49,198 bases of DNA, from contig CALFBP010000022.1 in assembly GCA_937951625.1 (NCBI GenBank), positions 1 through 49,198 on the forward strand, in the 5' to 3' direction. The notes under the pieces were generated by a model that searched no databases, was not told where the DNA came from, and worked only from the letters and a program-made list of their open reading frames with translations. Shown piece after piece: positions 1 through 49,198 of this stretch. The translations under genes were made by a program, and so were the position numbers. The stretch is from an uncultured Thermoguttaceae bacterium. GTDB lineage: Bacteria; Planctomycetota; Planctomycetia; Pirellulales; Thermoguttaceae. Within the stretch, counting starts at the first letter, position 1, and each line of letters begins with the position of its first letter.

Positions 1-162
1 GAAGACCTCGAAACGTTCGGCAGGGCCCACGGTAATTTCCACGCCCGGCGACTCGATCATGGCCCCTGTGCCGCCATAACGCCTTTGCCCGGGATGGTTC
101 ATTGAAACCATCCCGAAATGAAGCCGGCTCGGCGCCACCACGTGAATCATCCGGTTGCCCAC
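1..162 (-). CDS. beta-RFAP synthase, N-terminal part (runs off left edge)
   Basis: Only the first 54 codons are in the window. The protein begins with a beta strand followed by SRLHFGM and then RRYGGTGAMIE, the N-terminal signature of GHMP-kinase-fold beta-ribofuranosylaminobenzene 5'-phosphate synthases. This family condenses pABA with PRPP in the first committed step of the methanopterin side chain. A GTG start at 162 is chosen because GAGGAAGAG lies just upstream; an in-frame ATG at 150 is the alternative. It is downstream of the DUF447 gene on the same strand, with a 92-bp gap. The family call rests on a short fragment but is strengthened by the cluster, which contains DUF447, a DHPS-like protein and pabAB. 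Confidence 0.72.
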   Translation of the reverse strand, partial: MGNRMIHVVAPSRLHFGMVSMNHPGQRRYGGTGAMIESPGVEITVGPAERFEVF

Positions 163-254
163 GCTCTCTTCCTCACGATCCTACGACGTCATGGGTTCTG
201 GATCACCAGCAACGTTACCTCCTAAGGGTCACGGCCCAGGAAAGGGAAAAGGAA

Positions 255-896
255 TCACGCGACGGTTGGCACGGACGGCGTCCGGGACGTTTCCTCAGGC
301 TCGGGCGGTGAGGCGAGGCCCTGCTTTTTTGCCGTCAGGACATGATCCCAAACCAAGGCAAACGCCCTTTTTTCCGCCTCACCGCCGGTTTTTTCCACCA
401 AAACCGCAAGTTGGTCCAAGGCTTGCCGGATTTCCTCCATCGGCAGCCATTTGATCCGACTCGCCAAGATTGCCGCTTCTACGACCGCGTGCTTAGCACG
501 GTTCAGGCCGAAAAAATCGCGGAACCTTCCCTGGGCTACGACCTCGGCCTCGACCATGGCACGCGACCCCACCCACGTGATCTCCGTCACGCGGAGGCTG
601 AGCCACCGGCAAGCGTCGGCAAGTATCCAACCTCGAACGGCGGGAGCCGGAAGCAGTCGTGGCAAGGCCTCGAGGCGATGGAGGGCCGCCTTTGCCAACA
701 ATTCGACGTCGTCGGTGACGTGGAAGACCGCTTCGCCCGATCGCTCCAGGTTGGTCAGCGTCGCCGTGTCTCGGTATGGACGAAGAACCAGGCGTTGGAT
801 GGCGTGGGCCTGATGCTCCTCGACATCCGCGCCCATGGCCGCAAGATGGACCCCACCGTCGGCATGAACCGTCGTGACAATGCCCTCCAGAATCAT
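255..896 (-). CDS. DUF447 family protein (H4MPT-linked C1 cluster, flavin-reductase-like split barrel)
   Basis: A 213-residue protein beginning MILEGIVTT and containing HLAAMG and the segment LRPYRDTATLTNL, which match the DUF447 family found in methanogens and in bacteria that use tetrahydromethanopterin. The family has an FMN-binding split-barrel fold; its exact reaction is not something I can state. A clear Shine-Dalgarno (AAGGAG, 7 bases before the ATG) supports the start. The last 20 or so residues are Pro/Glu/Thr-rich and probably disordered. It lies 73 bp downstream of pabA and 92 bp upstream of the beta-RFAP synthase, so it is likely co-transcribed in one H4MPT-related operon. Confidence 0.78.
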   Translation of the reverse strand: MILEGIVTTVHADGGVHLAAMGADVEEHQAHAIQRLVLRPYRDTATLTNLERSGEAVFHVTDDVELLAKAALHRLEALPRLLPAPAVRGWILADACRWLSLRVTEITWVGSRAMVEAEVVAQGRFRDFFGLNRAKHAVVEAAILASRIKWLPMEEIRQALDQLAVLVEKTGGEAEKRAFALVWDHVLTAKKQGLASPPEPEETSRTPSVPTVA

Positions 897-969
897 CGCG
901 TGCTCCTTTTCCGACCGTGAAAAGTACGCCTTGCGGTGGCGGCGATCTTGGGATCACCGTCCCACATTC

Positions 970-1698
970 TCACGCCTCTTGTGACCTCTTGGGGGGTGAT
1001 GCGGTGATCTGGGGAATCGCGCACTCGGCGCGGGCCGCCACCTCGACGATATTCCATCCGCGTATGCCCTCGCCTCCTTCTCGGCACCTCTCCTCCTGGA
1101 TGGTCGGGAGCGTTTTCGGGATAGGGAGCCTTGCCAATCGCAGAAAGGCCGCGAGGATTGCGTAGCCATGCTCGGTCAGCACCGACTCCGGGTGAAACTG
1201 CAAACCAACGACAGGAAAATGGCGATGCTGGATGGCCATGACCATTCCATCCTCGGCACGTGCCGTGACTTCAAGCACGGGGGGAAGCGATTCCTCTTCT
1301 ACGACCAAAGAATGATAGCGCGCGGCGACAAAGGGGCTAGGCAGATCGGCGAAAATGCCTCGGCCATGATGCACCACTCGAGACGTCCGACCATGCACCG
1401 GCTCCGCCGCCCGAACAATTCTCGCCCCCAGGGCTTCCGCAATTGCTTGGTGGCCCAAGCAGACGCCGAGGATGGGGATGCGGCTGTGCAACTGGCGAAC
1501 GACCTCCAAGGAACAACCGGCGCGGCGTGGATCGCAGGGGCCGGGGGACAAGATCACCGCCTCTGGGGCAGACCTCCTGACGCCTGCCGCGTCGATCGCG
1601 GTGTTGCGCACCACCAACGTGCGGTGGCCGAGCCGTTCGAAGTAACGGGCCAAGTTGTAGACGAAGCTGTCGTAGTTGTCGATCACCAGCACGGTCAT
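970..1698 (-). CDS. pabA: Aminodeoxychorismate/anthranilate synthase glutamine amidotransferase subunit
   Basis: Class I glutamine amidotransferase that supplies ammonia to its partner synthase. Visible motifs are VIDNYDSFVYN at the N-terminus, the nucleophile elbow GVCLGHQ with Cys80, and the His169/Glu171 pair in FHPES. The ATG overlaps the pabB stop in an ATGA, so translation is probably coupled. Since PabB carries the PabB-type lysine, the PabA role is more likely than TrpG, although many bacteria share one amphibolic subunit. The family usually ends near residue 190. This protein continues for about 50 more residues, a low-similarity tail rich in Arg, Glu and Ala, which is unusual. Confidence 0.9.
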   Translation of the reverse strand: MTVLVIDNYDSFVYNLARYFERLGHRTLVVRNTAIDAAGVRRSAPEAVILSPGPCDPRRAGCSLEVVRQLHSRIPILGVCLGHQAIAEALGARIVRAAEPVHGRTSRVVHHGRGIFADLPSPFVAARYHSLVVEEESLPPVLEVTARAEDGMVMAIQHRHFPVVGLQFHPESVLTEHGYAILAAFLRLARLPIPKTLPTIQEERCREGGEGIRGWNIVEVAARAECAIPQITASPPKRSQEA

Positions 1699-3113
1699 AG
1701 CATGGCCTGGATCAAGCCGGTCGCTTTATCCCAAGTTTCCTGATATTCTTGTTCGGGAACGGACTGGGCGACAATGCCGCCGCCGACCGGGAGCTGCCAC
1801 CAGCCTCGCCCGGCCGTGATCGTCCGAATCAAAATGTTCAAATCCACGGTACCATCGAATCCGACGTATCCTAGGCAGCCGCAGTAAGGGCCTCGCGCTG
1901 TCGGTTCCAGCTCCGCGATGATCTCCATGGCGCGTACCTTCGGCGCGCCGGTGACCGATCCGCCGGGAAACGCTGCCCGAACCAGGTCCACAGGACCGAG
2001 CCCCAGACGCAGGCGGCCTTGCACCACCGAGACGAGATGTTGCACGAAGCGGTAGGTCTCCAACGTGCAGAGTTCACGAACGCGGACACTGTCCGGTTCA
2101 CACACTCGTGATAAATCGTTGCGGAGCAAGTCGACGATCATCACGTTTTCCGCCCGATCCTTCTCGCTGCCGCGTAGCTCCTCGCCGGCGAGGCGATCTG
2201 TCTCCGGGCTTGGTGAGCGGGGGCGGGTGCCTTTGATCGGCCGGGTCTCAACCAACCGATCGCGGACGCTGGCGAACCGCTCCGGCGACGCACTGACGAT
2301 CTGGAAAGCCCCCAGATCGAAATAGCCCGCAAACGGCGCAGGATTGAGCCTGCGCAGACGACGGTACAGCGTCACCGAATCGCACCGCGCAGGATGGAGC
2401 AGCCGCTGAGCCAGGTTCACTTGAAACACGTCGCCCGCGTACACGTACTCGATTGCCCGTCGAACCGCCGCGAGATACCTCGGTCTTGAGAAATTGCTGG
2501 TCAGTGCGTCATGAAGCGGAACGGGAAACTGGGGGGCCAGTTCCTCGGGCAGCAGCGGCTTGATCCCCGCATCCGGCGGAATCGGCGAGGGCCCCGGTGC
2601 GGCCAGCCACGATCGAAGCTGGTCGAGTCGCTGCTTGGCGCGTCGGGCGCGGGCCGTGGGCCCTAGCTCGGGGAACCCCTGGGATATGATCCAGGCGCGC
2701 TGTTCCATGTGATCCCAAGCGACCAGAGCGTCGTAGAAACCGACCGCAAGCCACGGCGCCTGGAACTCGTCGTACGCTGGGGCCGGGACTCGTTCCAGGC
2801 ATCGCCCCAGATCGTAGCTCAACAGACCGGCAGCCCCGCCTTGAAACGGCGGCAACCCAGCGAGGGGCAGGGCAGGGAATCTCGCCAGGCGGTTGCCAAA
2901 AAGATCGAGGGGGGCCTCGTTTCCTCCTCCGCCCCCGCAAAATTCGAAATAATCGAAGGGGTCCGCCGCTAAAAACGAATAGCGCCCTAAGGCGGGATCA
3001 TGCATCGCGCTGTCGAGAAACACACAATGTCGTTGGCTGGCCAAGCGCACGAAGGCTGCCTCGGGATCGGGCGGGGGCGAAAGTTCTTCAACAAAGGGTA
3101 GGGCAGGGGACAT
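1695..3113 (-). CDS. pabB: Aminodeoxychorismate synthase component I
   Basis: A 472-residue chorismate-binding enzyme converting chorismate plus ammonia (from PabA) to 4-amino-4-deoxychorismate, the pABA precursor. The C-terminal catalytic domain shows ETRPIKGTRPR with Lys294. In E. coli PabB the equivalent lysine forms a covalent intermediate, while anthranilate synthases have alanine in PIAGT, so this is PabB and not TrpE. Also visible are GDVFQVNLAQR, GGSVTGAPK and a GYVGFDG segment. The stop overlaps the pabA start by 4 bp. The first codons (MSPALP) are encoded by a copy of the GGGCAGGG polar motif. No pabC is visible in the window. Confidence 0.93.
   Translation of the reverse strand: MSPALPFVEELSPPPDPEAAFVRLASQRHCVFLDSAMHDPALGRYSFLAADPFDYFEFCGGGGGNEAPLDLFGNRLARFPALPLAGLPPFQGGAAGLLSYDLGRCLERVPAPAYDEFQAPWLAVGFYDALVAWDHMEQRAWIISQGFPELGPTARARRAKQRLDQLRSWLAAPGPSPIPPDAGIKPLLPEELAPQFPVPLHDALTSNFSRPRYLAAVRRAIEYVYAGDVFQVNLAQRLLHPARCDSVTLYRRLRRLNPAPFAGYFDLGAFQIVSASPERFASVRDRLVETRPIKGTRPRSPSPETDRLAGEELRGSEKDRAENVMIVDLLRNDLSRVCEPDSVRVRELCTLETYRFVQHLVSVVQGRLRLGLGPVDLVRAAFPGGSVTGAPKVRAMEIIAELEPTARGPYCGCLGYVGFDGTVDLNILIRTITAGRGWWQLPVGGGIVAQSVPEQEYQETWDKATGLIQAML
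3096..3109 (+). repeat. Rightward GGGNAGGG pair at the pabB start
   Basis: Octamers at 3096 and 3101 overlap codons 2-6 of pabB, which read SPALP as a result. Two more overlapping copies are at 2865 and 2870 in the same gene. Confidence 0.8.
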
Positions 3114-3207
3114 GATCCAAAGTTGAGCAGATGCAGATCACCCTCCAGCGGTTTCCAACCCGAGTTCGCGAACCGCGACTCGTTGTCTGTTTGGTGAATT
3201 CGGTGAG

Positions 3208-4635
3208 TTAGGAGTCCGGGTCCAGGCAACCTTGTTCTTTGCGGCGTCGGGCGGCACGGAGGGCGCGGCGTTCCAGGCGAGTCAGCTCGCGCACGGTGAG
3301 CATTCCCCACTCCAGCGCTTCGTCTTGCCGGTAGTTCTTTCCCAAAGTCAACGCAGTCACGGCCTTGGCCATCTCGTAGCCAAGATAGAAAGCATGCTGC
3401 GGATCGATCGGCGATGCGGCATGCGCCAGCATTTGCTCGAACAGGTCGTAGGGATCGTTCGCCTGCAAATGCTGACCCGCCGTCACAGCATGCAGGGTTC
3501 CCTGTTCGGCGAAAATCCGGTACGCTGGATCGGTGATCTTCGCGGCCAACTCGTCGAGGGCCTTTGGGCCATGTTCGAGCACTTTCGGGTCGCGAAGCAT
3601 CACTAGACGCGGTTCCACGTGCTTGGGCAAGACTTGATGTTTGATGGCATAATGCACCAGCCGCCGTGCCAAGTCGCATTCCTTGACAGAAGTCCTCGCC
3701 CAATTGATCTCCTGCGTGGTGAGCACGCTGCGGATGCCCAATTCTTGACAGAATCCTAGCAGCAGCACGTTCACGCCCGCCGAGTCTACGTCGGTCAATT
3801 CGGTCAGGTTGCCAATGCCCATCAGCATTTCGGCCTGCGGCCACCGCCGCCGCGCTTCCAGGTAGCGGCCCAAGCTCTCCGCGAAGCCGAAGCCGATGGG
3901 AGTGAGGATGGGATCGATACGATAGCGGACATTGGCTTTGTCCAACTGCGCCAAGGTTTTCTCGAGGCCTTGGAATGTGCCGGGAACGTCGGGCACGGCG
4001 ACCACCTCGCAGCCCCAGTCCTGAGCGTACCGGCAGTTCGTCTTGTTCACCGATAGCACGAGTTCCGCGCCTGCCTTGACCGCGACAGCGATTTCCTCGG
4101 GCTGGAAGCTGTCGATGGACACGCGCAGCCCTTCGTCGCGAAGGGCACGCACCGCATCGCCCACCCCGCTCCAAACGAAGCCTGGCTCGCAGCCAAGGTC
4201 GATCACGTCGGCGCCGTCCGCTCCCAGATGCTTGGCCTGATTCACCAGCTCGGAAAGTGGGAGGCGCGGGGCTAGATTGATTTCGGCTACAATCTCGATG
4301 TCGTATTCGCCATACTCGGCCAACGCCGATTTCTGGCCAAAATAGTCGGGGAGTTGGCGAAGGTCCTTGGGACCACGCTCCACCGGCACTCGAGCAACCT
4401 CCTCCAAAACGGCGAGGTCTCCCTGACAGTAGCCGGGCACCATGACGCGGGTAACGCCCTCGGGAACGACCAGGCGTCGGGCGATCCATTTCGTGGTGAG
4501 CAAGGCCGCCACCGTGATCGGCATGACGGCCACGGCATAGTCGAAGCCGACCGCAGGCCCCAATTCGCGAAGAACCTCCCGGAGCGAGGCTTCCGCCAAT
4601 CGTCCGGTCACGAAGAGGTACTGATCGCGGGCCAT
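3208..4635 (-). CDS. Dihydropteroate synthase-like protein (DUF6513 + DHPS domain)
   Basis: A 475-residue protein with an N-terminal DUF6513-like region (MARDQYLFVTGRLAE onward) and a DHPS TIM-barrel half with DGADVIDLGCEP, LRVSIDSF and GAELVLSVN. Such proteins occur in archaea and in bacteria with H4MPT-linked C1 genes, where they are thought to join the pterin diphosphate to the beta-RFAP-derived arylamine, parallel to FolP in folate synthesis. The open frame extends 26 codons upstream, but the ATG at 4635 gives the family-like N-terminus and was chosen. It ends 94 bp before the pabB start on the same strand. The reaction is inferred from the family and neighbours, not from catalytic residues I could check. 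Confidence 0.85.
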   Translation of the reverse strand: MARDQYLFVTGRLAEASLREVLRELGPAVGFDYAVAVMPITVAALLTTKWIARRLVVPEGVTRVMVPGYCQGDLAVLEEVARVPVERGPKDLRQLPDYFGQKSALAEYGEYDIEIVAEINLAPRLPLSELVNQAKHLGADGADVIDLGCEPGFVWSGVGDAVRALRDEGLRVSIDSFQPEEIAVAVKAGAELVLSVNKTNCRYAQDWGCEVVAVPDVPGTFQGLEKTLAQLDKANVRYRIDPILTPIGFGFAESLGRYLEARRRWPQAEMLMGIGNLTELTDVDSAGVNVLLLGFCQELGIRSVLTTQEINWARTSVKECDLARRLVHYAIKHQVLPKHVEPRLVMLRDPKVLEHGPKALDELAAKITDPAYRIFAEQGTLHAVTAGQHLQANDPYDLFEQMLAHAASPIDPQHAFYLGYEMAKAVTALTLGKNYRQDEALEWGMLTVRELTRLERRALRAARRRKEQGCLDPDS

Positions 4636-4731
4636 GATCGGGTTGGTGATTCCGCGGATCTCAAGATGCCTACCCGCGGCCATTCCCGCGGCCCCCGCCC
4701 GAAAGCTAGGCACCAGGCCGCGGCCAAGTTG

Positions 4732-4992
4732 CTACCGATCCGAACCGATGGACTCGCGGACTTCGTGGAAGATTTGGCGAAGTTCCTTCAACGAAACCTC
4801 TTCCAAGCGTTTGCCTGCGCGGTCCAATCGTTCGTTGACCTTGATTGCCGTCTCTTGCATCACGGCGTGCGTATCCTGACTCCCGCCGACTAAGACGAAA
4901 TTTTTGCCCCGGGTCAATCGGGTATGCCCATCGTCGTTGTCGAACGCGAGGCCCAAAATGGCGGCGGATTTGGGGGGGCCGTTGGCTTTCAC
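4732..4992 (-). CDS. Small conserved protein of unknown function (86 aa)
   Basis: An 86-residue protein with a central segment ILGLAFDNDDGHTRLTRG and FVLVGGSQDTHAVMQ, followed by an amphipathic helix-rich half (ETAIKVNERLDRAGKRLEE). I recall similar proteins only from Planctomycetes, without a known function. There is no signal peptide or membrane segment. It begins 9 bp after the FHA gene stop and ends 96 bp before the DHPS-like gene, so it sits between a signalling protein and the cofactor genes on the same strand. It is likely a real gene because of its tight spacing and protein-like composition. Confidence 0.7.
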   Translation of the reverse strand: MKANGPPKSAAILGLAFDNDDGHTRLTRGKNFVLVGGSQDTHAVMQETAIKVNERLDRAGKRLEEVSLKELRQIFHEVRESIGSDR

Positions 4993-5001
4993 TCGTGAAT
5001 C

Positions 5002-5625
5002 TCAGAAGCGCCGAAGCAAATCCTTCAATCCCTTGGAAGCCGCGTCCCGCGTGCTGGCGGAATCGGTCTTCGGGCCCTTGACTGGTTCTTCTTCGGCTTG
5101 TTTGGACGGATTTTCCGCGGGGGATACGGCTCTTGTTTCGCCCTGGGCGATTTCCTGAAGGTTCTTCGGTAGCATCGTCGTCGTGTCGCTCAGGCTCGCG
5201 CCCGTCGATTCATCAAACCAATCCCCTAGGTCCAGGTCCTTGTCGGTGGTTTGCGGACGTGCGGCCTCGACGGTGCGGGCAGCGGCCTCCTGAACACTGC
5301 GGACTTTCGGCGCCTTCTTGCCGACCACGGTTGCGGTGATCTGCACCTCGAACTCGATTTGTCCTATCTTGAGGTGATCGCCGGATTTCAATTCAGCTTC
5401 CCCGACGATTCGTTCTCCATTTACGAAAGTGCCGTTCTTGCTGTTGAAGTCGCGAACGGCCACGAAACCCTCTTCCACCATGATCACGCAGTGGTGCCGA
5501 CTGACCAGGTCGCTATGAGGACGCAGATTGCAATCCTCCGCACGCCCGATGAAGAATTTCGGACCGGGGATCGGGATTTCCTGACCAGCGTGTTTCCCGT
5601 GGACAACGACAAGTTTTACATCCAT
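5002..5625 (-). CDS. FHA domain protein
   Basis: A 207-residue cytosolic protein. Residues 1-96 form a forkhead-associated domain with the phosphothreonine-binding signature: GR at 27-28, SRHH at 42-45 and NSKNGTFVNG at 61-70. The remaining half is low-complexity, rich in Ala, Glu, Thr and Lys, and probably disordered; it contains an acidic DLGDWFDE patch. FHA domains bind phosphothreonine peptides, usually made by Ser/Thr kinases, which are abundant in Planctomycetes. An in-frame GTG 12 bases upstream is possible, but ATG 5625 sits behind GAGGGG. It is the first gene of the minus-strand run that continues into the H4MPT cluster. Confidence 0.88.
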   Translation of the reverse strand: MDVKLVVVHGKHAGQEIPIPGPKFFIGRAEDCNLRPHSDLVSRHHCVIMVEEGFVAVRDFNSKNGTFVNGERIVGEAELKSGDHLKIGQIEFEVQITATVVGKKAPKVRSVQEAAARTVEAARPQTTDKDLDLGDWFDESTGASLSDTTTMLPKNLQEIAQGETRAVSPAENPSKQAEEEPVKGPKTDSASTRDAASKGLKDLLRRF

Positions 5626-5637
5626 CGCTCTGAACAC

Positions 5638-6103
5638 CCCTCATGCAACGAGAAGAGCCGAAGAACTCGGCAAGCACCTCCCCTGGGCTAAACCATCGCG
5701 CCGGTTACCTCCCACTGTCCGCCCTTAGTATGAACGAAATCTTTGGCGATGCAACGGGGTTCGGTATTTTTTGTCGGTCGGCGAGAGCCCGTAACTTCTG
5801 TCCCAGCCCCAAAGAGCCGCCCAAGCATTACAGGCTTTCGACGCCCATGTTTGCTGTATGGTTTGTAGGACCACCAACCGATGCCACCCAATGAAATTCT
5901 TTCCCAAATCGCGGCAAAGGCAACCCCCGCACCGTAAGTAATCGATCGTTTTTTAAGGGCAAGAATTCAAAACAACAGCCCCAAACCCCTCCATCGAGGG
6001 CGGTTGTCTCTGCACGAGATAGGCGGGTGTGAATACGATATGGGCAGCGATCCAAATCTGCTTCTCCAAAGAGATTCCCACCCCACGGCCGCGTGAATGT
6101 TAG
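5638..6103. other. Gene-free stretch between FHA gene and lipM
   Basis: About 465 bases with only short frames lacking protein-like composition. It must contain the promoter of the minus-strand FHA/H4MPT run and the 3' end of the gcv-lipM operon. I see no convincing hairpin terminator, tRNA or repeat. Confidence 0.5.
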
Positions 6104-6949
6104 TTAACTATTAAAAAACATCGAAAGCTCGGGCCGGGTTCGTTTTATTACCCACGCTGGACAGTTATGTTTCGCCAACACCAATTGATCAATTGCTGCC
6201 CGCTCCGTTTCGGATAACTGTTCTTCGGCCCAGCTCAACCGCAACCGGTCGCTTAGTCGCGCCAGCCACACCTCCAGCACAAACTCGAATGGGAACTCGC
6301 GGCCAGCGATTTCCTTGAGGCCCGGCAGCTCGGGGGCGACCAAAGAACGAGCCAAAAGAAGACTTCCATGTTGGAGCAGGGCGTCGTTGTTGCGGCGTTG
6401 GGCACTGCCAGCCACCTTGATGGGACCCACGAGCACATCGCCGGGCGAGCGTCGCTGAAAACAGAGAAATGGTAGAGCGGCTGCCTTCTTCCCCTCTTGG
6501 ACTTTTCCACAAATCTGGGCATGAACGCCGAAGTGGGCGAGAAGCTCGACGATCGTGCCATGAACGACTTCATAAAGCCATTGCCGGGGCATGTTCCGGC
6601 CGCATCCCGAATTTCGCGACACAATTAACCCCTCTGACGTTTGGTTAGCGCGAGGTTCGTTCGTCGGCAGCTTCAAGGGGACGGCAAGGGAGTAAGTCCA
6701 TTCCACGTCGTGGACGATCGCCCCCCCGCCGCTGATCCGCCGCACGACCGGACACGAGAGGCTTGGCGGGTGTTGCTGACGATCCTCGTGATTCTGGAAG
6801 TAGCCCAACGAGAGCGTTGGTCCCTCCCAGCGGTAGAATCGCAGGCACCACCGGCCGGTCTTCCCTGCCCAATGCCAGAGCCATTCGTCGACCGCCATAT
6901 TCCAAGCCCCGGCCGCGGGTGGATCGATGAGGAGTCGGCAATCGGTCAT
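6104..6949 (-). CDS. lipM: LipM-type octanoyltransferase / lipoate-protein ligase A family
   Basis: A 281-residue BPL/LplA/LipB-fold protein. RRISGGGAIVHD (residues 70-81) and the lysine motif KVAGSAQRR (Lys178) define the fold and acyl-carrier binding. PFLCFQ places a cysteine at residue 163 just before the KVAGSAQ strand, the position of the catalytic cysteine in Bacillus LipM; LplA ligases lack it. LipM transfers octanoate from acyl-ACP to the GcvH lysine. Its ATG overlaps the gcvPB stop (ATGA), making it the last gene of the glycine cleavage operon. Assignment as LipM and not LplA rests on the cysteine and the missing LplA C-terminal domain. Confidence 0.82.
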   Translation of the reverse strand: MTDCRLLIDPPAAGAWNMAVDEWLWHWAGKTGRWCLRFYRWEGPTLSLGYFQNHEDRQQHPPSLSCPVVRRISGGGAIVHDVEWTYSLAVPLKLPTNEPRANQTSEGLIVSRNSGCGRNMPRQWLYEVVHGTIVELLAHFGVHAQICGKVQEGKKAAALPFLCFQRRSPGDVLVGPIKVAGSAQRRNNDALLQHGSLLLARSLVAPELPGLKEIAGREFPFEFVLEVWLARLSDRLRLSWAEEQLSETERAAIDQLVLAKHNCPAWVIKRTRPELSMFFNS

Positions 6950-8397
6950 GAGAATTTCAGGATCGGGGTCCTGGCGGCCCGAACCTCGTCCGGGCGGCTG
7001 ATCGCGGTCGAGTGGGGCGCCTGATGCAGCAAGTCGGCCGGTTCCCGGCAGATACGCTCCAGGGCCTCGGCCATCGCGTCCAGCGTGGCCTTGGATTCGG
7101 TCTCCGTCGGTTCGATCATCAGCGCTTCTTTGACGATCAAAGGGAAGTAGACGGTGGGGGCGTGGAAGCCGAAGTCCAACAACCGTTTGGCGATGTCCAT
7201 GGCCGTGATGCCCTGACTCGCCTTGAGCGCCGAAGCCGATGCTACGAATTCGTGCATGCAGCGATCGCCGTGCGGAATATCCAAGAAAGTTTTCAGCCGG
7301 CTGAGCAAGTAATTGGCGTTGAGCACGGCGTTTTCCGCGACTCGCCTGGCCCCGTCCGGCCCCAACGTCCGCAGGTAGCAGTAGGTCCGCACAAGCACCC
7401 CGGTATTGCCGAAAAAGCTCCGCACGCGGCCGATGGACTTGGGGCGATCATAGTCGAGGCGATAACCGCCTCGATCGGTGCGAACCACGATCGGCACGGG
7501 CAAGTAAGGGGCCAAAGCGGCCGTGACCGCGATCGGCCCCGCTCCGGGTCCACCGCCGCCATGGGGGCCGCTGAACGTTTTATGAGGGTTGAAGTGCATC
7601 ATGTCGGCCCCGAAATCGCCGGGTCGCGCAATGCCCAGAATCGCATTCATGTTCGCGCCGTCGAGGTACACCAAGCCGCCGTATGCATGGACCCGCCGCG
7701 CAATCTCCGCGATCTGTCCGTCGAACAGCCCGAGCGTATTGGGATTGGTCATCATGAACACGGCGGTCTCGGACGAAAGCTTGCGGCTCAAATCCTCAAG
7801 ATCCACGAGTCCTTGGGCGGTGCTACGGACCTGAATCGTCGACCAGCCGGCCATCGCGGCACTAGCCGGGTTGGTGCCGTGGGCCGCGTCGGGTATCAAC
7901 ACCGTACGGCGGTGCTCGCCGCGGTCGCGAAAATAGGCCGCCGCCACCAGCAAGGCCGTCATCTCGCCTTGAGCGCCGGCCGCCGGCTGAAGGCTTACCG
8001 CCTCCAACCCGGCAATCTCGGCCAGCATTTCCTGGACTGAGTGCAAGATGGCCAACAAACCCTGAAGCGTAGTTTCCGGTTGGTAAGGATGCACATCTGC
8101 AAACCCACTCTGACTCGCCAGCCGCTCGTTCCGCTTGGGATTGTACTTCATCGTACACGAGCCGAGCGGGTAGAAGTGCGTGTCGACCGACATATTGAGT
8201 GTGGAAAGATTCACGAAATGCCGCACTATGTCCGGCTCGGTCAACTCGGGCAGCGGTGGTGGCGAGGCAGCAAGCGCTTCGGCGGGAATCCATTCCTCGA
8301 TGGGGCGCGTCGGGACGTCGCACGGCGGCAATTGTACGGCCCGCCGACCGGGTCGTGAGAGTTCAAAAAGCAACTGAGTGGCTTGCTGGTTGCGCAT
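6946..8397 (-). CDS. gcvPB: Glycine dehydrogenase (decarboxylating) subunit 2
   Basis: A 483-residue PLP enzyme, the C-terminal-half subunit of the split P-protein. The PLP lysine is Lys273 in NPHKTFSGPHGGGGPG; HGTNPASA and YLDGANMNAI are also clear. With GcvPA it decarboxylates glycine and transfers the aminomethyl group to the lipoyl arm of GcvH. It lies 153 bp downstream of gcvPA and overlaps lipM by 4 bp. The length is typical for the two-subunit (Thermus/Bacillus type) P-protein. The intervening 8398-8550 stretch holds nothing I recognise. Confidence 0.96.
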   Translation of the reverse strand: MRNQQATQLLFELSRPGRRAVQLPPCDVPTRPIEEWIPAEALAASPPPLPELTEPDIVRHFVNLSTLNMSVDTHFYPLGSCTMKYNPKRNERLASQSGFADVHPYQPETTLQGLLAILHSVQEMLAEIAGLEAVSLQPAAGAQGEMTALLVAAAYFRDRGEHRRTVLIPDAAHGTNPASAAMAGWSTIQVRSTAQGLVDLEDLSRKLSSETAVFMMTNPNTLGLFDGQIAEIARRVHAYGGLVYLDGANMNAILGIARPGDFGADMMHFNPHKTFSGPHGGGGPGAGPIAVTAALAPYLPVPIVVRTDRGGYRLDYDRPKSIGRVRSFFGNTGVLVRTYCYLRTLGPDGARRVAENAVLNANYLLSRLKTFLDIPHGDRCMHEFVASASALKASQGITAMDIAKRLLDFGFHAPTVYFPLIVKEALMIEPTETESKATLDAMAEALERICREPADLLHQAPHSTAISRPDEVRAARTPILKFS

Positions 8398-8550
8398 AGT
8401 ACAAGGACTGCCAGTTTGTCAGACAGGTAAAAAGCCGGAATTTGTACCCATAAGACGCCCCCTGGCGACCAGCCGACTTATCTGCCACGCGAAAGAAACT
8501 GCATGGCGTGCTGGCCCAAGGACCACTCGGAGTCAACGAGCGACCGGGGT

Positions 8551-9894
8551 TTACGCCGTTGTCAACACCTCCGCAAGTCGGTCAATTTGTTGTTTAGTCC
8601 GCTTTTCCGTCACTGCGACGAGGAAGCAGTCCGCCAGCTCGGGATACCACCGACCGAGCGGGACGCCGGCCAGGAAGCCTGCGCCAAGAGCGCTTTCCAG
8701 CCGCTTTTCAACTTCCCCGTCAACGGCCCGAACGACGAATTCCTTGAACACCGGCCGGTCGAAGCCCCGCCGCAGCACGCCGCTGGCAGTGAGCCGCTGG
8801 ATGGCGTAGTTGGCTTTCTGCACGCATAGTTCGGCGACCGATCGCATCCCCTGGGGGCCCATGGCCGCCAAATACACCGCGGCCCGAAGTGCCAAGAGGC
8901 CCTGATTCGTGCAAATGTTGCTCGTGGCCTTTTCGCGGCGGATGTGTTGTTCGCGGGTCTGGAAAGTAAGCACCCAACAGCGGTTGCCGCGGCGATCGAC
9001 GGTCTGGCCGACCAGGCGGCCCGGCATTCGCCGCACGAATTGTTCGCGGCAGGCCAGAATGCCCAAGTATGGTCCACCAAAATACATGGGGTTACCCAGC
9101 GACTGGCCTTCGGCCACGACAATGTCGGCGCCGTAATCCGCCGGGCGGACGAGCAGCCCGAGGCTGATGGGGTCCACAACGACGATGAACATCGCTCCAG
9201 CCTCGTGAGCGACCCGGGCACACGCCCGAACGTCCTCCAAGCAGCCAAAAAAATTGGGGTGCTGAACGACCACGCAGGCGGTGCGGTCATCCACGGCCGC
9301 GGCCAGCGCCTCCGGCTGAACTGTCCCATCCGGCGTGGGTACGACCGCCAACTCGGCATCCAAATTGGCCAAGTAGGCAGCGATGATCTGGCGGTATTCA
9401 GGATGGAGACTTTGAAGAACCACGACCCGGCCCGGACGGTCCGTTACGCTTCGAGCCATCAGCACCGCCTCGGCGGTCGCCGATCCGCCGTCATACAGAC
9501 TGGCGTTCGACACATCCATTCCAGTCAGTTGGGCGATCAACGTCTGGTACTCGAAGATCGCTTGCAGTGTGCCCTGGCTGGCCTCTGGCTGGTAGGGGGT
9601 GTAAGCCGTGTAGAACTCGCTGCGCGCGGCCACGAAATCGACCACCGCAGGGATGAAATGGTCATAAGCCCCCCCGCCCAAAAAACACACCGATTGGGCC
9701 GCGGATACATTGCTTCCCGACAATTCCGCCACATGCGCCGTCAATTCCAATTCGCTTAGCGCAGGCGGAAGATTCAAGTCGCCCTGAAGCCGTAATTCCC
9801 GGGGCACCGAGGCAAACAATTCTTCGATCGAGGTGACGCCGATCGCGGCCAGCATCGCCTCTTGATCGGCAGGCGTGTTGGGGATGTAAGGCAT
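8551..9894 (-). CDS. gcvPA: Glycine dehydrogenase (decarboxylating) subunit 1
   Basis: A 447-residue subunit beginning MPYIPNTPADQEAML, the standard GcvPA N-terminus. It also shows GGGAYDHFIPAVVD and YTPYQPEASQGTLQ. The frame stays open 48 codons further upstream, but that part is unlike the family, so ATG 9894 is preferred. It pairs with GcvPB to form the heterotetrameric P-protein. It follows gcvH by 122 bp on the same strand. Confidence 0.95.
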   Translation of the reverse strand: MPYIPNTPADQEAMLAAIGVTSIEELFASVPRELRLQGDLNLPPALSELELTAHVAELSGSNVSAAQSVCFLGGGAYDHFIPAVVDFVAARSEFYTAYTPYQPEASQGTLQAIFEYQTLIAQLTGMDVSNASLYDGGSATAEAVLMARSVTDRPGRVVVLQSLHPEYRQIIAAYLANLDAELAVVPTPDGTVQPEALAAAVDDRTACVVVQHPNFFGCLEDVRACARVAHEAGAMFIVVVDPISLGLLVRPADYGADIVVAEGQSLGNPMYFGGPYLGILACREQFVRRMPGRLVGQTVDRRGNRCWVLTFQTREQHIRREKATSNICTNQGLLALRAAVYLAAMGPQGMRSVAELCVQKANYAIQRLTASGVLRRGFDRPVFKEFVVRAVDGEVEKRLESALGAGFLAGVPLGRWYPELADCFLVAVTEKRTKQQIDRLAEVLTTA

Positions 9895-10016
9895 ACGGGT
9901 TTGCGAAGAAAAAGTTGGTGAGAAGCGAGTCAGGGACGAAGCTCTCTTGCAGCAAGCCAGGCTTCCCGCCCCTTCAGCCTTGGGGTCCATCCACCTTGGC
10001 CTCCTGACGTCGTAAC

Positions 10017-10418
10017 CTAATGCGACTCTTCCGCGCACTGTTTTTGGTATTCGTCGTAAGAAAGCAACGTGCTGCGGTCAACGTCGCCGGCCACTTTGAT
10101 CTTGACCAGCCAATTGGCCCCATAAGGATCCTCGGCGATGCGATCCAACCGGTCGGCGACAGCCGTGTTGACCTCGACCACTTCGCCGTTGACGGGGCTG
10201 TAAAGGTCGCTGACGGCCTTGACCGATTCGATTTCGCCGAACGCTCCTCCCGCTTCCACCCGCCGACCCACCGGGGGGAGTTCGATGAAAACCAGATCGG
10301 TCAAGGCCTCCAGGGCGAAAGCGGAGATGCCGACGGTGGCGATCGTCTCGCCGGTGGGATTCGTGGTTAGGTGGACCCATTCGTGGGTCTTCGTGAAAAG
10401 CAGATCTTCAGGTTTCAC
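10017..10418 (-). CDS. gcvH: Glycine cleavage system H protein
   Basis: A 133-residue lipoyl carrier. GEIESVKAVSDLYSPV carries the lipoylation site at Lys67, and THEWVHL marks the N-terminus. The start is a GTG at 10418 preceded by AAAGGA at good spacing; the GTG overlaps the gcvT stop as GTGA, so the two are translationally coupled. The longer upstream frame lies inside gcvT and is not real. GcvH shuttles the aminomethyl and dihydrolipoyl groups between P, T and L proteins. The L-protein (lpd) is not in the window. Confidence 0.95.
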   Translation of the reverse strand: MKPEDLLFTKTHEWVHLTTNPTGETIATVGISAFALEALTDLVFIELPPVGRRVEAGGAFGEIESVKAVSDLYSPVNGEVVEVNTAVADRLDRIAEDPYGANWLVKIKVAGDVDRSTLLSYDEYQKQCAEESH

Positions 10419-11566
10419 TGGGATTTTCCTTTCACATTGCGGCGGTAAAACGGTAAGGGGGCGACCATGGCCGGTTCTCGCCGGCCACGCACGTCGACGC
10501 TGACTTCGGTTCCTGGCGTAGCCCAAGTAGGCGCAAGATACGCCATGGCGATCGACTTCTGGAGCGTGGGCGAGAACGTGCCGCTCGTGACTTCGCCGAT
10601 GCGCTGTTCCCCGGCGAAGACGGCGGCCCCCTGTCGGGCCACGCGACGACCAACCAGCTCCAATCCCACCCGAACCGCCTTGGGCGGCTGATCACGGAGT
10701 TTCCGCAAGGCGTCGCGGCCGGGAAAATCGACGCCCTCCAAGTAGCAGGCGAAGCCGAGTCCTGCTTGGAACGGGTCGATGTGTTCATCGAGTTCATGGC
10801 CGTAGAGAGGCATCCCCGCCTCCAAACGCAGGGTATCGCGGGCGCCGATGCCGGTCGGAACCAGTCCTAACGGCTTTCCTAGCTCCACGATCGCGTTCCA
10901 TACATCTACGGCGATGCTTGCCCCGACGCTCAATTCAAAACCGTCCTCCCCAGTGTAGCCCGTGCGGCTGATGATACCCCCTTGGCGCCGCGCCGCGGGG
11001 TGCAGGATACGCACTTGGGCCCCGTTGTAATAGCGCATCCATTCCAAATCCGCGTCGACCAACGACTGTAGCAGATCGTAGGACCTTGGTCCCTGAATGG
11101 CGAACATGGCCCAAAGCCGCGTGACATCCGTCCAAATCACCTCGCGGCCAGGGGCTTCCGCCACTTCCCGAGGCAGGTGGGCATCGATCCAGCGGACAAT
11201 CTTTTCCCGATTGCTGGCATTGACCACAACGACGTAAAACGGTTGCCCGTACTCGTTGTGATAATAACCCACCAGAACGTCGTCCAGGATTCCCCCTTGA
11301 TCGTTCGTCACCAAAGAATAGCGGACCTGGCCCAGACGAAGGTCCCTCATGCGCCGGGTCAAAAGCCCCGCGAGAAATTCTTCCGCCCCCGGGCCCTCGA
11401 ATCGGATCCTCCCCATGTGGGAAATATCAGTAATCGCGCACGCGTTTCGGGTGGCGTGGTGTTCCTCGATGATGGAAGTGTATTGAAGAGGCATGGACCA
11501 ACCGGCGAAATCCACCATCCGGGCGCCGTGAGCTACATGCCAATCGTAGAGCGGCGTACAATGCAT
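10415..11566 (-). CDS. gcvT: Aminomethyltransferase, glycine cleavage T protein
   Basis: A 383-residue folate-binding T protein that releases ammonia from the aminomethyl-lipoyl group of GcvH and forms methylene-tetrahydrofolate. Visible family segments are TPLYDWHVAHGARMVDFAGW at the N-terminus, SRTGYTGEDGFEL in the middle and the C-terminal barrel with GEVTSGTFSPTL. It is the first gene of gcvT-gcvH-gcvPA-gcvPB-lipM. I looked upstream for a glycine riboswitch and saw no recognisable aptamer. Confidence 0.95.
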   Translation of the reverse strand: MHCTPLYDWHVAHGARMVDFAGWSMPLQYTSIIEEHHATRNACAITDISHMGRIRFEGPGAEEFLAGLLTRRMRDLRLGQVRYSLVTNDQGGILDDVLVGYYHNEYGQPFYVVVVNASNREKIVRWIDAHLPREVAEAPGREVIWTDVTRLWAMFAIQGPRSYDLLQSLVDADLEWMRYYNGAQVRILHPAARRQGGIISRTGYTGEDGFELSVGASIAVDVWNAIVELGKPLGLVPTGIGARDTLRLEAGMPLYGHELDEHIDPFQAGLGFACYLEGVDFPGRDALRKLRDQPPKAVRVGLELVGRRVARQGAAVFAGEQRIGEVTSGTFSPTLQKSIAMAYLAPTWATPGTEVSVDVRGRREPAMVAPLPFYRRNVKGKSQ

Positions 11567-11691
11567 AGCTCGCTGATGATTACAATCAATTCATCCGTGG
11601 GTGGAGTCTTCCTCGAAGGCAGCGAACGTCGGCCATTGTAATCTTTTGGTGCGGCGCGGCAAGCGACTGTCGGCAGCGAGCCGAGCACCTC

Positions 11692-12861
11692 TCAAGCAAG
11701 GCCAATCGCCTCGCGATATACGCCAAGGGTCTCGTGGACCATCCGGCTGGCCGTGAAGTGTTGGAGCATCCGCTGTCGGGCTCGCGCGACGCGCTCCGCT
11801 CGCAAGGCTTCGTTTTCCAATGCGTCGAGGATAGCGGCGGCCAGCAAGTGCGGTTTGCCGGGCGGGACGGTCCATGCGACCGGCGTTTCCGTGTCGGCTG
11901 AATCGCCTACCAAATCCGTAACACCACCAGCCGTCGTGGTCACGATCGGACAACCGGCAAGCATTGCCTCCATGAGGGTAACCGGCAGGGCCTCGCTCAG
12001 GGAGGGCAGAATGAACAAATCGGCCGCGGCCAACAGATCGGGCACGTCAGTCCGGTGGCCGAGAAATTGGACGTGGGAACCGATTCCCAGAGTGCTGGCC
12101 TGGGCTTCAAGCGAGGTACGCAAGGGACCGTCGCCAGCAAGCACAAGGCGCGTCTCTGGCCGTCGCGCGATGATGCTTTGCATCGCCTCCAGCAGATCGC
12201 GATGCCCCTTGCAGGTAACCAACTGCGCTACGGTTAGGATCAAGTGCTCATCCTGACGGACGTTCAGTGCGTTGCGGGCCCGTTGGCGATCGCCGGGCCG
12301 CCAAGCGGCGGGATCGATGCCTCCGTGGACCACGCGAATCATTCGCGGCGGGATGCCACTTTCTTGGCAGACTTGCGCCACGGGACGCGATACGCAGATC
12401 ACTCGATCGCAGAACGCCCGGTAGCGTATTGCCCAGCGGATTGGAAAATACAAATGGCGTGCGGCCACCCGGGCCTTCATTCTCAATCCAATTCCCGCCA
12501 GGCCCGCGGCCGTCACCGCGTGAGGATCATTGTAATGGAGGACATCAGGTTGCAGGCGGCGGAGGGCGGCGCGGATTTGCAAAAAGGCCAAGGGATTGCG
12601 GCCATTGCCGTGGAAAGGGAAGACCGGGAATCCTTCGTCGGCCATCCGCCGCACGAACTGACCGTCGGCCCTGGCGAGAACAGCAACTCGCTGACCGCTT
12701 TGGCGAAGGCCCCTGGCGAGCAGCGCAGCCTGTTCCTCGCCGCCGTGCCACAGCCGTTGGGTGCAGACCAGGGCAATCGTCAGGGGACGATCTGCGTTGC
12801 AGGATCGCGGATCGCGGGCCGACGGAGAACTGCCGCGCGGCGGTCGTCGAAACAAACCCAT
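11692..12861 (-). CDS. Glycosyltransferase family 4
   Basis: A GT-B glycosyltransferase of about 389 residues. The C-terminal half shows LVLAGDGPLRTSLEAQA, VQFLGHRTDVPDLLAAAD, LPSLSEALPVTLMEAMLAG and CPIVTTTAGGVTDLVG, the standard nucleotide-sugar-binding landmarks with an EALP-type E-x7-E motif. It is probably cytosolic and uses an NDP- or GDP-sugar; acceptor and sugar cannot be read from sequence. Start choice is uncertain: ATG 12861 is used, but a GTG at 12909 is in frame and the well-conserved part begins only near PLTIALVCTQ. It precedes the gcv operon by 125 bp on the same strand without an evident functional link. Confidence 0.85.
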   Translation of the reverse strand: MGLFRRPPRGSSPSARDPRSCNADRPLTIALVCTQRLWHGGEEQAALLARGLRQSGQRVAVLARADGQFVRRMADEGFPVFPFHGNGRNPLAFLQIRAALRRLQPDVLHYNDPHAVTAAGLAGIGLRMKARVAARHLYFPIRWAIRYRAFCDRVICVSRPVAQVCQESGIPPRMIRVVHGGIDPAAWRPGDRQRARNALNVRQDEHLILTVAQLVTCKGHRDLLEAMQSIIARRPETRLVLAGDGPLRTSLEAQASTLGIGSHVQFLGHRTDVPDLLAAADLFILPSLSEALPVTLMEAMLAGCPIVTTTAGGVTDLVGDSADTETPVAWTVPPGKPHLLAAAILDALENEALRAERVARARQRMLQHFTASRMVHETLGVYREAIGLA

Positions 12862-13061
12862 GCAGTTCGAGCAGTGAATGAACGGCCCCGCGCGACGAGA
12901 GTTTACCACGAACTGGGCAATTCCGCGCGGAACGCCTCAGCCATTGAGGCTACTATAAAGCCCCCGGCGATATCGAAACAAGACCTGTGCCATCCGGTTG
13001 TACCGACGGGCACGGTGAAAGGTTATGACGCCAGCGGCTCAGTGAATCCGCGGACCATCCT

Positions 13062-14402
13062 CTAGCGCACGCGACAAGTGAAGCGGAGAATTCCGCCGGT
13101 GTTCGGCTCCAGCGGCTGGGCGATCTCCCAACGGAGAACCAAGGAACCGCCTTCGTTCGGCTGGGTGGTGAAACTGGCGGGCAGGCTCGCTTGGGCCGTT
13201 CCCGGCACGAATTCCAAGCGGGTGGTCAGGCTGTCGAGAATCACCACATTGCCGATCACCTGGTTGCCCACATTGTCGAAACGGATGGTGAAGTCCACCG
13301 TATCGCCAACTTCCGCGTAGGCCGTGGAGGCAACCTTGATGATCCGCAATTTCGGGTTGGCCGGGGGTTCATCAACGCTGTAGAGCGTGTCGATTTTTTC
13401 GTCGCGCACCACGGCGCTCGCCGTGCGACGATCGAGCATCACTTGGATCGCCTGATCGCTGGCCCAGGTGATGGCCGCTGTCGTGCCCCGCGCCAACCAG
13501 GCGCGTTCCGCCGCCTCGTAGGTTCCGGTTCGGATCACGACGAGGTTTTCGTAAGGCTTGAAGCCGTTGTCGAAAGCAGCCAGTCCGATGGCCGTGGATA
13601 GAGCGCCATCCCCTTGACGGGAGCGCATGATCGTGGGCGACTTTTGGCCGATCTGGCGCACGGTCTGAACATGCTGCTTGGTGGAACCGGTGATGGTCAC
13701 CTCGGCCTGACCGGCAGGACGCACCGGCTGCATCACCCCCGTCGATGCCACCATCTGTTCATTCTCGACCGGACCGAGGACTTGCCGGACGGAACGGAAT
13801 CGCGGACTGTAGAGCAGCACTTGGTTGCTCGGCTCGACGAGCGTTCGGCCGTCGAGCGTGTCGTAATGGGCAATGGTGTCTTCCATTTCCAACCCACGGA
13901 CCTGCCGGTCGTCGCGCACGGCCGCCTGGATACCGCCATCGCCACCATCGGCGAGGTACTCATCCGGAGGCCACGGTTTCGCGATGCCCGGCGGGGTCCA
14001 GGGGCCGGTGGCCACGTGGGGCAAGGGAACGCCCAGCTCCCAACCGGCCGGTCCCTTTGGGGTACTTGGCACGTTGATGCCGTTGGCCTCTGGAGCCTCG
14101 GAGTAAGCAGTTTGTAGCACGGGATGGGTGGACGCGGGTCGGGGTAGGGCAGGGGAGGGGGCGGCACCGAACAGGGCAGGGGAGGGGGCAGGGAAGGGCG
14201 TGATCTGGGCCGAATCCTGGGACGCGACTGGCCCCCGGCACGAACACAAAATCAGCGTGCATACCGCCAACAGCGCTATCCGCAACCAGCCCGGCATCCG
14301 TTCATCGCTCGATCGGCCTGACTCACCGCTCCAAGCCGACACGGCCACGCCAGGTTTTTCCGTTCGGGGCCGTCGAGGGAAGGCGTCTTCGATAAGGCTC
14401 AT
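13062..14402 (-). CDS. Envelope protein with C-terminal DUF11 domain
   Basis: A 446-residue protein. A hydrophobic segment near residues 39-54 (LRIALLAVCTLILCSC) is followed by a Pro/Ala-rich region, suggesting an exported, possibly lipid-anchored protein with an unusually long N-terminal lead. The C-terminal 95 residues form a DUF11 beta-sandwich: AEVGDTVDFTIRFDNVGN, VILDSLTTRLEFVPG, LRWEI and GGILRFTCRVR. The start is fixed by an ATGA overlap with the upstream gene at 14399-14402. Two blocks of GGGNAGGG motif inside the gene (14142-14198) encode repeated SPALP-like peptides. It likely acts in the envelope with the two upstream exported proteins. Confidence 0.72.
   Translation of the reverse strand: MSLIEDAFPRRPRTEKPGVAVSAWSGESGRSSDERMPGWLRIALLAVCTLILCSCRGPVASQDSAQITPFPAPSPALFGAAPSPALPRPASTHPVLQTAYSEAPEANGINVPSTPKGPAGWELGVPLPHVATGPWTPPGIAKPWPPDEYLADGGDGGIQAAVRDDRQVRGLEMEDTIAHYDTLDGRTLVEPSNQVLLYSPRFRSVRQVLGPVENEQMVASTGVMQPVRPAGQAEVTITGSTKQHVQTVRQIGQKSPTIMRSRQGDGALSTAIGLAAFDNGFKPYENLVVIRTGTYEAAERAWLARGTTAAITWASDQAIQVMLDRRTASAVVRDEKIDTLYSVDEPPANPKLRIIKVASTAYAEVGDTVDFTIRFDNVGNQVIGNVVILDSLTTRLEFVPGTAQASLPASFTTQPNEGGSLVLRWEIAQPLEPNTGGILRFTCRVR
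14142..14198 (+). repeat. Dense rightward GGGNAGGG cluster inside the DUF11 gene
   Basis: Seven octamers (14142, 14147, 14152, 14174, 14179, 14186, 14191) in two blocks, all reading rightward. Both blocks are translated on the minus strand into SPALP-like peptides in a Pro/Ala-rich linker. Confidence 0.8.
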
Positions 14403-15163
14403 TTCGGTGCGGCCTCCGCACGGCTCTTGGTTGCTGGGGGAGCAGCCTTGGGTTTCGTTTCCGCGGTGGACGTCGCTGGGCCTGGCAGCGAAAGAAACGG
14501 AGGACAGCCGAAGAGAAACCCCATGTCGGCCTCACCTTCGCTTGGCACCCGACCTCCCATTCGCACAATGGCAATGGGGCGTCCCAGCGTGTCGGCCACG
14601 GTCAAGGGGTCCATGCCCGGGGCCACATCGAACCAGCTTTGATCTCCGGTCCCCGAAGCGGGAAGTGCGGCCTGCGGGTCTTCCACGTACACCACCCGGG
14701 TCACGAACTTGCCCTGGGCCGCCAGTTCGAGATCCTCCTTCGTCAACTCAATGATTACGGGAAATCGCGTTTCCATGCCGCGCGGGGCGTAGAGCCGATC
14801 CACGATCTCGATCGTCGGGTAGACGGCCACTCCCGGCTGAAGGGGAAGATTGATCGCCGCCAAGCGATACACCTGACCCACCAAGAGTCCGACGCGGACC
14901 GGGCTCGCGGTGGGCTGGCGAAAGCGGCCGCCTTCCGCCAGCGAGATTAGGACCTTCGCCGGGGCCCGAATCTCGACTGGCTGGAAGAAGCCGGGTAGGG
15001 GCCCGCCGCGAGCGAGTTGCTGGCTACCAATCGCTCCCGGAGGCAAGCCCGCAGGGTGCCAAAAATGCACTGCGGGCTGTTGGCCGCAAAGAGGGCTGAA
15101 GGTCCCCAGCCACAGCATCGCAGCTATCGCCAAGTTGCCAGCAACTCGCATCCAGCAGTCCAT
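14399..15163 (-). CDS. Exported protein, paralogue of the next gene upstream
   Basis: A 254-residue protein starting MDCWMRVAGN with a signal peptide ending near PLCGQQ. The core (YRLAAINLPLQPGVAVYPTI, then KEDLELAAQGKFVTRVVY and DPLTVADTLGRPIAIVRMG) aligns with the core of the gene at 15359-16519, so the two are tandem paralogues. The C-terminal 30 residues are Ala/Lys/Pro-rich. An upstream in-frame ATG at 15208 is possible. Its stop overlaps the start of the DUF11 gene. Function is unknown; export plus pairing with a DUF11 protein suggests an envelope structure. Confidence 0.72.
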   Translation of the reverse strand: MDCWMRVAGNLAIAAMLWLGTFSPLCGQQPAVHFWHPAGLPPGAIGSQQLARGGPLPGFFQPVEIRAPAKVLISLAEGGRFRQPTASPVRVGLLVGQVYRLAAINLPLQPGVAVYPTIEIVDRLYAPRGMETRFPVIIELTKEDLELAAQGKFVTRVVYVEDPQAALPASGTGDQSWFDVAPGMDPLTVADTLGRPIAIVRMGGRVPSEGEADMGFLFGCPPFLSLPGPATSTAETKPKAAPPATKSRAEAAPK

Positions 15164-15358
15164 TGTTCCCGCCTGTTGAGAGGAGATACCTGCCCGGCTA
15201 TGAACCATGGCCCGATTTCGTCGAACTCCAGCGGCCCCTGGATGGATCCCCCGCTCCGACTTTTGGGGAAGGACGTTGTCTGTCGGCTTGCCGTCCGTGG
15301 ACCGTGGTGCCAGAGGCGTTCTTCGGGCCCACTCAGGTTAGGCTCCTCGGCATTCTGA

Positions 15359-16519
15359 TCACTCCGCGGTTGCTGGCATGGTTCCGTTCTGACCGTTTCC
15401 TTTTTGAGGGCAGGGGACCTCGCCATTCTCACCGGCGATGAATTGGTGCCTTGCCCAATCCGGCTGGCGATAGTTCTCGCCGCCGGGCTGGACCTTCTCG
15501 ACGATCCGGGCATGGTTGGCGGGCCGAGGATAGCTCATCCCGGGCTTTTGCTTCACGTCAACGCGCACGTGGCGCTGCGGTTCGGGAAGATGGACTTTGG
15601 TGTGGTTAACGATCTTGTGCTTTTGCAACCCGGCGGGAGCTCCGAGCGGGATGTGGGGCGGGCCGGGCAATCCGATGGGCGTGCCCGACATCGGCATACC
15701 CCACTGCGGGCCCGTGACCCCGGAAATGTAGGTCGGCGGGACTGGACCACCCATCATTCCCGGCATCCCCATGGGACTGCCGCCCGGCCCCAACGCTCCT
15801 GCAAATCCAGCGGGGGTGACCCCATTGGCTTCGGCCATCGGGTTGGGAAGCTGTAAGTCTTTGTTGCCGATCCGGACCACCGCCAAGATCGCGCCTCGTC
15901 GGTCGGCCTCGACGATCGGATCAACGCCTGGATCGAGCCGCGTGCTGACAAGCGTCTCCACGCCAGCCACCGCCAATTCCTGGAATTCGGGATCCGGCAG
16001 GTAAATGACCTTGGTCACGAAGTTGCCGCTCATCACTTGGTCGAAGTCTTCAGGAGTGAATTGGATGGGGATGGCGTTGTGGGCCAAAAAAGCGGCCGTG
16101 CGGGGCATGGTGGGACCGATTTCTAACGTGGGATACAGTTCCACGCCCGGACGGCCCGGGATGTTCACCAGTTTCAAACGATAGATCGCGCCTTCCGGGA
16201 AGTTGTAACGGCCAGGAACGACCAACGGTTCCGAATCGAACAGCCCCGGCCCGCTGACATCCCAGTGGATGACCATGCCCTCAGGGCCAGCGAACACCAC
16301 TTGAGCGGCTTGTGCGGGCAAGGGCATGGCGGGTTGGTACATCAACACGCCTGGCCCCGGTCCATCGACCCCAGGCCCGGGACGCATGAGCATGGCCGCT
16401 GGGGGCAAATTGTTCCCGATGCCCAGCGATCCACCGTCGGAACTACCGTCTCGGCACACGTTGTGGAGGCAGCCCGTGCATGCTACCACTAGAGCCAACA
16501 AATACTTGCCGTATCTCAT
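15359..16519 (-). CDS. Putative lipoprotein, paralogue of adjacent exported protein
   Basis: A 386-residue protein beginning MRYGKYLLALVVACTGC; VVAC or CTGC could serve as a lipobox. The core shows AIYRLKLVNIPGRPGVELYP, then PEDFDQVMSGNFVTKVIYL and DPIVEADRRGAILAVVRIG, shared with the gene at 14399-15163. A Gly/Pro/Met-rich central linker (PMGMPGMMGGPVPP) and a His/Lys/Pro-rich tail follow, and the tail carries one copy of the polar octamer (15408). It heads a three-gene minus-strand module with the paralogue and the DUF11 protein. No function is known to me. Confidence 0.72.
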   Translation of the reverse strand: MRYGKYLLALVVACTGCLHNVCRDGSSDGGSLGIGNNLPPAAMLMRPGPGVDGPGPGVLMYQPAMPLPAQAAQVVFAGPEGMVIHWDVSGPGLFDSEPLVVPGRYNFPEGAIYRLKLVNIPGRPGVELYPTLEIGPTMPRTAAFLAHNAIPIQFTPEDFDQVMSGNFVTKVIYLPDPEFQELAVAGVETLVSTRLDPGVDPIVEADRRGAILAVVRIGNKDLQLPNPMAEANGVTPAGFAGALGPGGSPMGMPGMMGGPVPPTYISGVTGPQWGMPMSGTPIGLPGPPHIPLGAPAGLQKHKIVNHTKVHLPEPQRHVRVDVKQKPGMSYPRPANHARIVEKVQPGGENYRQPDWARHQFIAGENGEVPCPQKGNGQNGTMPATAE

Positions 16520-16763
16520 CAGGTATCCCCCCTACCTATTTGCCATCAGACCCACCCTAATTTCCTAGGCTGAAGTCCGAGGGACTTTGATTTGCCGAAG
16601 CAACGCTTTCCACGTGGCGATTTTCCCGGAAGCCGGATACGATGGTACGTCGCCTGTCCAACCGGTCGCCCAAAAAGGATGCAAGCATGGAAAAACCCCA
16701 CTAGCGTCTTATGTTCGGTTTACTACAACGCGATTCTTTGGCAAATCCGGCAGAACCCCCACA

Positions 16764-17810
16764 ATGAACTTCAGGCTCACCACCATCGTGATCGCTGGGA
16801 TCGTCGCTGTGGGGGGAGCCGTGGCTATCATTCCACAACCGCGAGGTTTGCGTGAACCCCTCGTCCGGAGGGTGGTATCGATTGGGCTGCACGCGTTGCC
16901 CACGTCGCTCCGGGAAAAAGATTGGCGAGGGCAGGGCAGGGGGGGCAACGAGAAAACCATGCCCCTCGACCCTCCGGACCAATCCGCTTCAAACCGGAGC
17001 GGAAACGATTCCCAGGCTGAACAGCTCCTGGCCCAAGCCATCGCGATGCTGGAGCGATGCCCGGCTTTTGCCGCCAAGACCCGACAATCGGTGTACTTGT
17101 ATGGTAAGCATTTGGTTGGTTCAGGCGACTATCTAGAGTACCGTCAGGACGGCATCCATCGCTTCCGAATCGAGCTGAAGATGCAAATTGGCGAAGAACT
17201 TCGCTCGTTGCAACTTGTCTGCGACGGCCGGTATCTTTGGAGGTCGGAGTCGTACCAGGGAAGGGGGGGTGCGGAACGCGTGGATTTAGCTCGAATCGCC
17301 CGGGCTGTGGAGGGGCAGACCCAGCCCCTTTCGCCCGATCAGCTCCTTTGGCGGACACGTTTGGGTGGGCTTTCCAAGCTCCTGCGCAATCTTCGAGACC
17401 ACTTCTGTTTCACCGCAGTCGTTCCCACCGCCTTGGCTGACCAAACCCCGGTATTCCGCCTCGAAGGCTCCTGGCGCCCTGATCGCCTCGCCTCGTTGAT
17501 CCATAGCGAAGGCGTCCGGGTCCAAATCGGCAAGCGCACTGGCGACCTGCCCGAACACATCCCAGACCGCGTGGCCCTGTTCCTTGGCCGTGACGATCTG
17601 TTTCCGTTTCGCATCGAATACCGCCGCCGTTGTGCGTCGCTTCTGCCGGGAGAGGAAGAAGAGCGCATCACGGTCGCCATGGACCTGTTTGAGGTCTCGT
17701 TTCATCCGGCGGTGAATCCCTCCAGGTTTACGTTCACCCCAGGAAACCTGGAGCACTCCGATCAAACAGATCGCTTCCTGGAACGCTTGGGCGTAGTGAA
17801 CAGCCGGTAA
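16764..17810 (+). CDS. Exported LolA-like protein of unknown role
   Basis: A 348-residue protein with an N-terminal membrane/signal segment (NFRLTTIVIAGIVAVGGAVAI). From about residue 90 it resembles LolA/LolB-like half-barrel proteins: SVYLYGKHLVGSGDYLEYRQ, RFRIELKMQIG, LVCDGRYLWRSES and a late RIEYRR strand and SFHPAVNPSRFTF. Such domains in Planctomycetes are generally uncharacterised. ATG 16764 was chosen over the frame opening at 16587, since the earlier part is not protein-like. The gene diverges from the lipoprotein gene at 16519, so 16520-16763 should hold two promoters, though I see no decisive boxes. It converges with dtd. Confidence 0.62.
   Translation: MNFRLTTIVIAGIVAVGGAVAIIPQPRGLREPLVRRVVSIGLHALPTSLREKDWRGQGRGGNEKTMPLDPPDQSASNRSGNDSQAEQLLAQAIAMLERCPAFAAKTRQSVYLYGKHLVGSGDYLEYRQDGIHRFRIELKMQIGEELRSLQLVCDGRYLWRSESYQGRGGAERVDLARIARAVEGQTQPLSPDQLLWRTRLGGLSKLLRNLRDHFCFTAVVPTALADQTPVFRLEGSWRPDRLASLIHSEGVRVQIGKRTGDLPEHIPDRVALFLGRDDLFPFRIEYRRRCASLLPGEEEERITVAMDLFEVSFHPAVNPSRFTFTPGNLEHSDQTDRFLERLGVVNSR
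16928..16942 (+). repeat. Overlapping GGGCAGGG polar octamers inside a plus-strand gene
   Basis: Two overlapping copies at 16929 and 16934, both reading rightward, inside a gene on the plus strand. Most other left-side copies are in minus-strand genes, so orientation follows chromosome position and not the coding strand. Confidence 0.8.
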
Positions 17811-17815
17811 TCGGA

Positions 17816-17834
17816 GGGTAGGGCAGGGCAGGGG
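17816..17834 (+). repeat. Rightward GGGNAGGG cluster, last before the polarity switch
   Basis: Three overlapping octamers at 17816, 17821 and 17826 between the convergent genes ending at 17810 and 17871. These are the rightmost copies in the rightward orientation on the left side; the next copy anywhere is at 24502 and reads leftward. Confidence 0.8.
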
Positions 17835-17870
17835 GGAGGTGTCAACTCCAGCAAAGAACCTGGTCGAAGT

Positions 17871-18335
17871 CTAGCTTCGTCGTGGCGCGGTCAGCTCGCG
17901 ACTATCCAGGAGGATCGTCACCGGTCCATCGTTCACCAGCTCCACTTGCATGTACTCGCGGAAGCGGCCGGTGGCCACGGAAAGTCCTTGGCCAGCCACG
18001 GCCTCGACGAAAACGCGGTACAGCGGCTCCGCCATTTCAGGGCTTGCCGCGGCGAAGAAATCAGGACGCCGTCCACGCCGGCAGTCGCCCAACAAGGTGA
18101 ACTGACTCACGACCAGCATGGCCCCGCCTACCTCGGCCAGAGCGAGGTTCATTTTGCCCGAGGCATCCTCGAAAATCCTCAACCCAGCGATTTTTTCGGC
18201 GAGGCGCTGGGCGTCGGCCGCCGTGTCGTCTCGGGCAACACCGAGGAGCACGACCATTCCCAAGCCAATCTGGCCACACACCTCTCCGCCGACCACCACC
18301 TGGGCCCGGCTGACTCGTTGGATGCACGCACGCAT
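17871..18335 (-). CDS. dtd: D-aminoacyl-tRNA deacylase
   Basis: A 154-residue DTD that hydrolyses D-aminoacyl-tRNAs and mischarged Gly-tRNAAla. Both active-site motifs are present: SQFTLLGD (77-84) and NDGPVT (135-140, the GP motif), and the N-terminus [13 protein letters not shown] is typical. ATG 18335 gives the family length; the frame continues upstream but is not family-like. It diverges from pdxA. Confidence 0.95.
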
Positions 18336-18424
18336 GAAAATGGAGTATAGTAAACACGGAGCTGAAACGACAACCGGAACCTTTTTCACCTTTTTCAATT
18401 ACGGCCACATACACTGATTCCCAA

Positions 18425-19444
18425 ATGAAACCCCCACTCGCGATCACCCTCGGCGACCCGGCCGGCATCGGTCCGGAAATCGTGGCCAAGATTTGGCGCA
18501 TGCCAGAGGTCCACGATTGGTGCCGTCCGATTGCGGTAGGCAGGCCGGAAATTCTCGAGCGAGCGGTGGCCCTCGTCCAAAGCGACGCGGAAGTGGTCGC
18601 CGTGCAAAGCCCAGAAGAAGCGGAACCAACGCCGCGGCGACTCCCCTGTCTTGTGGCCGGGCCTCCCGAGGCGATCAATGCGCCGACGGGCCAAGTCAGC
18701 GCCGAGGGCGGGGAGGCGGCCTTCGCGGCCGTGGTTGCCGCGGCCCGATTGGCCTTGGCCGGGCACGTGGCCGGGCTGGTGACATCGCCGTTGAACAAAG
18801 AGGCGCTGCATCGCGCGGGCCATGGTTACCCGGGCCACACCGAGTTGCTTGCCGAACTTTGTGGGGTCCGCGATTTCGCGATGATGCTTTATCTGGGGCC
18901 GGATGGGACGCTGGCTTCGCCCCATGGCTTGGCTGTCGTGCATGTCACGTTGCACACCGCCCTTCGCAATGCCCTCGCAGAGCTCCAAACCGAAGGAGTG
19001 CTCGCCAAGGCGCGACTCGCCGATCAATTCATGAGACGGCTGACCGGTCAACGACCTCGCATCGGCGTCTGCTCGCTCAACCCGCACGGCGGCGAAGGCG
19101 GTTTGTTCGGTGACGAGGAATTGCGGATCATTCGACCGGCAATCGAGCGGGGGCGAACCGAAGGCCTCGATCTGACCGGCCCCCTCCCGGCCGACACGCT
19201 CATGGTCCGCGCTCGCGAGGGTCACTTCGACGCCATCGTGGCCATGTTTCACGATCAGGGACATATCGCCTTGAAGTTGCTGGGGATGCACCGGGCGGTG
19301 AACGTCACGCTAGGGCTGCCGATCGTGCGGACCAGCGTGGCCCATGGCACCGCGTTCGACATCGCATGGCGGGGCGAAGCCCGAGCCAGTAGCCTGATGG
19401 AGGCCGTGCGCGTGGCCGCCCGGCTATGCCAAACGGCGGGCTGA
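18425..19444 (+). CDS. pdxA: 4-hydroxythreonine-4-phosphate dehydrogenase
   Basis: A 339-residue PdxA of the deoxyxylulose-5-phosphate-dependent vitamin B6 route. It oxidises 4-phosphohydroxy-L-threonine for PdxJ. Landmarks are GDPAGIGPE (10-18), TSPLNKEALHRAGHGYPGHT with metal-binding histidine, GVCSLNPHGGEGG and MFHDQGHIALK. Full length and intact. pdxJ is not in the window. Confidence 0.96.
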   Translation: MKPPLAITLGDPAGIGPEIVAKIWRMPEVHDWCRPIAVGRPEILERAVALVQSDAEVVAVQSPEEAEPTPRRLPCLVAGPPEAINAPTGQVSAEGGEAAFAAVVAAARLALAGHVAGLVTSPLNKEALHRAGHGYPGHTELLAELCGVRDFAMMLYLGPDGTLASPHGLAVVHVTLHTALRNALAELQTEGVLAKARLADQFMRRLTGQRPRIGVCSLNPHGGEGGLFGDEELRIIRPAIERGRTEGLDLTGPLPADTLMVRAREGHFDAIVAMFHDQGHIALKLLGMHRAVNVTLGLPIVRTSVAHGTAFDIAWRGEARASSLMEAVRVAARLCQTAG

Positions 19445-19537
19445 AGTGCCCCTCCAGCGTGTCCAAAATAATGACGCCCGCGGCGGGATACCTCGGAAAC
19501 GACTTCGCGTCCCAAAATTGCCCTCGCTCCGTTCCCG

Positions 19538-20626
19538 CTAACGCAACACGGGGGTGGACGGCGGCGCGTCGGGCTTGGGGGAAAGCCAGTCGCGTCCCGT
19601 CGACCATCGCGGAAGCCAAGGGCGAGTCGGATCGGCGTCCTTGCCTGCCCCGTTCTCTTCCCGCTTGGACTCCGTGGCCGCCACCTCGGGAGAACTTGGT
19701 TCCGCAGGCCCGGTTGTGGCGCCAGCGACCGCCGACCACACACGCTGGGCTGTAGCGCCCAGCACCGCCAATTTCGACTCCGTCGGGCCCGCTGTGTCCA
19801 CCATGGGATCCTGGGCTTTCGACGTAGAAGCGATCGCATCCCACGCCCGATGCGCAACTTCGCCCAGCGTCGGCTGTTTCGCGTCGGGCGGAGGCTGTTG
19901 GCGGGGCTTCGCGTTCAGGGCCTTGCCTGAGTAATCCACGATATGTTGCGTCCAGCGCTCGGTGCGGGCCTCGAGTCGCTGGTGGTAGAACTCGGCCATC
20001 CAGGCCTGGTCCTTCATCGCCAAGAACGTGAACACGGCGAGTTTGCCGTAAGCCGAGACGTTGGGCCAGAGTTTGCTGTCAAAAAGTTTCAACGCGCTGC
20101 CGAACGACTTCTTGACTCGCATCCGACCGCGGACGTAGTCGATGCTAAAGACCTCGTCGAGCACCAAATGGATCAGGTAGCCAAGCACGACGGCGCCTGC
20201 CTTGTACAACCGGATGGGCAGATCGCCAGAAGCCAAAAGGTAGGCGATTTCGCCAAAAATGATCGCCGCCGGAATGCTGTGGAACATGCCGCGGTGGACC
20301 GTGTACCGCTTGAGAAGTTCGGCCGCGCCGAAGCGGATTCCCAGGTAAACGATAGTTCCGGCCAGGATCACTGCATCCATGGTCCAACCGAAGTTCTGGA
20401 AGCGGTCGGCGAGCATCGTCGAGACCACGGCCGCGGCGAAGGCGAGGCTTTCCCGCAGGGGCTTGCCTGGCCCGCTGTCCAAATCGGGAAGCATCCCCGC
20501 GACGCCACACAGCCCCCCGGCCAGCACGCACACTGGCCCGGGCACTTCGTAGAACACGAACGCCACGGCCCCGTAGCCCACGCCGGCCACCGTGCTGGTC
20601 GTGATGTGGGTGCGAAAATTGGCCAT
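19538..20626 (-). CDS. YdjM-like membrane-bound metal-dependent hydrolase family protein
   Basis: A 362-residue protein starting MANFRTHITTS, with several membrane segments in the first 190 residues, GMLPDLDSG, TVHRGMFHSIP (metal-binding histidines) and YLIHLVLDEVFS. These match the DUF457/YdjM family, described as putative metal-dependent hydrolases of the inner membrane. After residue about 215 a long soluble Pro/Ala/Glu-rich tail follows, longer than in E. coli YdjM. The 8 codons before ATG 20626 are less plausible. Substrate unknown. Confidence 0.8.
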   Translation of the reverse strand: MANFRTHITTSTVAGVGYGAVAFVFYEVPGPVCVLAGGLCGVAGMLPDLDSGPGKPLRESLAFAAAVVSTMLADRFQNFGWTMDAVILAGTIVYLGIRFGAAELLKRYTVHRGMFHSIPAAIIFGEIAYLLASGDLPIRLYKAGAVVLGYLIHLVLDEVFSIDYVRGRMRVKKSFGSALKLFDSKLWPNVSAYGKLAVFTFLAMKDQAWMAEFYHQRLEARTERWTQHIVDYSGKALNAKPRQQPPPDAKQPTLGEVAHRAWDAIASTSKAQDPMVDTAGPTESKLAVLGATAQRVWSAVAGATTGPAEPSSPEVAATESKREENGAGKDADPTRPWLPRWSTGRDWLSPKPDAPPSTPVLR

Positions 20627-20880
20627 GACAAAAGGGCATCCCGAGGCCACTTAACGGCCCCACGCTTTCTGATCCCAACGCAGCGACAGGAAAGCGGGGG
20701 CGCCGAGTGAACTCCTAAGCAACAGTGACCTTGTATCCAAAACGCCCCAAAGCCCCAAGATCAATCGCCACGGATTCCTCTTCGCACGGCGGGACCAGTT
20801 CGCTATACTCCCACCTCCCGAGCAGGCACATCGTGCGCTTCGAGGCCCCCGCTCGGAAGCTGCGCAAAGGAGGCAAGAGC

Positions 20881-21672
20881 GTGAATTCGTTGCCCATCCA
20901 GCCTTACGACTTAGCGATGCTAGCAGTGCTGGCAGTGGCGACGTTGTTCGGGCTGTGGAAGGGCATGGCGTGGCAGGTCGCCTCGCTGGCCTCGTTGGTC
21001 GTGAGCTTCGTGGTGGCGGCGCGGATGAGTGGTCGGGTGGCCCCGATGATCGCGGCCCAAGAGCCTTGGAATCGCTTCATCGCCATGCTGCTTTTGTACC
21101 TGGCGACCTCCGCAGCCATTTGGCTGGCGTTCCGGGTCGTTGCTCGGATCATCGACCGGATTCGACTCAAGGACTTCGACCGGCAAGTGGGGGCGTTGTT
21201 CGGCTTGGCCAAGGGGGCGTTGCTCTGCCTAGTAATCACCTTTTTCGCGGTGACCTTATCCGAATCGATGCGTCAGAACGTCTTGAACACTTATTCCGGC
21301 CGTACCATCGCCAGGGTGATCAAGCAGACCTCGCCGATCCTCCCGCCCGAGGTCCGCAACGTGCTAGGGACCTATATCGAGCAGCTCGACCGCCGGCTCG
21401 ACCCGACCAGTCCCCCGGAGCGTTCACCCCCGTCGCCGCGGCCTGCATTTCCTTTGACGGCCGAAATGCCTCGGGCGTCTGTCGAGGTTCCGCGGATCGA
21501 GTTTTCCCGGCCGGGCCAGGCCCAGGGCTTGCAACAGAAACCGATTTGGGAGTGGCCGGGAGCTTCCACGGATTCGCCGCCGCGGGAACCGGCGAGGCCT
21601 CAGGAACCGGCGAGGCAGGATTCCCGAGACTCGTTATTTCCCGTGAAAATCCCGCGTAACGACCGAACATAA
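20881..21672 (+). CDS. cvpA: CvpA family membrane protein
   Basis: A 263-residue inner-membrane protein with about four helices in the first 120 residues: LAMLAVLAVATLFGLWKGM, VASLASLVVSFVVAARMS, FIAMLLLYLATSAAIWLAF and GLAKGALLCLVITFFAVTL. The GLAKG turn before the last helix is typical of CvpA. The C-terminal half is Pro/Arg/Ser-rich and disordered. The start is a GTG at 20881, fixed by a strong AAAGGAGG nine bases upstream; the longer frame upstream is spurious. The stop codon (21670-21672) lies inside the candidate dif site. CvpA proteins are linked to colicin V production and envelope stress in enterics; their exact role is unclear. Confidence 0.88.
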   Translation: MNSLPIQPYDLAMLAVLAVATLFGLWKGMAWQVASLASLVVSFVVAARMSGRVAPMIAAQEPWNRFIAMLLLYLATSAAIWLAFRVVARIIDRIRLKDFDRQVGALFGLAKGALLCLVITFFAVTLSESMRQNVLNTYSGRTIARVIKQTSPILPPEVRNVLGTYIEQLDRRLDPTSPPERSPPSPRPAFPLTAEMPRASVEVPRIEFSRPGQAQGLQQKPIWEWPGASTDSPPREPARPQEPARQDSRDSLFPVKIPRNDRT

Positions 21673-21689
21673 GAAACATTATCGGACGT
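21662..21689 (-). other. Candidate dif-like XerCD recombination site
   Basis: Read on the minus strand, the 28 bases divide as 11-6-11: ACGTCCGATAA, then TGTTTC, then TTATGTTCGGT. Against E. coli dif the XerD-side arm matches 8 of 11 (TTATGTT plus the last T), the centre 4 of 6 and the XerC arm 5 of 11; against B. subtilis dif the XerC arm matches 8 of 11. The inner ATAA-N6-TTAT symmetry is complete. It lies near the middle of the interval (17.83-24.50 kb) where the KOPS-like octamers reverse direction, and I found no better match there. Alignments were by eye, so this is a candidate only. Confidence 0.5.
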
Positions 21690-22138
21690 TGGGGAGACCC
21701 CAAAAACCAGCTCCCAAGCGGCCGCTCGGCCCGCGATGCCTCAACACTCAATCACTCCCCGGGCCTACGGATACGTGCAGCCCAGCCACGCGGTCCCTGG
21801 GCGATGGCTCTGGGAGCTTTCCCTGGCCCGGCGGCCGCCACGCTCCGCATCACCCCGGTTGAGAAACGATCCGCCGCGGACGGCCCGAAACGCGCTGCGC
21901 GATCAGTTCGTTTTGAACGCCCGTGGGCGAGAGGCTCGCGCAGGGAATGGGGCCGCCAGAGGCACCGCCATTGTGGCACGACGATTTTCAGACTTCAGAT
22001 CGTCGCGGTAGCAATCGACGAGCGGTGGCGATTGGGATCGTTGCGCAAAAACTAGAATCAGCCCAGACAGGCGCACGAGCGACAAGCGTGGGACGACCTG
22101 ACGACACGGCTGGGCACTTGGCCGTTTGAGGAGTCAGA
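21690..22138. other. Gene-free stretch between candidate dif site and accA
   Basis: About 450 bases between convergent cvpA and accA. Short frames here lack protein-like composition. No tRNA, hairpin terminator or KOPS-like octamer is seen. Confidence 0.5.
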
Positions 22139-23188
22139 CTAACTTCGAGCGGGTTCCACGGCGGCGGCTTCGCTGGCAACGCCCTCCGCTGGTTTCCCGT
22201 TGCCTGAGACGCTTGGCGGACTGACGGGCGCCTCCAGCCATCTGCCCATGCGGCGGAATTTCTGGTAGCGGGCCTCGAGGAGCTGGTCGATCGGCTGGGC
22301 CAGCAACTCGCGCAGACTATTGCGCAAATAGGTCTTCAATTCTCTGGCCATCTGATGGTGGTCGCGGTGGGCCCCGCCGAGCGGTTCTGGCAGCACCGCG
22401 TCGATCAGGCCGAAAGCCTTCAGGTCCTTGGCGGTCATTTTCAGGGCCGCGGCAGCCTGCTCTTTAAAGGAGTTGCTCTTCCAAAGGATGCCCGCGCAGC
22501 CCTCGGGGCTGATCACGGAATAATAGGCGTGTTCGAGCACGGCCACGCGATCGCCAACGCCAATGGCCAGCGCCCCGCCTGAGCCTCCCTCGCCGATCAC
22601 CACGCAAATCACCGGGGTGGGCAGGCGCGACATCTCGAACATCGACTCGGCGATCACTTGGTGCTGGCCGCGTTCCTCGGCACCGATGCCGGGATAGGCC
22701 CCGGGGGTGTCGATCAGGCAGATCACGGGCAAATGGAACTTGGCCGCGAGTTTCATCTTGGCGATGGCCTTGCGATAGCCTTCCGGATGCGCGCACCCGA
22801 AATAACACGCGGTCCGTTCCTTGACAGTCTTGCCCTTCTGGTGTCCGATCACCATCACCCGATACGCATCCAGCTTTGCCCAGCCTGTGCGCAATGCTCG
22901 ATCGTCGCCAAAACACTTGTCGCCGTGGAGTTCGACGAATTCATCGAAGACCAGTTCCAGGTAATCGGTCGTCTGGGGGCGATCCGGGTGTCGGGCGACC
23001 TCGACCGTCTCCCACGGCTTGAGCTGGCTGTACACGCGGCGCTTCATCTCCGCGATTTCGCGGTTCAATCGCCGAATCTCAGCCCGGACTTCGGCGTTGT
23101 CCTGAGCGATTTTCTCGAGCTTGTCACGCCGCGCTTCCAACTCGTAAATCGGCCGCTCAAACGAGAGACGGTATTCGCTGGTCGCCAT
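22139..23188 (-). CDS. accA: Acetyl-CoA carboxylase carboxyltransferase subunit alpha
   Basis: A 349-residue crotonase-fold subunit. The N-terminal coiled coil (ELEARRDKLEKIAQDNAEVR), ELHGDKCFGDDRAL, CLIDTPGAYPGIGAEERGQ, IGEGGSGGALAIGVGD and YYSVISPEGCAGILWK all match AccA. With AccD it carboxylates acetyl-CoA to malonyl-CoA for fatty acid synthesis. ATG 23188 is chosen over the 28-codon-longer frame. The C-terminus has a short Ala/Pro/Glu-rich extension. The 293-bp stretch upstream (23189-23481) is relatively AT-rich and probably carries its promoter. Confidence 0.96.
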   Translation of the reverse strand: MATSEYRLSFERPIYELEARRDKLEKIAQDNAEVRAEIRRLNREIAEMKRRVYSQLKPWETVEVARHPDRPQTTDYLELVFDEFVELHGDKCFGDDRALRTGWAKLDAYRVMVIGHQKGKTVKERTACYFGCAHPEGYRKAIAKMKLAAKFHLPVICLIDTPGAYPGIGAEERGQHQVIAESMFEMSRLPTPVICVVIGEGGSGGALAIGVGDRVAVLEHAYYSVISPEGCAGILWKSNSFKEQAAAALKMTAKDLKAFGLIDAVLPEPLGGAHRDHHQMARELKTYLRNSLRELLAQPIDQLLEARYQKFRRMGRWLEAPVSPPSVSGNGKPAEGVASEAAAVEPARS

Positions 23189-23481
23189 CAACGATCTCCA
23201 TCCGCCGGTGTTTGCTTGCTTGGCGCGGAAGAAACAGGGGTGAGGGGGCACGACGTGGTTTGTGTGTCCCAAACACGATTTCCACTTCCGCCAGTCCCTT
23301 TAACCCCGCGAGGACTAGAAACGCGTGGTCCTGCCCCGCGCAGTATCCATTTTCGGCTTTCGCAGGTTTAACGACATTAAGCGAACATTCAATGTGGAGA
23401 ATTTTTACACCATTCGGTGGATAGAATGCCCACAACTGTAAGTAATTTTGCGAAGATTTTGTCAGGTGGACGCTAATCTAA

Positions 23482-24666
<1,185 letters not shown>

Positions 24667-24761
24667 GATGGATTCAACGCTTGCCCGCCTGCGAGGAGGC
24701 GGATGGGAAATCGCAGGTCCCGCGGTGAAACGCGGTCGCTACGGCGGACACTTTCTCGGTC

Positions 24762-25529
24762 TCACGCCGGTTTCGGGTGTTCATCATACTTTACCTCAAC
24801 AAGGAACAGACCGTGGGGTGGCGCCGTGGGGCCAGCGGCACGACGGTCACGAGCAGCCAAGACCTCGGCGATCCAGCCTTCGCTTCGGGCGTGCAGCCCA
24901 ACCCGGACCAGCGAGCCCACAATCGTGCGGACCATGTTGTAGAGAAACCCGTCGGCCTCGATCTCGATCGCTATGAGGTGCGGGTCGCCCTCGAAGCCGC
25001 GGCGCACGGAAATGTCGAACACCGTCCGCACAGCGGTCTTGCGCGGCGAGCCTTGGGTTTGAAAACTCGAAAAATCGTGAGTGCCCAACAACGACTGGGC
25101 GGCGCGGTGCATGGCCTCGGCGTCAAGCCCTCGGGGACAGTGCCAAGTCGTCCGGCGACGAAACACATCCCGCACCGGCGCATCATGAAGGAGATAGCGA
25201 TAGCGCTTTCGCTTCGCACTGAGCGTGGCGTGGAATCCCTCGGGAACCTCGCATGCCTCCAACACGGCGATGTCCCGCGGCAAAGCGGCATTCAGGGCTC
25301 GTTGGAGCACAGCCGTCGGGAGCTGACTTTGGGTGCGGAAGGCTACCACCTGGCCCAGGGCATGGACCCCCGCATCGGTTCGACCACTGGCGGTTACGCG
25401 GCTCGTCTCGCCCGTGATTTTGGCAATCGCGGTTTCCACCACCTGTTGGATCGACTTCTCGCGCGACTGCACTTGCCAACCGGCATAGGCGGCACCGTCG
25501 TAGGCCAGGGTCAGCTTGATGGTGCGCAT
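24762..25529 (-). CDS. truA: tRNA pseudouridine(38-40) synthase
   Basis: A 255-residue TruA modifying U38-U40 in the tRNA anticodon stem. The catalytic aspartate is Asp52 in SGRTDAGVHALGQ, the family signature. RYRYLLHD and FLYNMVRTIVGSLVRVG are also present. ATG 25529 (MRTIKLTLAYDG) gives the family N-terminus; the 10 codons upstream overlap a copy of the polar octamer and are probably not translated. Confidence 0.95.
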   Translation of the reverse strand: MRTIKLTLAYDGAAYAGWQVQSREKSIQQVVETAIAKITGETSRVTASGRTDAGVHALGQVVAFRTQSQLPTAVLQRALNAALPRDIAVLEACEVPEGFHATLSAKRKRYRYLLHDAPVRDVFRRRTTWHCPRGLDAEAMHRAAQSLLGTHDFSSFQTQGSPRKTAVRTVFDISVRRGFEGDPHLIAIEIEADGFLYNMVRTIVGSLVRVGLHARSEGWIAEVLAARDRRAAGPTAPPHGLFLVEVKYDEHPKPA

Positions 25530-25542
25530 TGGAACAGACGCC

Positions 25543-25579
25543 CCCCTGCCCTTCGCCACTCTACGCCCTCCCCTGCCCT
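25543..25579 (-). repeat. Leftward GGGNAGGG cluster upstream of truA
   Basis: Octamers read as CCCTGCCC or CCCTCCCC on the plus strand at 25544, 25566 and 25571, in the gap between asd and truA. A further copy is at 25744 inside the last codons of asd. Confidence 0.8.
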
Positions 25580-25736
25580 ACGCCAGGCGCGAATCGCACG
25601 ATGGTCAGTGTCCGAAGGCTTGGCAATCGCGCGTGAATCTGGAGAGAAAAGAACCGGACTCGAGTCGATCGACGCAGCAGGAAAGTTAAGCGAATGGCGA
25701 TCCAGCGGCCGAACGAGTTTTGCTACGGTTTCCGGC

Positions 25737-26747
25737 CTACCTCCCCTGCCCTTTCAACAGCGCTTCAGCGATTTGCACGGCGTTTGTCGCCGCGCCCTTG
25801 CGGAGATTGTCGCTGACGCACCAAAACACCAGCCCATTCGGACAAGAGATGTCTTCTCGGATGCGGCCAATGAATACCTCGTCGCGGCCGTCGGCGTGGA
25901 TCGGCATCGGATAGACCTTGTTGGCCAAGTCGTCCATCACCACCACGCCCGGCATGGCGGCAAAGAGCCGGCGGGCCTCGGCCACGGTGATCTTTTTCTC
26001 GGTTTCGACATGGATCGTTTCGCTGTGGCAATTCGTCACCGGCACGCGGACGCAGGTAGCGCAGATCTGGATCGAATCGTCCTCGAGGATCTTCCGCGTC
26101 TCGTGGACCATCTTCATTTCTTCGGAGGTGTAGCCCTCGTATTTGGGCGAGCCGATTTGCGGGATGAGATTGAAATCGATCGGGTGCGGGAAGCACTCGT
26201 TGCGGTGAGGCTTTTTCTCGAAACGCGCCCGTGTGGCATTCTCCAGATCGCGGCTCCCTGCCAAGCCAGCCCCACTCACAGCCTGATACGTGCTCACGAC
26301 CACGCGGCGAATGCGGCCGTAGTCATGCAGGGGTTTCATGGCTACGACCATCTGCGTTGTGGAGCAGTTTGGGCTGGAAATGATGCCCTGGTGCCTCCAA
26401 ATGGCGTGCGCGTTGACTTCGGGGATCACCAACGGAACCCTGGGGTCCATGCGGAAATAGGCACTTTCGTCCACCACGACGCAGCCTCGCTCGACAGCCG
26501 CGGGCACGAAGTCCCTCGCCACCTCATCGGGGGTGCTGGCAATCGCAAGCTCCACACCTTCAAAGGCCTCTGGCCTCAATTCCTCGACCCTATAGGTCTG
26601 GCCGCCGAAGCGAATCTCTTTGCCGGCCGAGCGGGCCGAGGCCAGAAACTTGATCCGTTTGAAGGGGAATTGGCGGGCCTCCAACAGTTGGCGGATGATG
26701 GTGCCCACGGCGCCGGTAGCGCCTACGACGGCGATCGACTCGAACAC
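25737..26747 (-). CDS. asd: Aspartate-semialdehyde dehydrogenase
   Basis: A 336-residue enzyme converting aspartyl phosphate to aspartate semialdehyde for lysine/DAP, threonine and methionine synthesis. The N-terminal VVGATGAVG is the NADP-binding loop, and SSPNCSTTQM holds the catalytic cysteine (Cys128). SGAGLAG and HVETEKKIT follow. A GTG start at 26747 is preferred since GGAG lies 9 bases upstream; a TTG seven codons earlier is possible. The final codons (GQGR) carry a polar octamer copy. Confidence 0.95.
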   Translation of the reverse strand: MFESIAVVGATGAVGTIIRQLLEARQFPFKRIKFLASARSAGKEIRFGGQTYRVEELRPEAFEGVELAIASTPDEVARDFVPAAVERGCVVVDESAYFRMDPRVPLVIPEVNAHAIWRHQGIISSPNCSTTQMVVAMKPLHDYGRIRRVVVSTYQAVSGAGLAGSRDLENATRARFEKKPHRNECFPHPIDFNLIPQIGSPKYEGYTSEEMKMVHETRKILEDDSIQICATCVRVPVTNCHSETIHVETEKKITVAEARRLFAAMPGVVVMDDLANKVYPMPIHADGRDEVFIGRIREDISCPNGLVFWCVSDNLRKGAATNAVQIAEALLKGQGR

Positions 26748-26871
26748 GGCAAAAGTCTCCAGTTCCAAAAAGGCGATCCCAGGTCAAACGACCTTGATGA
26801 AAGCTGAGGCGCAATTATCGCTTGTCGGCATCCTTTTCTCAACCCGAAACGCCCTAGTCGACCTCTGCGCC

Positions 26872-26886
26872 CCCCTGCCCTGCCCC
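26872..26886 (-). repeat. Leftward GGGCAGGG pair in the asd-27156 gap
   Basis: Two overlapping CCCTGCCC copies at 26873 and 26878. Apart from these and a terminator hairpin at 27046-27086, the 26748-27155 gap shows nothing I recognise. Confidence 0.8.
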
Positions 26887-27045
26887 GTGGGGCCTGAAAC
26901 CCAAGATACCAAACCGTGTCGATGCCGTGGGTGTTACCGCAGCGGCGCATCTCCCTAATCAGTAAATCGTAGAGCCCGTCACACCCCCATGATGGTCGTT
27001 GAACCCCTGCAAGATCGCCATAATTAGCCTCTCGATCGCCAACTC

Positions 27046-27086
27046 AAAAAGCAAACGAGCCTACCGGCTTTGCCCGTAGGCTCGTT
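27046..27086 (-). terminator. Rho-independent terminator of the TIGR03000-domain gene
   Basis: On the minus strand, AACGAGCCTAC (27086-27076) pairs perfectly with GTAGGCTCGTT (27064-27054) around an 11-base loop, followed by TGCTTTTTGAG. It lies 70 bases after the stop of the gene at 27156. Confidence 0.85.
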
Positions 27087-27155
27087 CGAGGGCACTCGTC
27101 GCAAATCGCGTCACTCGACCGAGTTACGTGTCCTCACGTCGGGGAAGGCCAACGA

Positions 27156-27971
27156 TCAAAAGACGTTGGCCGGTTCGACCTGGGCCAACTGTCGTTCGAG
27201 GTCGAGGTTCTCGGAGAATGTCACCCGAGCTTGCTCCCCTGCTCGCAAGTAAGCGGTCTTCGTGATCCAAACCCAGCGCCGACCCTGAGAATCGGCTTGG
27301 CCATCGGAGCTTGATGCGAGGACCAGGGCACGGATCGTATACGGATAGATCTTCCCCTCCTGCAAACCAAAAGACACGTACTCGCGGTGAGTGCCGGTTG
27401 TCCGGGTTTCTCGTCCATTGATGTAGACTTTCGCCGCCGCGGGCACATGGATCGACAGCATCCCGCTCTGACCACGCGATTTCTCATCGCTGGTACTCGG
27501 GCTGGCCGTCTTTTTAGGGCTGGCCGGGGCCTTTTCGGGCAAGAGGTTGAACTCTTCTTCGATCGAGCGCGAAGGCCCTGGCGCGGGCGTGGCCGGAGCA
27601 GAAGGTCGCTGGGGGGCCAGCGTCGGTTGCTGAACCTCTGGCGTGATTACGGTCGTAGTAGGAGAGGCATAGGCCACTTCCGTACAGCAGGGGTCCCAAA
27701 TCGTCCAGGTCGTGCAACAATCCCATCCCACCCAAGAGGCAGGATACCACTTGTACCGACCGAACAGGATGCGGCGGAGCGGACCCGGCCGCCACCCCAA
27801 GACCCAGCTCGGCCCCCAACAGGGATCGCAACTCGTCCAGCATCCCGAGTAGTACCACGCAACGGGTTGATACCGACCCCACCAGTGGGCATTCGCTTCC
27901 GGGCTGACTGCCAGCACGGCTACTAACAGCGCCGCGCTGAGCACCAGCAACTTGAAACGTGGTCTCATCAT
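27156..27971 (-). CDS. Exported protein with TIGR03000-type domain
   Basis: A 271-residue protein with a clear signal peptide (KLLVLSAALLVAVLAVSPEANA) followed by a Trp/Cys-rich segment (WYYSGCWTSCDPCWGPSW and later CCTTWTIWDPCC). A Pro/Ala/Ser linker follows, and then a domain resembling TIGR03000: IHVPAAAKVYINGRETRTTG, REYVSFGLQEGKIYPYTIRA, and KTAYLRAGEQARVTFSENL. This domain is specific to Planctomycetes. ATG 27971 is chosen because GGAGG lies nine bases upstream. The Cys/Trp-rich region may form disulfides in the periplasm. Function is unknown. Confidence 0.82.
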   Translation of the reverse strand: MMRPRFKLLVLSAALLVAVLAVSPEANAHWWGRYQPVAWYYSGCWTSCDPCWGPSWVLGWRPGPLRRILFGRYKWYPASWVGWDCCTTWTIWDPCCTEVAYASPTTTVITPEVQQPTLAPQRPSAPATPAPGPSRSIEEEFNLLPEKAPASPKKTASPSTSDEKSRGQSGMLSIHVPAAAKVYINGRETRTTGTHREYVSFGLQEGKIYPYTIRALVLASSSDGQADSQGRRWVWITKTAYLRAGEQARVTFSENLDLERQLAQVEPANVF

Positions 27972-28572
27972 CCTTTTCCGCCTCCTTCTAGTCTGAAACA
28001 ACTGGTCTTGCGTCCTTCAACGTCTAGAAAGCCGGCCATTTGGCTAGCATAACCCAATTGTTCGGTAAATCAAGTAGCCTAGGAAAGGTTTTCCAATTCA
28101 GTTAAGTAGGATACGTGCGACGCATACACCGTCGCTGGGCACATTTTGCATACCGGTGTTAACTGCACTGGCGCGTACTGCCTATAAGATCGTCGGTCCA
28201 TTGCCCGCAGCAGGATAGCCCCATTGTCCTCATTTGCCTATTTTTCACACAAACAGTGCCGGCCTGAATTGGTTACGTGGAGACTTCCGAACCGGATCGA
28301 ACGGTGCGTCCGACACCTGATCGGCAGTCGATCCTTTTGATGGCAGGCGGGAGTCGGCTGGACAGCAAGGCCGATGCACGAAAGATTCGGCATTCTGTAA
28401 AACACCAGCGAAGAGCCGAAGCGACGGCAATTCTGCTCGCTTCGGGCTATCCGCCTTCGCAGAACGTTTTCTGTCTAGCCCGCACACCTGTTTTGCCGCG
28501 CTAACTGGCCTGAAAACACGAGACGGAGAGTTTGAAGCGCGGAGTTCATGGACAGCAAGTCGAACGCCTACT
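27972..28572. other. Gene-free stretch of about 600 bases
   Basis: It holds the promoter region of the TIGR03000-domain gene. The part 28020-28240 is AT-richer than its surroundings. An imperfect inverted repeat lies at 28408-28460 (GCGAAG and GCCGAAGCG against CGCTTCGGGC and CTTCGC). A 117-codon minus-strand frame overlaps it but lacks family resemblance, so no gene is called. Confidence 0.45.
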
Positions 28573-29820
28573 TCAGTTTCCGGCCGATGCGATGTCAATG
28601 GCGTCCAGACTGAGTTCTCCGGTCGCCCCGAATAGGCCGATTCGGACGACCGCCTCGCGGGCCTTTGGTGGCACTCGAACCGTTGCGATTTGGCGTTCCC
28701 AAGGAAACGTCCCCCTCCAAGGGCCTACGATCTCCTCACCCACAAAGGCCCGATTCTCGTCGTAGAACAAGATGCCGAGGAGAGGCTGCCCCTCGGGCCC
28801 GCTGGGGCGAATGTCTTGGCCCCGACGCCAAAGCGAGACCTGAAGCGATTTGACTTTGCGGCCATCAACAGCGAAACCTTGCAGGGCCTGGCATCGGGCC
28901 CCAGCCCGATGGTTGACAAACTTGACATACCGCTCGCCGGACGGGGCCTTGCCGTCGGCGACCCACTCCAACTGCCTCTGGTAATACCACACGGCTGGTT
29001 CCGGAGGATTGCCTACCCCCTCTTCAAAATCGCCGTTCGCAATCCGGGGATTCGTTGGGTCTGGCTGAGCCTGACGAAGCTTCTCCGCCTGACCGGTCAT
29101 GGGCACGAAGTTTGTCGGTCGAAGCGCCTCGACTTCGAGTTTGCCATTTTTCTTCACCAGCAAGTGAAACACCTGCTGATACCGCTCGCCAACGGGGATG
29201 ATCATGCGTCCTCCCTCGCGTAACTGCTCGACCAGCGGCGGCGGCACCTTTTCCGGAGAGCAGGTGACGATGATCTTATCGAACGGGGCATGCTCGGGCC
29301 AACCGAGAAAGCCGTCTCCGATCTTGGAATAGATGTTGGTGTATTTGAGGCGTTTAAAGTCCCGGGCTGCGCGCTGTCCCAGCGGTTCCACGATTTCGAT
29401 CGTGTAGACTTCCTTGACCAGGCGACTAAGCACCGCCGCCTGATACCCGCTGCCGGTCCCGATTTCCAGCACCTTGTCGGTCGGCTGCGGATCGATCTGT
29501 TCGGTCATGTAAGCCACAATGAAGGGGGGCGAAATGGTCTGACCCCAGCCGATCGGCAAGGCCATGTCCAAGTAAGCGTCTTGCCGGAGCTGCTTGGGCA
29601 CGAATTCGTGCCGCGGGGTGTCGCGCATGGCCTGGATCACGCGAGGGTTGGTAATCCCCGCCGCGACGATCTCCTGATCCACCATGCGATTCCGCGCCGC
29701 GGCGGCCTCTTGCCGAGTCTGCGCGACACCCTCAGCAGCAGCACCGAGCCCGGCCAGCAAAGTGAAGCAAGCCAGGCCTGGGAACGTTTTGAACCAATGG
29801 CAAGACGTTTTGCGAGTCAT
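28573..29820 (-). CDS. Exported protein-L-isoaspartate O-methyltransferase with C-terminal beta-sandwich domain
   Basis: A 415-residue protein. Residues 1-34 look like a signal peptide (FPGLACFTLLAGLGAAAEGVAQT). Residues about 40-240 are a PCMT: MRDTPRHEFVP, AYLDMALPIGWGQTISPPFI, the SAM-binding VLEIGTGSGYQAAVLS, and REGGRMIIPVG. Residues about 260-415 form an extra domain (NGDFEEGVGNPPEPAVWYY, SLQVSLWRRG and SLDAIDIA) resembling carbohydrate-binding jelly-roll modules. PCMT repairs isoaspartyl residues with SAM, normally in the cytosol; a signal peptide implies repair outside the cytoplasm or a non-cleaved anchor. The fusion is the odd feature here. Confidence 0.85.
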   Translation of the reverse strand: MTRKTSCHWFKTFPGLACFTLLAGLGAAAEGVAQTRQEAAAARNRMVDQEIVAAGITNPRVIQAMRDTPRHEFVPKQLRQDAYLDMALPIGWGQTISPPFIVAYMTEQIDPQPTDKVLEIGTGSGYQAAVLSRLVKEVYTIEIVEPLGQRAARDFKRLKYTNIYSKIGDGFLGWPEHAPFDKIIVTCSPEKVPPPLVEQLREGGRMIIPVGERYQQVFHLLVKKNGKLEVEALRPTNFVPMTGQAEKLRQAQPDPTNPRIANGDFEEGVGNPPEPAVWYYQRQLEWVADGKAPSGERYVKFVNHRAGARCQALQGFAVDGRKVKSLQVSLWRRGQDIRPSGPEGQPLLGILFYDENRAFVGEEIVGPWRGTFPWERQIATVRVPPKAREAVVRIGLFGATGELSLDAIDIASAGN

Positions 29821-29867
29821 CGGAGCGATCCCTCACCGCGTGGCCAGATTAAGTGTCTATCCCAAAA

Positions 29868-29999
29868 GTTCGCTCTCCCCATGGGAGAGGGTCGGGGTGA
29901 GGGTCCAAGATCTTTGCAGACGACGGGAAAAAACGCCTGCCTTGCAGTTGCCCTCACCCCTGACCCCTCGCCCGCAAGCGGGAGAGGGGAGGTTGTGGG
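29868..29999. repeat. Paired REP-like elements in inverted orientation
   Basis: The first half contains CTCTCCCCATGGGAGAGG followed by GTCGGGGTGAGGGT; the second half contains GCCCTCACCCCTGACC followed by TCGCCCGCAAGCGGGAGAGG. The halves are near inverted copies around a 40-base centre, each with its own small stem (CTCCCCATGGGAG and CCCGCAAGCGGG). The GGGTGAGGG/CCCTCACCC theme is typical of dispersed intergenic REP-like repeats seen in many bacterial genomes. It sits between the divergent genes starting at 29820 and about 30212. Confidence 0.8.
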
Positions 30000-30211
30000 A
30001 TAAGCTCTAAGTCGCCGGTTGGGCAATTGTCGCTATTTCCATAATTATAGGTTGCGAGAGGTCTTATTAATGTACCCCTCGCGCGAGTGCCCCGTTTGTG
30101 GGCGCGAGGTCTCTGTGCGATAATTTGGGAAAATCATTGTCCCAGTATCCCGGAACACCGCTGCCGCAGCACGCAGTCACACCACCGACTCGCTCCCTGT
30201 CAATTCCATCC

Positions 30212-31969
30212 GTGCTCAACGTCGCGTTGAAAGAGGCCGTGCTTCGCCTCGTGCTGCCGCTGGTGCAGACGCCGGGGCAGTACATCGGCGGCGAGTTGAA
30301 TGCGGTGTGTAAAGACCACCGCCAACTCCGCGGCAAGCTCTGCCTCGCCTTTCCCGACGTCTATGCGATTGGCATGAGCTGCCACGGATTGCAGGTACTG
30401 TACGCCATCATGAATGGGCTCGACGACTGGTGTTGTGAACGGGCGTTCGCGCCGGGCGTGGACATGGAGTCGCTTTTGCGCGAGCATTGCCTGCCGCTCT
30501 ACAGTTTGGAGTCGTTCACGCCGTTGGTGGCCTTCGACGTGGTGGGATTCACGCTCCAGCACGAGTTGTGTTGCTCCAATGTGCTAACGATGCTGGACCT
30601 CGGGGGTATCCCGCTGCGGTCGGAGCAACGGACCATGGAGCACCCGCTCGTCATCGCCGGCGGCCCCTGCGCAGCGAACCCCGAACCGATGTCGCGATTC
30701 ATCGACCTGTTCGTCATTGGCGACGGGGAGGAAATGCTGCCCAGGGTCTGCGAGGAATGGGTTCGCTTGAAGGCATCGGACATGGAGCGGGGCGAGGCTT
30801 TGGCGGCCATGGCCCGGTTGCCTCACGTTTACGTGCCGAGTTGCTACGAGGCAGAGTACGCCGCGGGGCGTTTTCTCGGCTTGCGACCGAAACAAGCCGG
30901 GTTGCCGGAAGTCATTGAACCTGCCGTGGTGGCCGACCTCGACGCGGTCCCCCTTCCCACTCGGCCGGTCGTGCCCTACGTGGAATGCGTTCAAGATCGG
31001 ATCGCGATCGAGATCATGCGCGGTTGTCCGTGGCGATGCCGGTTCTGCCAGAGTACGACCCTCAAGCGGCCGCTGCGATTCCGCCGCATCGAGACGATTC
31101 TGGAAGCGGCGAGGGAGAGCTACCAGAACACGGGCCACAACGAGATTTCCTTACTATCCCTCTCTACGAGCGACTACCCACGCTTCGACGAGTTGCTCGC
31201 TCAGCTTCAGGCGGCCTTCCGACCAATCGGTGTTGCCATTTCCGTGCCCAGTCTGCGAATCAACGAGCAGTTGCGAACGATGGGCCTGCAATTGGGCACC
31301 GACCGCCACTCGGGCCTGACCGTGGCCCCCGAGGCCGCTCGCGATGAACTGCGGCAGCGGATCGGAAAGAACATCCGGAACGAAGACCTGTTTGAGGGGT
31401 GCCGCCAGGCGTTCGCGGCAGGGTTTCATCGGGTGAAGCTTTATTTCATGTGCGGTTTGCCGGGCGAGCAGCCCGAGGACTTGGACGCGATCATCGAGCT
31501 GGCGGAGGCGATTTCTGAGTTGGGCAGGCAAGTCAGCGGCCGACTGGCCACGGTGGTCGCCAACGTGTCGAACTTCGTGCCCAAACCGCAGACTCCGTTC
31601 CAATGGCGCGCCATGCAGACTCGGGAGTATTTCCACGAGGCCCATGCCCGGCTGCGCCGTCGGCGCCGTTTGCGGAGTGTTCAAGTAAAATGTCACGATG
31701 TCGAAGCCAGCCTCTTGGAAGGGGTTTTGGCCCGCGGCGACCGACGCCTGGGCTTGGCCATCGAGTCGGCTTGGCGGCAAGGGGCCCGCTTTGATTCTTG
31801 GACAGACCATTTCCGCCCTTCTCTTTGGTGGGACGCCCTGGCTCAGGAACAGATCGACGTCGCCCAAATCTTGCACTCCCCTGCCCTGCCCCAAGATCGA
31901 CTCCCGTGGGACCACATCGGCGTGCGGCAGGGCCGGGCCTATCTCCAGCGAGAGGGAATGCGAGAATAG
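30212..31969 (+). CDS. B12-binding/radical SAM protein, TIGR03960-like
   Basis: About 585 residues. An N-terminal cobalamin-binding-like Rossmann half (AFPDVYAIGMSCHGLQVLYAIMN, then AFDVVGFTL and VIAGGPCAANPEP) is followed by a radical SAM domain. RGCPWRCRFCQS holds the C-x3-C-x2-C cluster ligands (Cys272, 276, 279). FRPIGVAISVPSLRI and GLTVAPEAARDELRQ are typical of the TIGR03960 family. That family often sits beside a DUF2344 partner and ribonuclease E/G, none of which is here. Start is uncertain (GTG 30212 or GTG 30098; no Shine-Dalgarno at either). A double polar octamer near the 3' end encodes HSPALPQ. The substrate is unknown. Confidence 0.85.
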   Translation: MLNVALKEAVLRLVLPLVQTPGQYIGGELNAVCKDHRQLRGKLCLAFPDVYAIGMSCHGLQVLYAIMNGLDDWCCERAFAPGVDMESLLREHCLPLYSLESFTPLVAFDVVGFTLQHELCCSNVLTMLDLGGIPLRSEQRTMEHPLVIAGGPCAANPEPMSRFIDLFVIGDGEEMLPRVCEEWVRLKASDMERGEALAAMARLPHVYVPSCYEAEYAAGRFLGLRPKQAGLPEVIEPAVVADLDAVPLPTRPVVPYVECVQDRIAIEIMRGCPWRCRFCQSTTLKRPLRFRRIETILEAARESYQNTGHNEISLLSLSTSDYPRFDELLAQLQAAFRPIGVAISVPSLRINEQLRTMGLQLGTDRHSGLTVAPEAARDELRQRIGKNIRNEDLFEGCRQAFAAGFHRVKLYFMCGLPGEQPEDLDAIIELAEAISELGRQVSGRLATVVANVSNFVPKPQTPFQWRAMQTREYFHEAHARLRRRRRLRSVQVKCHDVEASLLEGVLARGDRRLGLAIESAWRQGARFDSWTDHFRPSLWWDALAQEQIDVAQILHSPALPQDRLPWDHIGVRQGRAYLQREGMRE

Positions 31970-31975
31970 TCGCGC

Positions 31976-32818
31976 ATGTCAGCGTTTCGACTCCTTGCGA
32001 TCGATATCGATGGCACGCTCGTCAATAGCCGCGACGAGTTGACGGCGGCTACCCGCGATGCATTGATTCGGGTAGGCAAAGCTGGTATTCAGGTCGTTCT
32101 CGCGACTGGTCGCCGGTACAGCAAAACGTTGCATTTGATCGAGCCTTTGGGCATCGCGGTGCCGCTAATCACGGCAAGCGGGGCGTTGGTCAAGGACCCC
32201 CGCGATCACCGTACTTTATTCCGGGCAGAATTCGAGCCTGGCGTTCTCCCCATCGCTCTTCAAACCATCGACGCGGCTGGCTTCGAGCCGGTTGTGTGCG
32301 CGGATACCTACCACGAGGGGTTTGACTTCTATCGGGGCCAAGAGGAGGTGCGTGGTGTCGAGCTGGCGGAATACGTCCGGCTGAACCCAGGGTGTGGTCG
32401 GATTTGGCCTAGCCTTATCACCACCCCACCTCCGGGCGTATTTACTGCCTTCGCGATGGGGACACGACAGCATATGTTGAACCTGGAGAAACTGCTGCAC
32501 CAGACCATTCCCGGCAAACTTTCTACCCATGTCTTACGTAGCCCCAAATACACCGGCTTCATGTGCGAGATTGCCCCCCATGGGGTGACTAAATGGTCGG
32601 CGATTCGCCGTCTGGCCTACCAATGGGGGTATTGCGACCGGGAAATCTGCGCGGTCGGGGATGATGTCAACGACATTCCCATGATCCGAGCGGCTGGTTT
32701 GGGGATAGCGATGGGCAACGCCGTGCCTGAAGTGAAGGCCGCCGCCGATCGGGTGGCCCCTTCGCACGACGAAGACGGGTTGGTGTGTGTGGTGAATTGG
32801 CTCCTCAACGGAGGCTGA
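31976..32818 (+). CDS. Cof-type HAD-IIB phosphatase
   Basis: A 280-residue HAD hydrolase. Motif I is DIDGTLVNS with Asp10 and Asp12, motif II VLATGR, and motif IV GDDVNDIPMI, followed by GIAMGNAVPEVKAAAD. These define the Cof/IIB subfamily, which dephosphorylates sugar phosphates, nucleotides or flavin and PLP precursors. It starts 7 bases after the radical SAM gene stop and is probably co-transcribed, but substrate cannot be inferred. Confidence 0.92.
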   Translation: MSAFRLLAIDIDGTLVNSRDELTAATRDALIRVGKAGIQVVLATGRRYSKTLHLIEPLGIAVPLITASGALVKDPRDHRTLFRAEFEPGVLPIALQTIDAAGFEPVVCADTYHEGFDFYRGQEEVRGVELAEYVRLNPGCGRIWPSLITTPPPGVFTAFAMGTRQHMLNLEKLLHQTIPGKLSTHVLRSPKYTGFMCEIAPHGVTKWSAIRRLAYQWGYCDREICAVGDDVNDIPMIRAAGLGIAMGNAVPEVKAAADRVAPSHDEDGLVCVVNWLLNGG

Positions 32819-32914
32819 CTAAAGGAGAGGTCTATTTCGGTTGACGCCCAATTTGGCCAAACGCCGGCTTGGGGTTCAATTGGGGATGTTGGTACACACG
32901 AAAGCCTCGCGTCG

Positions 32915-33214
32915 ATGACGATTGCCGAGTTTCAAGATTTGATCCGCCGCATGTATCTTCGCAAGGACGTGGCCCGAGGCGTCGATGGCACCTTCATGTG
33001 GCTGATGGAGGAGATCGGCGAATTGGCCTCCGCGTTGCGTCATGGCACCCAAGAGGAGAAGGCTGCCGAGTTTGCCGATGTCTTGGCTTGGCTGGCGACT
33101 ATCGCCAACGTGGCGGGCGTCGACCTTGCGACGGCGCTCGAGGAAAAATACGGCCGGGGATGCCCCGGCTGTGGGGAATTGGTCTGCGTCTGCCCGGACG
33201 CGGGAAAGCCTTGA
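32915..33214 (+). CDS. MazG-like nucleotide pyrophosphohydrolase with Cys-rich tail
   Basis: A 99-residue all-alpha NTP-PPase-type protein. MEEIGELASAL (Glu32, Glu33, Glu36) and EFADVLAWL (Glu52, Asp55) form the metal-binding helices of the MazG fold. The C-terminus GCPGCGELVCVCPD has four cysteines (83, 86, 91, 93) that could bind zinc, which MazG domains usually lack. It likely hydrolyses noncanonical or excess NTPs. It lies in a plus-strand run, 37 bp ahead of the next gene. Confidence 0.82.
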   Translation: MTIAEFQDLIRRMYLRKDVARGVDGTFMWLMEEIGELASALRHGTQEEKAAEFADVLAWLATIANVAGVDLATALEEKYGRGCPGCGELVCVCPDAGKP

Positions 33215-33251
33215 GCGATCGGCTCCGGGACGAGAAATCGAGGTTTGAAAT

Positions 33252-35663
33252 TTGGGAATCGGCATCGAGTCGTGTCAGCGCGGGGAAATCGCGAAGACAT
33301 GGGTGGTCCTCGCGCTAGGGATTGTTCTTTTAACCGTGGTCCATCGGTGCGCCTCCGCGCAGGTGCCGAGTGACTCGGCTGGGAGCCTCTGGGCGAAAAA
33401 GGCTTCGTCGAGTCCCCTCTCGCCAAGCGAAACCCGCTTCCCCCGGATCATCGGAGTCCGCGTGGGGATCGCCGGACAGTACAAGGCTGGGCTTTGGACG
33501 CCCGTTCGTGTGCTCTTGGAAGGTGGCAAGGAGCCGTGGTCTGGGATAGTCTCGCTCGTGGCGCCTGATGGTGATGGAGTGCCCTGCCGGTTTTCCACCC
33601 CGCAGGAGAGTCCTTGTGCGGTTCGCCCTGATGAACCCGTGACGGTCGAGCTTTACGCGCGTTTCGGGCGCACGGAACCTACGCTCACCGTGGAACTCTA
33701 CCCGCTTCAAGGTGGTTCGCCGCAATCGCAGCGGGTCTTCAAATGCGGCGACACGGAGCCGCCGAGTGTGTTGCGTCGGGCGTTGCGATCGACCGAAGGC
33801 CTGATCGTCGTCGCGGGCGCCCACCCCGCTTGGGCCGAGAAAGTCTTGACAGGGGTACGGCAGCTTGCGGGTGGGCGGGTGCAAGTGGCCCGCGTCACCG
33901 CCTTCGACGAGCTTCCCCAACGCTGGGAGGGGTTCGAGGGAGTCGATGCGGTGGTGTTGGCGACGAGCGACCTGGCTACCTATCGGGAGGTTCAATCGCT
34001 TAGTCCCCAGTTGCACGCAATAGAGCAGTGGGTGCGTTTGGGTGGCTCCTTACTGGTGTGTGCCGGGCGGAATGCCGGGGCGATGGTCGCCGAGGGTGCC
34101 CCTCTCGCCCGATTCGCCCCGGGCCGATTCACGCGCACCTTCCCTCTGCGCCAGTCCGGTGCTATCGAGGCCTATTGTGGCAGCGCAGAGCCAATCCCTC
34201 GCCAGGGACCGGGCCAGTATCTCGATCTACGCGTGCCGCAATTCACGGGCCTTCAGGGGGTGGTCGAGGCGCGGGAGGGAAACCTCCCCCTGATCGTGCG
34301 CCGCGCCCTGGGCTTCGGCGACATTCTCTTCGCCGCCTTCGATTTGGACCAGCTTCCCTTGTTCGATCCCGATTTCCATGCCGGACGGGAGCGTCGCGAT
34401 CGCGGTTGGCAAGACCTTGGCTCCTTGATCGGCAAGTTGTTAGATGCCGAGGAATCGGCGGTCGAGGTGTCCAAGCCTGCTCACGCCTTGCTGCACTATG
34501 GCTTCGACGATATGTCGGGCCAACTGCGAAGCGCCCTGGAGAAGTTTCCCGATCTCCCTGTCGTGCCGTTCTGGATCGTGGTCGCCTTGCTAATCGTGTA
34601 TCTGGTGTTGATTGGACCGGGCGATTATTTCTTCCTCCGCAAGGTCGTCGGCCGCATGGCCGCCACCTGGATCACTTTTCCGCTAGTGGTCGCGGTGTTT
34701 TCCGTGGGAGCTGCTTTCCTGGCGCAGCGATTGAAGGGGGATCGCGTGCGCGTCAACCAGGTGCATCTTGTTGATTTCGATTTGCCATCGGGCGAGGTCC
34801 GGGGGACTTCATGGGCGACGGTGTTCAGCCCCAAGGCCCAACGCAGCGATGTGACCTTCGAGCCTCAGGGGTTTGTTCGAAGTCCACACGCCGGACCGAC
34901 GCCGAAAGGCTCTTCAGGCCCCGCGGATGTGGTGACGGACTTAAAGACGAGCTGGCTGGGATTGCCCGGCGAGGGCTTTGGCGGCATGGACCCGAAAACC
35001 CTTGGCGCGACGTTGTGGAAAGATGCCTACGCGTGTTCACCTGGCCTCGATGCCCTCTGGGGCGTGCCTATGCCGACATGGTCGACGAGGAGTTTCACCG
35101 CCCGATGGCACTTGAAAACCGAACTACGCCCCGAAGCCCGAATTGTCGAGAAAGACCGCATTCCCGTGGGCACGATCACGAACACGCTGAACGTTCCGCT
35201 TTCGGAATGTCTGTTGTGCTACGCGCGCTGGGCCTATCGGCTGGGCGACTTGCGGCCCGGCGAATCGGTGGCCGTGGGCCCGACCAACGAGCGCCGCGAC
35301 TTGACCACGTTGCTTACCGGACGACGTTTGCTGTTCGAGGGCGGCGCACAACGAGCGACTCCCTACGACCGCGGCAGCAGCGACGTGGCCTATATTCTTC
35401 GGGCGATGATGTTTTTCAAGGCGGCGGGAGGCCATCGCTACACCGGGCTGGCCAATCGCTATCAGGGCTTCATCGACCTGAGCGACTTGTTGAAGAGCGA
35501 CCGGGCGATCCTTATGGCCATCGGCCCGATGACAGATTCTGACTCCCCCGTCCCCAGCGCGCGGCTTGTTTATCAAGGCGAGCGACCTGCGGGGGCGAAG
35601 GATCGCCACGTGACGATCTACCGGTTTGTGATTCCCGTCGCCAAGGAGGCGGAACCTCAATGA
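33252..35663 (+). CDS. Large exported/membrane protein, ABC-associated
   Basis: An 803-residue protein. A TTG start is chosen because GAGG lies 8 bases upstream and gives a signal peptide or anchor (TWVVLALGIVLLTVVHRCASA); a GTG at 33303 is an alternative. A beta-rich N-terminal region (VGIAGQYKAGLWTPVRVLLE) is followed by an alpha/beta domain (LIVVAGAHPAWAEKV, VVLATSDLATY and WVRLGGSLLVCAGRNAG) of class-I-amidotransferase-like shape without a visible catalytic cysteine. Two membrane helices lie near residues 440-495 (VVPFWIVVALLIVYLVL and WITFPLVVAVFSVGAAFLA), and a soluble C-terminal part follows. The layout recalls GldG-like auxiliary subunits of ABC-2 exporters. The ABC ATPase 97 bp downstream supports this, but it is inference. 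Confidence 0.7.
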   Translation: MGIGIESCQRGEIAKTWVVLALGIVLLTVVHRCASAQVPSDSAGSLWAKKASSSPLSPSETRFPRIIGVRVGIAGQYKAGLWTPVRVLLEGGKEPWSGIVSLVAPDGDGVPCRFSTPQESPCAVRPDEPVTVELYARFGRTEPTLTVELYPLQGGSPQSQRVFKCGDTEPPSVLRRALRSTEGLIVVAGAHPAWAEKVLTGVRQLAGGRVQVARVTAFDELPQRWEGFEGVDAVVLATSDLATYREVQSLSPQLHAIEQWVRLGGSLLVCAGRNAGAMVAEGAPLARFAPGRFTRTFPLRQSGAIEAYCGSAEPIPRQGPGQYLDLRVPQFTGLQGVVEAREGNLPLIVRRALGFGDILFAAFDLDQLPLFDPDFHAGRERRDRGWQDLGSLIGKLLDAEESAVEVSKPAHALLHYGFDDMSGQLRSALEKFPDLPVVPFWIVVALLIVYLVLIGPGDYFFLRKVVGRMAATWITFPLVVAVFSVGAAFLAQRLKGDRVRVNQVHLVDFDLPSGEVRGTSWATVFSPKAQRSDVTFEPQGFVRSPHAGPTPKGSSGPADVVTDLKTSWLGLPGEGFGGMDPKTLGATLWKDAYACSPGLDALWGVPMPTWSTRSFTARWHLKTELRPEARIVEKDRIPVGTITNTLNVPLSECLLCYARWAYRLGDLRPGESVAVGPTNERRDLTTLLTGRRLLFEGGAQRATPYDRGSSDVAYILRAMMFFKAAGGHRYTGLANRYQGFIDLSDLLKSDRAILMAIGPMTDSDSPVPSARLVYQGERPAGAKDRHVTIYRFVIPVAKEAEPQ

Positions 35664-35760
35664 ATCCGAGGCGAAAGCGAATCTCGCCCGGGGCCTCCGT
35701 TCGCTCGGAAAGGCCCGCCGAACGCCGCCTGTTTGACAAGGACTCTTTCTTTGCTTTTAC

Positions 35761-36702
35761 GTGGGGGGCCTCCCCGTGATCAAGACTCAGGACCTTACAA
35801 AAGTTTATGGCGAGCTTCGGGCGATCGACAACCTGACGCTGGAGTTGGCCAGAGGTGATGTTTACGGTTTCATCGGCCCGAATGGTTCCGGCAAGACGAC
35901 CACCATGCGGATCCTCGCCACGTTGTTGCAACCGACCTGGGGCGAGGCCTATGTGTGCGATTACTCCATCTACACGCATCCCAAGGAGATTCGTCGCCTG
36001 ATCGGCTTCATGCCGGACTTCTTCGGCGTCTACGACGACATGAAGGTGATCGAGTACTTGGAGTTTTTCGCCGCCGCGTACCGGATTCGCGGGCCGAAGC
36101 GGCGGAAGGTGTGCGATGAGATGCTGGCCCTCGTCGGGTTGGACTACAAGCGCGACGCCCTGGTCACCAGCCTCTCGCGCGGCATGACCCAGCGATTGGG
36201 CCTCGCCCGCGTCCTCCTCCACGACCCCCAAGTCCTCTTGCTCGATGAACCGGCGAGCGGGCTCGATCCTCGGGCGAGGATCGAGATTCGCGCCTTGCTT
36301 CGCGAACTCCGCGGTTTGGGCAAGACGATCATGGTTTCCAGCCACATCCTGCCGGAACTAGCCGACGTGTGCAACAAGATCGGAATCATCGAGCGCGGCA
36401 AACTGGAGGTCTCGGCCGAGGTCAGCGACGTGATGCGCCGCGTGCGGCGGCAACCGGTCATCCACGTGGGGCTCCGTGGCCGCTTGGACGAGGCGGCCAA
36501 GACGCTCGAAGCGCACCCAGCGGTCGAAAAGGTGGACATCCGCGACAGCCACCTGGTGGCCACGTTGCGAGAGGGCACCGAGGACTACTCGGACCTCCCT
36601 GCCCTGCTCGTTCAGGCGGGGTACCGGCTCACGACCTTCAAGGAGGAAGAAATCAACTTGGAAACCGCGTTCATGGCCCTGACCAAAGGCATCACCGCTT
36701 GA
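35761..36702 (+). CDS. ABC transporter ATP-binding protein (ABC-2 type)
   Basis: A 313-residue ATPase. Walker A is GPNGSGKTT (39-47), the signature LSRGMTQR, Walker B VLLLDEPASGLDP and the switch histidine lies in VSSHI. The C-terminal extension after residue about 225 is typical of drug/lipid/copper ABC-2 exporters. Start is GTG 35761 or GTG 35776. It is downstream of the 803-residue membrane protein. No ABC-2 permease follows, since the next gene is convergent, so the permease must be encoded elsewhere or its role taken by the upstream protein. A leftward polar octamer lies at 36597 within the gene. Confidence 0.93.
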   Translation: MGGLPVIKTQDLTKVYGELRAIDNLTLELARGDVYGFIGPNGSGKTTTMRILATLLQPTWGEAYVCDYSIYTHPKEIRRLIGFMPDFFGVYDDMKVIEYLEFFAAAYRIRGPKRRKVCDEMLALVGLDYKRDALVTSLSRGMTQRLGLARVLLHDPQVLLLDEPASGLDPRARIEIRALLRELRGLGKTIMVSSHILPELADVCNKIGIIERGKLEVSAEVSDVMRRVRRQPVIHVGLRGRLDEAAKTLEAHPAVEKVDIRDSHLVATLREGTEDYSDLPALLVQAGYRLTTFKEEEINLETAFMALTKGITA

Positions 36703-36768
36703 TCACGGCGCCGGCCAAGGCGGGCGAAGGCGCGGAATTTCCGGGCTGCTCGATCCCGCCGCGAGGCC

Positions 36769-36848
36769 CCCCTGCCCTACGCCTTTGCCCGCTGCGCCGC
36801 CCTTCAGCCCCCTACCCTGCACCTCAGCCCCCTGCCCTCCCCTGCCCT
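36769..36848 (-). repeat. Dense leftward GGGNAGGG cluster between convergent genes
   Basis: Five octamers read leftward at 36770, 36810, 36830, 36835 and 36840 within 80 bases between the ABC ATPase and the SDR gene. Together with short direct repeats (CAGCCCCCT twice) this is the densest cluster on the right side of the window. The last copy overlaps the SDR stop codon. Confidence 0.8.
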
Positions 36849-37581
36849 AAGCATACTCTTGGTACAAGGGGGTGATTACCAGTTCGGGCACGAGGACGTT
36901 GGGCGGAAGTTTGGCGATCGTGACCACGCAGGCGGCGATGTCTTCGGGATGGACCATTTGGGCCCGTTTTTCAGGGGGAACAGGAACAGGCCGCTGTTCA
37001 AGGATCGGGGTGTCGACCTCGCCGGGATAGATGTTGGTCACCCGAATGCCATGCGCCCGTTCCTCTAGCCCTACCGTGGTTCCCAGCGCCGTGGCCGCGA
37101 ACTTCGAAGCGCAATAGGCCGGTCCACCCAGCGTCATGGCCCGTTTGCCCGCAATCGACGAGATATTGACGATCAACCCCCCGCGCTGCGCCCGCATCCC
37201 CGGCAGGGCCGCGTGCATGCAGTTGTACACGCCCGTGACGTTGACGGCCAACACGCGATCCCAATCGGCCGGATCCAGTTCGCACATTTTTCGCCGAGCG
37301 ATATTGATGCCCGCGCTGGCGACAAGAATGTCCAACGGAAGCATCCGCTGCTCTTCAAGCCACGCGAAGAGCCTTGCCACGTCGTCGCGATGCGATACGT
37401 CGCAGGTGCGGTAAACCATGGGCGGCTGACCGACGAACCTTGCGGCCGCCTCGCGGAGCCGTGTCGCGCTACGTCCGGCGATGGCCACGCGACACCCCTC
37501 CTGCGCCAAGGCCAGCGCAATGCCTAGTCCGATCCCACTTCCACCGCCCGTGACAAGGACTCTCTTCCCGGCGAGTTCCAC
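36847..37581 (-). CDS. Short-chain dehydrogenase/reductase
   Basis: A 244-residue classical SDR. The NAD(P)-binding TGGGSGIG is at 11-18, followed by CDVSHRDD, VASAGIN, Asn114, Ser141 and the catalytic YCASK (Tyr156, Lys160), so the tetrad is complete. AGRS after strand 2 suggests NADPH preference. GTG start with GGAGGAAAG upstream. Substrate is unknown; it lies 120 bp downstream of the Gfo/Idh/MocA gene on the same strand. Confidence 0.92.
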   Translation of the reverse strand: MELAGKRVLVTGGGSGIGLGIALALAQEGCRVAIAGRSATRLREAAARFVGQPPMVYRTCDVSHRDDVARLFAWLEEQRMLPLDILVASAGINIARRKMCELDPADWDRVLAVNVTGVYNCMHAALPGMRAQRGGLIVNISSIAGKRAMTLGGPAYCASKFAATALGTTVGLEERAHGIRVTNIYPGEVDTPILEQRPVPVPPEKRAQMVHPEDIAACVVTIAKLPPNVLVPELVITPLYQEYA

Positions 37582-37701
37582 CAGTTTCCCCTTTCCTCCT
37601 CAGTGTTCTTAGGGAGCAAGAACCTGCTCTACCTTGTTCGTCGGAAGTAAAAAAGTCGACTTCTGAGGCTATTCGCCGGCTCGGAACTGCCCCGCGCTGC
37701 C

Positions 37702-38910
37702 TCATTCCTTGAGCCCGCTCAAGTCGAGTTCCAAGGCCTTGTTTTCCTTAATGAATTCCTCCATGGTCAGCAAGCAGCGGCGAGCAGCGGCCTCGCGTCC
37801 GAGGGCGGCGGTGAGGGCGTCGTCGACGGCCCCGAGCGCAGTGGAATTGTCCGCACGTCCCTCGACGATGTTCTGGTGAAACGTCGCCACGTTGCGGATC
37901 GCGCCCTGGTCGTAAAGGCTCTCCACATTGCCGCCGCCGAAATGCTTGGGTCCGCCCTTCAAATACGACCGGCCGCGGTAACTCACCACAGCCGTGGCCA
38001 TGTCGCCATAGGCGGTGAGGTTCAATGCCCAATCCAACTGGTTATTAAGCGACTGGCAGCGGTGCGTCCAGAGCAGGCCGTCGTCGAATTCGTAGGTCAC
38101 CAGGTAGATTTCGCGGTAATCGTCGCGGGGGTTGGGACGGACGACGCGAGCACGACCAATGGCCGACGTCGGCCGCCGCTTCGTGATCCACAGTACGGCG
38201 TTGATGATGTGAATCGAGTTCTCCACGATCACGTCGCCTGACAACGCGATCAGAGTAAGCCAAAGGCTGCGGAGTCGTTGTTCCAGATTTTGGACGGGCG
38301 GCTCGGCCCACGGTGGGGAAATGGCGATGCTGTCGATGTGGCCCAAGCGGCCCAGACCCCCTTCATGGATTCGTTTAACCACTTCGATATTGACCGGGTC
38401 GGTGGGCAACTGGTAATCGACGAGGAAGCAAAGCTTTTTTTTCGCCGCGAGTTGGGCGGCGGCCTGGACACGCATCGCGCCGGGCACGTCGATGGCGATC
38501 GGCTTGGCGGCGAAGACGTGGCAGCCGGCCTCGATGGCGGCCTGGCACATTTCGGGATGGAAGCGGGGGACGTTGATCACGGCAACGGCTTGGACGCCGC
38601 TCTCCAAGAGCCGCAAGTAGCCATGGCGTCCAGAAAAGCGGCGTGTCCTCTCGACCCCCAACTTCTCGCCCGCCGCATCCGCCCGATCCGCAAAGTAGTC
38701 CGCCACGGCCCGAATCCGATACCCGCCGTGTTGGCGGAAGAACTCGCCCAACCAGGGGCCACGGCCTCCACAGCCGATTAAACCCAAGTCGACGGCCGCC
38801 TGGGCCGCCGTGCCGCGGACCTGGGCCGGCTTCACCACCGTGACCGTGGCAGCCGCCGCCCCGGCTAGAAACTCCCGACGGACCAACTTCGTACTGTGAC
38901 CAAGCTGCAT
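37702..38910 (-). CDS. Gfo/Idh/MocA family oxidoreductase with Tat signal
   Basis: A 402-residue protein. KLVRREFLAGAAAATVTVV is a twin-arginine signal; the NAD-binding loop is LGLIGCGGRGPWLGEF, and CHVFAAKPIAIDVPGA holds the family AKP variant of the EKP motif. ENSIHIINAVLWI provides the conserved histidine region. Exported Gfo/Idh/MocA proteins are numerous in Planctomycetes, where they are associated with sugar and glycan metabolism. ATG 38910 is chosen because the preceding 71 codons are not protein-like. Confidence 0.9.
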   Translation of the reverse strand: MQLGHSTKLVRREFLAGAAAATVTVVKPAQVRGTAAQAAVDLGLIGCGGRGPWLGEFFRQHGGYRIRAVADYFADRADAAGEKLGVERTRRFSGRHGYLRLLESGVQAVAVINVPRFHPEMCQAAIEAGCHVFAAKPIAIDVPGAMRVQAAAQLAAKKKLCFLVDYQLPTDPVNIEVVKRIHEGGLGRLGHIDSIAISPPWAEPPVQNLEQRLRSLWLTLIALSGDVIVENSIHIINAVLWITKRRPTSAIGRARVVRPNPRDDYREIYLVTYEFDDGLLWTHRCQSLNNQLDWALNLTAYGDMATAVVSYRGRSYLKGGPKHFGGGNVESLYDQGAIRNVATFHQNIVEGRADNSTALGAVDDALTAALGREAAARRCLLTMEEFIKENKALELDLSGLKE

Positions 38911-39119
38911 GGCATTGCTCCCGACTCGATTTCGATGCAGAACCCGGGCGACCATCTCAAGGCACATGGGGTGGATGCCCACTGCTTGGCCATTATGCGA
39001 TGGTTCCCGGAGCAACTTCAATCCCGCGCCGGGTGCCAAGCGGCAAGTGCCCGCGAGCTGGAAGAAGACGCGATAGGCTTCCGAGAAAGCAAGCGGATGA
39101 AAAAGGCAATCGAGCGAGT

Positions 39120-39425
39120 TCAACGCCCTGCCGCGCGATCACGGCTACGGAAGCCGCCGCCGCTGGGACCGCGAAAGCCTCGCTGTTGGGCCTCGTTGAC
39201 CTGGATCGTTCGGCCCTCTAATTGCGTGCCGTTCATTTCGCTAATCGCACTATCGGCGGCGTTGCTATCAACGAAGGTTACGAAACCGAACCCACGAGAA
39301 CGTCCCGTCTCCCGATCGGTGATGACCTTGGCCTCGGTTACTTCGCCGAACCGCTCGAACGCATGGCGGAGCCCGTCGTCCGTCGTTTTCCAATTCAAAC
39401 CACCCACAAAGAGTTTCTTCGCCAT
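39120..39425 (-). CDS. RRM-domain RNA-binding protein
   Basis: A 101-residue protein with one RNA recognition motif: RNP2 LFVGGL (5-10) and RNP1 RGFGFVTF (44-51) with the aromatic residues needed for RNA stacking. A Gly/Arg/Ser-rich tail (QRGFRGPSGGGFRSRD) follows, similar to cyanobacterial Rbp and plant glycine-rich RNA-binding proteins, which are often cold-induced. GAGGAG ten bases upstream of the ATG supports the start. It is monocistronic and diverges from the lipoprotein gene. Confidence 0.95.
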   Translation of the reverse strand: MAKKLFVGGLNWKTTDDGLRHAFERFGEVTEAKVITDRETGRSRGFGFVTFVDSNAADSAISEMNGTQLEGRTIQVNEAQQRGFRGPSGGGFRSRDRAAGR

Positions 39426-39874
39426 CGACCGCGCACTCCTCTTCACCCCAACGCGCACCACATTGGGCGCCAACCAAAACAAATTTCCGGGCTTCGCCCT
39501 ACGCTTTTCCCAGAGTAGTCCCAACGGACACCCCCAAGGCGCCTGTAGCATATCAAGTGCAACATTTTGTTCAATGGGGAATTTAAGACATGCCTCTATG
39601 GTATGCCGATACCCTCCAATAGTGTGATTAGAGTGGTCGGGTCAAACTAGATTTAGGGCGGGTACCTTGGGAGGACCACCTCAATAAGTGGGGTAGGCTT
39701 GCACGTGCTTCGCTTGCGTCTTAGCTTAGTGATGAAGATTCAAGGAGCGACGCGGTTTTTTTGCCTCGTCGTGGGGCAGAACAGGTTTGGTTTCGGGTGT
39801 GATCGCGGAGGCTCGCAGGATTGTCCTGTTTGGAGCTTCGATGATCGTTGGTCAAGCAACGAAGGGTGTTGACA
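39426..39874. other. Divergent intergenic region, RRM gene and lipoprotein gene
   Basis: About 450 bases between divergent genes. It should carry both promoters and the RRM mRNA leader. It is AT-richer around 39550-39650. I see no defined operator or RNA element. Confidence 0.45.
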
Positions 39875-40201
39875 ATGAAGAGACTGCTTGGATTGTTGGT
39901 GATCGCCGCTGTGGCCGTGTGCCTAGGTTGCAGCAAGGAGGCCCCGAAGAAAGCGAAGACTCCTGTCAAGGAAACGCCCCCACCGGTGATGAAGGGTCCG
40001 GAAAAACCTGCGGAGCCGGCCCCCTCGGCGGAGAAGAAGGAAGCTCCGTCGGCGGAAAACAAAGAGGTTCCCCCGCCAGCCGACGAGAAACAGGCCCCGG
40101 CAGAGGAAAAGAAGGACGTCCCGCCGCCCGCTGAGGAGAAGAAGGACGCCCCGCCTGAAGAGAAAAAGGACGCCCCGCCACCCGCGCCGGAAAAGAAGTA
40201 G
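39875..40201 (+). CDS. Small lipoprotein with Pro/Lys/Glu repeats
   Basis: A 108-residue protein: MKRLLGLLVIAAVAVCLGC is a lipoprotein signal with Cys19 as the likely lipidated residue. The mature part consists almost wholly of Pro, Lys, Glu and Ala in degenerate units of the form EEKKDAPPP, at least four times. It is probably an extended, unstructured tether in the periplasm. ATG 39875 lies eight bases after GAAGGG. No function is known. A strong terminator follows. Confidence 0.78.
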   Translation: MKRLLGLLVIAAVAVCLGCSKEAPKKAKTPVKETPPPVMKGPEKPAEPAPSAEKKEAPSAENKEVPPPADEKQAPAEEKKDVPPPAEEKKDAPPEEKKDAPPPAPEKK

Positions 40202-40282
40202 GACCGACGGATTGCCGTCGAGTGGGGCGGGGTAAAGACCCACGCCCGCCAACGGCGTTGGTCTGGTGGTTAGCATGAAATT

Positions 40283-40319
40283 GGGAAGGCTGTTTTATGG
40301 CAGCCTTCCCTTTTTCGTT
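40283..40319 (+). terminator. Rho-independent terminator
   Basis: GGGAAGGCTG (40283-40292) and CAGCCTTCCC (40301-40310) form a perfect 10-bp stem with an 8-base loop, followed by TTTTTCGTTT. It ends the lipoprotein transcript. The convergent gene at 40348 also runs into it, but the other side lacks a good T-tract. Confidence 0.9.
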
Positions 40320-40347
40320 TCGACCTGACGAAGCTTTCGACGCGGTT

Positions 40348-40974
40348 CTACTCAAGCTTGACAATGCCCTCCGACGCGCAGGGCAGACTACGCGCGGGAC
40401 AACAGGAGCAATCGCCGTGTCCGCCTTCCGTGGGCTCGACGACATACAGGCGACGGACTTGGACGGTGGTTTCCGTGCCCGAGGAATCGTACTCCACCCT
40501 CTGCGATAAGGGCTCATTCTCGACTGCCACCAGCACATACCATTGCGAACCAGCCTGGTCCATGCTTTGCTGATTCAAACCCGTAACGATAGCCACCGCT
40601 TGCTCATAACTTAGTGGGGCGGGATTCGTTTGGCCCTGAGCACGCCAGACACACCGCGGCACGTCCGACGGCGACTGCGGTTCCCAACCCTCCGGCCACC
40701 AGATGGCGGCGACCCGATAACTCAACGGCGTACACAACCGGGCATTTGGCCAGGTCTGGCCGGGGCAACCAGGCTCGACCACCACGGTCCAACGCCCTGC
40801 CCCCTCGCGACGTGCCTTGGCGTTGAACTCGCACGCCGCGCGCACGGCGGCGAACAAGTCGTCGCTTTCCGTCAGGACTTGGCGGACCTCGCCAGGCCGC
40901 GGCGGGACGTCATCCAGCGACGCGCCGCTAAAACCCGCAGGACAGTCCACCATCCACACCTCATACTTGGCCAT
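40348..40974 (-). CDS. Protein of unknown function with internal duplication
   Basis: A 208-residue protein with no signal peptide. Two segments look like diverged copies: one near residues 40-68 (AVRAACEFNAKARREGAGRW then TVVVEP) and one near 125-155 (AVAIVTGLNQQSMDQAGSQW then YVLVAVE), each an amphipathic helix with Asn followed by a Trp/Tyr strand. The C-terminus has a Cys cluster (GDCSCCPARSLPC) that could bind metal. I recall similar proteins in Planctomycetes without known function. Confidence 0.62.
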   Translation of the reverse strand: MAKYEVWMVDCPAGFSGASLDDVPPRPGEVRQVLTESDDLFAAVRAACEFNAKARREGAGRWTVVVEPGCPGQTWPNARLCTPLSYRVAAIWWPEGWEPQSPSDVPRCVWRAQGQTNPAPLSYEQAVAIVTGLNQQSMDQAGSQWYVLVAVENEPLSQRVEYDSSGTETTVQVRRLYVVEPTEGGHGDCSCCPARSLPCASEGIVKLE

Positions 40975-41205
40975 GAATTTCCCCCTCGCAACCCCCGCCT
41001 CGCGTTTCCGCTATCGTAAGGGAACAGGTGCGGTCTGGGAAGACGCGGCCACCGGATGGCCGTCGCTTCCAGAAAATTCAGCCCACGCGGGTCGCCACCC
41101 GGACGTGTGTCTGGCAAATATCTATAACGCCCTGGCTGGGTAGTTTGTATAACTTGGGTAAACCGGTTTTTCACTTTATCCACGGAGGTTGCCATCGCCG
41201 AGTCG

Positions 41206-42187
41206 TTGCCCAAGTTGGATCGAGCGGCGTATCTGGCCGAAATGCGGGCAGAGTTCGAACGGACCTTGCAAGAAGTCGCCGACGCCGTGGACGATGCCCC
41301 TGCGGGCCGCGTGATCCGCGACAGCGAAGAGCGGGCCAGAAATGCGTTGGATCGCTTCCGCCGGGTCGCCTACGAGAAGGCGATCCAGATGAAGATCGAC
41401 GCGGCGGAAGCCGCTTTTCCCCCCTCCGCACCTCGCGGCGACGGGAAAGCGGCTTCGTCATAAGGGGCGACAACCTTACCGCGTGCTCACCGTCAACGGT
41501 CGGCTCCAGTTGCGTCGCGTCCGCTGGTATCTTCCAGAGCAGGGCAGCCAGACGCCGATGGACCGTCTGCTGGACGAAGCGGAGGCCACGATCAGCCAGG
41601 GGGTGCGGGAGATGGCCTGTCGGCTGAACCAAGGGGCTACCAGTTTCCAGCAGACGGCCGAGAACCTCCAGCGGGCTGCGCACTTGGAGGTGAGCAAGGA
41701 AACCCTTCGGGAACTGATCGAGAGCGAGGGCAAGCGTGTGCAACGTCAGTTCCAACGGGGAGAGCTGACGGCGGACTGGGCGGCTGCGGACTGTCGCACG
41801 CCGTTGGGGACGACCCGGGTGTACGTGGGCTGCGACGGCGTGAAAGTGCCGCTGATTACTGAGCAGGAAAAGCAGAAGCGGCGGGCAGCGGTTCGCCAGA
41901 AACGCCGCCTGCGTGGCCGCAGGTGTAAGCCGCTGGCGCGGGCGCGGCAGGGTGCGGACCATCGCAGGAGCATCGCGATGATCCGTTACCACGAATTCCT
42001 TGCTCGGGGCTGGCAGATCGGCAGCGGCCCGACCGAGGCCGAATGCAAGAGCAGCACGACCCGAATTAAAGACCGCAGTTGACGCTGGGATTCGGCCAAT
42101 GCCGTAGCGCTGATGGCCCTCGCGTGCCCGCACGATAGCCGCCTGTGGGACCGCTATTGGGCAATTCCCGACCCGGAAAGGAATTAG
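41206..42187 (+). pseudogene. ISKra4-family transposase, frame-split and internally deleted
   Basis: Three parts match ISKra4-family transposases. The first frame (41206-41463) has the helical N-terminal domain (YLAEMRAEFERTLQEVADAV). The second frame, entered by a +1 shift near a TTTTCCCCCC run, continues with KGRQPYRVLTVNGRLQLRR, then GVREMACRLNQGATSFQQTA and TRVYVGCDGVKVPLIT. After GADH (about 41960) the sequence jumps to HEFLARGWQIGSGPTEAECK, so the central catalytic region (an estimated 150 codons) is missing. A TGA at 42080 then interrupts the C-terminal RWDSANAVALMALA, which continues to the TAG at 42185. The copy cannot be active. I did not find convincing terminal inverted repeats. 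Confidence 0.85.
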
Positions 42188-42294
42188 CGCTGCCATACTG
42201 CCGCACTGCCGCACACGGAGGGTACTACACCCGTTGCAAATCCCTAAACGATGTGCCATACTAGGCATCGTGGATCGCCTTACGGTGTATCCTT

Positions 42295-42370
42295 CGGGGC
42301 GTGGCGCAGTCTGGATTAGCGCGTCTGAATGGGGTTCAGAAGGTCGCAGGTTCGAATCCTGTCGCCCCGA
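42295..42370 (+). tRNA. tRNA-Pro (anticodon GGG)
   Basis: A cloverleaf folds over 76 bases: acceptor stem CGGGGCG with CGCCCCG and discriminator A, D-stem GCGC/GCGC, anticodon stem TCTGA/TCAGA with loop ATGGGGT giving anticodon GGG, and T-loop TTCGAAT on a GCAGG/CCTGT stem. No CCA is encoded. It reads CCC/CCU proline codons. It lies about 107 bp downstream of the transposase remnant. Confidence 0.95.
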
Positions 42371-43028
42371 CTTTTTGGGGGTAATATGACGTATGCCGTT
42401 CGTAACATTGGTCTAGTCAAAGGTTTACGGACTACGTTGATCTGGCAGCCTGGCTGAATTCTTTTGCGTTTCAGCATGTGCGGCGTTAAAGTACTCGCCG
42501 CCTCCTAAGCGGCTTCGAAAGGATGTTCATTTGTATCTCAGGTAGCGTCGTCTGACTACTCGGGCAGTGTTGCCAGATCAACTCGTTGCCAAGGAGTTCT
42601 AGTAGGCGGAGTCACGCGTCCGCGCGGAGAGGGAGAACCGCATCAAGATACAGCATCGGTTTCTGCTCGCCGGACGTACCAGCGCCTCGTCGATGCGAGC
42701 CACCCAGTCGTGGTTGTGGTTTCCGCCGGTGACGTATGTCTTGCTTTAGGCGTCTCCCAGCGTTACGGCGCGAGGGGCTACCTGGGACGCCGATGGCCCA
42801 AGCCCACGGCCACATGATCCGCTTGAAGCTTTTGAAGATCGGGGCGTAGATTTGGGGGCGGGAGGGCTGGGTGGCGTTGGCGGAGGGCTGTCCCTCTGCG
42901 GCCGTGTTGCGCCAGCCACGCAAAAAGTGGCGCGAACTGATCCTCGACAGCAGGAGGATTACCGGGGAGAGGCCTTTCCTCCCGAGAAGAGGTCTCGGAG
43001 AAAAACTCACCACGTCAAGGCATCGGCG
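42371..43028. other. Gene-free, probably decayed stretch after tRNA-Pro
   Basis: About 660 bases with no convincing gene on either strand. Short frames (for example the one containing RKKWRELILDSRR near 42920-42960) look like fragments but do not allow a family call. Position between a tRNA with a dead transposase and a broken gene suggests residual accessory DNA. Confidence 0.45.
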
Positions 43029-43541
43029 TTAGCGAGGTGGAGTGGCCGAATTACCGGCCTCGCCAACTGGACTGATATACGTTGAAACTCCGCCTGGCGA
43101 CAAACTAGCGCGCAACGGCGGGGCGGCACGCACCGCCCCGTTCGACCGAGTTTCACGCCGCAGGCTTTCAGCCCGCTCCATTAATTGCTCGGGCGGGACC
43201 ACCAGTTGCGGCACCAGCGGATAGTCGAACGTCCGCGTGTCGTGAATCTTTCCCGGAATTAGGTTTTCCGCGATGAAGTCGAACGGCACCCACTGATACC
43301 AAGGCGCAGGTACGGGCTGCATCACGGTCAGCGTCTCGTACCCGTTTTTCACCAGGCGGATCTTTCGTGTCCCGTAGTACGTGAAGTTCGTGGCCACCGG
43401 CGTCGTGCCGATCTCGTAATCGTCGATATAAACGACCGCGCCTGGCGGATTGCTACGCACAATCATCCGCCGCTGGACACATCCGGCTGCGCAAATGGTT
43501 GCGCACACCATTAGCCAGGCCATCACACGGATTGCGAACAC
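43029..43541 (-). CDS. Lipoprotein with PEGA domain
   Basis: About 170 residues. The signal FAIRVMAWLMVCATICAAGC ends in an AAGC lipobox. A PEGA domain follows: MIVRSNPPGAVVYIDDYEIG, TTPVATNFTYYGTRKIRLVK and NGYETLTV. The rest includes a tryptophan/proline segment (PAPWYQWVPFDFI) and a Pro/Arg-rich tail. PEGA domains are found on bacterial surface and envelope proteins. Start is uncertain: GTG 43541 keeps a positive charge before the hydrophobic stretch; ATG 43523 lacks it. Confidence 0.82.
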   Translation of the reverse strand: MFAIRVMAWLMVCATICAAGCVQRRMIVRSNPPGAVVYIDDYEIGTTPVATNFTYYGTRKIRLVKNGYETLTVMQPVPAPWYQWVPFDFIAENLIPGKIHDTRTFDYPLVPQLVVPPEQLMERAESLRRETRSNGAVRAAPPLRASLSPGGVSTYISPVGEAGNSATPPR

Positions 43542-43821
43542 CGTTACACGCGAAATTCTAAGGAACTGGCAAGAGAGGGTTGTGTCAACAGTGGCGGGAG
43601 TATAACGTCCACCAGCCCTCGCATCCAGGCCGATTTGGCTTGAATGCCACTTGTCCACCCGTTCGCCGGATTCCGCCACAGGTGCGGATTGGCCGGAATG
43701 CATTTTGAGTCAGCGGGCAGCTCGAATTCTTATTCGATTGAGACTATTGAGATTTTTCGCAACCCTTAGTATCTTCGCGAGTTACCGCAACAACTCGCCC
43801 GAGAGGCAGGAGTTTTTCGAC

Positions 43822-44365
43822 TCACATGGGAGGGAACGGAAAGGGTATTTCCTCTAGCGAATGCCCGCGTAGCGCGGCTGCGGCAGCGACGCGGCCCGAT
43901 GCCTCACCCAAGGCCGCCGCGTTACCGGTCACGCTGTAGTTGGAAAGGGCTACAAAGTCGCCGCTGATGCACCGCTCGGCCAGGATCAATCCGCGAACGT
44001 CCTTGGCGATCGGCGCCCGCAACGGGATGTCGTAGGCGTTCGCTCAAAACGCGGGCGTTTCGATTCCTTTTTCGCGCGTCGGGTCGAGGGCGTGAACATC
44101 GACGCGGAGTGTCACCCGACATACGGCGTCGCGGTATCTTCGGCCTGTTTGCCGGTCCTTGGCGGTGATTTCATAGAGGCCAACGATCCGCCGCCCCCCG
44201 CGCACGCAGATCCGTTCGGCCGTCGCGACAAGCCCGAGATTCCTCCAGACGCCGCCGAGCGATCGCGAACCACCACGTCGGCCTCGGCGGCGACTGGAGA
44301 GGATCGGGCCGGTTCTTCGATAACCTTTTTGCTCGGCCCCCCGATGATGCAACCGACCAAGCAAT
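43822..44365 (-). pseudogene. FAD-dependent oxidoreductase remnant
   Basis: Pieces of one FAD-dependent oxidoreductase (PF12831-like) lie in different minus-strand frames. Near 44300 a short PVAAEADVVV resembles the strand before the FAD-binding glycine loop, but the loop and most of the body are missing. A middle part follows: ERICVRGGRRIVGLYEITAK to GIETPAF, ended by TGA at 44044. After that TGA the frame continues with ANAYDIPLRAPIAKDVRGLI, then AERCISGDFVALSNYSVTGN and AAALGEASG, the classic C-terminal FAD segment, up to the stop at 43822. So there is at least one large deletion, one frame change and one nonsense codon. Confidence 0.75.
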
Positions 44366-44917
44366 AGCAGTCATGGGCAACGTCGCTGCTCAGCCTGCCA
44401 GCGAAACGAATCGACGTCGATTCATCTCCGGAGTCTCCCCTTGAACTTCTAAGCGGTCAACCGCCGCCAGCCACGGGAGTCACTTGTCACCTTCACGTCC
44501 GACCCGCAAAACAAACTGCAACCAAAGCGTAAACCCTAGCGATGCCTTATGCAGCAACCAGACGGCTGACAAACCCGCCCGTTCGACTGGTGCGGATGGG
44601 CACGGATTTGCGAGGGGCTGCATCTGAGTGCGCCGGGGCAATCCAGGCAATTCCAGCGTCTTTCAAAAGGGGGATGGTCTATATTTAGGGGGGTGGGTTT
44701 GCCAAAAACGGGGAAAATCGAACCCCTCCTGCGCCAACACCCGGTTGAGGTTTGGTAAACTACAGTCGATTTCAATTCATAGTGGTCTCGGACCACTAAA
44801 AAATCCCGAGGAGAATCCAATCGACTAGGTGGATTGAATGAACCTGATGGTGTGGTTCACTTAGTCGCTTGTTTTGGGTGGGCGTGGTTGCCGAGTCGAT
44901 CAACGAGGCTGTGTGTC
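44366..44917. other. Gene-free stretch before the small conserved genes
   Basis: About 550 bases without a convincing gene. It contains a perfect short palindrome at 44780-44798. A T-arm-like stretch on the minus strand near 44715-44735 does not extend to a tRNA cloverleaf. If the following gene starts at ATG 44834, the stretch is 84 bases shorter. Confidence 0.45.
44780..44798. promoter_or_regulatory. Perfect inverted repeat, possible operator
   Basis: TAGTGGTC (44780-44787), centre TCG, GACCACTA (44791-44798), followed by AAAAAA. The A-run is on the wrong side for a terminator on either strand. It lies 36-120 bases upstream of the two possible starts of the next gene, a suitable place for a dimeric repressor site. 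No binding protein can be named. Confidence 0.4.
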
Positions 44918-45154
44918 GTGGCTGGCGAGAACTTGGACATCACCGACGGACCAGATCATTCCCGCACCCCGGCGTCGGGTCCCCGCCGTTGCAAGTTCCT
45001 TGGCATTCATTTCGCCTGTTGTAACGTTTATGAAAGGGTTTACGTCAATCGCGAGGGAACAGCTTATGAGGCACGCTGCCCTCGCTGCCTGCGAAAGTTG
45101 CGGATTGCAATTGGTCCACAAGGCACTTCGGATCGTTTCTTCGTTGCGTATTGA
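44918..45154 (+). CDS. Small conserved Cys-containing protein, zinc-ribbon-like
   Basis: A 78-residue protein (GTG start 44918 behind GAGG; ATG 44834 behind AGGTGG gives 106 residues). The C-terminal 55 residues contain RRCKFLGIHFACCNVYERVY, then EARCPRCLRK, and end in DRFFVAY. The paired Cys groups (CC and C-x2-C) suggest a zinc-binding ribbon. I recall close relatives only from Planctomycetes, without known function. It begins a plus-strand run with the next two genes. Confidence 0.72.
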   Translation: MAGENLDITDGPDHSRTPASGPRRCKFLGIHFACCNVYERVYVNREGTAYEARCPRCLRKLRIAIGPQGTSDRFFVAY

Positions 45155-45249
45155 GTGAAATCGGCATTTCGGGTACTCTCCCGGGCCAATTTGGCAAGAG
45201 GTGATGGGTTACGGTTGGTCCCGGTGACGGCCCCAGCCGAAATCAGTCG

Positions 45250-45735
45250 ATGGACTACGAGATCCCCCGAAGCACTCACCGTTGCGCGACAACAGATCGG
45301 GCGCTTCAGCCCGGAGAGTGGTTCTATTCCGTGCTCGTTGCCGATGGTGGCAAGCTCACCCGCCGCGACTACTCGGAGGAGGCCTGGATTGGCCCGCCGG
45401 AGGGGGTTGCCGGGTGGTGGAAATCGCGAGTTCCGCAGCCGGAGGCCAAACGTGTACATTGGGCGCCCAACGACGTCATGCTCCGGTTGTTCGACCAACT
45501 GGAGAACGAGCCGGCGCGTCAAGACATGCGGTATGTGCTGGCGTTGCTGTTGATCCGTCGTCGCGTGATGCGTTTGGAAGAGGAAATCAAGGAGCATGAC
45601 GGTCGAGAAACGCTTGTGCTTTATTGCCCGCGCCGGGACGCCACCTATTCCGTGCCGGTGGTCACGCCCGGGGCGGAGCGAATTCAAGAGATCCAACAAG
45701 AACTTGCTTCGCTCCTTTTTGCGGAAGGATCGTGA
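45250..45735 (+). CDS. Conserved protein of unknown function (161 aa)
   Basis: A 161-residue soluble protein starting MDYEIPRSTHRCATTDRALQ, with GEWFYSVLV, RRDYSEEAW, a middle helix (RQDMRYVLALLLIRRRVMRL) and a late strand LVLYCPRRDATYSVPV. The N-terminal Cys/His pattern and PGEWFYSVL occur in uncharacterised planctomycetal proteins. It follows the zinc-ribbon-like gene by 95 bp and precedes a lipoprotein gene by 130 bp, all plus strand. No function can be given. Confidence 0.72.
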   Translation: MDYEIPRSTHRCATTDRALQPGEWFYSVLVADGGKLTRRDYSEEAWIGPPEGVAGWWKSRVPQPEAKRVHWAPNDVMLRLFDQLENEPARQDMRYVLALLLIRRRVMRLEEEIKEHDGRETLVLYCPRRDATYSVPVVTPGAERIQEIQQELASLLFAEGS

Positions 45736-45865
45736 AGCCTGACAAGATTCATTTCCCGTTTTGTATTGAAGGAACGAGCGAGTTGTCCCCGCCGGGGCGG
45801 ATTTTGAGGAAACTTGGCGGATCGTTCAGGGAAGGCTTGCCGGACAGGACGCTTGGCAGCGAGGC

Positions 45866-46723
45866 ATGAAAACTAATCGGACAGCGATGCTGCTGACGTG
45901 TCTTGCCGGGCTGATGAGCCTGTGCGGGGCGAGTTGCGCTTCGATCCGGCGACCGGTTGACGATTTCGCCAATCTCCCGCCCGCTTTGCCGCCCACACCC
46001 ACCTTGGACCAGGTGATTCATGCGGTCAACGGGAACTGTTCTCAGATCCGGAGTTTTTCGGCGTCGCAAGCGTCGATCAGCGGGCCGGGTTTTCCCACGC
46101 TTCAAGCCACCGTGGCCTTCGAGCGGCCGCTGCGGCTGCGAGTTCGAGCGGGGACGGGGATCCTTGGGGAAGAGCTGGACTTGGGGAGCAACGACGAGGT
46201 CTTTTGGTTTTGGGCCCGCCGAAGCCAGCCGCCCGCCCTCTACTTCTGCCGCCATGCGCAGTTTGCCTCCAGCCCTGCGCGGCAGACGCTCTTCGTCGAT
46301 CCCTACTGGCTTATCGAAGCCTTGGGCGTCGCGGAGATCGATCCCAGCCTCTCGCATCAAGGCCCTTTCGCGAGGCAAGACGGGCGGTTGGAGATTCGCA
46401 CACTTCGTCCCGCGGCGGACGGCCCCTCGACGAAGATCACGGTGCTGGATCGAATCCACGCCTTGGTGTTGGAACAACACGTTTTCGATAGCCGTAATCA
46501 ACTGATGGCCAGTGCACTTGCTAGTCAGCATCGCCGCGACCCGCTCTCGGGCTTGTCGATGCCCACCGTGATCGACATCCGCCTTCCTTTGCAACGCACG
46601 GCGTTGCGAATCAGCCTGGGAAACGTGCATATCAACCGGCCCTTCAGCAATCCCGATCAGCTCTGGACGATGCCTGTCGGCGAGGGCCGGATACCGATCG
46701 ATCTGGGGAATCCCAACTTTTGA
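45866..46723 (+). CDS. Lipoprotein with LolA/LolB-like domain
   Basis: A 285-residue protein. The signal (AMLLTCLAGLMSLCGASC) ends in a GASC lipobox. The mature part begins with a Pro-rich linker, then LDQVIHAVNGNCSQIRSFSA, FERPLRLRVRAG and LGSNDEVFWFWARR, strands reminiscent of LolA/LolB or DUF4292-type half-barrels that bind lipid. Probably anchored to a membrane on the periplasmic side. It ends the small plus-strand run; 46724-46927 holds no further gene. Family assignment is by general pattern only. Confidence 0.7.
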   Translation: MKTNRTAMLLTCLAGLMSLCGASCASIRRPVDDFANLPPALPPTPTLDQVIHAVNGNCSQIRSFSASQASISGPGFPTLQATVAFERPLRLRVRAGTGILGEELDLGSNDEVFWFWARRSQPPALYFCRHAQFASSPARQTLFVDPYWLIEALGVAEIDPSLSHQGPFARQDGRLEIRTLRPAADGPSTKITVLDRIHALVLEQHVFDSRNQLMASALASQHRRDPLSGLSMPTVIDIRLPLQRTALRISLGNVHINRPFSNPDQLWTMPVGEGRIPIDLGNPNF

Positions 46724-46927
46724 GCATCCGACAAAGGCCGCACAAGGGGCCGTTCTCCAACGCAGGCCTCTTGGGGAGGTAGCATCAGCTCGAAGGGACG
46801 ATTGGGATGGGACCTCCATCCCTCCCCTGCAAGCCCTCCTCACCCCACAACTTTTCGCAAGTCAGGCCGTCGGTTTGGACTCTGCCGCGCCCACTCTGGC
46901 GGACTCGGCCTTGGCGCGCCGAGGACA

Positions 46928-47251
46928 TCAGCCGGTTAAATCAAGGAGATTTCCAGATTGGTGCGAGGCGTCTTTGCTTTGCGGCGGGCCTGGCGGGGCC
47001 TGGTCGGGGTCCGGTTCGCGCTGGCGGAACTCCCACGGCAACCGACCGTCGGCATCGCGCTCGTCGGTTTGGTGATCTTGGCCGTCAGCTTCGCCGATGC
47101 CCGCGGCGCTTTCGGCCCGTTGTTCGTTACGCACCCGGCGCTCTTGATTCGCAGCGGCCTGTTGGGCCCGATCGGACTCGGGGCCAGCCGTTTGCGCTAG
47201 GGCGGTGGCGGCCACGTTCCCGGCTAGTCCTGAGGTGGGACCTACACTCAT
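46928..47251 (-). CDS. Small conserved protein coupled to PP2C gene
   Basis: A 107-residue, strongly polar protein. MSVGPTSGLAGNVAATALAQ is followed by a Gln/Glu/Arg-rich helical part (SDRAQQAAANQERRVRNEQR) and the segment AAGIGEADGQDHQTDERDAD, then GRLPWEF. I recall this GIGEADGQDHxTxERDADGR pattern from uncharacterised planctomycetal proteins. The ATG overlaps the PP2C stop as ATGA, strong support for a real coupled gene. A 148-codon plus-strand frame covering the same DNA lacks such support and is not called. Function unknown. Confidence 0.75.
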   Translation of the reverse strand: MSVGPTSGLAGNVAATALAQTAGPESDRAQQAAANQERRVRNEQRAESAAGIGEADGQDHQTDERDADGRLPWEFRQREPDPDQAPPGPPQSKDASHQSGNLLDLTG

Positions 47252-48537
47252 GAGTAACGCCCTCCCTTGCTCAGTTCAGATTGGTGTCGGAGCTGTTCCA
47301 TCATGCAACTGATTGCGCGGCAATACTCGCGTACGGCTTCAAGGTGGCTGCCTGCACGCGTCGCCGCGGCGGCCTTGCTCTCGTGCTCGCAGTACGCGTC
47401 CCAGTCGATCCGCCAATGGGCGTTGGACGCGGCCTCGCGAAGCTGCCGGTTCAAATCAGCCAACCGGGCCACGAAGCCGGCGTCCGGCACACAATCACAC
47501 GCGGCATAGGGGGCGCGCCCGAAGGGACGTTGCGGCCAGCGGAACGATTCCGTTTTGATGAACTTCTGAAACATGGCAATGGCACCGGCCGCGATGGCCC
47601 CGATCAGGGCCGCCATCGCAGCGATCCGCAGTTGCATCGCGGCCAACACGGCCGAAACCAGGGCCAATACTCCACAAGCGCTTGCGACCGCGGGATGGAC
47701 GGGCTTGCGAGGGCGCGACGGCGGCTTGGTTGCTGGGCTGGCGTTCTTGCCTTTTGCCACTTGCGGGCCGAGCACCCGGACCACGATCACCGTGATGTTG
47801 TCTGGCCCTCCCCGCAAATTGGCCAGGTCCACCAATGCTTGGACCGCCTCCCGAGGCGGCAAGGCCAACAATACCTTGCCCATCTCGTCGTCCGAAACCT
47901 GGCCTGAAAGACCGTCGCTGCACAATAAGTAGGTGTCGCCAATTTGAATTGGCAACGGGCCTTCCAGGTCGACTTGAACCTGAGGGTTCGGGCCTAGCGA
48001 ACGCGTGATGATGTTCTTGGGAATGAAAAAAGGTGTGTCGTCGCCGACATTCGGCCGTGCGGCCCGAAGCTCCCAGACCAGGCTATGGTCGAAAGTCAGT
48101 TGTTCCATGCGGGTACCCCGCAGTCGATAGACCCGGCTGTCACCCACGTGGGCTACGAGGGCGCCTTCGGGTAACAGCGCCAGCGCACTGACAGTGGTTC
48201 CCATGCCGCGGAAATCGTCGTTCGCCGTTCCCCGACTATGAATTTGGGCGTTCGCCTCGCGGACTGCCGCAAGCAGGGCCTCGTGCGGCGGGAGTTCCAC
48301 GTGCTTGGCGTAGATCAGGGGGACGTTATCGGTGGCCAACTTGCTTGCGAGTTCGCCCGCAGCGTGTGCCCCCATGCCATCGGCCACGACGAATAGGTGC
48401 CCACGCTCCTCCCACTTCTGCTGGCTGCTGGCGAGCATGATCGCCGCCGAATCCTGGTTGTTGGATCGCCGCAAGCCGATGTCGCTCAGCCTAGCGGACT
48501 CCAAACAGTGTTGCCAGATCGCGGCGTGAGGGTCCAT
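47248..48537 (-). CDS. PP2C-type Ser/Thr protein phosphatase, membrane-anchored
   Basis: A 429-residue protein. The PP2C domain (about 10-255) has all metal-binding motifs: RRSNNQDS (Asp29), VVADGMG (Asp53), HVGDSRVYRLRG, LLCSDGLSG (Asp208) and GGPDNITVIVV (Asp246). A basic linker (KPPSRPRKPV) and two closely spaced membrane helices (about 283-323) follow. A soluble tail of about 100 residues contains helices that may form a small repeat fold. It likely reverses Hanks-type kinase phosphorylation and is the natural counterpart of FHA readers. It is the first gene of a two-gene operon. Confidence 0.94.
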   Translation of the reverse strand: MDPHAAIWQHCLESARLSDIGLRRSNNQDSAAIMLASSQQKWEERGHLFVVADGMGAHAAGELASKLATDNVPLIYAKHVELPPHEALLAAVREANAQIHSRGTANDDFRGMGTTVSALALLPEGALVAHVGDSRVYRLRGTRMEQLTFDHSLVWELRAARPNVGDDTPFFIPKNIITRSLGPNPQVQVDLEGPLPIQIGDTYLLCSDGLSGQVSDDEMGKVLLALPPREAVQALVDLANLRGGPDNITVIVVRVLGPQVAKGKNASPATKPPSRPRKPVHPAVASACGVLALVSAVLAAMQLRIAAMAALIGAIAAGAIAMFQKFIKTESFRWPQRPFGRAPYAACDCVPDAGFVARLADLNRQLREAASNAHWRIDWDAYCEHESKAAAATRAGSHLEAVREYCRAISCMMEQLRHQSELSKGGRYS

Positions 48538-48980
48538 GCGAATCCTGGTTTTTCCGCCAGAGGGGGTCTCATGGCCCCGGCCTCATCGCGGGACGAACGA
48601 AACTCCCAAGTATTTTATCCTCCAATTTGTCGAGACACTATACCTCAGCAGTGCGGTTCTCCGGCCGCCCCTGGACACCCTGAGCCCTTTCAGGGAATTA
48701 GCGCCCATGCGTTCAAAGTGCGAGCCTGATGTCCATTGGCGCTTTCCCCCATGACAGCTCGTTCACCATCAAGTTATCCAAAAACCGGTCGACCTCTTCC
48801 GCTCCCTTCATCTAAAGTCACGCCAGACGGTTGATTCCGGTTGATTTGTCACGAAATTTTTGTCTTTTTCCGTGGACGCTGATCAAATATCTTGCGATTT
48901 GTTGCGAAAACTACGGTAGCCGACGTCCTCAGCTATTCGTAGGGACGGACTATTTTAAACCAGACGATGGGAGGGTAGGG
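48538..48980. other. Divergent intergenic region, PP2C operon and exported protein
   Basis: About 440 bases holding both promoters. The part 48780-48930 is markedly AT-rich (ATTTTTGTCTTTTTCC). The only rightward GGGTAGGG on the right side (48973) lies here and overlaps the ribosome binding site of the next gene. Confidence 0.5.
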
Positions 48981-49198
48981 ATGAAAACGCTAGGCAGATT
49001 TTGGCTTGGGGTGCTTGTGTGTTTGAGCTTCGCGGCTGCGGTTTCGGGTGGGGAAAGGCAACTCGACCTCCGCCGCGGCGTGCCGGCCGACGCCTACCTG
49101 GTCGCGCATCGAACCCATAATTCCGAGAGGGACTTCCAGCGAAAGTATTACAACGAGGTGTGGAAGACGGTCGAGGAGACCCGAATCCTCGAACGTGC
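48981..49198 (+). CDS. Exported protein, N-terminal part (runs off right edge)
   Basis: The first 72 codons are present. MKTLGRFWLGVLVCLSFAAA followed by VSGGE is a signal peptide; the mature part begins with LDLRRGVPADAYLVAHRTHN and an aromatic, charged helix (RDFQRKYYNEVWKTVEE). GGGAGGG immediately precedes the ATG. I recall this RRGVPADAYL pattern from uncharacterised planctomycetal exported proteins, but cannot give a function from the fragment. Confidence 0.75.
   Translation, partial: MKTLGRFWLGVLVCLSFAAAVSGGERQLDLRRGVPADAYLVAHRTHNSERDFQRKYYNEVWKTVEETRILER

Follow-up and report, generated by a model that had tools for sequence, protein, structure and literature searches.

Does a 28-bp, AT-rich stretch between two convergent genes of an uncultured planctomycete act as dif, the chromosomal site at which XerC and XerD resolve chromosome dimers? 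The stretch occupies positions 21662–21689 of a 49,198-nucleotide window, the whole piece of Thermoguttaceae DNA that we analysed, which lies on contig C22, from its base 1, of a 4.59 Mb assembly in 105 contigs. Dif was predicted in none of the one planctomycete covered by Kono et al. (2011; PMC3025954), in those parts of the survey on which we draw, and no earlier report of a planctomycete dif appears among the titles and abstracts listed in our searches of the open-access literature. Here we describe what is almost certainly the dif site of a planctomycete, a kind of site that the survey did not detect in this phylum and at which filamentous-phage-like elements also appear to enter the chromosome.

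In direct reading of the minus strand, the candidate is ACGTCCGATAA-TGTTTC-TTATGTTCGGT, with an 11-6-11 layout and inverted arms. It and its immediate surroundings comprise the following features.

20725–21672, plus strand: cvpA (Colicin_V family; PF02674, E = 6.9e-24), with its stop codon in the XerD-side arm
21662–21672, minus strand: XerD-side arm TTATGTTCGGT; its TTATGTT was a condition of the search for relatives' copies
21673–21678, minus strand: central 6 bp TGTTTC, the presumed crossover region; 4 of 6 positions vary among 46 copies
21679–21689, minus strand: XerC-side arm ACGTCCGATAA; 10 of 11 positions are invariant, and one is shared by 45 of 46, among relatives' copies
21690, minus strand: extra conserved base A outside the XerC arm, present in 45 of 46 copies
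22139–23272, minus strand: accA (PF03255, E = 5.6e-135), convergent with cvpA and on the XerC side of the site

The 28 bp share with E. coli dif their length, the 11-6-11 layout, the inner ATAA/TTAT ends and the TTATGTT core of the XerD arm. Confirming an earlier sequence-only reading, the layout and its inner ATAA-N6-TTAT symmetry lie on the minus strand from 21689 to 21662, and a recount against the E. coli sequence agrees with the 17 of 28 identities that it gave, 8 of 11 in the XerD arm. The reported overlap with cvpA is also borne out: the stop codon TAA (21670–21672) forms the inner end of the XerD arm. We infer which arm belongs to XerC and which to XerD, taking the E. coli dif sequence as the guide to the XerC arm. 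Unlike E. coli dif, the planctomycete XerD arm ends in CGGT or CGTT and not in AAAT. Because of this different end, an E. coli-type dif pattern has no match in the window with three mismatches allowed; a loose 11-base core, also with three mismatches, is uninformative (18 matches in the window against 22.6 expected).

In the 4.59 Mb genome, the core ATAA-N6-TTATGTT has a single occurrence and a reversed control pattern has none. By our estimate, base composition alone would give about 0.3 core matches in this genome, so a match in a single genome is weak evidence by itself and the comparative evidence decides. We therefore turn to a sequence-only profile of 30 columns, made from 26 distinct copies (those of relatives and the window's own). 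At E ≤ 0.01 it has a single match in the window's own genome, the window site itself (E = 1.3e-9); no better match was found elsewhere. Across the order, 352 of 396 genomes have a match at this threshold, as do 245 of the 252 of good quality (at least 90% complete, at most 5% contaminated); 37 of the 44 without a match fall below that quality bar. Exactly one match is present in 324 of the 352 genomes and more than one in 28; 11 of these 28 belong to genus g9, one genome of which has as many as 18 matches. Four dif-like sites (L165, L174, L208 and L227, the first two in one genome) share a similar upstream flank on low-GC planctomycete contigs. That likeness and, separately, the multiple matches in g9 may reflect a repeated element carrying dif-like sites.

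Searching 146 genomes of the order with the core alone gave a match in 117. Among 30 core loci fetched, 27 have the core in a longer version, AACGTCYGATAA-N6-TTATGTT, after which CGGT or CGTT usually comes next, and the remaining three look like chance matches. With only ATAA-N6-TTATGTT imposed, ACGTCYG is present in 53 of 56 core-match loci (60 loci examined). Across the 46 distinct sites, the arms are near-invariant and the 6-bp centre is variable. GTCYGATAA and TTATGTT were imposed by the search behind the 46-copy alignment, which leaves only its centre, its XerD end and the outer AAC free to vary; the XerD end reads C25 in 45, G26 in 44, G27 in 31 and T28 in all 46 copies. Outside about 29 bp, information falls to 0.92 bits or less, with weak flank conservation about 13–25 bp beyond the XerD arm. 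In Proteobacteria, by contrast, A25 is highly conserved and the XerC arm is less conserved than the XerD arm, according to the parts of Carnoy and Roten (PMC2731167) used here; the planctomycete copies have C25 in 45 of 46 and an XerC arm that is at least as fixed.

The sequence-only reading had proposed a check of the cvpA–accA region of relatives for conservation of the 28 bases, and beside cvpA they are conserved. Loci were chosen by similarity to the cvpA protein only, and 30 of 35 such places were fetched, some of which had contributed copies to the profile; 28 of the 30, the window included, have a full-length profile match, and the other two each have a half-site near cvpA. In a phylum sample, 205 of 392 genomes match at E ≤ 0.1, most of the weaker matches (E above 1e-3) counting as candidates only. 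Family f21 of the same class has profile matches in 27 genomes (E from 2.8e-4 to 1.7e-8), 24 of them with a single match. Among the matches listed, the strict arm pattern also occurs in records titled as other phyla, such as Acidobacteria, Nitrospirota, Chlamydiae and Alicyclobacillus, which means that planctomycetes are not alone in having this XerC arm; the non-planctomycete records listed usually have other bases at the XerD end.

An unexpected finding is that the site has a conserved gene neighbourhood, accA-dif-cvpA. Within flanks of about 10 kb, the XerC side of dif carries accA in 20 of 21 relatives, and in 17 of them cvpA occupies the XerD side. The two genes also flank the site in four loci of family f21 (L369, L373, L374 and L375), with accA alone in L377; the arrangement therefore spans, at least in part, two orders of the class. 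This recurrent environment differs from the situation in Proteobacteria, in which dif has no apparent specific genetic environment, as stated in the parts of Carnoy and Roten (PMC2731167) that we use. The site is nonetheless independent of the two genes, because locus L109 (genome G138) has an intact site and neither accA nor cvpA within about 10 kb (tblastn, E 1e-5).

The octamer GGGNAGGG, which is the E. coli KOPS consensus, converges on the site from both sides, as in E. coli. In the window, two opposed groups are seen.

2865–17833 (starts 2865–3101 and 14142–17826), plus strand: 19 KOPS-like GGGNAGGG octamers pointing towards dif, with one opposite at 6863
24502–47813 (starts 24502–47806), minus strand: 19 KOPS-like octamers pointing towards dif, with one opposite at 48973

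Plus/minus counts are thus 19/1 below the site and 1/19 above it, figures inflated by overlapping tandem copies that are not all independent. Overlapping tandem octamers, 5 bp apart, lie at 14142–17833 inside the KOPS cluster. The interval in which the polarity switches, 17833–24502, has its midpoint about 508 bp from the centre of the site, in line with the 500 bp or so first estimated. In 21 relatives, over up to 10 kb each side, octamer orientations number 124:8 to the left of the site and 13:110 to its right, or 234 towards dif and 21 away, again with overlapping tandem copies inflating the counts. When no prior motif is given, GGGCAGGG emerges as the most polarised of all 8-mers (z = 10.74), a polarity reached in 0 of 1,000 permutations with random flipping of flanks (maximum 5.87). 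In 15 of the 21 relatives, as in the window, the best interval for the octamer switch contains the site; in the other six relatives it misses the site by 1.2–4.5 kb. The polarity persists at L109, which lacks both genes (6:0 and 1:3). Of the relatives whose chromosomes were sampled more widely, G343 has octamers at 11:2 and 0:12 in the 20-kb flanks of dif and G420 at 6:0 and 0:4 in its flanks; the polarity extends over megabases in G030 and over one arm only in G024, and in G234 the samples closest to dif, at distances of at least 60 kb, give no sign of a switch.

The genes for the machinery are present as well. In 24 genomes of the order, including the window's own, model searches find FtsK_gamma in all 24, XerD in all 24 (18 over the cut-off) and XerC in all 24 (20 over the cut-off), and 23 have two distinct Xer genes; in G031 one gene only passed the strict limit, which gives no evidence of a separate XerC there. 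The window's own genome encodes XerC, XerD and FtsK-gamma on contigs C21, C39 and C7, matching E. coli in this complement. Structure 1a0p of E. coli XerD gives a full-length alignment with the XerD-type protein of a relative (E = 8.1e-64), and a relative's FtsK-gamma aligns with structures 2ve8/2ve9 of P. aeruginosa FtsK (E = 5.5e-11), with a recognition helix of igygraarlid in the relative against igynraarmie in 2ve8. Unlike E. coli, none of the 24 genomes gave a match for FtsZ/tubulin, in a search that was positive in 13 of 14 control genomes.

Possible traces of recombination are found in a few relatives, in the form of half-sites, copies that keep the centre and the XerD arm. An exact search (TGTTTC centre, first base not A) detects them in 4 of 396 genomes (G036, G099, G004 and G340), with no control matches, and G052 has a further one. 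In G052 (locus L113), an intact dif is followed 8.6 kb on by a half-copy in the same orientation that keeps the centre, 10 of 11 XerD-arm bases and 4 of 11 XerC-arm bases. The interval between the two sites (L113:9985–18617) encodes an M13 pIV-like secretin (PHROG, E = 8.9e-17), a replication-type protein that matches REP_ORF2-G2P (E = 6.1e-8) and a protein that matches Zot weakly (PF05707, E = 2.3e-4). The half-site of G036 (L023:2866–2893), with 11 of 11 bases in the XerD arm and 4 of 11 in the XerC arm, is close to cvpA and separated by 16.6 kb from the intact dif. The 10 kb beside that dif (L112:1–10015) encode a secretin, a Zot-like protein (PHROG, E = 4.3e-11) and a protein whose Rep_trans match is under its cut-off (E = 2.8e-5); a second PF05707 Zot match among the inserts is also weak (E = 1.1e-3). 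The contents compared are the whole interval in L113 and, in G036, the 10 kb next to dif together with the half-site, and relatives without inserts serve as the empty-site comparison. The two inserts have homologous Zot-like proteins (E = 4.6e-74) and homologous secretins (E = 1.5e-81), and no homology was found between their replication proteins. Two relatives thus have a Zot-like protein, a secretin and a rolling-circle replication-type protein beside dif, some by weak matches, and a hybrid site further on. A third locus, L172, encodes a secretin homologue and a Zot-like protein (PHROG, E = 2e-30) at 477–4304, beside dif and an accA match, with no half-site within its 8 kb. The other half-sites lie 11.2 kb from dif in G099 and, in G004, 2.6 kb from cvpA in the second of the two cvpA loci without dif, the intact dif being on another contig; that of G340, with 6 of 11 XerC-arm bases retained, is perhaps a full site that has diverged.

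The simplest reading of this anatomy is that filamentous phages integrate at dif through a crossover in the centre. The filamentous phages CTXphi, VGJphi and TLCphi integrate at dif by XerCD (PMC4246890, in the parts on which we rely), and like them the elements in the two relatives combine Zot-like, secretin and rolling-circle replication-type proteins beside dif. Their hybrid sites have a degenerate XerC arm, the mirror image of the TLCphi attP, in which the XerD side is degenerate, as described in the same parts of that source. We regard the elements of L113, G036 and L172 as candidate filamentous phages of planctomycetes that would integrate through the host XerCD. Among the first 10 of 20 papers listed in a literature search for such phages, none mentions planctomycetes, and the Zot-like proteins of the two inserts have no relatives among viral contigs in a search reaching close relatives only. 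Half-sites are expected if dif recombines in vivo, and they point, indirectly, to XerC and XerD acting at the site.

Dif-like arms are also carried by viruses: at least 120 stretches of IMG/VR viral contigs (L232–L351) contain ACGTCYGATAA-N6-TTATGTT with varied centres, which makes them many candidate Xer-integrating phages. One such contig (L257:1–10514), with terminase large subunit and portal genes, carries the Pirellulales-type dif ACGTCCGATAATGTTTATTATGTTCGGT at 9759–9786; these 28 bp are identical in L122, L166 and L224, and the centre may be a clue to hosts whose own dif shares it. Two other loci, each with an accA match, have two inverted dif-like sites with differing centres (L161:2027–2140 and L200:4962–5065; 86 and 76 bp from start to start). 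We rejected these pairs as attP sites of the CTXphi type: four L161 proteins have no PHROG match, and the only one of four L200 proteins that was matched is a kinase.

The position of dif relative to the replication terminus is a separate matter. The reversal of GC skew proposed at the site is unsupported, the window giving +0.018 against +0.002 over 10 kb on each side, and local GC skew is higher on the left of dif in only 14 of 22 loci. We fitted two-arm GC-skew models to the chromosomes of five relatives (20 sampled stretches each, 60 bootstrap replicates). Dif is excluded from the skew switch in G420 (switch at 2.67 Mb, bootstrap 2.35–3.04, against dif at 1.64 Mb) and in G343 (4.73 Mb, bootstrap 4.26–5.19, against 7.28 Mb), and the bootstrap intervals do not exclude it in G030 and G024; in G234 the fit is poor, and the interval (2.63–4.61 Mb) narrowly excludes dif, which lies at 4.66 Mb. 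As a terminus test, GC skew gives a mixed outcome; a second unexpected finding is that in two of five sampled chromosomes the GC-skew switch is remote from both dif and the KOPS switch. The site is of the same kind, and the prediction logic the same, as in Kono et al. (2011), from whose sites, in the portions of PMC3025954 considered here, it differs by this shift of the skew away from dif in two of five. We did not accept dnaA as a marker of the origin: most records begin with a dnaA copy, and two copies are present in 25 of 26 genomes. In P. aeruginosa, segregation ends at dif and replication elsewhere, and, according to a section heading, GC skew switches at dif (PMC6199493, in the parts cited here); since its skew is said to switch at dif despite the separate end of replication, we treat uncoupling as a lead and not as a result. 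It is conceivable, and in our judgement somewhat improbable, that in FtsZ-less planctomycetes an intact XerCD-dif-FtsK-KOPS system marks a segregation terminus uncoupled from the replication terminus, with dif and its octamer zone staying in an ancestral accA-dif-cvpA locus and moving with it, and a skew switch possibly megabases away.

With very high confidence, the best explanation of the 28 bp is the chromosomal dif of a Pirellulales-type planctomycete, serving dimer resolution by XerCD with FtsK and KOPS. The dif reading is supported by uniqueness in the genome, conservation beside cvpA and the KOPS switch in 21 relatives; direct observation covers the site, its conservation pattern and genome uniqueness, octamer convergence, the XerC-, XerD- and FtsK-gamma-type genes and the half-sites of a few relatives. 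Binding and catalysis by XerC and XerD, and the role of FtsK at dif, we infer. Counting against the dif reading are the GC-skew switch away from dif in G420 and G343, the octamer switch that is not visible in the G234 samples, the 28 genomes with several matches and the 44 with none, the six relatives whose best switch interval misses the site, the altered FtsK-gamma recognition helix and the G340 half-site that is perhaps a diverged full site. XerC would bind ACGTCCGATAA and XerD TTATGTTCGGT. FtsK would load on the GGGNAGGG octamers that point at the site from both sides, pump DNA towards dif and activate XerD via its gamma domain. In a chromosome dimer, the two copies of dif would then synapse, and strand exchange at both edges of the 6-bp centre would yield two monomers.

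Other readings account for part of this evidence. That accA and cvpA converge on the site in most of the 21 long-flank relatives, and that the flank beyond the XerD arm is weakly conserved, would suit a conserved regulatory or RNA element of the two genes, such as an operator or terminator, that resembles dif by accident. We judge this very improbable: the site remains intact, with octamers switching around it, in L109, where neither gene lies within about 10 kb, and the region gave no Rfam match at E ≤ 0.1, no promoter-like site and terminator-like sites at chance level only. Such an element would also leave unexplained the near-fixed arms with a variable centre, the convergence of octamers and the half-sites. 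The dif-like sites of the viral stretches, and the phage-type genes adjoining the site in some relatives, could instead mean that the 28 bp are an attachment site left by Xer-using mobile elements, an attP remnant and not the host's own dif. A remnant is hard to reconcile with a single copy in 324 of 352 genomes with a match, a recurrent gene neighbourhood and octamers that converge on the site, and the profile search of the window's own genome gives no second, better-conserved site at the octamer switch; there is little chance that it is correct. Least probable of all is a Ter-like replication-fork trap at the terminus in place of a recombination site. A trap might mark an octamer polarity switch as this site does, but its near-symmetric two-arm form with a variable 6-bp centre, its similarity to dif, its single copy and the half-sites all argue against one, as does the location of the GC-skew switch elsewhere in two chromosomes.

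Read as dif, the site bears on how planctomycetes segregate their chromosomes. Studies of segregation in bacteria dividing without FtsZ gain an anchor in it; the occurrence of the E. coli KOPS consensus in so distant a phylum is evidence that the way FtsK reads DNA is deeply conserved, and candidate filamentous phages of planctomycetes seem to use dif as a target for integration. In Planctopirus limnophila, ftsK could not be deleted and is seemingly essential, and ftsI, ftsW and mreB are dispensable (PMC6952346, in the parts on which we draw). XerC, XerD and the word 'dimer' have no occurrence in the main text of that paper, and dimer resolution is therefore a testable explanation for the essentiality of ftsK. 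If the uncoupling of segregation and replication termini were true, the pumping of DNA to dif would be a candidate reason why ftsK cannot be deleted in P. limnophila.
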